From contig NZ_CH902578.1 in assembly GCF_000152805.1 (NCBI RefSeq), positions 3,881,928 through 3,916,864 of the forward strand: 34,937 nt of DNA, given 5' to 3'. Positions 1 to 34,937 of this stretch are shown here, piece after piece. The notes under the pieces were generated by a model. The model saw only the letters and a program-made list of their open reading frames with translations, made no database searches and had not been told where the DNA came from. A program made the position numbers and the translations under genes. How positions within the stretch are numbered: the first letter of the stretch is position 1; every line of letters starts with the position of its first letter. The DNA comes from Maritimibacter alkaliphilus HTCC2654. GTDB lineage: Bacteria; Pseudomonadota; Alphaproteobacteria; Rhodobacterales; Rhodobacteraceae.

Positions 1-1279
1 TCCGGCCCCGTCGTTTGAGGAGGTCTTTCCGGCTGCCCGTGAGGCTTTCGAGCGCCGTGGCGCCGAGGGCGACGACAAGGTCGGGGGACACGCGTTCGCG
101 TTCGAAGTCGAGCCACCATCGGCAGTGGTCGATCTCATCCCGGTTCGGCGCCTGATGCAGCCGCCGTTTGCCGCGCGGGGTGAATTTGAAGTGTTTGACC
201 GCGTTGGTGACATAGGCCGTGTCACGCGCGATCCCTGCGCTGGCGAGGGCGCGGTCGAAAAGCTGGCCCGCTGGACCGACGAAAGGGCGACCTTCGAGGT
301 CTTCGCGGTCACCGGGCTGTTCGCCCACGAACATCAGGGGCGCATCCGCGGGGCCTTCGCCGGGAACGGCCTGCGTGGCGTTGGTGTGAAGCGGGCAGCG
401 GGTGCAGGCGTCGAGCGCGGCGTGGAAGCGGTCTTGCGAGGCCGTGAGCGCCTCCTGCGCCTGGGCCACGCGGGCCACGACCTTTTCGGCGCGTGCGGGG
501 GCGAGGGTGGGCGCGGCTTCGGCCATTTCGCGGGCGCGGGTCTGAGCGGTGGCGATGAGGTCGGGGATCAGCCCCGCCTCCGGCATGTTCTTCCAGTATT
601 TCTTGGGCATCTCGGCCTGCATCGCCTTCGGTTTCAGCCGGGCCGGGTTGAAGATCGATCGGAAATAGGTGCGCCAGAGATCCTCGGCCGCGTCGCCGGG
701 CAGGTCGGGGCGCGGAGCGGGATCGGTGAAGGTGAGCCTGCCGGAGGCGAAATGCGCGGTCAGGTCGGGGGTGAAGATCGACCAGTCCATGTCGCCGAAC
801 CGTTTGGCGAAAAAGGGCGCGGCGAGTTCGAGGATCGGGTGCGACGGCTCGAACCAGGCCGCGAAACGGCGGCGTTCGGTGTCGGAGCCCAGATCGCGGA
901 ACCGGACGAAGGCGTGCATCTTGTGGCGGTCGCGCCCGACCTCTTTCGCGAGCGCGTTCAGTTTCGCCGAACGCGGGTCGCCCCGGTCGGCAAGGAAACC
1001 GCGGTCGGTTTGCAGCGCCCAGAGCGCGGCGTAGAGGCGGGCGAAGCGTTCGGGGTCCGAATGAAACACCACCAGCCGCGCCAGGGCGACGAAAGACTTC
1101 GGCACGGTGATCTGCGCGGCCTTCGCAGGGGGCGGGGTGTCCGCGGCGAACAGATCGCGCGCTTCGGTGCCGCGAGACCACAGGATCGCCTCGGGCGGCG
1201 TGCGCGCCGTCAGATGTGCGCGGGCGGCGTCGCGCCATGCGTCGTAGACCCCGGTCTGTGGCAATGTGACGTGATGCAT
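1..1279 (-). CDS. DUF4130 / UdgX uracil-DNA glycosylase fusion (3' end cut by window)
   Basis: The reading frame starts at ATG 1279 and stays open to the window edge, so about 426 codons are visible and the C-terminus is missing. The N-terminal half (from MHHVTLPQTGVYDAWRDAAR) matches the DUF4130 domain that accompanies a radical SAM protein. The second half is a family-4-like uracil-DNA glycosylase of the UdgX type: GEQPGDRED and GRPFVGPAG lie around residues 317-335, and NAVKHFKF then RGKRRLHQAP around 355-375. UdgX enzymes excise uracil and become covalently linked to the abasic DNA through the His of the RRxH loop; that His is present here. The start overlaps the stop of the upstream radical SAM gene (TGATG), so the two are surely co-transcribed and translationally coupled. 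The domain calls are by eye but the motifs are distinctive. Confidence 0.9.
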   Translation of the reverse strand, partial: MHHVTLPQTGVYDAWRDAARAHLTARTPPEAILWSRGTEARDLFAADTPPPAKAAQITVPKSFVALARLVVFHSDPERFARLYAALWALQTDRGFLADRGDPRSAKLNALAKEVGRDRHKMHAFVRFRDLGSDTERRRFAAWFEPSHPILELAAPFFAKRFGDMDWSIFTPDLTAHFASGRLTFTDPAPRPDLPGDAAEDLWRTYFRSIFNPARLKPKAMQAEMPKKYWKNMPEAGLIPDLIATAQTRAREMAEAAPTLAPARAEKVVARVAQAQEALTASQDRFHAALDACTRCPLHTNATQAVPGEGPADAPLMFVGEQPGDREDLEGRPFVGPAGQLFDRALASAGIARDTAYVTNAVKHFKFTPRGKRRLHQAPNRDEIDHCRWWLDFERERVSPDLVVALGATALESLTGSRKDLLKRRGR

Positions 1280-2511
1280 CAGAACAGGCTCAACTGCTCG
1301 GGCGGCGGGGCGAAGCGCGCCTTGAGGTCCGCCGTGTCGAGGTTGCGTGGCCGCCAGTCGAGCGTGGTGAGGAAGGGGCGGGCGTTTTTCAGGTTCGCGC
1401 CCATCCGCACGAGGTCGTCGTAGCGCAGCGTGCGGTGGCGCCGGGCGGCGAGGATGCGTTTCACAGTCTTGGTGCCGAGGCCGGGGACGCGCAGGAGCGT
1501 TTCGCGCTCGGCCCGGTTCACGTCGACGGGGAAGGCGTGGCGGTTGGCCAGCGCCCAAGCGAGCTTGGGGTCGATGGTCAGGTCGAGGTTGCCGTCTGGC
1601 CGCGCCGAGGTGATTTCGCCCACGTCGAAGCCGTAGAACCGCATGAGCCAGTCGGCCTGATAAAGCCGGTGTTCCCGCACGAGGGGTGGCGAGATCAGCG
1701 GCAGGGCGGCGGACGCGTCGGGGATCGGCGAGAAGGCGGAGTAGTAGACGCGTTTGAGGCCGTAGCTTGCGTAAAGCCGGGTGGAGCTTTGCAGGATCGT
1801 CGCGTCGGTCGCGCCATCCGCGCCCACGATCATCTGGGTCGACTGGCCGGCCGGTGCGAATTTCGGTGCGCGGCGGCCAGTGTGGGTCTTGTCGCCCGCG
1901 GTCTCCTTGCGCAGGCGAACGTCGGCCATCGCCTTGCGGATGCGGGCGGGGGATTTCTCCGGCGCGTAGGATTTGACCGCGGCGTCGGTGGGCAGTTCCA
2001 CGTTGATCGACAGGCGGTCGGCATAGCGCCCCGCCTCGTCCAGAAGGTCGGGCGAGGCGTCGGGGATGGTCTTGAGGTGGATGTAGCCGCGAAAGCTGTG
2101 ATCCTCGCGCAGCATGCGAGCGATGCGCACCATGTCGGCCATCGTGTCGTCCGGGGTGCGGATGATGCCGGAGGACAGGAACAGCCCCTCGATGTAGTTG
2201 CGGCGGTAGAACTCGAGCGTGAGGGTGACGACCTCTTCTGGTGTGAACCGCGCACGGGTCACGTTGCTGCTGACACGATTCACGCAATAGGCGCAGTCGT
2301 AGATGCAGAAGTTCGTCATCAGGATCTTGAGCAGGCTGATGCAGCGCCCGTCCGGCGCATAGGCGTGGCAGATGCCGGAGCCGGTGGTCGAACCGATCCC
2401 TTTGCCGTCGCGCGAGTCGCGCCTCTGGCCCCCGCTGGAGGCGCAGGAGGCATCGTATTTCGCGGCATCGGACAGGATCGCGAGTTTCTGGTCGAGGGTC
2501 AGCGTGGCCAT
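1279..2511 (-). CDS. Putative DNA modification/repair radical SAM protein (TIGR03916-like)
   Basis: This 410-residue protein has the radical SAM cluster motif CX3CX2C at C69, C73 and C76 (NFCIYDCAYC), which binds a [4Fe-4S] cluster and S-adenosylmethionine. Near the C-terminus, RVPGLGTKTVKRILAARR is a helix-hairpin-helix DNA-binding element (about residues 344-361). This combination, with a DUF4130-UdgX gene directly downstream, defines the family described as a putative DNA modification/repair radical SAM protein; its chemistry is not established. ATG 2511 gives the conserved MATLTLDQKLAIL start. An SOS-box sequence lies immediately upstream, so the operon is probably induced by DNA damage (inference). 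Confidence 0.92.
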   Translation of the reverse strand: MATLTLDQKLAILSDAAKYDASCASSGGQRRDSRDGKGIGSTTGSGICHAYAPDGRCISLLKILMTNFCIYDCAYCVNRVSSNVTRARFTPEEVVTLTLEFYRRNYIEGLFLSSGIIRTPDDTMADMVRIARMLREDHSFRGYIHLKTIPDASPDLLDEAGRYADRLSINVELPTDAAVKSYAPEKSPARIRKAMADVRLRKETAGDKTHTGRRAPKFAPAGQSTQMIVGADGATDATILQSSTRLYASYGLKRVYYSAFSPIPDASAALPLISPPLVREHRLYQADWLMRFYGFDVGEITSARPDGNLDLTIDPKLAWALANRHAFPVDVNRAERETLLRVPGLGTKTVKRILAARRHRTLRYDDLVRMGANLKNARPFLTTLDWRPRNLDTADLKARFAPPPEQLSLF

Positions 2512-2513
2512 GT

Positions 2514-2528
2514 GTTCACCATATGTTC
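2514..2528. promoter_or_regulatory. Candidate LexA (SOS) box of alphaproteobacterial type
   Basis: The plus strand reads GTTC-ACCATAT-GTTC, an exact match to the GTTC-N7-GTTC direct repeat bound by LexA in alphaproteobacteria. It begins 3 bases before the ATG (at 2511) of the leftward radical SAM gene, so LexA bound here would cover the start or leader region. A third GTTC follows at 2531-2534. The gene pair downstream is a DNA-repair pair, which makes the match meaningful. Confidence 0.65.
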
Positions 2529-2533
2529 ACGTT

Positions 2534-2556
2534 CCTGCCCGGACAATCCGGGCAGG
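2534..2556 (-). terminator. Perfect hairpin between acyl-CoA synthetase and repair operon
   Basis: CCTGCCCGGA (2534-2543) pairs exactly with TCCGGGCAGG (2547-2556) around a 3-base loop. It lies 33 bases after the stop of the leftward acyl-CoA synthetase gene and before the repair operon. No T-tract follows on the minus strand, so it may be an inefficient terminator or simply an insulating hairpin. Confidence 0.5.
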
Positions 2557-2588
2557 CGGTGACATTTTAGTGAACGTAAGAGTCTCGC

Positions 2589-4214
2589 TTACAGATCGGC
2601 GACCATTTTGCGCAATTCGAACTTCTGGATCTTGCCGGTCGACGTCTTGGGCAACTCGGTGAAGACGACCTTTTTCGGGGTCTTGAAGCCCGCAAGCTGG
2701 GCGCGGGTGTGGGCGATCAGCTCCTCCTCGGTGACCTTGGCGCCTTCCTTCAATTCGACGAAGGCGCAGGGCACCTCGCCCCATTTCTCATCCGGTTTGG
2801 CGACCACGGCGCAAAGCGCCACGGCGGGGTGATGCATCAGCACATCCTCGACCTCGACCGACGACACGTTCTCGCCGCCCGAGATGATGACGTCCTTCGC
2901 GCGGTCGGTGATCTTGATGTAGCCGTCGGGGTGCTGGAACGCGATGTCGCCGGAGTGGAAATAGCCGCCCTTGAAGGCCTTGGCGGTTTCCTCGGGGTTC
3001 TTGAAGTAACCCTTCATCACCACGTTGCCGCGCGCCATGATCTCGCCCACCGCCTCACCGTCCCACGGCACCTGCTGCATCCGGTCGTCGAGGACCGTCA
3101 CCTCCTCCATATCCGCGTGACCCACGCCCTGACGCGCCTTGATCGCGTAGCGTTCGGTGTCGGGCTTGTCCTCCCACTCGTCTTTCCAGAGCGTCTCGGT
3201 GATGTGGCCGTAGGTCTCGGTCAGGCCGTAGACCTGACAGACGTGGAACCCCAAAGGCTCGATCCCCGCCAAAACGGCGGCAGGGGGCGGGGCGCCTGCC
3301 GTGTAGACCTCGACCGTGTGATCGAAGGCGCGGCGGTCGGCCTCTTTCGCGTTCACGATCATGCCCAGAACGATGGGCGCGCCGCCGAAATGGGTCACGC
3401 CCTCGTCCGCGATGGCGTCGTAGATCGCCTTGGCCGTGATGTCGCGGCAGGTGACGATGGTCGCGCCGACGGCGGGCATGGTCCAGGTGTGGCACCAGTT
3501 GTTGCAGTGAAACAGCGGCACGATGGTCAGATAGCGCGTCTTGGGTGTCAGCGCCCATGCCACCGCGACGCCCATCGTGTGCAGGTAGGCACCGCGATGG
3601 GAATAGACCACGCCCTTGGGGCGGCCCGTTGTGCCGGAAGTGTAGTTGAGCGCGAGGCTTTCCCACTCGTCCTCGGGTATGATCCAGTCGAAACCGGGGT
3701 CGCCGGAGTCCAGAAAATCCTCATATTCCACGTGGCGTCCCGTGGCTGGAAAGCCCGCTTCGGGCGCGGCGACTTCCACCACCTTGGGTTTGGGGCCATT
3801 CATCTGGGTCAGTGCCTTTTCCACGACCGACAGGAACTGCGTGTCGCACAGGACGACTTTGGCCTCGCCGTGTTCAAGGATATAGGCGACGGTGCCGACA
3901 TCGAGCCGCACGTTGATCGTGTTCAGGATCGCGCCGGCGGCGGGCACGCCCCAGCTCGCCTCGACCTGCGCCAGCGTGTTGGGGATGACCGTCGCGACCA
4001 CGTCACCGGGGGCGACGCCGTTGCGCGCGAGGGCAGAGGCAAAGCGGGTGGCCCGTTCGAAGGTCTGGCCCCAAGTAAACCGGCGGTCGGCATGGACGAC
4101 CGAGGTGCGTTCGGGAAACAGCCGGTTCGCGCGCCGGATATGCGACAAGGGCGTGAGCGGCACGAAGTTTGCCGCGTTCTTGTCCAGTCCGGTCTCATCC
4201 TTGAGCCAACCCAT
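2589..4214 (-). CDS. AMP-forming acyl-CoA synthetase
   Basis: This 541-residue cytoplasmic enzyme of the ANL superfamily activates a carboxylic acid to an acyl-adenylate and then an acyl-CoA. The adenylate-binding P-loop YTSGTTGRPKG is at residues 191-201. QVYGLTETYG, HSGDIAFQHPDGY and the hinge DRAKDVIISGGENVSS follow in the usual order, and the C-terminal lysine motif PKTSTGKIQK is present. The start MGWLKDETGLDKNAANFVPL resembles roseobacter fatty-acyl or 3-methylmercaptopropionyl-CoA ligases (DmdB type) of about 540 residues. The substrate cannot be fixed from sequence: short- or medium-chain acids or methylmercaptopropionate are the main options. It is a single gene, divergent from the sulfotransferase gene, with an apparent hairpin after its stop. 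Confidence 0.9.
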   Translation of the reverse strand: MGWLKDETGLDKNAANFVPLTPLSHIRRANRLFPERTSVVHADRRFTWGQTFERATRFASALARNGVAPGDVVATVIPNTLAQVEASWGVPAAGAILNTINVRLDVGTVAYILEHGEAKVVLCDTQFLSVVEKALTQMNGPKPKVVEVAAPEAGFPATGRHVEYEDFLDSGDPGFDWIIPEDEWESLALNYTSGTTGRPKGVVYSHRGAYLHTMGVAVAWALTPKTRYLTIVPLFHCNNWCHTWTMPAVGATIVTCRDITAKAIYDAIADEGVTHFGGAPIVLGMIVNAKEADRRAFDHTVEVYTAGAPPPAAVLAGIEPLGFHVCQVYGLTETYGHITETLWKDEWEDKPDTERYAIKARQGVGHADMEEVTVLDDRMQQVPWDGEAVGEIMARGNVVMKGYFKNPEETAKAFKGGYFHSGDIAFQHPDGYIKITDRAKDVIISGGENVSSVEVEDVLMHHPAVALCAVVAKPDEKWGEVPCAFVELKEGAKVTEEELIAHTRAQLAGFKTPKKVVFTELPKTSTGKIQKFELRKMVADL

Positions 4215-4314
4215 GATGTCCCTCCCGTAAAACCTCGGACCCCGATTAGGGCGGATCGGCCCCGCGCGGTCAATCCGGGTTTTTTCGTATGCGCCGGGGG
4301 TTTATGGTCGGCCC

Positions 4315-4968
4315 ATGATCTTTTCACGCGGCCGCCGCTACATTTTCGTCCACGCGCCCAAGACGGGGGGCACGTCGCTGGCCCTCATGCTCGAGGATAA
4401 GGCGATGAAGGACGACATCATGCTCGGCGATACGCCGAAAGCGAAGAAGCGGCGCGGCAAGGTGAAGGGGATCGAGACATCCGGGCGGCTGTGGAAGCAT
4501 TCGATGCTCTCGGATCTTTACGGGCTGGTGACGCAACAGGAGATGGAGGATTTCTTCGTCTTCACCCTCGTGCGCAACCCGTGGGACCGGATGGTGAGCT
4601 ACTATCACTGGCTTCAGGCGCAGAGCTTCGATCATCCGGCGGTGGGCAAGGCCAAGGCGCTGGCCTTCGAGGATTTCGTGACCGACCCGATGATCCTGAG
4701 GTCGATGGAATTGAACCCCTATGGCCGCTATGTCGAGGATCAGGACGGGATCGAGCGCGGGGACCATTTCATACGGCTCGAGCACTTGCGCGACGATCTG
4801 GAACTGGTCGAGGCCACACTTGGGGTGAAATTTCACGAAATTGCCCATGAAAACGCCTCGAATCGGGGGCGCGACTATCGAAGTGCCTACGATCAAAGGG
4901 GCCGCGAGGCGGTGGAAAAGGCCTGCGCCACCGATATTGAGCGGTTCGGCTACCGGTTCGACGGGTAA
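4315..4968 (+). CDS. Sulfotransferase family protein
   Basis: This 217-residue protein carries the two PAPS-binding motifs of sulfotransferases: HAPKTGGTS at residues 13-21 (5'-phosphosulfate loop) and LVRNPWDRMVSYYH at about 85-98 (3'-phosphate site). The family transfers sulfate from PAPS to hydroxyl groups of carbohydrates or other acceptors; the acceptor here is unknown. The short length and position of the motifs fit the bacterial sulfotransferase-2 group. It is transcribed divergently from the acyl-CoA synthetase gene across a 100-base gap and has no same-strand partner close by. An imperfect hairpin (TGTCGC 4972-4977 with GCGACA 4985-4990) follows the stop. Confidence 0.85.
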   Translation: MIFSRGRRYIFVHAPKTGGTSLALMLEDKAMKDDIMLGDTPKAKKRRGKVKGIETSGRLWKHSMLSDLYGLVTQQEMEDFFVFTLVRNPWDRMVSYYHWLQAQSFDHPAVGKAKALAFEDFVTDPMILRSMELNPYGRYVEDQDGIERGDHFIRLEHLRDDLELVEATLGVKFHEIAHENASNRGRDYRSAYDQRGREAVEKACATDIERFGYRFDG

Positions 4969-5156
4969 GTCTGTCGCGCTTGGGGCGACAATGCGGCGGT
5001 CTGTGCCGGGATCGTGCGAGAATCCGCAACATTGACTAAAATTCACCTTATTTCTGCCCGAGAATCTGCCCTGAGCCTTTCCAGTCTGTGAACAAGCGAC
5101 GAGGCCACATGGGCTGCCACCCGGTCTTGTCGCGATCGAAGACTGGGGAATGACCG

Positions 5157-5828
5157 ATGTTCGGGATGCACGACATGCGCGACACAAGCGCCAGCCGCCA
5201 GCGGGCGGGGCGTTCCGACGACGTGTCGGGCGAAGCCTACCGCACCACCGGCCTTGTCGCCGGCACCCGGATCGCAACCGCGATGGGATGGCGGGCGGTC
5301 GAGGCGATCGCGGTCGGTGACCTCGTCCTCACCTTCGACAACGGCCTGCAACCGGTCGTCGCCGTGACCCGCACGCCGGTCGCTACACCCCTGCGCCCCT
5401 CGTCCCAGACCATGCCCGTCGTCGTGCCCGCCGGGGCCCTCGGCAACGCGACCCCCATGACGCTCACAGCCGAGCAGCGGGTCGTCGTCGAAAGCGACGC
5501 CGCCGAAGACCTGTTCGGCGATCCCTTCGCGGTGCTCAAGGCCCGCGATCTGGTGGGCTACGCCGGGATCGCGCAGGATGTGGCGCAGGTGCACGACGTC
5601 CTTACACTCCATTTCGCCGAGGATCAGGTTCTGCATGCCGATGGCGGCGCGCTGATCGTGGCCACGGCGGATATCCCTGGCGAGACGACGCTCGCCTTCC
5701 TGACCAGAACGCCGAAACCGGCACCCTATGCAACCTATGACGGTCTGGCCGCTCGCATGCTCGTGTCCGCCATGACCGACCCGGATGCCCGGCTGGGGGA
5801 GGGGGGGCTTTTGCGACCCGCCGCCTAG
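5157..5828 (+). CDS. Hint-domain (hedgehog/intein-like) protein, apparently non-catalytic
   Basis: In this 223-residue protein, VAGTRIATAMGWRAVEAI followed by VGDLVLTFDNG (about residues 36-65) is the N-terminal block of the Hint domain found in many Rhodobacterales secreted proteins. LTAEQRVVVES (about 102-112) occupies the place where relatives have an xPQHRxLV block. The usual catalytic Cys just before the AGTRIAT strand is Gly-Leu here, and the block-B His appears to be Gln, so autoprocessing is unlikely. No clear signal peptide is seen. ATG 5157 follows a weak GGGGA ribosome site. The gene stands alone and is closed by two perfect hairpins downstream. Confidence 0.8.
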   Translation: MFGMHDMRDTSASRQRAGRSDDVSGEAYRTTGLVAGTRIATAMGWRAVEAIAVGDLVLTFDNGLQPVVAVTRTPVATPLRPSSQTMPVVVPAGALGNATPMTLTAEQRVVVESDAAEDLFGDPFAVLKARDLVGYAGIAQDVAQVHDVLTLHFAEDQVLHADGGALIVATADIPGETTLAFLTRTPKPAPYATYDGLAARMLVSAMTDPDARLGEGGLLRPAA

Positions 5829-5836
5829 AACGGGCC

Positions 5837-5872
5837 GCGACGCGCGCCTTCCGCACCCTCGGCGCGCGTCGC
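5837..5872 (+). terminator. 12-bp perfect hairpin after the Hint gene
   Basis: GCGACGCGCGCC (5837-5848) is exactly complementary to GGCGCGCGTCGC (5861-5872) across a 12-base loop. It starts 9 bases after the Hint-gene stop and is followed by GATTTCCCTT. It fits a transcription terminator, though the T-tract is weak. Confidence 0.6.
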
Positions 5873-5940
5873 GATTTCCCTTAGACCTTACCGAGTTTTT
5901 CGCGCTCGTTCCTGCCCCCCCATATCACCAGCGCGAAATG

Positions 5941-5976
5941 GCCCCGTCCGACCCCCTTGCCGGACGGGGCCTTCTT
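5941..5976 (+). terminator. Intrinsic terminator between convergent genes
   Basis: GCCCCGTCCG (5941-5950) pairs perfectly with CGGACGGGGC (5961-5970), followed on the plus strand by CTTCTTAT. It lies between the converging Hint gene and the leftward 166-aa gene, so it may serve both strands, but the pyrimidine/T tail favours the plus strand. Confidence 0.7.
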
Positions 5977-5987
5977 ATATCCGGGGG

Positions 5988-6488
5988 TCAGTGATGGAAC
6001 CGTTGTGTGGGGAAGGCGATGATGCCGTCATCCGAAAGCTGTTTCGAGGCATGGGACGACCCCGCGCGAGCGGCTTCGATCAGGTCGCGCACGCCTTCGG
6101 GCGGATGGCCCGTCGCGGCGGCGATCACGTCGCGCATATGCGGGAACGAGTAAGCCTGTTCGGTGAGAGCGGCGGCGCCATAGGCGGTCTGGCCGAGACC
6201 GGAGTAATGGCGCAGCGATCCCCCGGCGCGGCGCAGCCGTCGTTCGAAGATCGAGCAGGCGATGAGGCAGCAATCCGCAAGGCCCCGCAGTTCGCGCGCA
6301 TCCGCCCGTCGGTCCATCGCCGAGACCACCCGGATCGTCAGCCCGTCGACATGCACCTGTTCGCGCATGTAGCGGGCGAGGGTGATCGCTATGTAGTGCC
6401 GCAAGGTATCGGTGAGCGTAATGCCCGTTTCCTGCATTCCATCGCCGACAAGGTCGTTGGCGGCGGCGACCAGCGCATCCTGCATCAC
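5988..6488 (-). CDS. Conserved-looking hypothetical protein, 166 aa
   Basis: I do not recognise a named family. The protein starts MMQDALVAAANDLVGDG and is soluble, with no signal peptide or membrane segment. It contains a Cys pair (ADCCLIACSIFERRLRR) and the ordered segment HYSGLGQTAYGAAA in its middle. The N-terminal half looks largely helical. The codon position bias is that of a real gene of this genome, and ATG 6488 follows GGAGGTCAC on the minus strand, a good ribosome site that decides the start. It is monocistronic, ending at a bidirectional hairpin, with an AT-rich promoter-like stretch upstream (6540-6590). Confidence 0.75.
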   Translation of the reverse strand: MMQDALVAAANDLVGDGMQETGITLTDTLRHYIAITLARYMREQVHVDGLTIRVVSAMDRRADARELRGLADCCLIACSIFERRLRRAGGSLRHYSGLGQTAYGAAALTEQAYSFPHMRDVIAAATGHPPEGVRDLIEAARAGSSHASKQLSDDGIIAFPTQRFHH

Positions 6489-6805
6489 GTGACCTCCTGT
6501 TCTTGCCTTTGGGTCCGTGCAGTCTCAACGCCGGACCATGGGAAAAAGGTTAACGCGCCGCCAAATTTGATCAAAAGAATTTTTCCGAGTGTGGCGAATG
6601 TGTTGCGGGATTGCCCGCGCCCTGTGCGCCTATGCCCGAAAGCCGTGCGGTCTGTGGACGGTGGCAAGCGGAGCGGGCGTGCGCCCGCGCATGTCTTGCG
6701 CGGGTCCGCCTGCGGCAGACACCGCGCGGGTGGGGGAGGCCAGCCTCCCCGCGACGTCGGCACGCCGCCGTCGCCCCCTCCGAGGTTTCTGGAAACGAAG
6801 AAGGA
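6489..6805. other. Gene-free stretch upstream of the 166-aa gene
   Basis: These 317 bases hold no convincing gene. The part nearest the leftward 166-aa gene is AT-rich and promoter-like and includes the 10-base palindrome TTTGATCAAA at about 6566-6576. Nearer the NUDIX stop are a perfect 8-base stem GGGGAGGC-CA-GCCTCCCC (6733-6750) and the small stem GTTTC-TG-GAAAC around 6785. These may end NUDIX transcription, but neither has a T-tract on the minus strand. Confidence 0.5.
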
Positions 6806-7513
6806 TCAGGCGAGCGGGCTTTGGCCGCCGAGCCGGATGAAAAGCGACTCTTCCTCGTCGTTCTTGAAATAGGGCACCGATGCGGGGGCATCGAGATCGG
6901 GAAGGCGGCCCGCGATTTCGGCGAGCACGACCTGCGTGATGAACGGCAGGTCGAAATCGCGCACGTCGCTGAGTGGGATCCATTGAAGGTGGCTGAGTTC
7001 GTCTTCGGCCCGCGAGAAGTCGTCCGGATCGGTCTTGATCCGGGCCGCGTCGGCCACGAAGAACCGCGCGTCGAACCGGCGCGAGCGTCCCGGCGGCGTG
7101 ATCGCGCGGAACACGAAGGCGAGCCCGTCCGGCGAGGGCAGGTAGCCCGCCCTCGCGAAGCCTTCCCATGTCGGCGGCGGGGCGGTCGGCCAGTCGCCGG
7201 GGGTGCCGAGGATCTGCCCGGTTTCCTCGAAAAGCTCACGGATCGCGGCGGCGAGGAGTGCGGGGCCGATCCCGTCCTTGGCGTCCTCACCCAGTCGGGT
7301 GCGGCAGGGCTCGGCCCCCTTGTCGCCCAGCGGCAGACCGTGATCGGCCTTGTCGACCGCGCCGCCCGGAAAGACGAACTTGTTCGGCATGAACGCGGCC
7401 TTGGCACCGCGCTGGCCCATCAGGACGCGCGGCTTCGTGTCCGCGTCACGGATCAGCACGACGGTGGCCGCGTCGCGGATCACCTTGGATTTGTCGATGG
7501 TCTCGGTCGCCAT
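6806..7513 (-). CDS. NUDIX hydrolase
   Basis: This 235-residue protein begins with a beta-strand region (AATVVLIRDADTKPRVLMGQ) and has the GXXXFPGG-type segment KFVFPGGAVDKAD, then a Nudix-box helix AAAIRELFEETG that keeps the metal-binding RExxEE core. NUDIX enzymes hydrolyse nucleoside diphosphates linked to another group. Its length and N-terminal layout resemble NUDT19-like coenzyme A diphosphatases, but the substrate is not determined. It lies 33 bases downstream of the DUF983 gene on the same strand. A DUF983-NUDIX pair is a familiar Rhodobacterales arrangement, so the two are probably co-transcribed. Confidence 0.9.
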   Translation of the reverse strand: MATETIDKSKVIRDAATVVLIRDADTKPRVLMGQRGAKAAFMPNKFVFPGGAVDKADHGLPLGDKGAEPCRTRLGEDAKDGIGPALLAAAIRELFEETGQILGTPGDWPTAPPPTWEGFARAGYLPSPDGLAFVFRAITPPGRSRRFDARFFVADAARIKTDPDDFSRAEDELSHLQWIPLSDVRDFDLPFITQVVLAEIAGRLPDLDAPASVPYFKNDEEESLFIRLGGQSPLA

Positions 7514-7546
7514 GGGCCTCCCTCGCGCGGGGGGGAAGCGCCCGCG

Positions 7547-7975
7547 TCAGTTTTCGCTCTTGGCCTCGGGCGGGGCGAAGCCATGCATCCGCTTGGCCCA
7601 CTGCACCCCCACCATGAGGCCCTTGAACCTTGGCAGAAGGTAGAGGGAGAGCGCAACCGCGAGGATGGCCAGAACCGAGAACAGCACCATCGGATCGGGG
7701 CGGAAGATGGTGAAGCCGTAGTGGAAGAACGGCACCATCAGGTGACCGACCACGAGAATGGTGAGATAGGCCGGGCCGTCGTCGGCGCGTTGGTGATGCA
7801 GTTCCTCGCCGCAGACCGGGCAGGTCTCGCGCACCTTGAGGTAGCTTTTCATCAACGGGCCGGTGCCGCACTGCGGGCACTTGCGCCGCCACCCGCGCCA
7901 GACGGCGGGTTTCAGCGGGCGTTCGTCGCCGGTGTCGGTGGCGCGTGCCAGATCGGCGGTCGTCGAGGCGTCCAT
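7547..7975 (-). CDS. DUF983 membrane protein with N-terminal zinc-ribbon-like cysteines
   Basis: In this 142-residue protein, two CXXC pairs (CPQCGTG and CPVCGEEL, about residues 34-60) form a likely zinc ribbon. Two hydrophobic membrane segments follow (YLTILVVGHLMVPFF and MVLFSVLAILAVALSLYLLP). This is the DUF983 layout; the function of the family is unknown. ATG 7975 is preferred to ATG 7988, which lies in another frame. It is the first gene of a leftward pair with the NUDIX hydrolase, and its promoter must lie in 7976-8198, opposite that of the EF-hand gene. Confidence 0.88.
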   Translation of the reverse strand: MDASTTADLARATDTGDERPLKPAVWRGWRRKCPQCGTGPLMKSYLKVRETCPVCGEELHHQRADDGPAYLTILVVGHLMVPFFHYGFTIFRPDPMVLFSVLAILAVALSLYLLPRFKGLMVGVQWAKRMHGFAPPEAKSEN

Positions 7976-8198
7976 GCGTGTCTCTCAAAGTGGTCTGTTC
8001 GCTTTGGGTTTACCTAGGGACTTCGCGCCGGGTTGCCTATGGCGCGATATGTCGCGCCGCCCGGATCGGCGGAATGATGCGGGTTTTTTTTCGTCATGTG
8101 CGACGGAACCGGGCAGGGTGCCCGTTTGAAGGTCATTCAGGGCGCGAGAAACGCCCGGCTTCAAGGCAGGACACCTTGAACCCCGAGAGGAGTAAGAC

Positions 8199-8861
8199 AT
8201 GAAACGAGCACTCAAGATAGCGGGCTACGGCCTTTTGACCGCATCGGCCCTGACGCTGGCCGCAACCGGCGTGGCCTCGGCCAAGCCCGGCGGGCATCGG
8301 TCGGACGACATGCGCGGCATGATGCGCGGGCCGCAGATGAGTTTCGCCGAACTCGATGCCAATGGCGACGGGGCGCTTACGCCCGAAGATGCCGTGCAAC
8401 GCGCGAGCGAGCGGTTCGCCGAGGCCGATGCCGACAGCGACGGATCGGTCACGCTTCAGGAGCTGACCGATGCCGGTGTGGCGCGGTTCGAAGAGAAGTA
8501 TCAGCAGCGCGTGAACGCCGCGGCGCCGGGCGAAGTGCCGGGGCGTCCGTCGGATGCGCAGGTTCTGGCGCGGGCCGAGAAGATGGCGAGCGGTCTGCTC
8601 CAGCGCGCGGATACCGACGGGAACGGCGCGATCGACGAGGCCGAGATGCAGGCGATGCCGGGTCTCGACCGGCTGATCGCTCGGGCCGATACCGACGATG
8701 ACGGTGCGGTTTCGGAAGAGGAGTTCGATGCGGCACGCCAGAAGGTGCTTTCGCGGATGGACCGGTTCGAAGAGCGCGGCGGGCGTGAAGGCCAATCGAT
8801 GCGGGACGGTCACGGCCCGCGCGGGGGCGAGCGGATGCCGCAGATGCCCGACCGGCACTAA
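8199..8861 (+). CDS. Secreted protein with four EF-hands
   Basis: This 220-residue protein has a signal peptide (MKRALKIAGYGLLTASALTLAATGVASA). Four EF-hand loops follow: D53-D64 (DANGDGALTPED), D77-E88 (DADSDGSVTLQE), D138-E149 (DTDGNGAIDEAE) and D164-E175 (DTDDDGAVSEEE). It should bind Ca2+ or similar hard cations in the periplasm. Loops within each pair are only 12-14 residues apart, shorter than in calmodulin and close to lanmodulin, but the lanmodulin Pro at loop position 2 is absent (Ala or Thr here). The C-terminus is rich in Arg, Gly and Met. It lies directly upstream of, and on the same strand as, the ECF sigma operon. Confidence 0.9.
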   Translation: MKRALKIAGYGLLTASALTLAATGVASAKPGGHRSDDMRGMMRGPQMSFAELDANGDGALTPEDAVQRASERFAEADADSDGSVTLQELTDAGVARFEEKYQQRVNAAAPGEVPGRPSDAQVLARAEKMASGLLQRADTDGNGAIDEAEMQAMPGLDRLIARADTDDDGAVSEEEFDAARQKVLSRMDRFEERGGREGQSMRDGHGPRGGERMPQMPDRH

Positions 8862-8875
8862 GAGTTGCGTGACCG

Positions 8876-8901
8876 GGGCGGGCCCCTTCGGGGGCCTGCC
8901 C
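8876..8901 (+). terminator. UUCG-loop hairpin after the EF-hand gene
   Basis: GGGCGGGCCCC (8876-8886) pairs with GGGGCCTGCCC (8891-8901), with one G-U pair and a TTCG loop. It lies 14 bases after the EF-hand stop and 46 bases before the sigma-factor start. There is no T-run, so it may attenuate or stabilise the transcript rather than fully terminate it. Confidence 0.5.
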
Positions 8902-8947
8902 ATCCGGATTGCGCGCGTGAAGGGGACAGAGTTTACTACCGGACGCG

Positions 8948-9535
8948 ATGGATATGGCATTCGACCAAGCCCGAGACGTCTCGGACGAGGCGCTTCTGGT
9001 CGCCTATGGCAACGGCGACCGTGAGGCGGCCCGGCTTCTGACCGCGCGCCTTGCGCCGCGGGTGCTGGGGTTCGCCGCGCGTATGCTGGGCGGCGACCGG
9101 GCCGAAGCCGAGGACGTGACGCAGGAGGCGATGTTGCGCCTGTGGCGCGTCGCGCCGGAGTGGCGGCAGGGCGAGGCGAAGGTGACGACGTGGTTGTTTC
9201 GCGTCGCCTCGAACCTGTGCACCGACCGGTTGCGCAAGCGCCGAAGCGTGGACATCGACAGCGTGGCGGAACCCGAGGACGATGCGCCGGGGGCCGTGGC
9301 GGGGCTGATCGAAGCCGACCGGGCGCGGGCGCTCGAAGGGGCGCTGGCGCAATTGCCGGACCGGCAAAGGGAAGCGGTGGTGCTCAGGCATCTCGAGGGG
9401 CTGACGAACCCCGAGATCGCCGAAGCGATGGAGATCAGCGTCGAGGCGGTCGAAAGCCTGACCGCCCGGGGCAAAAGGACGCTGGCCGGGATACTCTCCG
9501 GCCGGCGCGAGGAGTTGGGATATGGCTCGGATTGA
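8948..9535 (+). CDS. ECF-type RNA polymerase sigma factor
   Basis: This 195-residue protein has region 2 (LTARLAPRVLGFAARMLGG, then AEDVTQEAMLRLWR, then TWLFRVASNLCTDRLRKRR) and region 4 (ALAQLPDRQREAVVLRHLEG, then LTNPEIAEAMEISVEAVESL) in the standard ECF order, with no sigma-1.1 or region 3. It would direct RNA polymerase to stress promoters. The gene overlaps the next one by 14 bases, and that gene encodes a small membrane protein, as in sigma/anti-sigma pairs. A periplasmic sensor-like gene follows. The trio parallels the CnrH/CnrY/CnrX layout. Confidence 0.93.
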   Translation: MDMAFDQARDVSDEALLVAYGNGDREAARLLTARLAPRVLGFAARMLGGDRAEAEDVTQEAMLRLWRVAPEWRQGEAKVTTWLFRVASNLCTDRLRKRRSVDIDSVAEPEDDAPGAVAGLIEADRARALEGALAQLPDRQREAVVLRHLEGLTNPEIAEAMEISVEAVESLTARGKRTLAGILSGRREELGYGSD

Positions 9536-9917
9536 CGAAAACGGTCGCGACGACGCGATGCTGGACGAGTTCTTCGAAGCGGGGCGGGCCGACGCGCCCG
9601 TGCCGTCCTCGGATCTTCTGGCGCGGATCATGGCGGATGCCGAGGGCGAAGCGGTCGCGCGCGAACATGTAAAGCCCGTGTCGCGCAGCCGGCGCGGATT
9701 GTTCGCGGCGCTGGCGGCGGTGATCGGAGGATGGCCCGCGCTCGCCGGAATGGCCACGGCTGCGGCGGCGGGGGTCTGGATCGGCGCGGCCCAGCCCGAG
9801 GCGCTGACCGTGTTGACGGGTGGTGTGCTTTCCACCTCGGCGTCGGACTTTGAACTGGAAGAGATTTATCCGGGCTATTCGGCCTATGTCACTTATCAGG
9901 AGGCGATGTCGCAATGA
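9522..9917 (+). CDS. Small single-pass membrane protein, likely anti-sigma factor
   Basis: This 131-residue protein begins with an acidic cytoplasmic segment (MLDEFFEAGRADAPVPSSDLL, residues 12-32) that looks like a sigma-binding helix region. One transmembrane segment follows (GLFAALAAVIGGWPALAGMATAAAAGVWIG, about 58-87), then a short periplasmic tail. There is no zinc HXXXCXXC motif. The evidence for anti-sigma function is its position: it overlaps the ECF sigma gene by 14 bases and shares ATGA with a periplasmic sensor-like gene. Homologues are sometimes mislabelled as unrelated enzymes. Function inferred from context. Confidence 0.72.
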   Translation: MARIDENGRDDAMLDEFFEAGRADAPVPSSDLLARIMADAEGEAVAREHVKPVSRSRRGLFAALAAVIGGWPALAGMATAAAAGVWIGAAQPEALTVLTGGVLSTSASDFELEEIYPGYSAYVTYQEAMSQ

Positions 9918-10438
9918 GCGGGACAGACACATCGACGCGGCGCGGGTTTCCGATCTGGGCCAAGGCGCTTCTTGCCGTATCGCTCGCGCTGAACCTGCTT
10001 GTGGCGGGTGTGGTGGTCGGGGCGCGGTTCGACGGTGACGGGCCGAAGGGTCCGCCGGGCCGCTCGACACGGGATGCGCGGTCGTCCTTCGATCCTGCGC
10101 TGGGCCCGTTCTCGCGGTCGCTGCCCGATCCGTACCGTGAGCAGGCCGTCCAAGCGTTGCGCGAACGGGCGGGGGATTACCGCGACAACCGGGCGCAACT
10201 GGCCGATCAACTGGCCACGATGCTGACGATCCTGCGGGCGGAGGAGTTCGACGAGGAGGCGCTGCGGGCTGTCATGGCCGCGCAAACCGAAGTGTTCGAA
10301 CGGCGTGGCGAGATCGGGCGCGACGTGGTCGTGGAGCAGATCGCCGCGATGTCCGCCGACGAACGTGCGGCGCTGGCGGCGCGTATGGAAGAGGGGTTCA
10401 AACGGGCGATGGACCGGGCCAAGCCGCCGAAACGCTAG
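9914..10438 (+). CDS. Periplasmic heavy-metal-sensor-like protein (CnrX/ZraP/CpxP type)
   Basis: This 174-residue protein has an N-terminal membrane anchor (WAKALLAVSLALNLLVAGVVVGARF, about 14-38) followed by an Arg/Glu-rich, almost wholly helical periplasmic domain. That matches the antiparallel hairpin of the CnrX/ZraP/Spy family. No His/Met cluster comparable to the CnrX metal site is obvious, so it may sense something other than Ni/Co, such as envelope stress. It begins in an ATGA overlap with the anti-sigma-like gene. Its stop TAG shares CTAG with the stop of the convergent pleD-like gene. Confidence 0.8.
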   Translation: MSGTDTSTRRGFPIWAKALLAVSLALNLLVAGVVVGARFDGDGPKGPPGRSTRDARSSFDPALGPFSRSLPDPYREQAVQALRERAGDYRDNRAQLADQLATMLTILRAEEFDEEALRAVMAAQTEVFERRGEIGRDVVVEQIAAMSADERAALAARMEEGFKRAMDRAKPPKR

Positions 10439-11805
10439 GCCGCGCTGCGTTCGGGCGCGCAGGTCACGATGTTGCGCCCCCCGGCCTTGGACACGTAAAG
10501 CGCCCGGTCGGCCTGATCCCACAACTCGCGCGGGTTGCTTATCGAGTTGGAACACAGCGCCATGCCGATGGACAGGGTGACCGAAATCGGGGTCTGTCCG
10601 TCACGGGCGTCGACCGGGGTATCGGCGACGGCGGCCCGCAGGCGCTCGGCGGTCAGCCGCGCCTCGTCCCCGGTGGTGTCGCGCAGCACGACAAGGAATT
10701 CCTCGCCCCCGATGCGCGCGACGAGGTCGATCTCGCGCAAGGTGGCTTTCAGGCGGCGCGCGGTCTCCACCAGCACGTCGTCGCCGGCGAGATGGCCGAA
10801 GCGGTCGTTGACCGATTTGAAGTGGTCGAGGTCCAGCAACAGCATGGCGCAGGATCGGCGCGTGGCCCCATGTTCCTTCTGCATCCGGGCGAGGTAGCCG
10901 TCGGCGTAGCGGCGGTTGAACAGCCCCGTGAGCGGATCGCGCAACGCCTCGTCCAGTTGATCCTCGACGCGGGCGCGCAGCCGGTCGGTTTCCCGTTTCC
11001 GGTCCAGAAGCCGGTCCAGACGCGCGACCAGTTCCGCGCTGGAGAAGGTGCCGCGCATCACGGCGTCCGCCCCGAAGTCGAAAGCCATGTCGGCGGTGTC
11101 GTCACGGTCGCGTGGCGTGTGCAGCAGGACGAGCGCGTGGCGCGTCGACGGTCGGGCGCGCAATTCCGCGACAAGCCCAAGCGCCGCGCCGGGGTTGCCC
11201 GGTGTCAGCGCGATGACATAGGCATCGCCCTCGGCCTCCGGTTCCAGCGCGGTCGCAGACGTGGCGAGCGTCACCTTGGCACCCGAGGCGGCGGCGATCC
11301 GGCTGCGCCAGCCCGGCCCCTCGGTCGCGGTGGGGGGGACCACCGTGATGCGGGCGCGTGGCGCGAACCCGGCGGATGCTTCGGCGAATGCGTCGGCTGC
11401 GCCCAGGGGCTGACGGCGCAAAAGCTCCTCCCGCTCGGCGCGTTTGCGGGTCAGGTTGCGCAGAAGGGCGAGCAGAAGCGCCTCGCCCGGAAGGTCGGTC
11501 AGGCATTCCTCGGCCCCAGCCTCCAGCGCGGCGATCCGGGCCACCCTGTCGTCGGCCGCGCCGTAGATCACGACGGGCACCTCGGCCAGATCGGGCCGGG
11601 CCTTCAGGGCGCGGCAGGCGGCGATACCGCCACCGGGAAAGTCGATGTCGATCAGGATGACATCGGGTTTGTCGGCGATGGCGCGCGCCAGCAGCTCGTC
11701 CCGCGTGCGCGCCTGTGTCACGCTGTGCCGCGCCGCCGCCAGCCGCGCCTTGAGCGCGATCCGGTCGGTGACGAGGTCGTCTGCGATGATGATGCGTCCG
11801 CCCAT
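10435..11805 (-). CDS. pleD: PleD-type diguanylate cyclase response regulator
   Basis: This 456-residue protein has a receiver domain 1 (about 1-120) with acidic pocket ADD (9-10) and phospho-acceptor D53 (ILIDIDFPGGG), a receiver-like domain 2 (about 150-270), and a C-terminal GGDEF domain (about 290-450). The active-site signature is ARIGGEEF. REID five residues upstream is an intact RxxD inhibitory site, so the enzyme should make c-di-GMP and be product-inhibited. In receiver 1 the usual Lys near the KP motif is replaced (CLTDLPGEAL). In PleD, phosphorylation drives dimerisation and activation. The gene is monocistronic, convergent with the sigma operon and divergent from the DUF3572 gene. 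Confidence 0.92.
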   Translation of the reverse strand: MGGRIIIADDLVTDRIALKARLAAARHSVTQARTRDELLARAIADKPDVILIDIDFPGGGIAACRALKARPDLAEVPVVIYGAADDRVARIAALEAGAEECLTDLPGEALLLALLRNLTRKRAEREELLRRQPLGAADAFAEASAGFAPRARITVVPPTATEGPGWRSRIAAASGAKVTLATSATALEPEAEGDAYVIALTPGNPGAALGLVAELRARPSTRHALVLLHTPRDRDDTADMAFDFGADAVMRGTFSSAELVARLDRLLDRKRETDRLRARVEDQLDEALRDPLTGLFNRRYADGYLARMQKEHGATRRSCAMLLLDLDHFKSVNDRFGHLAGDDVLVETARRLKATLREIDLVARIGGEEFLVVLRDTTGDEARLTAERLRAAVADTPVDARDGQTPISVTLSIGMALCSNSISNPRELWDQADRALYVSKAGGRNIVTCAPERSAA

Positions 11806-11903
11806 TCTTTTCTGCTCGATTTTGTATTAAGTGCTCCGCGATTGGGTAATCTTTGCCCAAGAAGTCTTAACAAAGGGTTTCTCCCGGTCGGGATGAGGGG
11901 CAG

Positions 11904-12182
11904 ATGAAGCAGGAAATGGCCGAAACCATCGGTTTACAGGCACTTGGCTGGCTTGCGGGCAACGATGACCTGCTCCCGGTCTTTCTGGGTTCGACGGGCG
12001 GTGACGTGGGCGCGTTGCGGGAAGGGGCAGGTGATCCGCAGTTCCTTGCCGCCGTGCTCGACTTCATCACGATGGACGATGCCTGGGTCGTGGCGTTCTG
12101 CGATGCGTCCGGGCTGGACTATGCGCAGCCGATGCAGGCCCGGCAGGCGTTGCCCGGCGGGGGCGAGGTGAACTGGACATGA
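11904..12182 (+). CDS. DUF3572 protein
   Basis: This 92-residue soluble protein matches DUF3572, a small alphaproteobacterial family of unknown function. Recognisable parts are AETIGLQALGWLAGNDDLLPVF at the start (quoted in part: ALGWLAGND), GDPQFLAAVLDFI in the middle and the acidic DDAWVVAFCDASGLD near the end. It overlaps the HAD gene by an ATGA, so the pair is translationally coupled. In relatives it often lies next to pleD, as here. Confidence 0.88.
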   Translation: MKQEMAETIGLQALGWLAGNDDLLPVFLGSTGGDVGALREGAGDPQFLAAVLDFITMDDAWVVAFCDASGLDYAQPMQARQALPGGGEVNWT

Positions 12183-12871
12183 ACCGCAAGGTGGATGCGA
12201 TCCTGTTCGACAAGGATGGCACGCTGTTCGATTTCGATGCGACCTGGACGGTCTGGGCGAATACGGTCATCGAACGTCTTGCACAGGGCGACCCCGCGCT
12301 GGCGGACGCGATCGCGGAGGCGGTCGAGTTCGACCGGGCCACGGGCCGGTTTCGGGACGCATCGGTCGTGATCGCCGGGACGCCCGACGATGTCGCCAAG
12401 GCCGTTGCGCCGGTTCTGGGCATCGCGCCGGATGTGCTGATCGGTGGCATGAACGCCGCCGCCGCGACCGCGCCGATGGCCGAAGCCGTGCCTTTGGTGC
12501 CGCTTCTCACGGGACTGCGGGCCAAGGGCCTCAAACTCGGCGTGGCGACCAACGATGGCGAGGTTCCGGCGCGTGCGCATCTGGGAAGCGCAGGCGTTGT
12601 CGAGGCTTTCGATTTCATCGCCGGGTCCGACAGCGGCTGGGCGCCCAAACCGGACCCGGCCATGTGTCTGGCCTTTGCCGAGGCCATGAACCTAGCACCG
12701 CACCGGATCGCGATGGTCGGCGACAGCCTGCACGATCTTGTCGCCGCCCGCGCAGCCGGGATGCACGCGGTGGCGGTGCTGACGGGTCACGCCGATGAGC
12801 GCCGACTCACCGGACATGCGGATGTCGTTCTGCCCGACATCGGTTACCTCCCCGGTTGGTTGGGGTTTTGA
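12179..12871 (+). CDS. HAD-family hydrolase (phosphoglycolate-phosphatase-like)
   Basis: This 230-residue protein has all four HAD motifs: I, LFDKDGTLFDFD with nucleophile D11 and acid D13; II, GVATNDGE; III, the Lys of GWAPKPDP; IV, MVGDSLHDL. The helical cap between motifs I and II (about 20-95) is of C1 type, as in Gph-like phosphatases. The substrate is probably a small phosphoester and is not determined. It is the second gene of an operon with DUF3572, joined by a 4-base overlap. Confidence 0.9.
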   Translation: MNRKVDAILFDKDGTLFDFDATWTVWANTVIERLAQGDPALADAIAEAVEFDRATGRFRDASVVIAGTPDDVAKAVAPVLGIAPDVLIGGMNAAAATAPMAEAVPLVPLLTGLRAKGLKLGVATNDGEVPARAHLGSAGVVEAFDFIAGSDSGWAPKPDPAMCLAFAEAMNLAPHRIAMVGDSLHDLVAARAAGMHAVAVLTGHADERRLTGHADVVLPDIGYLPGWLGF

Positions 12872-13004
12872 GCGCACCACCTGAGGTGGATCGCGTTAAC
12901 CTATTGATAACATTTGTTTTGAATTCTGGGCCGAGAACGCCGACTTTGCGCGCGGTCGGTGCTTCGTTCGCCTGATTTTTCCGGTTTCTTAACCCCGCAA
13001 CTCT

Positions 13005-13016
13005 AGTCTTAAGACT
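13005..13016. promoter_or_regulatory. 12-bp perfect palindrome before the H-NOX-like gene
   Basis: AGTCTTAAGACT is self-complementary and ends 17 bases before the ATG at 13034, within the unusually AT-rich gap 12890-13033. It could be an operator or overlap the -10 region of the H-NOX/GGDEF operon. No regulator is identified. Confidence 0.4.
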
Positions 13017-13033
13017 TAATTGAGGGTTCCAGC

Positions 13034-13642
13034 ATGCATGGCATTATTTGCCGTTCTTTCGAAATGTTCGTGAGGTCCGCCTACGGGGCGGAGCTATGGG
13101 GCGCGGCGCTGGATCAACTCGACCTGCCGTTCGACGGGTTCGAGACGATGTTCCAATACGACGACCATCTGGCGGATCGTCTCGTGTCCTGCTGCGCCAT
13201 CCTTCTGGGCAAACCGCGCGACACGCTTCTGGAAGACTTCGGAACCTTTCTCATCACCGCAACGCCGTCCGGGCGGGTGCGCCGCCTGCTGCGGTTCGGC
13301 GGTCTCGACTACGAGGATTTCCTGCATTCGCTGGAAGACCTGCCGGGCCGTGTCGCGCTCGCGGTTCCCGATATCGGCCTGCCGGATCTCGTGCTCTACG
13401 AAATCGAACCCGGACGCTTCGAACTCGCCTGCCGAAGCAAGGTCAGGGGCGCAGGGCATGTCATTGCGGGGCTCTTGCGGGCGATGGCGGACGACTACGG
13501 CGCGCTAGTGCTGCTCGACCACGTGGGCCGCCGCCGAAGTGTCGAGATCATCGACATCCATCTTCTCGAATCCTCTTATTCCGAAGGGCGCGGCTTCGAT
13601 CTGAGCGAAGGCGGGCTGACGGCGGGGGGGCAGGTCGGATGA
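13034..13642 (+). CDS. H-NOX (heme NO-binding) domain protein, degenerate heme pocket
   Basis: This 202-residue protein follows the H-NOX fold from its first residues (MHGIICRSFEMFV; then LLGKPRDTLLEDFG at 57-70; FGGLDYEDFLHSLEDLP at 88-104). H-NOX proteins bind heme and sense NO or O2 to control a partner cyclase or kinase. Aligned by eye with the well-known cyanobacterial H-NOX, the proximal heme-ligand His falls on Pro104 (LEDLPGRV against LDNLHARV). The propionate-binding YxSxR motif reads C133-R-S135-K-V137, leaving only the Ser. The conserved heme-kinking Pro is kept (VPDI, P112). It probably binds no heme in the usual way. It overlaps the downstream HNOBA-GGDEF gene (ATGA), so it should regulate that cyclase. 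Confidence 0.88.
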   Translation: MHGIICRSFEMFVRSAYGAELWGAALDQLDLPFDGFETMFQYDDHLADRLVSCCAILLGKPRDTLLEDFGTFLITATPSGRVRRLLRFGGLDYEDFLHSLEDLPGRVALAVPDIGLPDLVLYEIEPGRFELACRSKVRGAGHVIAGLLRAMADDYGALVLLDHVGRRRSVEIIDIHLLESSYSEGRGFDLSEGGLTAGGQVG

Positions 13643-14664
13643 ACGACATGACACCGCTGCGCGTGACCGTTTCGGGCCGCGGACTGGATCGGCTCATGCC
13701 CCTGCACCTGCTGCTCGATATGGAGGGGCGCATCGTGCAGGTCGGCCCCACGATGGCCAAGGTTCTGCAAGGGCAGACCTTTCTCGGCCAGCGGATGCTG
13801 GACCTGTTCGACCTCAAACGCCCGCGCGAGGACGAGATTTTGGCGCTGCTCGAAAAGGGGGCGACCGGCAAGGTGCTGCTGCGCCTGCGGGCCTATCCCC
13901 AGACGCAATTCATCGGAAGTGCGGTGACCTTGCCCGACCACGCGGGTGTGCTGGTCAACCTGTCCTTCGGCATCTCGACCTTCGACGCGGTGCGCGATTT
14001 CCGGCTCGCCGGCTCGGATTTCGCGCCGACCGACCTGACGCTCGAACTGCTCTATGTCGCCGAGGCGAATGCGGCGGCGATGGCCGAGAGCCGGGCCTTG
14101 AACGAACGGTTGCACGGAGCCAAGCAACTCGCTGAATCCGAAGCGCATACGGATGCGCTGACCGGGCTGCGCAACCGGCGGGCGCTGGATCAGGAACTCC
14201 ACCGGCTGATCGAACGCCGGGTTCCGTTCACGCTCGCCCATCTCGATCTCGATTTCTTCAAGTCGGTGAACGACACGCTGGGCCACGCGGCTGGCGATTT
14301 CGTTCTGGGTCAGGTGGCCCGCGTTCTGGTGGAAGAGACGCGAACGAACGATGTGGTCGCACGGGTCGGCGGCGACGAATTCGTCCTCCTTTTCATCGGG
14401 TTGACGGATCGGGAGCGGATTTCGGCGCTCGCGGGTCGGATCATCGGACGGCTTGAGGAACCCATGCCGTTCCATGGCACGCCCTGTCGGGTGTCCGGGT
14501 CCATCGGCCTCGTGCTGTCGACGCAATACGAGCGGCCGGATGCCGAACGGATCATGGCGGATGCGGATACGGCGCTCTACGCGTCGAAAGAGTCGGGTCG
14601 GTCGCGGTTCACCTTCATCAACCCGAAGATCGGCACGATGGAATATGGTCCGAGGGCCGGGTGA
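13639..14664 (+). CDS. HNOBA-GGDEF diguanylate cyclase, H-NOX partner
   Basis: This 341-residue protein begins in the ATGA shared with the H-NOX-like gene. Residues about 15-135 form a PAS-like HNOBA (H-NOX-associated) domain (LMPLHLLLDMEGRIVQVG, then GQRMLDLFDLKRPRE). A helical linker (about 136-170) leads to a GGDEF domain with TDALTGLRNRRALDQ, catalytic GGDEF at 244-248 and the RTND inhibitory site at 235-238. All catalytic features look intact, so it should synthesise c-di-GMP in the cytoplasm. The open frame extends upstream through the H-NOX gene but is only an antiphase shadow there. No EAL domain is present. Confidence 0.92.
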   Translation: MNDMTPLRVTVSGRGLDRLMPLHLLLDMEGRIVQVGPTMAKVLQGQTFLGQRMLDLFDLKRPREDEILALLEKGATGKVLLRLRAYPQTQFIGSAVTLPDHAGVLVNLSFGISTFDAVRDFRLAGSDFAPTDLTLELLYVAEANAAAMAESRALNERLHGAKQLAESEAHTDALTGLRNRRALDQELHRLIERRVPFTLAHLDLDFFKSVNDTLGHAAGDFVLGQVARVLVEETRTNDVVARVGGDEFVLLFIGLTDRERISALAGRIIGRLEEPMPFHGTPCRVSGSIGLVLSTQYERPDAERIMADADTALYASKESGRSRFTFINPKIGTMEYGPRAG

Positions 14665-14845
14665 TCGCCCTAGATCGTGGCCTGAGCGGCGCCAGATCGA
14701 ACACCGCCCCGCGGTCCCGAACCTCTCCGACCTTTCGCCAATATGAGGCGGGATCGTGCGTTGCTAGCCTCGATGCGTGACGAATGGGTGGCGAGGCGAC
14801 CTCCGCGACCCGTCGCAGGCGACCGCAACCATGACGGAGGGGGCC

Positions 14846-15505
14846 TTGAACTCAGCTATGATCGTCGACGATCACCCGCTGTTCTGCGACGCACTTTCCA
14901 TGACGCTCAGGGCCTCGATGGGGATCGAGCATGTGGTGACGGCGGGCACGCTGGAAGCGGCGTTGGATCACCTCGCCCGCGACACGGCCCCGGATGTCAT
15001 TCTGCTCGACCTGAACCTGCCCGATGTTCACGGTCTCGAAGGGCTGGTCCGGCTCGTGAAATCCAGCGCCGAGACGCCCGTCATCATCGTCTCGTCCGAG
15101 ACCGAGCCGCGCGTGGTCCGGTCGGCCATTCGGGTCGGCGCGGCGGGATATGTGCCCAAACATTCCTCGCGCGACACCTTTCGGCTGGCCCTGACCCAGA
15201 TCATGCGCGGCGAGGTCTATGCGCCCGAGGTCGCGCTGTCTCATCAGTCCGCGAACGCGCCGCTCACGGCCCGCGAAGACGCGCTCGTGCGGATTTCTCA
15301 CCTGACCCGGCAACAGGCGCGCATTCTCCAACTCATCTGCGCGGGGCAGATGAACAAGCAGATCGCATATGAGTTGTCGATTGCCGAGACGACGGTGAAG
15401 GCTCACGTCACCGCGATCATGCGAAAGCTCGGGGTGCAAAGCCGAACGCAGGCCGTGCTGATCGCGCAGGAGGCGAATTTCAGTTCGCTGCTTCAGGACA
15501 ACTGA
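14846..15505 (+). CDS. LuxR/NarL-type response regulator (AgmR/ExaE/PedR-like)
   Basis: The protein is about 219 residues from the TTG start. The receiver domain has IVDDHP, phospho-acceptor D55 (ILLDLNLPDVHG) and the conserved Lys (GYVPKHSS). A LuxR helix-turn-helix follows (LTRQQARILQLICAGQMNKQ, then ETTVKAHVTAIMRKLGV). TTG 14846 is chosen because GGAGG (14836-14840) sits 5 bases upstream; ATG 14831 and an in-frame ATG at 14777 are alternatives without a good ribosome site. Receiver and linker resemble the AgmR/ExaE regulators that activate PQQ alcohol dehydrogenases in Pseudomonas. It lies immediately before the PQQ cluster, so it is the likely activator. No sensor kinase is encoded in the window. 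Confidence 0.85.
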   Translation: MNSAMIVDDHPLFCDALSMTLRASMGIEHVVTAGTLEAALDHLARDTAPDVILLDLNLPDVHGLEGLVRLVKSSAETPVIIVSSETEPRVVRSAIRVGAAGYVPKHSSRDTFRLALTQIMRGEVYAPEVALSHQSANAPLTAREDALVRISHLTRQQARILQLICAGQMNKQIAYELSIAETTVKAHVTAIMRKLGVQSRTQAVLIAQEANFSSLLQDN

Positions 15506-15555
15506 GGCCGCGCGGCTCCAGCCTTTTGAGACAATCCCCCGGTTTTTCGCACAGG

Positions 15556-15571
15556 TTCAGGATATCCTGAA
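15556..15571. promoter_or_regulatory. 16-bp perfect palindrome before the NosR-like gene
   Basis: TTCAGGATATCCTGAA is fully self-complementary. It directly abuts the AGGTC-type operator of the same promoter and lies 56 bases before the NosR-like start codon. A second regulator may bind here. Confidence 0.5.
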
Positions 15572-15593
15572 GGTCGCTGGACCTTGGTCGTAT
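15570..15593 (+). promoter_or_regulatory. Putative PQQ-regulon operator A (NosR-like gene)
   Basis: AAGGTC-GCTG-GACCTT (15570-15585) is a perfect dyad and overlaps GACCTTGGTC-GTAT (15580-15593). The latter matches elements before five other units of this cluster (core GAC-N4-GTC followed by kwAT). It ends about 35 bases before the NosR-like start. Confidence 0.55.
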
Positions 15594-15627
15594 AGGGCGC
15601 GCTGCGGGGCGGGAGTAGCGTCGCCCC

Positions 15628-17715
15628 ATGTGGAGGATCATCACCGCTGTCTGGGTTGCCTGTCTGACGCTCGCCTGCGCGCTCGGCGCGGTCGCGGCGG
15701 AATGGGCGCCTGCGTCGCGCGTCGAGATCGAGGGGCGAATCGTGCCGCCCTATGCGCTGGGCGCGCCCATCGGTGACGACGGCGTTTACCACCTGCTGAA
15801 CTCGGGCGGTGCCGAGATCGGCTATGCCTTCCAGACCGGGCCGCTCGCCCCGCTGCCGGGGTTTTCGGGCAAGCCCATCGACATGCTCGTTCTGCTCAAG
15901 CTCGACGGAACGATCATCGACGTCCGCCTCCTGTCCCAGAAAGAGCCGGTCTTCGTTTCGGGTCTGGGCGAGGCACCGTTTCGGGCGTTTCTCGAACAAT
16001 ATCCGGGGCTTTCCATCACCCAGCCGCTTGTCGTCGGGGTGCCGTACGGCAAGGCGGGCGGTGGGTCCGACCTCGTCTATCTGGACGGGGTGACCAAGGC
16101 GACGGCCAGCGTGCGCATCGCCCACGAATCCATCCTCGCCGCCGCGCTACAGGTCGCGCGGGACAAGATGGCGGGGGTCGGGGGGGCTTCGACCGCGCCG
16201 GCGCGTCCGAAGATGGAGTATGCCGAGGCGCTCGACTGGCAGGCGCTTGTCGACGAAGGGATCGCAAGGCGCCTGAAGGTGACCAACGCCCAAGTCGACG
16301 CGGCCTTTGCCGGCACCATCTGGGCCTCAGACGATCCCGAGGCGCGCGCCGATCCTGAGGGCCTGTTCCTCGACCTGTGGTTGGTCGACATCGGTCCGCC
16401 TGCCGTCCAACGCGCCATCTTCGCCCCGGACACGGTGGACGAGCTTGCGCGGCTTCACGCGGTCAGCCCGGATGACGAACCGATCCTCGTGATGGATGGC
16501 GGTCGCCATGGCCTCGTGTCAGCGGATTTCGTGCGGAATACCGCGCCCGACAGGGTGTCCGCCGTTCAGGGCGGTTTCCCGGTCGCGCTGCGGGATGCGG
16601 ATATGTTCCCCGATTTCCTGCCCGGCGTGCCGGAGCATGACACCGCGATGATCCTGCGGGCCGATCGCAGGCTGGGGTTCGATCCGATCACGGAATGGGT
16701 GCTCAGGGTTCAGGCGGTGCGCGCGCACGGCATGTTCCAACCCGAGATCGGCGACGTGCATTTCGAGATCGCGTATCAAGCGCCGGAGCGGTTCTACGAC
16801 GTGCCCGAGGTCGTGACACCGCGCCCCGCCTGGCAGGAGGCGATCGTGAACCGGCAGGCCGACCTGATCGCGCTGTCGGTGTTCCTCGTCGCGCTTCTGG
16901 GGCTCCTGGGTCCGGGGATGAACTGGTTCGCGGGGCTCGGATCATTCACCTCTATTCGGCTTGGCATTCTGGCCGTGGTCGTGGGGTTCATCGGATACTG
17001 GGGGCAGGGGCAGCTTTCCATCGTCACGGTCCTCGCCGTCCTGCGCGCGGCGGTCGGCGAGGGGTCTTTCGCCGTTCTGCTCTACGACCCTTTCTCACTC
17101 CTCATCTGGGCGGCGACGATCCTCGGTTTCGTGCTGTGGGGCCGGGGGTTGTTCTGCGGCTGGCTGTGCCCGTTCGGCGCCATGCAGGAGTTCGCGCATC
17201 ACATCGGCCGCGCCCTCCGTCTGCCCGAGGTCGAGGCGGGGCCGCGGCTCGACCAATGGCTCAAGAAGGTGAAATACGTCGCGCTTTTGGGGCTGATCCT
17301 GACCGCCTTCGTGGTGCCCGATCAGGCCGAGAAGGCCGCCGAGATCGAGCCGTTCAAGACCGCGATCACCGTCTCGTTTCAGCGCGAATGGTTCTATGTC
17401 GCCTATGCGGCGCTCTGGCTGGGGCTCGGCACCGTCTTTTTCAAAGGCTTCTGCCGCTACGTCTGCCCGTTGGGCGCGGTCATGGCCATCGGGGGGCTCT
17501 TGCGCACCCGGAGGTGGATCGCACGGCGGGTGGACTGCGGCTCGCCCTGCCAGTTGTGCAGGGTCAAATGCCGCTACGGTGCGATCAAGAAGACCGGCGA
17601 AATACAGTATGACGAGTGTTTCCAGTGCCTTGACTGCGTGTCGATCCATGACGATCCGACCCGCTGCGTGCCGCTCGTCCTTGCCGAAAAGCGCCGCACC
17701 AAGGTGGCCGCATGA
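15628..17715 (+). CDS. NosR/NirI-like membrane flavo-iron-sulfur protein
   Basis: This 695-residue protein has a signal peptide (1-24) and a periplasmic FMN-binding domain with flavinylation motif DGVTKATAS (predicted flavinylated T159). About five membrane segments lie between residues 410 and 610. Two CX3CP motifs follow (C510-C514, C609-C613), then a C-terminal ferredoxin-like domain with eight Cys (from C637, C641, C644, C648 and from C664, C667, C670). This is the NosR architecture, which moves electrons from quinol to a periplasmic partner. No nosZ or other nos gene is present apart from the flavin transferase, and the neighbours are PQQ alcohol-oxidation genes. Its role may be electron exchange between that system and the membrane (inference). 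ATGA overlap with apbE. Confidence 0.88.
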   Translation: MWRIITAVWVACLTLACALGAVAAEWAPASRVEIEGRIVPPYALGAPIGDDGVYHLLNSGGAEIGYAFQTGPLAPLPGFSGKPIDMLVLLKLDGTIIDVRLLSQKEPVFVSGLGEAPFRAFLEQYPGLSITQPLVVGVPYGKAGGGSDLVYLDGVTKATASVRIAHESILAAALQVARDKMAGVGGASTAPARPKMEYAEALDWQALVDEGIARRLKVTNAQVDAAFAGTIWASDDPEARADPEGLFLDLWLVDIGPPAVQRAIFAPDTVDELARLHAVSPDDEPILVMDGGRHGLVSADFVRNTAPDRVSAVQGGFPVALRDADMFPDFLPGVPEHDTAMILRADRRLGFDPITEWVLRVQAVRAHGMFQPEIGDVHFEIAYQAPERFYDVPEVVTPRPAWQEAIVNRQADLIALSVFLVALLGLLGPGMNWFAGLGSFTSIRLGILAVVVGFIGYWGQGQLSIVTVLAVLRAAVGEGSFAVLLYDPFSLLIWAATILGFVLWGRGLFCGWLCPFGAMQEFAHHIGRALRLPEVEAGPRLDQWLKKVKYVALLGLILTAFVVPDQAEKAAEIEPFKTAITVSFQREWFYVAYAALWLGLGTVFFKGFCRYVCPLGAVMAIGGLLRTRRWIARRVDCGSPCQLCRVKCRYGAIKKTGEIQYDECFQCLDCVSIHDDPTRCVPLVLAEKRRTKVAA

Positions 17716-18587
17716 GCCTGACGCGCCGCAGGTTCATGGCCCTCGTGGCGAGCATTGCGATGCCGGGCGCGGCGGGTGCGGTGAACCGCGAGGTGTGGCG
17801 CGGACGTGCCTTTGGCGGTGACGTGTCGCTCGACCTGACCGGCCCGCGCGACCGTGTGGCGGCGGATCTCGTCAGGCTGACCGCCCGGATGCGCGAGATT
17901 GAGGCGCGCTTCACGCTCTACGAGGATGATGGGCCATTGGTGCGGTTGAACCGGATCGGGAAGGGGCCGCTCCATGGCGACCTGCGCCGGGTGATGGAGG
18001 TGTCGCGGCGGGTGCATGTCGCCACGAACGGCGTGTTCGACCCCACGGTGCAGTCGCTCTGGAGGGCGCTGGCCGAAGGGCGCGGTGCGGATTTGTTCGG
18101 TGTGGGACTGGATCGTGTTCGGATGACAGATACCGAGATCACGCTGGCGGACGGGCAGGCCCTGACCTTCAACGGCATCGCGCAGGGCTATGCCGCCGAC
18201 GCGCTGCTCGCGATGCTTTCGGGCTGGGGCTATTCGACCGCGCTGGTCGACATGGGCGAACAGGCCGCGCTGGGCGGGCCGTTCCGGCTTGGGCTGGTGG
18301 ACCCTGCGGTGGGGCGGATCGGTCAGGTCACGCTGACGGGACAAGCGGCCGCCACATCCTCGCCCGCGGCCATGACCATCGGGGGGCGTGCGCATATCCT
18401 ACACCCGAAAGGCGGGCGCGCCATCTGGTCCACGGTGACGGTCATCGCAGCGTCCGCGACACTTGCCGACGCGGCCTCCACCGCGTTCTGCCTGATGGAG
18501 CGGGACGCCATCAGGCAGGCCAAGGAAGCCCTCGGCCTGTCCGATGTGCTGCTCGTCGAAAAAAACGGCGACCTCAGCCGGCTTTAG
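17712..18587 (+). CDS. apbE: ApbE/NosX-like FAD:protein FMN transferase
   Basis: This 291-residue protein has a Tat-like leader (LTRRRFMALVASIAMPGAAGA). It carries ApbE landmarks in order: GVFDPTVQSLW, TFNGIAQGYAAD, HILHPKGG and a metal-binding TVIAASATLADAASTAF segment. The enzyme uses FAD to attach FMN covalently to a Thr in a (S/T)GAT-like motif. The obvious target is T159 of the NosR-like protein encoded directly upstream with a 4-base overlap. It ends convergent with, and overlapping by 4 bases, the leftward binding-protein gene. Confidence 0.92.
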   Translation: MSLTRRRFMALVASIAMPGAAGAVNREVWRGRAFGGDVSLDLTGPRDRVAADLVRLTARMREIEARFTLYEDDGPLVRLNRIGKGPLHGDLRRVMEVSRRVHVATNGVFDPTVQSLWRALAEGRGADLFGVGLDRVRMTDTEITLADGQALTFNGIAQGYAADALLAMLSGWGYSTALVDMGEQAALGGPFRLGLVDPAVGRIGQVTLTGQAAATSSPAAMTIGGRAHILHPKGGRAIWSTVTVIAASATLADAASTAFCLMERDAIRQAKEALGLSDVLLVEKNGDLSRL

Positions 18588-19477
18588 CGGTCCGGCGGCA
18601 GAAACGTCAGGCCATGGGCCTCGAACAGGGCCTCGATCCGCCCGTCTTCAAGCGCCTTTTCGATAGCGTAGTCAACGGCATAGCCCAGATCGCGGTGCTG
18701 GTGGTTGATCGCGACGCCGACCGTCCAGCTCGACCGGACGAGGCCCGGATACGGTGGGACGTGGATGTCCTGCGCCTCGGTCAGCCCCGCTTCCAGAACC
18801 GCGCGCGGCCCCATCGCGGCCATGACCTCGCCCCCGACGAGGGCGGTCATGGCGGCCTCGGTCGTCGGGAACCGATGCACCTTGTCGCCCACCGCGCCCC
18901 GACCCACCGACGCGAGGTAGAAGTCGGACAGCGAGTCGTTCTCGACCGCCACCGTGTCATAACGGAAATAGGCTGGCGTCGGGCCGCCGTCCGGGTAGGC
19001 TGCGCGGTCAAAGGCGATGGCCAGTTCCTCGCCCGCGTATTGCCCGGTAAAGACGACCTGTTCGATCCGGCAGGTCAGTTCGCTGTCATAAGGCGCGTGC
19101 AGCATCACGTCGGACACGCGCCCGTTCACCACCGCGCCTTTCCAGACGTAGTTCATCAGGTCGGTGTCTAGGTTTTCGCCCGCCTGCACGAAGCGGAAGC
19201 GCGCCTCGACGCCCAGGTCGTCTGCGATGATCCTGCCGATCTCGATGTCGATGCCGACCGGCTGCCCGCCCGTTTCCACGGACCACGGCGCGAAATCCTC
19301 GTAGACCGCGAATTCGATCCAGCCTTCGTCGATGATCCGGTCGAACTCCCGCCCGATGTCCTGAGCGAAAGTGTTCTGCGGTTTGGGTTGCGGGACATAG
19401 TCCTCGCAACGCGCCAAGGCCGGCCCCGCGAAAGCAAGACCGGCCATCAGGCTCGTCAGAGCGAACAGGCGTGTCAT
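18584..19477 (-). CDS. Quinoprotein-associated periplasmic binding protein (PedG/XoxJ/MoxJ-like)
   Basis: This 297-residue protein has a signal peptide (to about residue 22, ALA-RCEDY) and a family-3 solute-binding fold (WIEFAVYEDFAPWSVETGGQ, then GIDIEIGRIIADDLGVEARF). Such proteins accompany PQQ methanol/ethanol dehydrogenases as MoxJ, XoxJ or PedG and are thought to help load or activate the enzyme rather than import a nutrient. It lies 4 bases after the PedF-type cytochrome gene in the same leftward operon. No cognate permease is adjacent, consistent with a chaperone-like role. Confidence 0.85.
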   Translation of the reverse strand: MTRLFALTSLMAGLAFAGPALARCEDYVPQPKPQNTFAQDIGREFDRIIDEGWIEFAVYEDFAPWSVETGGQPVGIDIEIGRIIADDLGVEARFRFVQAGENLDTDLMNYVWKGAVVNGRVSDVMLHAPYDSELTCRIEQVVFTGQYAGEELAIAFDRAAYPDGGPTPAYFRYDTVAVENDSLSDFYLASVGRGAVGDKVHRFPTTEAAMTALVGGEVMAAMGPRAVLEAGLTEAQDIHVPPYPGLVRSSWTVGVAINHQHRDLGYAVDYAIEKALEDGRIEALFEAHGLTFLPPDR

Positions 19478-19481
19478 GGCG

Positions 19482-20168
19482 TCAATGCGCGGCGGACAGG
19501 CCGACGGTCAGGATGTCGCCCGCCTGTTTCCACGTGGCCTGATCGTCCGACAGGATGCGCGAGGCCTCGAAGGCGACGGAATCCGCGATGGGCGCGCCCG
19601 AGCCGGTTTCGACGGTCGCGGCGATGTCGGCCAGTTCGACCTTGAGCGCCTCGGGGTCGGCGACCGATCCGGACAGAAGCTCGTCCCGGATCGCACCGAG
19701 GCGCGTGGCATGATCGTCCAGCGCCCCGTCATCGGGCCGCGTCTCGACATAGGTGCGGATGGCCCACGCGGCTTTCTGGCCCAGAAGCTCGCCGAACGCG
19801 GGCATCTTGGTGATCCCGTTCTGGGTCATGCCGTGGCGGAACCGTTCGACATACCATTCGTCACCGTATTCGGCGGCTTCCAGATAACGCAGGTCCGGGG
19901 CCAGCCCGCCGGACACGACGCCAAGCCCATGACAGCGCGCGCAGTTCTGGGTGTAGCCCGATGCCCCGATCTCGATCGCTTTCAACCAGGTTTCCTCGCC
20001 CACCGCTTCGGCGCGGTAGGGGTTTTCGATCAGCCATTCCTCGCCCACATCGGGCAGGGCTTCGGTGTTCACGGGCTGGGGCGTGACGTCGCCGTGACCG
20101 ATGGCCATCCCGCCAAGCGTCAAGGTTCCGGCGAGCGTCGTGGCCGCGATGAGAGCGAGTTTCTGCAT
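19482..20168 (-). CDS. pedF: Cytochrome c-550, PedF type, with C-terminal extension
   Basis: This 228-residue protein has a signal peptide (about 1-24), after which GHGDVTPQPVNTEALPDVGE is the characteristic PedF start. The heme site is CARCH (QNCARCHGLGVVSGGLAPDLR). The probable axial Met is in TKMPAFGELLG. It should take electrons from the PQQ dehydrogenase in the periplasm. ATG 20168 is chosen over 20195 because GGAGG lies just upstream and it starts the signal peptide. About 85-90 residues after the heme domain (from ETRPDDGALDDH on) exceed the usual PedF length and have no clear motif. First gene of a leftward operon with the PedG-like gene. Confidence 0.87.
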   Translation of the reverse strand: MQKLALIAATTLAGTLTLGGMAIGHGDVTPQPVNTEALPDVGEEWLIENPYRAEAVGEETWLKAIEIGASGYTQNCARCHGLGVVSGGLAPDLRYLEAAEYGDEWYVERFRHGMTQNGITKMPAFGELLGQKAAWAIRTYVETRPDDGALDDHATRLGAIRDELLSGSVADPEALKVELADIAATVETGSGAPIADSVAFEASRILSDDQATWKQAGDILTVGLSAAH

Positions 20169-20221
20169 GGTGTTCCTCCGCGTTTCTCGGCCCAACTATC
20201 GACGCGCCGCCGCGTCGCACC

Positions 20222-20235
20222 ATTAGACCTTGGTG
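20222..20235 (-). promoter_or_regulatory. Putative PQQ-regulon operator B (pedF-like operon)
   Basis: On the minus strand this reads CACCAAGGTCTAATGG. The 11-mer AGGTCTAATGG is identical to that of operator C, which faces the other way. It lies 57 bases upstream of the PedF-type start at 20168. Confidence 0.6.
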
Positions 20236-20294
20236 CAAGCCAACCGGCCCGATACGGCGCAAATCGCCGGAATCACGCCGGAAAAGGCATATCT

Positions 20295-20312
20295 GCGACC
20301 TAGGTCTAATGG
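20295..20312 (+). promoter_or_regulatory. Putative PQQ-regulon operator C (ABC system operon)
   Basis: GCGACCTAGGTCTAATGG contains the perfect palindrome GACCTAGGTC (20297-20306). It ends 52 bases before the start of the binding-protein gene, the same distance as operator D from its gene. Confidence 0.6.
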
Positions 20313-20358
20313 GCCGTCGCGATGTCCTTCCTCTAGCGTCGTCGGCGTGGAGGAGACG

Positions 20359-21543
20359 ATGCGCAAGATCGTGCGGAATGCGGCCCCGTGGGCCATTGGT
20401 CTGACGCTGGCCTGTTCGGGCGGGCTACTTGCCGAACCGCTTCAGGTTCGCGTCGGCTACCTTCGGCTCGAGGAACCGCCGCGCGCGGTTCTGTCGAACC
20501 TCGACACCGTGCCCGCCGACCTCGGCATCGCTGGGGCAAGGCTCGGGTTGGCCGACAATGCGACCACCGGCACCTTCATGGGGCATGATTACGCCCTCGA
20601 AATCGTCTCGCTTGCGCCGGGTGGCGACGTGGTGGCGGCGGCGCGTGACATGGCGGGGCAGGTCGATCTGATCCTCGCCGACATGAACGCCGAGGCGCTT
20701 CTGAGCCTCGCCGATTTGCCGGATGTCGCCGGGGCGCTCATCTTCAACGTCTCCGACGCATCCGAACGCCTGCGCGATGCCGATTGCCGCGCGAACGTGC
20801 TTCATACCGCGACCGAGGCCGCGATGCGTTCGGATGCGCTGATGCAGGTTCTGTTGGCGAAACGCTGGACGAAAGTGGCCCTGATCGAAGGGCCGGGGGG
20901 CGCGGACGCGGCGCTGGCCGCCGCCTACCGCGCATCTGCGCGAAAGTTCGGCGTCAGGATCGTCTCGGACGCCCGGTGGGACGACACCGCAGACCTGCGG
21001 CGCACGGCCTCGGCCGAAGTTCCGCTTCTCACGCAGGGGTTCAAGGATCACGACGTGGTGCTGGTGGCCGATGCCGCGGACGATTTCGCCCGCTACGTGG
21101 AGCACAACACATGGGTGCCGCGTCCGGTGATCGGTGTCACCGGCCTGACCCCTGTGGCCTGGGCCCCGGTGGTCGAACAATGGGGGGCGGCACAGCTTCA
21201 ATCCCGCTTCTCCGACCTAGCAGCGCGCGACATGCAGCCCCGCGACTATGCCGCCTGGGCCGCCATGCGCGTGATCGGCGAAGCGGTGACGCGCACCAAT
21301 GCCGCCGACGCCTCCGCGCTGCGCGCCTACATCCTGTCCGATGCCTTCGAACTTGCGGCGTTTCAGGGCCGCCCCCTCAGCTTTCGCCACTGGAACGGTC
21401 AGATGCGCCAGCCGATACCGGTGGTGAACGCCCGCGCGGTCGTCGGCTCGGCCCCGCTCGACGGGTTCGAACATGCCCGCAATCCGCTGGACAGCCTCGG
21501 CCTCGACGCGCCGGAAAGTGCCTGCACGGCCTTTGGAGATTGA
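20359..21543 (+). CDS. PQQ-associated ABC transporter substrate-binding protein (PedA-like)
   Basis: This 394-residue protein has a signal sequence (1-25, ending LLAEPLQVRV) and a type-I periplasmic binding fold resembling branched-chain amino acid receptors: VRVGYLRLEEPPRAVLSN, then GQVDLILADMNAEALLSLAD and WTKVALIEGPGGADAALAAAY. The family travels with PQQ alcohol dehydrogenases (TIGR03863 type). In Pseudomonas putida the matching PedA1A2BC transporter is needed for rare-earth-dependent growth, so the ligand may be a lanthanide complex, though this is not shown. ATG 20359 has GGAGGAGACG before it. First gene of a five-gene operon. Confidence 0.87.
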   Translation: MRKIVRNAAPWAIGLTLACSGGLLAEPLQVRVGYLRLEEPPRAVLSNLDTVPADLGIAGARLGLADNATTGTFMGHDYALEIVSLAPGGDVVAAARDMAGQVDLILADMNAEALLSLADLPDVAGALIFNVSDASERLRDADCRANVLHTATEAAMRSDALMQVLLAKRWTKVALIEGPGGADAALAAAYRASARKFGVRIVSDARWDDTADLRRTASAEVPLLTQGFKDHDVVLVADAADDFARYVEHNTWVPRPVIGVTGLTPVAWAPVVEQWGAAQLQSRFSDLAARDMQPRDYAAWAAMRVIGEAVTRTNAADASALRAYILSDAFELAAFQGRPLSFRHWNGQMRQPIPVVNARAVVGSAPLDGFEHARNPLDSLGLDAPESACTAFGD

Positions 21544-21544
21544 T

Positions 21545-22501
21545 ATGCTTCGCACCTTCGCAACCGCCCTCTGCCTTCTGACGCCGCCCGCACTTGCCGG
21601 AGAGATCTGGGTTACGAACGAGAAGGACGATACGATCAGCGTCATCGACATCGAGACGCTCGAAGTGACCCGCACGATCCCCACGGGCGAGCGGCCACGC
21701 GGGATCACCTTCAACTCGGATCATTCGCTGGTCTTTATCTGCGCCTCGGATTCGAACGCGGTTCAGGTGATGGACCCGGACACGGGCGAAATTCTGCACG
21801 ACCTTCCCTCCGGCGCCGATCCCGAGCAATTCGTGCTTGCGCCCGATGACCGTCACCTTTGGATCGCCAACGAAGACGATGCGGTCACGACGGTCGTCGA
21901 TGTCGAAACCCGCAGGGTGGTCGCGCAGATCAACGTCGGGATCGAACCCGAGGGCATGGCCGTGTCGCCGGACGGCAAGACGGTGATTACCACGTCCGAG
22001 ACGACGAACATGGCGCACTGGATCGACACGGACAGCAAGACGATCCGCGCCAACACGCTGGTCGATGCGCGGCCCCGGCACGCCGAGTTCATCAAGGACG
22101 GGACCGAGCTGTGGGTCAGTTCGGAAATCGGCGGCACCGTCTCGGTGTTTTCCACGGCGGATCAGGCGCCTGTGGCCAAGATCGCCTTCGCCATTCAAGG
22201 CGTGCACGAAGACCTGATCCAGCCGGTCGGGTTCGAAGTCACGCCGGATCAGAAGACCATTTTCGTCGCCCTCGGGCCGTCCAACCATGTCGCCGTGGTG
22301 AATGCCGAGACCTACGAGGTCGAAGACTACCTCCTCGTCGGGCGGCGGGTCTGGCACATGGCGTTTTCGCCGGATCACACGCGGCTTTTCACCACCAACG
22401 GCGTGTCCGGCGACGTCACCGTTATCGACGTGGTGCAAGGGGAGCCGATCAAGACCATCAAGGTCGGCCGTTTCCCCTGGGGCGCGGCAACGCGACCCTG
22501 A
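21545..22501 (+). CDS. PQQ-associated YVTN beta-propeller protein
   Basis: This 318-residue secreted protein has a signal peptide (MLRTFATALCLLTPPALAGE). It is followed by about seven beta-propeller repeats of the YVTN type (IWVTNEKDDTISVIDIETLE, LWIANEDDAVTTVVDVETRR, LFTTNGVSGDVTVIDVVQGE). It matches the propeller protein of PQQ-dependent alcohol catabolism clusters (TIGR03866 type), whose exact function is unknown; a periplasmic scaffold or binding role is plausible. The start lies 1 base after the stop of the binding-protein gene. Confidence 0.88.
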   Translation: MLRTFATALCLLTPPALAGEIWVTNEKDDTISVIDIETLEVTRTIPTGERPRGITFNSDHSLVFICASDSNAVQVMDPDTGEILHDLPSGADPEQFVLAPDDRHLWIANEDDAVTTVVDVETRRVVAQINVGIEPEGMAVSPDGKTVITTSETTNMAHWIDTDSKTIRANTLVDARPRHAEFIKDGTELWVSSEIGGTVSVFSTADQAPVAKIAFAIQGVHEDLIQPVGFEVTPDQKTIFVALGPSNHVAVVNAETYEVEDYLLVGRRVWHMAFSPDHTRLFTTNGVSGDVTVIDVVQGEPIKTIKVGRFPWGAATRP

Positions 22502-22543
22502 CGCAACGAGTGGCCATTGGCCCGGTTCATGGGAGGACCGAAA

Positions 22544-22990
22544 ATGAAACGCATCACCCTGACCCTGGCGGCCGCCGTTTTCGCCTTTCCGGCGTTTGCC
22601 GACGACGACGGTGCCGCCGCACGCTTCGGATTGGCGGGCATCCTGTCGGCCACGAATTCCGAAGACCTGCCGCCGATCATGCTGTCGGCGGGTCAGCCGC
22701 TCGCCGATGCGCCGCTGGTTCTGAAGTCGGGCACCTATTACGAGATCGAGATCGAAGCGGACGGGTCGCAGGAGCTTGCGCTGGTCGGCGCGGGCTTTTT
22801 CCGGGCGATCTGGATCGACGAGATCGTTGTCGAAGGGCTTGAGATCCGCCCTCTCGGTATCGACAGTTTCGAGTTCGACGAGGCGGGCGTGATGGAGGTG
22901 GGCTTCGTCGCGATCAAACCCGGCAGTTACACCCTGAGCGTGCCGCAATCGCGTGGCGACCTTCAGACGCTTCAGATCACCATCGAATAG
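22544..22990 (+). CDS. Small secreted protein of the PQQ ABC operon
   Basis: This 148-residue protein has a clear signal peptide (MKRITLTLAAAVFAFPAFA). The mature part is acidic and rich in beta-strand: GLAGILSATNSEDLPPIMLS, LKSGTYYEIEIEADGSQELA, VGFVAIKPGSYTLSVPQ. The strand pattern resembles a cupredoxin-like sandwich but lacks an obvious Cys-Met-His copper site. ATG 22544 is chosen because GGGAGG lies 8 bases upstream and it starts the signal peptide. Its place between propeller and ATPase genes suggests an accessory periplasmic component (possibly the PedA2 equivalent). No firm family is recognised. Confidence 0.78.
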   Translation: MKRITLTLAAAVFAFPAFADDDGAAARFGLAGILSATNSEDLPPIMLSAGQPLADAPLVLKSGTYYEIEIEADGSQELALVGAGFFRAIWIDEIVVEGLEIRPLGIDSFEFDEAGVMEVGFVAIKPGSYTLSVPQSRGDLQTLQITIE

Positions 22991-23008
22991 CAGGGTCAGG
23001 GGGAGCGG

Positions 23009-23740
23009 ATGAGCGGTCTTTCGGTTCGAAACGTCACCTATCACTGGGGCAGGCACCGGGCGCTGGACGAGGTGTCGTTCGACGTGGCCCCCGGCGCGTT
23101 CTGTGCGCTCTTGGGCCCCAATGGCGCGGGCAAGTCGACGCTTTTCGGGCTGCTCACGGGGCTGTTCAGACCCGAGCGGGGCAAGCTGGTGCTGGCGGGT
23201 CACGACATGGACCGCGCGACCCGGTCGGCGCTTGCGGTGACGGGCGTCGTGTTCCAGCATCCCACCCTCGACCTCGACCTCTCGGTCTGGCGTAACATGC
23301 TTTATTTCGCCGGGCTTCAGGGGCTCACCGGGCGCGGTATGCGCGGACGGGCCGAAGCGGCGCTGGCGCGTCTGGGGATGGAAGAGCGTGCGGGCGAAAA
23401 GGTGCGCGCGCTGAACGGCGGCCACCGCCGGCGGCTCGAAATCGCGCGGGCCCTGATGCACGACCCGCAAGTCCTGCTGCTCGATGAGCCGACCGTCGGT
23501 CTCGACGCGCCGACGCGCCACGACCTGACCGCGCATGTCCACGCGCTTGCCCGCGACGAGGGGTTGAGCGTGCTTTGGGCCACGCACTTGACCGACGAGG
23601 TGGCGCCGGGCGATCACCTCGTCATCATGCACAAGGGCCGCGTTCTGGAAGAGGGGCGCACTCCGGCGACGGGCCCCGCACTGACCGCACATTTCCTTGC
23701 CATGACGGGCCGCGCGGTCCGGGCCGACGAGGCCGCCTGA
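23009..23740 (+). CDS. ABC transporter ATP-binding protein (PedB-like)
   Basis: This 243-residue ATPase has Walker A LLGPNGAGKSTLFGL (about 34-48), a Q-loop in VVFQHPTLD, a signature replaced by LNGGHRRRLEIARAL (LSGGQ appears as LNGGH), Walker B VLLLDEPTVGLD, and a switch His in LWATHLTDE. The LNGGH variant is typical of the PQQ-alcohol ABC ATPases. Together with the next gene it forms an ABC-2-type transporter whose direction is debated. Its stop overlaps the permease start by one base (TGATG). Confidence 0.93.
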   Translation: MSGLSVRNVTYHWGRHRALDEVSFDVAPGAFCALLGPNGAGKSTLFGLLTGLFRPERGKLVLAGHDMDRATRSALAVTGVVFQHPTLDLDLSVWRNMLYFAGLQGLTGRGMRGRAEAALARLGMEERAGEKVRALNGGHRRRLEIARALMHDPQVLLLDEPTVGLDAPTRHDLTAHVHALARDEGLSVLWATHLTDEVAPGDHLVIMHKGRVLEEGRTPATGPALTAHFLAMTGRAVRADEAA

Positions 23741-24549
23741 TGAAACACGCGCTGTCCGCTCTCATCTCGATCTGCCAGCGCGAGGGGCTTCGTTTTTTCG
23801 GGCAGACCGGGCGGCTGGTGGCGGCGCTCGTGCGACCGCTCATCTGGCTGTTCGTCTTCGCGGCAGGCTTTCGCGCGGCGCTCGGCCTGTCCATCACCCC
23901 GCCCTACGAGACCTATATCACCTTCGAGACCTACATCGTGCCGGGGCTGGTCGGGATGATCCTGCTGTTCAACGGTATGCAAAGCTCGCTGTCGCTGGTC
24001 ATGGACCGCGAATTGGGCACCATGCGGCTGCTCTTGACCGCGCCGCTGCCGCGCTGGTGGCTTCTGACTTGCAAGCTCATTGCCGGGGCGCTGATGTCGG
24101 TGTTGCAGGCCTATGCATTCCTCGCCATCGCCGCCCTTTACGGCATTCGGTTTCCCGCGCTCGGTTACCTCACCGTCGCGCCCGTCCTGCTTCTGGCCGC
24201 CTTCATGGTCGGCGCGCTGGGGATCGCGCTGTCATCGACGATCAAACAGCTCGAAAATTTCGCGGGCGTGATGAACTTCGTCATCTTCCCGATGTTCTTT
24301 TTGTCCTCCGCTCTCTATCCGCTCTGGAAGATGGCCGAAGCGAGCGCGCTTCTGCACGACATCTGCGCTGCGAACCCCTTCACCCACGCGGTCGAAGCGG
24401 TGCGCTTCGCGCTTTACGTCCAGCCCAACTGGTTCGCGCTCGGCGTCACGGTGGCGGCAGGACTTGTCTTCATGGGGATCGCGCTTTGGGGCTACGATCC
24501 GGGGCGGGGGATGGTGCGACAGAAGGCCGGGGGACCGGCAGGGTCGTAG
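23740..24549 (+). CDS. ABC-2 type permease (PedC-like)
   Basis: This 269-residue protein has about six transmembrane segments (LVRPLIWLFVFAAGFRAAL; IVPGLVGMILLFNGMQSS; LMSVLQAYAFLAIAALYG; LTVAPVLLLAAFMVGALGIA; FVIFPMFFLSSALYPLW; WFALGVTVAAGLVFMGIALW). The conserved MDRELGTMRLLLTAPLPRWW cytoplasmic loop contacts the ATPase. It is an ABC-2 membrane protein of the phenylethanol/PQQ-alcohol group (PedC, TIGR03861 type). It ends the operon; the next unit has its own operator 9 bases after the stop. Confidence 0.92.
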   Translation: MKHALSALISICQREGLRFFGQTGRLVAALVRPLIWLFVFAAGFRAALGLSITPPYETYITFETYIVPGLVGMILLFNGMQSSLSLVMDRELGTMRLLLTAPLPRWWLLTCKLIAGALMSVLQAYAFLAIAALYGIRFPALGYLTVAPVLLLAAFMVGALGIALSSTIKQLENFAGVMNFVIFPMFFLSSALYPLWKMAEASALLHDICAANPFTHAVEAVRFALYVQPNWFALGVTVAAGLVFMGIALWGYDPGRGMVRQKAGGPAGS

Positions 24550-24556
24550 AAATTTC

Positions 24557-24572
24557 GCGACGTAGGTCGGAT
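24557..24572 (+). promoter_or_regulatory. Putative PQQ-regulon operator D (Sel1-like gene)
   Basis: GCGACGTAGGTCGGAT contains GACGTAGGTC (24559-24568), matching the family core GAC-N4-GTC plus N2-AT. It ends 52 bases before the ATG at 24621, exactly as in operator C. Confidence 0.55.
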
Positions 24573-24620
24573 AAACGGGCGGGGCGGGCTGTGGCACACT
24601 CCCGGTGCGGAGGATACCCG

Positions 24621-25193
24621 ATGACCCGACTATCGCTGATCGCCACGCTGCTGTTGTGGGCCTTGCCCGCCGGTGCCGAAGACCTCGCCCTGGATCTGGG
24701 CGAGCGCACGACGGTGGACGATGGCGGCACGCTGAACCCGCACGAAATGTCGATGGCCCGCGTGATGGAGAATATCCGAGACGGGCAATCGGGGATGGTC
24801 CTGTGTTCCACCGGCTACCTCGTCACCAAGTCCGGGCGTCATGGTCTGGCCCGCGAACTGTTCACGCGCTGCGCCGAAGATGGCTATACCGGCGCGATGA
24901 CCTGGATGAGCCAGCTCGACGACAATGGGTTGGGCGGCGCGCAGGATCTGGAAGCCGCGACCGAATGGAACCGCCGGGCCGCCGAAGCGGGCGATCCCGT
25001 GGGCAAGTTCAACCGGGGTCTCGACCTTTTGCGCGGCCGGGGCGTCGCGCAGGATGAGGAAGCCGGACGCCGACTGGTGGACGAAGCGGCGAACGAGGGC
25101 CTTCCGGTCGCCGAACGCCTGCGCCGCGCCGACTACGATCTGGACGAAGTGACGCCCGATGCCGACGAATGGCGGTATCAGACCCTGTTCTGA
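24621..25193 (+). CDS. Secreted Sel1-like repeat protein of the PQQ cluster
   Basis: This 190-residue protein has a signal peptide (MTRLSLIATLLLWALPAGAE). Helical Sel1/TPR-like repeats follow, from about residue 65 (HGLARELFTRCAEDGYTGAM, AATEWNRRAAEAGDPVGKF, NRGLDLLRGRGVAQDEEAGR). Such repeats mediate protein-protein contacts. It may assemble or anchor components of the periplasmic alcohol-oxidation complex (inference). ATG 24621 follows GGAGGATACCCG. It has its own operator-like site (D) and ends before a terminator. Confidence 0.82.
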   Translation: MTRLSLIATLLLWALPAGAEDLALDLGERTTVDDGGTLNPHEMSMARVMENIRDGQSGMVLCSTGYLVTKSGRHGLARELFTRCAEDGYTGAMTWMSQLDDNGLGGAQDLEAATEWNRRAAEAGDPVGKFNRGLDLLRGRGVAQDEEAGRRLVDEAANEGLPVAERLRRADYDLDEVTPDADEWRYQTLF

Positions 25194-25202
25194 CCCGGAT
25201 TT

Positions 25203-25224
25203 GCGACGAAGGTCGTATATGACC
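25203..25224 (+). promoter_or_regulatory. Putative PQQ-regulon operator E
   Basis: GCGACGAAGGTCGTAT (25203-25218) matches the shared element. GGTC-GTATAT-GACC (25211-25224) forms an extra dyad. It lies 10 bases after the Sel1-like stop and upstream of a terminator, with the cytochrome start 117 bases on. It may serve the cytochrome gene. Confidence 0.45.
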
Positions 25225-25250
25225 CCCGACGAAGGTCGGGGGTTTTGTTT
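25223..25250 (+). terminator. Intrinsic terminator after the Sel1-like gene
   Basis: CCCCCGAC (25223-25230) pairs exactly with GTCGGGGG (25235-25242) across a GAAG loop, followed by TTTTGTTT. This is a textbook intrinsic terminator. It partly duplicates the GACGAAGGTC string of operator E because of its stem and loop sequence. Confidence 0.85.
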
Positions 25251-25262
25251 GACGTAAATCAA
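25249..25262. promoter_or_regulatory. FNR/Dnr-type box before the small cytochrome c gene
   Basis: TTGAC-GTAA-ATCAA differs at one position from the FnrL consensus TTGAT-N4-ATCAA and matches the variant used by FNR/CRP-family regulators. It begins in the T-tract of the preceding terminator and ends 69 bases before the cytochrome start, a sensible activator distance. It suggests low-oxygen or NO control. Confidence 0.6.
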
Positions 25263-25331
25263 GGGTTTAGGGCGGCATCGGGCCGATCCTGAGAACCGCG
25301 ATCACCCAAGGTCGCGGCTCAGGAGTTCCAA

Positions 25332-25709
25332 ATGATACGTCTATCCCTCGCCCTCGTCGCCTGTCTCGCCACCCCCGCCATTGCCGATGAATACGACGCG
25401 ATAAAAGCGCAGGCCGGTGAACGACTTTTCGACAAGGAATGTCACCGCTGCCACTCGGTCGAGGCCGACCGGGCCAGCTACGGCCCCTTGCTGAACGGCG
25501 TGCTGAACCGGGCAGCGGGAACCTTTGCCGACTACCCGTATTCGGACGCCCTTCGGGGCGCCGGGTTCGTCTGGACCTCCGGCGCGCTCAAGGCATGGAT
25601 GGAGGACAACGACGGGTTTCTTCCCGGCACCAAGATGCGCCATGTCGGTATCGACGATCCCACCGTGCAAGATTTCATCGTGACCTATCTCGCCAGTCTG
25701 ACCGAGTAA
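25332..25709 (+). CDS. Small class I cytochrome c
   Basis: This 125-residue protein has a signal peptide (MIRLSLALVACLATPAIA) and heme site CHRCH (KECHRCHSVEADRASYGPLL). YPYSDALRGAGFVWT is a typical c2-type middle segment, and GTKMRHVG supplies the axial Met. It is a soluble periplasmic electron carrier, probably taking electrons from the PQQ dehydrogenase encoded next, or passing those of PedF to an oxidase. It is bounded by a terminator upstream and a 324-base gap downstream, so it is likely monocistronic. Confidence 0.9.
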   Translation: MIRLSLALVACLATPAIADEYDAIKAQAGERLFDKECHRCHSVEADRASYGPLLNGVLNRAAGTFADYPYSDALRGAGFVWTSGALKAWMEDNDGFLPGTKMRHVGIDDPTVQDFIVTYLASLTE

Positions 25710-26033
25710 GTCGCGGCGGCGCGGTCTGGGCCGCACGGCGCATCGGTGCGCGTCGCATTGTCACGTCGGCCTCCCGGCCCGGCTCCACGATCCGCACCCG
25801 AAAAGTCTGCATCGAACATCCTAGAAGCGGGCGAAGGGCCCGCAAATAGGACCAAAGGACAAGGCGCGCTTTGCTGTGGGAAACCCTTGAAAACAAGGGG
25901 GTCGTAGAGGTCTTACGACCTTTAGCCAATTTGCCCGGGGATAGGGCTTGCCGATCATGAAAGCGGCTCGACCAGCGTCCGGTCACATCAGCGATCAAGG
26001 GTCGGACGCCAGACTATCCATGGGAGGATACAG
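25710..26033 (+). promoter_or_regulatory. Leader and promoter region of the PQQ dehydrogenase (operator F)
   Basis: No gene is seen in these 324 bases. Two adjacent dyads sit at 25884-25899 (CCCTTG-AAAA-CAAGGG) and 25900-25920 (GGTCGTA-N7-TACGACC). Inside the second, AGGTC-TTAC-GACCT (25908-25921) has the same half-sites and 4-base spacer as operator A. The dehydrogenase start is 112 bases further on. The nearby GGGCGAAGGGCCCGC (around 25829) is a short hairpin. GGGAGG lies 10 bases before the ATG. Confidence 0.55.
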
Positions 26034-27800
26034 ATGAACAGATTTGTCAAAGCCGCCGTCGCAGTGACTGTGGCCCTTGCCGCGTCCAGCCCGGCCTTCG
26101 CCAATGTGACGGAAGAGGACCTCGCCAACGACCGCGACACGCCCGAAAACATCCTGACCAACGGCATGGGGCGCGATCTTCAGCGCTACTCGCCGATGGA
26201 CACGCTGAACAAGGACAACGTGCAGAACCTCGTGCCCGCCTGGGCCTTTTCGCTCGGTGGCGAAAAACAGCGCGGGCAGGAGACGCAGCCGCTCGTCTAT
26301 GACGGCATGATGTATATCACCGGGTCTTATTCGCGCCTCTACGCGATCGATCTGGAGACCGGGGAAGAGGTCTGGCAATTCGACGCGCGCCTGCCCGAAG
26401 GCATTCTGCCCTGCTGCGACGTCATCAATCGCGGGGCGGCGATCTTCGGTGACAAGATCTACTTCGGCACGCTCGACGCGCGCATCGTCGCGCTCGACCT
26501 CAAGACCGGCGATACCGTCTGGAACAAGAAGATCGCCGAATACAAGGAAGGCTATTCCTACACCGCAGCGCCGCTGATCGTGGACGGCCTTGTCATCACC
26601 GGGAACTCCGGCGGTGAATTCGGTATCGTGGGCGAGGTGCAGGCCCGCGACGCCGAGACCGGCGAACTGGTCTGGACCCGCCCGGTGATCGAAGGTCACA
26701 TGGGCACGCTCAACGGTGAAGAAAGCACCATGACGGGCGAGCTCAACGCGACATGGCCCGGCGATATGTGGAAGACCGGCGGGGGCGCCACATGGCTTGG
26801 CGGCTCGTATGACGCCGACACCGACACGCTGGTGTTCGGCACCGGCAACCCGGCCCCGTGGAACAGCCACCTGCGCAACGCGGGCACCCCGACCGAGGGC
26901 AACGCGGGCGACAACCTCTATGCCGCCTCGCGTCTGGGCATCGACCCGGCCACCGGCGAGATCAAGTGGCACTTTCAGACCACCCCGCGCGAAGGCTGGG
27001 ACTTCGACGGTGTGAACGAGGTCGTCGCGTTCGAGGATGCGGACGGCAACAAACGCTTCGCCACCGCCGACCGTAACGGCTTCTTCTACGTGCTGAACCG
27101 CGAAGACGGTGCCTTCGTGAACGCGACGCCCTTCGTGTCCGAGATCAGCTGGGCCTCCGGCATCGACGAGACGGGGCGCCCGATCTACAACGAAGACAAT
27201 CGGCCGGGCAATCCGCTGGACGCCGAGAAGGGCGAGATGGTCTTTGCCGTGCCGTCCTTCCTTGGCGGCAAGAACTGGATGCCGATGGCCTTCAGCCAGA
27301 ACACCGGCATGTTCTACGTCCCGTCGAACGAGTGGGGCATGGATATCTGGAACGAACCGATTTCCTACAAGAAGGGTGCCGCCTATCTGGGGGCCGGTTT
27401 CACCATCAAGCCGATCTTCGAGGATCACATCGGGTCACTGAAGGCGATCCAGCCCGAAACAGGCGAGATCAAGTGGGAATACAAGAACGACGCACCGCTC
27501 TGGGGTGGCGTGATGACCACCGCCGGGGGCCTCGTCTTCTTCGGCACGCCCGAGGGCAAGTTCATCGCGCTGGACGATGAGACCGGGGAAGAGCTGTGGT
27601 CGTTCCAGACCGGCTCCGGCATCGTCGGCCAGCCCGTCACCTACGAGATCGACGGTGAACAATACGTGACGGTCGTGTCCGGGTGGGGCGGCGCGGTTCC
27701 GCTCTGGGGCGGCGAGGTCGCGAAGAAGGTGAACTACCTCAACCAGGGCGGCACCGTCTGGACCTTCAAACTCCCGCGGCAGCTGGCCTCTGCCCAATAA
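26034..27800 (+). CDS. PQQ-dependent alcohol dehydrogenase with lanthanide signature (ExaF/PedH-like)
   Basis: This 588-residue periplasmic quinoprotein has a signal peptide (1-23) and an eight-bladed propeller. The vicinal disulfide C127-C128 ([11 protein letters not shown]) is present, as are metal ligands E195 (GGEFG), N272 (GTGNPAPWN) and catalytic D323. D325 two residues later ([10 protein letters not shown]) gives the Asp-X-Asp pair that marks lanthanide-dependent enzymes; calcium enzymes have Ala or Ser there. The segments around the CC pair and after N272 ([11 protein letters not shown]) resemble ethanol dehydrogenases (ExaA/ExaF/PedH) more than methanol-type XoxF. It should oxidise primary alcohols, and perhaps aldehydes, to feed cytochrome c. 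No PQQ-biosynthesis genes lie in the window. It is closed by a strong terminator. Confidence 0.9.
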
Positions 27801-27828
27801 TCCTCCCGCTGCACAAAGCGAACCAACT

Positions 27829-27857
27829 GACCCCGCGGCGCTCGTGGGGTCTTTTTT
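27829..27857 (+). terminator. Strong intrinsic terminator ending the PQQ cluster
   Basis: GACCCCGCG (27829-27837) pairs with CGTGGGGTC (27843-27851), with one G-U pair and a 5-base loop, followed by TTTTTTA. It lies 28 bases after the dehydrogenase stop and marks the end of the PQQ cluster. Confidence 0.88.
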
Positions 27858-28255
27858 ATGCGAGATCCGGCTTTTTGGGCGGGGGCAGGGCCTGCGTCGG
27901 TGCGCTGCGGCACGAAGCGCTTCGGAGGCTTGTGCGGCGAGGGACAGAGGTCGCAGGTCGAGGCCAGCCGCACCGATTGGCGCTGCAAGATCGAACATGT
28001 GCGGATGGTGCCTGCCAGTCCAGAAATCCCGAAGACTTATGGAAAAGTGGCAGCCCGTAGGGGTCCCCCATTTCAGCCCCAAAACCCAAAGAAATAAAGC
28101 TTTGATGTGGACCACGCCGTGTGAAATGCGAGGCCATATTTCAATGACTTAACGGAAAGGTGGACCACGGGTATTTGGCAAACTGAAAAACGTTCCTGGG
28201 CAACCTACGCCGTTTGAGATCTTGCGTTTGGGCCTGGATCGTTTTCCATGGTGGG
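27858..28255. other. Gene-poor junction before the HNH/helicase pair
   Basis: These 398 bases hold no convincing gene. Composition shifts here toward more A and T than in the PQQ cluster. The 9-mer GTGGACCAC occurs twice, at 28107-28115 and 28160-28168, 53 bases apart. The stretch looks like an insertion boundary or degraded mobile DNA, but no recognisable transposase remnant was found. Confidence 0.4.
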
Positions 28256-29179
28256 ATGACGAAATTGGTCCTTTTGCACAAAGCAGACTCGATTTACGAT
28301 GATGAACCCGACGTCGTTTACGACTTTCCCCGCAGCTATCTGAAAGCCGTGCAAGAGGCTGTCGGCGATTGGGTCGTTTACTACGAGCCGGTTAAAGCCG
28401 GGCCGCGCGGGTATTTCGCCGTCGCCAAGATCCAGCGCGTGATCCCCAAGCCTGGGGTCGAGGGACGGTTTCTCGCTATGATCGAGCCTGGAAGCTTCTT
28501 GCCGCTCGATACCGAAGTGCCACGGCTGATCAATGGCCGCCCCTTGGAACAGGCACTGATGGAGGCTGACGGGACCCCCAAAAAGGGCGGTGCCGTGCAA
28601 CTGGCGGTGCGGCGATTGCCGGACGAGGATTTCGCGCGGATCGTGCGACTGGGCCTGCCCGAAGATCTCGAGCGTCAGGAGGCGGTGCGGTATGATCCCG
28701 CGGGAGCCGAGGTGGCGGAAGAGGCTGCGATCTTTGAGCGGCCGGTGCTGGAGCGTCTGACCCGGCGACCCTACCGCGACGTGGCTTTCCGCCGAAAGGT
28801 GCGTGAGGCCTATGATTATCGCTGCGCCATGTCAGGACTGAGGCTCCGCAACGGGGGAGGGCGCCCCGAGGTGCAGGCAGCGCACATCAGACCTGTCGAG
28901 CACAAAGGGAGCGACTCTGTGCGAAACGGGCTTGCCCTGTCCGGCACCTTGCATTGGATGTTCGATCGTGGCCTGATCTCGGTCGCTGACGACAGTGAGA
29001 CGATCCTTGTGTCGCGTAACAAGGTGCCGGGCGACGTTGTGGATCGGTTGCTGCGTCCAAATGGAAAGCTCTGGAAGCCGGACGAAAAGAGAGACTGGCC
29101 CCATCCAGTAAACTTGGCGTGGCATCGTGAGAATGTTTTTGGTCAAATAGCTACCGAGGGTCCCGCTCCCTGGGATTAA
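28256..29179 (+). CDS. HNH endonuclease with a putative N-terminal reader-like domain
   Basis: This 307-residue protein carries at its C-terminus (about 180-250) an HNH nuclease: YDYRCAMSGLRLR, H210 (AAHIRPVEHKG), N224 (SVRNGLAL) and H233 (TLHWMFDRGLISV). This family cuts DNA with one metal ion. The N-terminal about 110 residues (VGDWVVYYEPVKAGPRGYFA, then VAKIQRVIP) look like a compact beta-barrel reminiscent of PUA/EVE/SRA-type modified-base readers, but this is only an impression. ATG 28256 with GGTGGG upstream is preferred to an earlier in-frame ATG at 28214. It lies 16 bases before the giant helicase gene, so it is probably co-transcribed. Confidence 0.88.
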   Translation: MTKLVLLHKADSIYDDEPDVVYDFPRSYLKAVQEAVGDWVVYYEPVKAGPRGYFAVAKIQRVIPKPGVEGRFLAMIEPGSFLPLDTEVPRLINGRPLEQALMEADGTPKKGGAVQLAVRRLPDEDFARIVRLGLPEDLERQEAVRYDPAGAEVAEEAAIFERPVLERLTRRPYRDVAFRRKVREAYDYRCAMSGLRLRNGGGRPEVQAAHIRPVEHKGSDSVRNGLALSGTLHWMFDRGLISVADDSETILVSRNKVPGDVVDRLLRPNGKLWKPDEKRDWPHPVNLAWHRENVFGQIATEGPAPWD

Positions 29180-29195
29180 ACGGTAGCCTGACCGC

Positions 29196-32100
29196 ATGAA
29201 GAATATAATTACCAGAGGCTTATCAAGAGCCCTTGCCCGCGGTCGGCCGCAGACTCCGGAGCCTCCGGAGACCGAACCGCCGACCAGCGGTGCGTTTCAG
29301 AAACCGCGGGACAAGTATGAAATCTTGGGCCGGTGCCTTTCCGTAGACCTGGAGATCGACCCCAATGAAGCTCGCATTTTTGCGATCGCAGCGGTTCCTG
29401 AAGGTGACGGAGATGGTATCGTCCATCGAAAGGGCGATCCTCGGCACGCGCTTGAGAAACTCGACCTTTTCTGCGCGGGCTTTGCCCACATCATCGGCCA
29501 CAACATCCTACGTCACGATCTGCCGCATCTCACGGCTGTATCGCCAAGATTTTCAAAGCTTGCGGAGGGCGCGATTGACACGCTCTGGCTCAATCCGCTC
29601 GCCTTCCCGCGCAACCCGTATCACCATCTGGTCAAGCACTATCGAGATGGGCGGCTACAGAGCGGACACGTCAACGACCCAGAGTATGATGCGCGGCTGG
29701 TGTTCGAGGTCTTGCGCAACCAGATCGAGGCCTTCGATGCGCTGAATACAGCCTCGCCGGAGACAATGCTGGCCTATCACTGGCTGACATGTCGAGGCAT
29801 GCACAGCGCGGGGTTTGATCGATTGTTCTCGGACATTCGAGGCGCAGCGGTGCCGTCCGAAGCCGAGGCGCATGCCGCGATCCGCGCTCTTCTGAAGAAC
29901 GCGGCCTGCGGGGCGCAGGTCGACGCGGTGCTCGAGCGCCTCTCGGACGCGGACCTTGGATGGCCGATGGCGTACGCGCTGGCGTGGATTTCGGTCGCCG
30001 GCGGAGACTCCGTCATGCCGCCGTGGGTGCGGGCACAGTTTCGCGATGCCGCGCGTTTGGTCAAAGACTTGCGGGATTCGAATTGCCGCAACCCCCATTG
30101 CGCCTATTGCGCCGAGCATAACGATCCGACCCGCGCGCTGGAACGCTGGTTCGGGTTCCCGTCGTTCCGGCCTGAACCGGTCGACGCCGACGGGCGGCCC
30201 TTGCAGGAAAAGATCGTCGCGACCGCGATGGAAGGTGAGCACCTGTTAGGGATCCTTCCGACGGGCACTGGGAAATCCATCTGCTACCAGATCCCGGCGC
30301 TATCGAGGTTCGATAAAACGGGGGCGCTGACCGTCGTCATTTCCCCGTTGGTCGCCCTCATGGCGGACCAGGTTCAGGGTTTGGTGCGCGCAGGGATATC
30401 TTCGGCGGTCACGATCAATGGGCTTTTGTCGCTCCCCGAACGACAGGACGCGCTCGACAAGGTTCGCATGGGCGACGCGGCGATCCTGCTCATTTCGCCT
30501 GAGCAGCTGCGCTCGACCACGGTGCGGTCGGTCTTGGCTCAACGTGAGGTCGGGCTTTGGGTGCTGGACGAGGCGCACTGCGTTTCAAAATGGGGGCACG
30601 ATTTCCGGCCCGACTATCGCTATGTCTCGCGCTTCATCAAGGAAAGCTCGGGCGACGACCCCGCGCCGGTTCTGTGTCTCACGGCCACCGCCAAACCGGA
30701 TGTGGTTCAGGATATCCGTAGCCATTTTCAAGAGCGGCTTGGGGCCGAGTTGACTTTGCTTGACGGCGGTGCGTCGCGCTCGAACCTGAGTTTTCAGGTG
30801 CTGCCGACCCAGCGGTCCACCAAACTGACCGATATCCTTGATGCAATTGAGGCCGGGTTGCCTCGCGAGGGCGCATCGGGTGCGGTTGTCTACTGCGCGA
30901 CCCGGAGTGCCACCGAACGTGTGGCAGAGTTCCTGAAACAGCAGGGGATCGCTGCCGAACGATATCACGCAGGCCTCAGCGCGGACGACAAGCGCGAGAT
31001 CCAGGAGGATTTCCGCGTCGGCAATCTAAGGGTTATCGCCGCGACCAACGCCTTTGGCATGGGGGTCGACAAGCCGGATATTCGTCTGGTGGTGCATGGC
31101 GATGTGCCGGGGTCGTTGGAAAATTATATGCAAGAGGCCGGGCGGGCCGGTCGTGACCGCGACCCTGCGCAGTGCGTGCTGTTGTTCAACACCGAAGATG
31201 TGGACCGACAATTCAGCCTCAGTGCGAGGTCCCGACTGGCCCGCCACGAAATCGGTGCGATTTTGAAGGCGCTTCGTCGTCTTGATGTGAGGACCGGCAA
31301 AGAGGGCAAGATCGTCGCGACCCCCGGAGAGATCGTCCATGAGGAGAAAGACCGGGACTTCCAGCGCGACAGCAACACCGACGACACGCGGGTGAAGACG
31401 GCGGTGGCATGGCTTGAAGAGGCCCATCTGTTGAACCGCGAGGAAAACAGGGTGCAGGTTTTTCCTGCCTCGCTTCGGGTCCGCAGCATGGCCGAGGTCC
31501 GCGAGATTTTGGCGGCGGCCGACATAACCCAGCGGCGGCGTGATGATCTGACGGCGATCGTGCAGCACATCGTCAACGCGCCTCAGGAAGAGGGGATTAC
31601 GACGGACGAGCTTTGCGGGATCAGCGGTCTGACGGTGTCGGGCGTGCGCAAAGCGCTGGCGGACCTTGAGTCGCTTGGCATTGCCAAAGACGACACCAAC
31701 ATCACCATATTCGTTCATGTTCGGGTGGAAAACGCGTCACCGAAGAGGTTCGAGGCCGCGTCGCGGCTGGAAGCGGACCTTATCGAAATCTTGCGCGAAC
31801 AAGCGCCTGATGCGGAGATTGACGAAGTGCTGCCGTGCCATCTCGCCTCGGTCGCGCAGGCTTTGCGAGAGCGTGGTCATGCCTCGGTCCGGCCCGACAT
31901 CGTCGAGGGGCTCTTGCGTGGAATTGCGCAGGATGGCCGCGACATGGAAGGCGGGCGCGGTAACATCGGCCTGCGCAAGGCGTCCAAAGGCAGCCTCATG
32001 GTACGGTTGCAACGCTCTTGGGCGATCATTGATCAAACCGCGCAAGTGCGCCGGCAAGCAGCCGAGCGTCTGGTGACCCATCTGATCGAAAAGGTGCAGG

Positions 32101-34409
32101 TGGGCCTCAAGGGCAAGGATGTTGCGGTCGAGACGACGCTGGGAGACCTGCTTGCTGCGATTAACAGCGATGCGCTGTTGCGGGCTTCGGTCAATGATCC
32201 GTCAAAACTGATGGATCGGGCGCTCTTATGGCTGCACGAGCAACAGGTGGTCACACTGGGCAAAGGCCTGTCCGTGTTCCGCTCTGCCATGACACTGCAT
32301 ATCAACAAAAAGGGGGGCGGGTTCACGGCTCATCACTTTGCACCCCTTGAGGATCACTACGGCGAACAGACCATACAGACCCACGTCATGGCGGCCTATG
32401 CGGCCAAGGGTATGGAGGATATCGAGACCGCGCAAAAGCTGGCTCATGACTATTTCGCCATGGATGAAGCCGACTTTATGAAGGCGTGGATGCCTGGGCG
32501 AATGTCAGAGTTTCGCCGCCAAGCGACGCCTCAGACCTATGCAGAAATCGTGGATGACTTGGGCAACACGACCCAAGCCCAGATCGTGCGCGACGACCGC
32601 GAACAGACAAATGTCCTTGTGCTCGCGGGGCCGGGATCGGGCAAGACACGCGTCCTTGTTCACCGTGTCGCTTATCTTGTCAGGATCAAGCGAGAGGACC
32701 CAAATGGCATTCTGGTGCTGGCCTACAATCGCCACGCGGCCGCGGAAATCCGCGAGCGCCTTCGCCGCCTGATCGGGGATGATGCGCGGTTTGTGACTGT
32801 GCTGACCATCCACGCTTTGGCAATGCGGTTGGTTGGGGCGAGCTTTGCTGGAAGGGCCGGGGCTGAGACGCCAGACTTTGACACGCTCTTGACCGACGCT
32901 GCCCGCCTTTTGCGGGGAGACGGACTGGACAAGGTCGAAGCAGAAGCGCTGCGCGAGACGCTTATCCAAGGATTCCGCTGGATCCTGGTGGACGAATATC
33001 AGGACGTGGGCCCCGAAGAGTATGCGCTGATCGCGGCGGTGGCCGGTCGTAGCATCGATGATCCCGATCAACGCATATCACTCTTCGCGGTCGGGGACGA
33101 CGATCAGAACATCTACTCCTTCGCCGGGGCCTCGGTGCGCCACATTCGACAGTTCGAAGCGGACTACTCGGCAAAGCCGGTTTTCCTGACGGACAATTAC
33201 CGTTCGTCAGGAAATATCGTCAGTGCCGCGAACGCCGTCATCGAGGGCGCGCGCGAAAGGATGAAGACCGGGCATGGGATCACTTTAGACCAGTCGCGCC
33301 GCAAGGACCCGCCAGGGGGCGTGATGGAAAAGCTCGACCCGGTTGCGCAAGGGCGGGTCCAGATTCTCGCTTGTCCTGCCGGGAACGAGGCTCAAGCGCT
33401 TGCGGCAGTCGACGAGATGGTCCGCCTTTCAAAGCTCGTCCCTGATTGGAGCTGGAACCGTGCCGCGATCATCTCGCGCGATTGGCGCAAACTCCTGCCG
33501 GTCCGGGATTTTGCCGAAGCGCTGGGCATTCCGGTCGAAATGGCGAACGAGAACCTGCCGGGCGTCTGGCGAACCCGTGAGATGCAGGCTTTTATCCGCG
33601 GCTTGCGTGAGGGGCATGGTCGAATGGTGAGCTTGGGCGATCTCACGGATCTGCTCAACACCATACCTTCAAGCCGCTGGACCGACCAGATCGGCGAGGG
33701 CCTTGGTGTATTCGCGCGCGAAGTGGATGGTAAAGCGATCCCTTCGCCCGACGTGATCGAATGGTTCGCAGAATGGTCGCGCGATTCATGGGGCGAACAG
33801 CGAGGGCTGAAGCTCCTAACCGCGCATCGGGCTAAGGGGTTGGAGTTCGACGATGTCGTCATCATGGACGGGGGCTGGGAACGGCCCTCGCGGAACGAAG
33901 ATCAGGACGCGCCGAGGCGCCTTTTCTACGTCGCCATGACGCGTGCGCGGCGAAACCTCATCGTTATGAGCAACGATCATCACGAGTATCTGCCCACAAT
34001 GTCGCCTGCGGTTGTCACGCGCTATGTAGAGCCGGATATCGCAGCAATGCCCGGACCGCGTCGGTTCTTCCAGTCGCCAGAGATGCGCATGGTCGATCTG
34101 TCTTTCGCAGGCCGTCAGAAGGATCAGCATCCCGTGCACCGCGCGATCTCTGAGGCGACGGTGGGAGACGCGATTCAGCTCAAGATGGCTGGAGGTCGAT
34201 GGCAGATCGAAGACATGTCGGGCCGGGTGCTTGGTCGTATGGCAAAGGCATTTGCGCCACTCGGAGGCACTAGGTTCGTCTCCGGTCAGATCGCCGCAAT
34301 TATCCGCCGGCGCAAAGATGATGCTGGTGAGAAATTTCACCACATGCTGCGCAGGGAGGACTGGGAGGTGGTCGTCCCGGACTTGGTATTTGAGCAAAGC
34401 AAATTATAA
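29196..34409 (+). CDS. Exonuclease-like / RecQ / UvrD triple-domain helicase, 1737 aa
   Basis: Residues about 45-175 resemble a DnaQ-type DEDD exonuclease: D51 and E53 (SVDLEID), GHNILRHD with D108, and DPEYDARLVFEVL with D165; the third motif is atypical. A small CX4CX2C cluster (C297, C302, C305) follows. A RecQ-type SF2 helicase then has Walker A TGTGKS (356-361), DEAH (458-461), CLTATAKPDV and QEAGRAGRDRD (from 646), with winged-helix-like segments to about 1050. The C-terminal third is a UvrD/Rep-type SF1A helicase: GPGSGKT (1145-1151), VDEYQDV (D1266), GDDDQNIYSFAGAS, and LTAHRAKGLEFDDVV (about 1540). Each ATPase core looks intact. It should unwind and degrade DNA, in repair or in defence. 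Partner of the HNH gene upstream. Codon use is somewhat less GC-rich than in the PQQ genes. Confidence 0.9.
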   Translation: MKNIITRGLSRALARGRPQTPEPPETEPPTSGAFQKPRDKYEILGRCLSVDLEIDPNEARIFAIAAVPEGDGDGIVHRKGDPRHALEKLDLFCAGFAHIIGHNILRHDLPHLTAVSPRFSKLAEGAIDTLWLNPLAFPRNPYHHLVKHYRDGRLQSGHVNDPEYDARLVFEVLRNQIEAFDALNTASPETMLAYHWLTCRGMHSAGFDRLFSDIRGAAVPSEAEAHAAIRALLKNAACGAQVDAVLERLSDADLGWPMAYALAWISVAGGDSVMPPWVRAQFRDAARLVKDLRDSNCRNPHCAYCAEHNDPTRALERWFGFPSFRPEPVDADGRPLQEKIVATAMEGEHLLGILPTGTGKSICYQIPALSRFDKTGALTVVISPLVALMADQVQGLVRAGISSAVTINGLLSLPERQDALDKVRMGDAAILLISPEQLRSTTVRSVLAQREVGLWVLDEAHCVSKWGHDFRPDYRYVSRFIKESSGDDPAPVLCLTATAKPDVVQDIRSHFQERLGAELTLLDGGASRSNLSFQVLPTQRSTKLTDILDAIEAGLPREGASGAVVYCATRSATERVAEFLKQQGIAAERYHAGLSADDKREIQEDFRVGNLRVIAATNAFGMGVDKPDIRLVVHGDVPGSLENYMQEAGRAGRDRDPAQCVLLFNTEDVDRQFSLSARSRLARHEIGAILKALRRLDVRTGKEGKIVATPGEIVHEEKDRDFQRDSNTDDTRVKTAVAWLEEAHLLNREENRVQVFPASLRVRSMAEVREILAAADITQRRRDDLTAIVQHIVNAPQEEGITTDELCGISGLTVSGVRKALADLESLGIAKDDTNITIFVHVRVENASPKRFEAASRLEADLIEILREQAPDAEIDEVLPCHLASVAQALRERGHASVRPDIVEGLLRGIAQDGRDMEGGRGNIGLRKASKGSLMVRLQRSWAIIDQTAQVRRQAAERLVTHLIEKVQVGLKGKDVAVETTLGDLLAAINSDALLRASVNDPSKLMDRALLWLHEQQVVTLGKGLSVFRSAMTLHINKKGGGFTAHHFAPLEDHYGEQTIQTHVMAAYAAKGMEDIETAQKLAHDYFAMDEADFMKAWMPGRMSEFRRQATPQTYAEIVDDLGNTTQAQIVRDDREQTNVLVLAGPGSGKTRVLVHRVAYLVRIKREDPNGILVLAYNRHAAAEIRERLRRLIGDDARFVTVLTIHALAMRLVGASFAGRAGAETPDFDTLLTDAARLLRGDGLDKVEAEALRETLIQGFRWILVDEYQDVGPEEYALIAAVAGRSIDDPDQRISLFAVGDDDQNIYSFAGASVRHIRQFEADYSAKPVFLTDNYRSSGNIVSAANAVIEGARERMKTGHGITLDQSRRKDPPGGVMEKLDPVAQGRVQILACPAGNEAQALAAVDEMVRLSKLVPDWSWNRAAIISRDWRKLLPVRDFAEALGIPVEMANENLPGVWRTREMQAFIRGLREGHGRMVSLGDLTDLLNTIPSSRWTDQIGEGLGVFAREVDGKAIPSPDVIEWFAEWSRDSWGEQRGLKLLTAHRAKGLEFDDVVIMDGGWERPSRNEDQDAPRRLFYVAMTRARRNLIVMSNDHHEYLPTMSPAVVTRYVEPDIAAMPGPRRFFQSPEMRMVDLSFAGRQKDQHPVHRAISEATVGDAIQLKMAGGRWQIEDMSGRVLGRMAKAFAPLGGTRFVSGQIAAIIRRRKDDAGEKFHHMLRREDWEVVVPDLVFEQSKL

Positions 34410-34635
34410 GCGCGCTGCTACTTCGGCGGCACGCGAAATTGGTCGGAGGGCGGTCTTTCGCTGCGGGTTTGGCGAAGGTCCGCTTCGGTCGCCGCCGGGC
34501 GACGGCTAACAGGTGCGATCCGTCACATTCACCACACGCTACCCAGCATTCACTTCGCGACGCTATCTTTTGACCTGCTCCCCTGAAAAGTCCTCCTTTT
34601 GAGGTTAGCCTGTTCTCCAGACGAGGAGACAGACG

Positions 34636-34937
34636 ATGAAGAGAAGCCGTTTCAGCGAAGAGCAGATCATTGGCATCCTGAAGGAGCACCAGGCTGGGCT
34701 CGGCGCGAAGGAGCTGTGCCGCAAGCACGGGATCAGCGACGCGACGTTCTACAAGTGGCGATCGAAGTATGGCGGCATGGAGGTTTCCGATGCCCGGCGG
34801 CTGAAGGCGCTGGAGGCAGAGAATGCCAAGCTGAAGAGTTGGAGGGATCGGAAAAGGCCCCAGTGGGGCGTTTTCCCCGAACAACGCTGGCCGAGCAGAT
34901 GCTCGACGTCGCCACGCTGAAGGAGATGTTGGGAAAA
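34636..34937 (+). pseudogene. IS3-family transposase orfA, frame disrupted
   Basis: The first about 67 codons (MKRSRFSEEQIIGILKEHQA, then ELCRKHGISDATFYKWRSKYGG, quoted in part, then RLKALEAENAKLK) are a typical IS3 OrfA with helix-turn-helix and leucine-zipper start. After LK the frame runs into unrelated residues and a stop at 34918-34920. The expected continuation LAEQMLDVATLKEMLGK resumes at 34887 in a different frame. So about 50 bases replace the 3-6 that relatives have, and OrfA is broken. The normal OrfA end is at the window edge. Confidence 0.75.
34837..34886. repeat. About 50-base hairpin-forming insert inside orfA
   Basis: The intruding stretch contains GGAAAAGGCCCC and GGGGCGTTTTCC around AGT, a 12-base stem with one mismatch, and is flanked by GTTG and CAAC. 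It breaks the transposase frame. It could be a tiny palindromic element or a duplication-type mutation. Confidence 0.5.

Follow-up and report, generated by a model that had tools for sequence, protein, structure and literature searches.

A mobile exonuclease-RecQ-UvrD protein, found near type IV restriction genes in Rhodobacterales, as a probable part of bacterial immunity

The window, i.e., the whole stretch of 34,937 nucleotides of Maritimibacter alkaliphilus HTCC2654 DNA that was analysed, carries near its right edge an open reading frame (ORF) for a 307-aa HNH protein (ATG at 28256, stop at 29179) and, 16 bases further on, a gene (29196-34409) for a protein of 1737 aa, hereafter the giant. 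An earlier note on this DNA had described both ORFs and the gap between them, and its coordinates were reproduced; the terminator it had placed before the pair was recovered by a terminator scan (27829-27851), and the DNA at the pair is indeed less GC-rich (59-63% at 28 to 34 kb vs 62-69% before). The gene upstream of this terminator is one that we take, by eye, to be xoxF-like. The xoxF-like stretch is present in two of the seven other genomes of the genus searched, both of which match the order of the window up to 27809 and differ beyond it. An ORF from 34636 onward was read by eye as part of a putative IS3-type element. The features are as follows.

27809..27810, no strand: point where colinearity with two relatives from the genus stops (blastn, G298 and G294 vs the window region)
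27829..27857, + strand: intrinsic terminator, 10-pair stem GACCCC...GGGGTC followed by a T run (terminator scan)
28256..28696, + strand: PUA-superfamily-like N-terminal domain of the HNH protein, residues ~1-147 (Foldseek; moderate model confidence)
28823..28984, + strand: HNH catalytic domain, residues 190-243 (Pfam HNH_2, 4.9e-11)
29196..34409, + strand: DEDD exonuclease-RecQ-UvrD protein, 1737 aa (full-length relatives in six phyla)
29319..29753, + strand: predicted DEDD 3'-5' exonuclease fold, residues 42-186 (alignment, AlphaFold2, Foldseek)
30084..30110, + strand: Cys cluster (C297, C302, C305) in the stretch from the exonuclease to the RecQ core (kept in 70, 70, and 72 of 73 relatives)
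30138..31232, + strand: RecQ-type SF2 helicase core, residues 315-679 (TIGR00614, 298.9 bits, cut-off 219.8)
32565..33971, + strand: UvrD-type SF1 helicase, residues 1124-1592 (PF00580, 8.9e-40; PF13361)
34636..34937, + strand: reading frame resembling OrfA of an IS3-type transposase, at the edge of the window (ORF 34636-34920, read by eye)

The HNH protein combines the C-terminal HNH_2 domain (PF13391) with an N-terminal domain whose structure, which the earlier note had suggested predicting, was modelled as a PUA-superfamily-like fold (pLDDT about 58-91 over this domain, 66.9 overall, low over the HNH part). Foldseek matches of this domain include MJECL36 (2.5e-4) and PH1033 (3.0e-4), Atu2648, YTH, and ASCH domains (prob 0.97-1.00), DrmA and Lon N-domains, and TagI at rank 25 (prob 0.54); EVE and PUA domains are among these matches. 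The closest known proteins are the PUA-superfamily-HNH type IV restriction enzymes VcaM4I, TagI, and ScoMcrA. The ScoMcrA-type model NF045808 (PT-DNA_restrict) matches the C-terminal half only, with 88.3 bits, below its cut-off of 180. VcaM4I has the same layout (PMC7897488), a PUA-fold sensor (residues ~1-147) followed by HNH (after ~179). The HNH protein is better read as a putative type IV restriction enzyme in its own right.

The exonuclease-like, RecQ, and UvrD parts that the earlier note had seen in the giant, as well as the HNH gene, were borne out by Pfam, NCBIfam, and AlphaFold2/Foldseek. Pfam places DEAD/Helicase_C at residues 334-654 and UvrD at 1124-1592, and the tested RecQ and UvrD motif residues are intact in all 73 full-length relatives. 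The giant exceeds the cut-off of the RecQ family core model but scores 351.7 against the 640.2 required by the housekeeping RecQ equivalog, and no RQC or HRDC match was found in Pfam (E <= 0.1). The N-terminus of the window's giant has no Pfam match, and two of 20 relatives match DNA_pol_B_exo1 (best 5.9e-4). Its AlphaFold2 model, built from 22 sequences (pLDDT 87.7), predicts a DEDD exonuclease fold. The best PDB matches are DEDD 3'-5' exonucleases (the TREX1 homologue Plex9.1, Pol II, S. aureus DinG, and T7 polymerase), with REXO2 and RNase T among the best 30 and no E-value below 0.001. The four acidic residues would correspond to D51 and E53 (kept in 69/69 aligned relatives), D108 (72/72), and D165 (71/72). 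The motif III His or Tyr of DEDDh/DEDDy enzymes is replaced by Asn160 in 71 of 72 aligned relatives, provided that the alignment to the DEDDh His is correct, which could mean weak or altered catalysis. The Cys cluster is possibly a metal site.

Among the matches listed, those of PADLOC (best 25 of 97), NCBIfam (best 25 of 58), and Pfam to the giant are at the domain level, and none covers its whole length, which answers the PADLOC search that the earlier note had advised. DpdF, PsyrT, and GajB match through their helicase cores; however, among the best 25 of 97 PADLOC matches they cover only the RecQ or the UvrD core and leave the exonuclease uncovered (this comparison with Dpd, PsyrTA, and Gabija uses the protein sequence of the giant). 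WRN joins a DEDD exonuclease to a RecQ helicase, the order also found in the giant, whose RecQ core matches that of WRN; unlike WRN, the giant has Asn in place of the DEDD-family Tyr/His, lacks RQC/HRDC matches in Pfam, and carries an additional complete UvrD helicase. S. aureus DinG is the protein of solved structure that the exonuclease profile matches best (3.1e-4), and it also ranks among the top fold matches, but its helicase is of the XPD/DinG type, without a UvrD part. RecBCD and AddAB, and reportedly Hachiman (HamAB), are work-alikes that combine helicase and nuclease and act on damaged DNA or at DNA ends. The giant differs from them in being one polypeptide with a DEDD nuclease and two motors of families that both move 3'->5', and it stays below the equivalog cut-offs of RecB (65.7 of 696.05) and AddA (addA_alphas, 95.9 of 860.75). 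Full-text searches of open-licence PMC papers listed none recognisable as dealing with an exonuclease-RecQ-UvrD protein, and the main text of PMC13092281 contains none of the words RecQ, UvrD, helicase, exonuclease, and DnaQ.

The earlier note had proposed that the HNH protein and the giant form one obligate two-component defence system, a reading that would fit the 16-base spacing retained in sister genomes and a distant second HNH-giant pair in G252. However, such adjacency in the Rhodobacterales sample is confined to the window's own clade and G252, and within the seven loci of this clade the giant is always whole while the HNH gene is intact in three, broken in one, reduced to a tail remnant in two, and undetected in one. 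The HNH query matches only eight of 80 loci around giant relatives. Ten of the 15 HNH copies in giant-bearing genomes sit elsewhere, and the giant is missing from 51 of the 64 genomes that carry the HNH family. The two families share 13 of 292 Rhodobacterales genomes (9.0 expected, p 0.08). Considering the decayed HNH copies and weak co-occurrence, we rejected the two-component system as the default reading and regard it as very improbable. The earlier note had set against its own idea a helicase found mostly alone at a conserved core locus: most giant loci, in six phyla, do lack this HNH gene, yet the giant is no part of the conserved core.

The giant is present in 41 of 292 genomes and 35 of 113 genera of the sampled order, which we infer to be Rhodobacterales from named relatives (e.g., L075, Tritonibacter, on the same contig as G225); the 45 matches comprise 35 near full length, and six genomes have split or partial copies. 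A class sample gave 10 of 385 genomes, two of them already among the 41. A tree of the relatives (a quick one) has long branches. At least 80% of the giant is carried by 19 plasmid records, which annotate it simply as RecQ helicase, and 12 full-length copies lie on IMG/VR contigs. In INPHARED, 25 phage records match but none covers 80% of the query, and the 15 listed span 25% of it or less (the RecQ core). Flanks are not conserved: the 1000 flanking genes taken from 73 loci include 184 with a relative at another locus and 816 without one. The variable, mobile locus supposed in the earlier note is borne out by the patchy genomes, plasmids, IMG/VR contigs, and unconserved flanks.

To characterise the setting, we scanned neighbours (the nearest frame of at least 200 aa on each side) with PADLOC (E <= 1e-8). 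Matches were obtained for 14 of 40 giant neighbours from 22 hand-picked loci with flanks outside the sampled order genomes (42 planned; left neighbours of L157 and L161 omitted, second neighbours replacing the nearest in L168, and loci such as L077, L086, L158, L162, and L163 left out), of which L037 and L084 are weak and the L168 PrimPol may be a plasmid primase. Inside the Rhodobacterales sample, 7 of 20 neighbours matched, three of them weakly (L045 on both sides, L067); the 20 come from roughly every third locus (10 of 35), and none of these loci has an intact HNH gene beside the giant. The control, neighbours of housekeeping RecQ genes, gave 1 of 20, and is small and from other taxa (10 of 13 prepared loci; L097, L101, and L111 left out). 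Defence-type neighbours are thus more frequent near the giant (21/60 vs 1/20, p 0.009), also for the loci outside the sampled order genomes when viral contigs are excluded (9/27 vs 1/20, p 0.03) and for Rhodobacterales alone (7/20 vs 1/20, p 0.04). An McrC neighbour in L039, missed by PADLOC, was found by PF10117, and the genes annotated next to plasmid copies comprise, among others, type I R-M with an HNH gene and CRISPR I-D. From the earlier note, the defence setting, the mobility, and the lack of a full-length PADLOC match hold, whereas the two-gene system does not.

Of the 42 type IV copies counted across the 41 giant-bearing Rhodobacterales genomes, 13 are found no more than 10 kb from the giant, compared with 0.27 expected at random. 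The Poisson figures overstate the significance of this non-random closeness because copies in one clade are not independent, and the trend was tested in the very taxonomic order in which it had first been seen. By family, the near copies are 5 of 6 SauUSI-like, 5 of 15 PUA-HNH, 3 of 11 McrC (leaving out a 61-residue fragment in G031), and 0 of 10 Mrr genes; in G175, two further McrC copies are found 18 and 22 kb from the giant. By comparison, 0 of 31 HsdS genes are within 20 kb (the shortest distances being 35 kb in G046 and 52 kb in G115; p 0.0004 vs 13/42), and 0 of 8 AbiEii genes are near. The absence of nearby HsdS, AbiEii, and Mrr disfavours a generic island and leaves the type IV link. 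SauUSI-like genes and the giant also occur in the same genome six times (1.97 expected, p 0.007). A conserved giant-SauUSI operon was rejected, since the two genes share a strand in G087, G208, and G201 but not in G115 and G125, and the identities of the two proteins fit co-inheritance and re-acquisition alike. A type IV gene is present within 10 kb of the giant in only 13 of the 41 genomes (15 counting two HNH remnants), and only 5 of all 31 HNH_2 matches in giant-bearing genomes lie that close. Beyond Rhodobacterales the type IV link was not reproduced: queries with SauUSI, McrBC, SRA-HNH, and HNH gave no match in nine loci from eight other alphaproteobacterial genomes, several on short contigs. 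At giant loci of other phyla and plasmids, the only matches were an HNH match ~7 kb from one plasmid copy, a more distant HNH gene four genes from the giant in L091, and a weak McrB match in L087.

It is possible that the giant instead serves DNA repair or recombination in an accessory role, as a bacterial counterpart of the WRN exonuclease-RecQ that has an added UvrD motor and acts at stalled forks or double-strand breaks, including those self-inflicted by type IV enzymes. The architecture shared with WRN and the repair and proofreading exonucleases among the Foldseek neighbours are consistent with this, as are a large SbcC/YhaN-like ATPase (named by reading its sequence) on the other side of the giant in G023 and a piece of such an ATPase at the contig end in G099. 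However, the non-core distribution, the 816 genes without relatives at another locus, the copies on plasmids and viral contigs, and the defence-like neighbours and type IV closeness make a repair role rather unlikely. Plasmid and viral copies would suit a helicase-nuclease that serves a plasmid or conjugative element in its replication or resolution, or in competing with others, and within about 8 kb of the giant there are partition genes and a replication gene on an Aliarcobacter plasmid and partition and SSB genes on a Bacteroides finegoldii plasmid. Considering that at least six copies, including the one on the window's 3.99-Mb contig, lie on contigs of more than 2 Mb that are probably chromosomal, and that the flanking genes are not conserved, we judge this explanation improbable.

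The patchy spread of the giant and its closeness to cutters of modified DNA suggest a probable, so far undescribed role in bacterial immunity. We lean towards a mobile helicase-exonuclease, encoded by one gene and at home in immunity islands, that finishes DNA cut by type IV enzymes. The giant would enter, most likely, at DNA ends, nicks, or forks; its two ATP-driven motors would unwind the duplex, the exposed 3' strand would be digested by the N-terminal DEDD domain, and foreign DNA already cut by modification-dependent (type IV) restriction enzymes, possibly that of phages, would be destroyed to completion. Here the positional partner would be the PUA/EVE-like-HNH enzyme encoded on the same strand, 16 bases before the giant. 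Elsewhere a SauUSI-like, McrBC, or SRA-HNH enzyme would take this place; these are unrelated type IV genes that adjoin the giant in some genomes, suggesting that the HNH protein is an exchangeable upstream cutter and not an obligate subunit. More tentatively, and with less confidence than in its role here, the giant might represent an undescribed one-gene immune family of Asn-type DEDD exonuclease-RecQ-UvrD proteins in at least six phyla, spread by plasmids and other mobile DNA and serving as a general second-stage executioner after PUA-HNH, SRA-HNH, SauUSI-like, and McrBC enzymes, i.e., one effector with many exchangeable sensors. The present analysis gives a name to this three-module architecture, which no defence model among those listed covers whole. 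Clean-up after type IV restriction is usually credited to host RecBCD/AddAB; if the proposed role is true, type IV restriction would be served by a mobile partner dedicated to clearing DNA.

We examined the two adjoining genes that the earlier note had put forward as one defence system, and its placing and description of them were confirmed: an HNH gene and a gene encoding a 1737-aa protein (hereafter the giant) lie 16 bases apart behind a terminator, GC drops to 59-63% at the pair, and two helicases of different families, RecQ-type and UvrD-type, were both matched in the giant (Pfam). The features in question are as follows.

27829-27851, terminator (terminator scan), 3' of a gene that is xoxF-like by eye
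28256-29179, + strand, HNH gene, HNH_2 (Pfam)
29196-34409, + strand, giant
Giant residues 334-654, RecQ-type core (Pfam)
Giant residues 1124-1592, UvrD-type helicase (Pfam)

The stretch preceding the pair was found in two of the seven other genomes of the genus that were searched, and because both relatives are colinear with the window through base 27809 and divergent beyond it, the pair starts at a synteny break. In these two relatives (G298 and G294), a segment homologous to window 6824-14616 directly follows the xoxF-like gene, in opposite order, so one of the lineages has undergone a rearrangement of this region or an insertion into it.

In the window protein, no Pfam family matches the N-terminus of the giant, described earlier as exonuclease-like. 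Searched against solved chains, a profile built on 20 relatives picked up Staphylococcus aureus DinG (E 3.1e-4) as well as TREX-like exonucleases. The PDB entries that best matched an AlphaFold2 model (residues 26-328, pLDDT 87.7) were the TREX1 homologue Plex9.1, Pol II, DinG and T7 polymerase; REXO2 and RNase T came in the best 30, and none was under E 0.001. Profile search and model together back the earlier reading, and the predicted N-terminal domain is a DEDD exonuclease fold. Among 73 full-length relatives, scored at each position where they aligned, D51 and E53 were conserved in 69 of 69, D108 in 72 of 72 and D165 in 71 of 72; an Asn (N160), present in 71 of 72, would occupy the position of the His in DEDDh enzymes. 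The helicase residues tested were intact in all 73, and the giant is RecQ-like yet falls below the cut-off of the housekeeping RecQ equivalog (NCBIfam). Between exonuclease and RecQ core (window 30084-30110) lies a Cys-x4-Cys-x2-Cys cluster, possibly a metal or iron-sulphur site, whose residues are kept in 70, 70 and 72 of the 73 relatives.

The C-terminal half of the HNH protein resembles ScoMcrA-type enzymes (NCBIfam), and a structure model of moderate confidence assigns its N-terminal part to the PUA superfamily. The protein shares its layout, PUA then HNH, with VcaM4I, which has PUA at 1-147 and HNH at 179-309 (PMC7897488). The family occurs in 64 of the 292 genomes sampled in the window's order, of which 51 lack the giant, as well as in 81 plasmid records, and the giant was not annotated within 8 kb of it in the two plasmid regions viewed. 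Both genes co-occur in 13 genomes versus 9.0 expected (p 0.08). An intact HNH gene adjoins the giant in the window, G090 and G233, and a distant pair, 46% identical, is present in G252; the adjoining HNH gene is broken in G176, reduced to a tail in G288 and G076, and was not found ahead of the giant on a Sulfitobacter plasmid, where the upstream DNA is still somewhat similar. The proposal of one two-gene system was not supported, since the giant is whole in all seven loci of the window's clade although HNH is broken, tail-only or not found in some of them; it is thus retained even where this neighbour is not. The HNH gene is better read as a separate, predicted type IV (modification-dependent restriction) enzyme.

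The giant was detected in 41 of the 292 genomes and 35 of the 113 genera of the sampled order, which we infer from named relatives to be Rhodobacterales, with 35 near full-length copies; a class-wide sample contained it in 10 of 385 genomes, two of them already among the 41. Full-length relatives are present in Pseudomonadota, Bacteroidota, Bacillota, Verrucomicrobiota and Campylobacterota, and on plasmids in Cyanobacteriota, a range that is a lower bound (at least 80 loci in the genome scan); an Acidimicrobiaceae MAG carries a partial copy ended by the contig edge. Matches were also found in 45 plasmid records (19 across at least 80% of the giant), and IMG/VR contigs hold 12 full-length copies. 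Genes flanking the giant were compared across 73 loci: of 1000, 184 had a relative at another locus, and 20 neighbour families recurred at three or more loci, the largest at 12 (a mixed cluster) and the next, HNH, at seven. One genome (G233:C10, L054:6005-11518) has a second giant-like gene on another contig (1838 aa, 37% identity over the best segment). The main rival reading is that the giant is a WRN-like repair enzyme. The earlier note had held that homologues mostly alone at a conserved core locus, or an exact match to a described system, would refute its candidate undescribed system; the giant is sporadic and not a core-locus gene, and the libraries searched contained no such match.

A PADLOC scan of neighbours revealed type IV matches adjoining the giant at three loci (L039, L048 and L051), and we therefore examined all 41 giant-bearing genomes. 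Four of six SauUSI-like copies (SauUSI being a PLD nuclease-helicase-SRA enzyme according to PMC12707154) lie within 1.5 kb of the giant (G087, G208, G125 and G115), and one more is 7.6 kb from it (G201). McrC, with 11 copies and a fragment, lies 0.5, 8.3 and 9.6 kb away in G087, G099 and G023, respectively; PUA-HNH is within 10 kb in 5 of 15 copies and Mrr in none of 10. Overall, 13 of 42 type IV copies are within 10 kb of the giant versus 0.27 expected at random, a figure in which related copies are not independent and the trend was noticed and tested in the same order; per genome, this applies to 13 of 41. In G008, the gene adjoining the giant, SRA-HNH as read from sequence, matches a type IV model (2.7e-16). 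None of 31 HsdS genes was within 20 kb of the giant in these genomes, and none of eight copies of the comparison gene AbiEii was near it. Type IV genes thus cluster at the giant in Rhodobacterales; this closeness did not recur at nine loci in eight genomes elsewhere in the class.

Near McrB and McrC by the giant in G099, G023 and G087, there is also a protein of about 1089 aa that reads as a RecB-type nuclease plus SF1 helicase, at the following loci.

L068:8967-16023
L304:2529-10723
L308:565-7837

Five of the 41 genomes encode this protein; in a fourth of them, G280, it shares a contig with McrC. It may form a three-gene McrBC variant with McrB and McrC. Two overlapping genes adjoin the giant in G023 (L067:2210-6921), the second encoding a 1149-aa protein that reads as an SbcC/YhaN-type ATPase and has a weak LmuB match.

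PADLOC models matched 7 of 20 giant neighbours within the order and 14 of 40 outside the order sample, the latter including type I REase, methyltransferases, IetA, SoFic, AbiEi, candidate PDC families and others. Pooled, this is 21 of 60 versus 1 of 20 for neighbours of housekeeping RecQ (p 0.009). Of 15 plasmid regions, 12 were annotated: two have clear defence neighbours by annotation (Allochromatium, type I R-M; Thiothrix, CRISPR I-D), those of Scytonema, Nostoc and Pseudanabaena have helicase-containing sets that are less sure as defence, toxin-antitoxin type genes lie no more than about 8 kb away in those of Sulfitobacter, Cereibacter, Rhizobium and Aliarcobacter, and no defence or toxin-antitoxin genes were seen in the others. 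The Scytonema NIES-4073 set ahead of the giant (L036:1-7254; helicase-like, hypothetical, phospholipase D, hypothetical, pentapeptide repeat) appears DISARM-like from its annotation.

RecQ and UvrD helicases normally travel 3'->5', and DEDD exonucleases degrade in the same direction. It is plausible that a type IV enzyme would cleave modified DNA and the giant would load at the resulting break, its two motors parting the strands and its exonuclease digesting the 3' strand; of this cycle, the anatomy and genomic company of the giant are the observed part. No description of the exonuclease-RecQ-UvrD architecture was found in the portions of the open-licence full-text literature covered, nor was there a full-length model for the giant among the matches listed from PADLOC, NCBIfam or Pfam. 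The giant brings known modules together in a new way, for a proposed function of a known kind.
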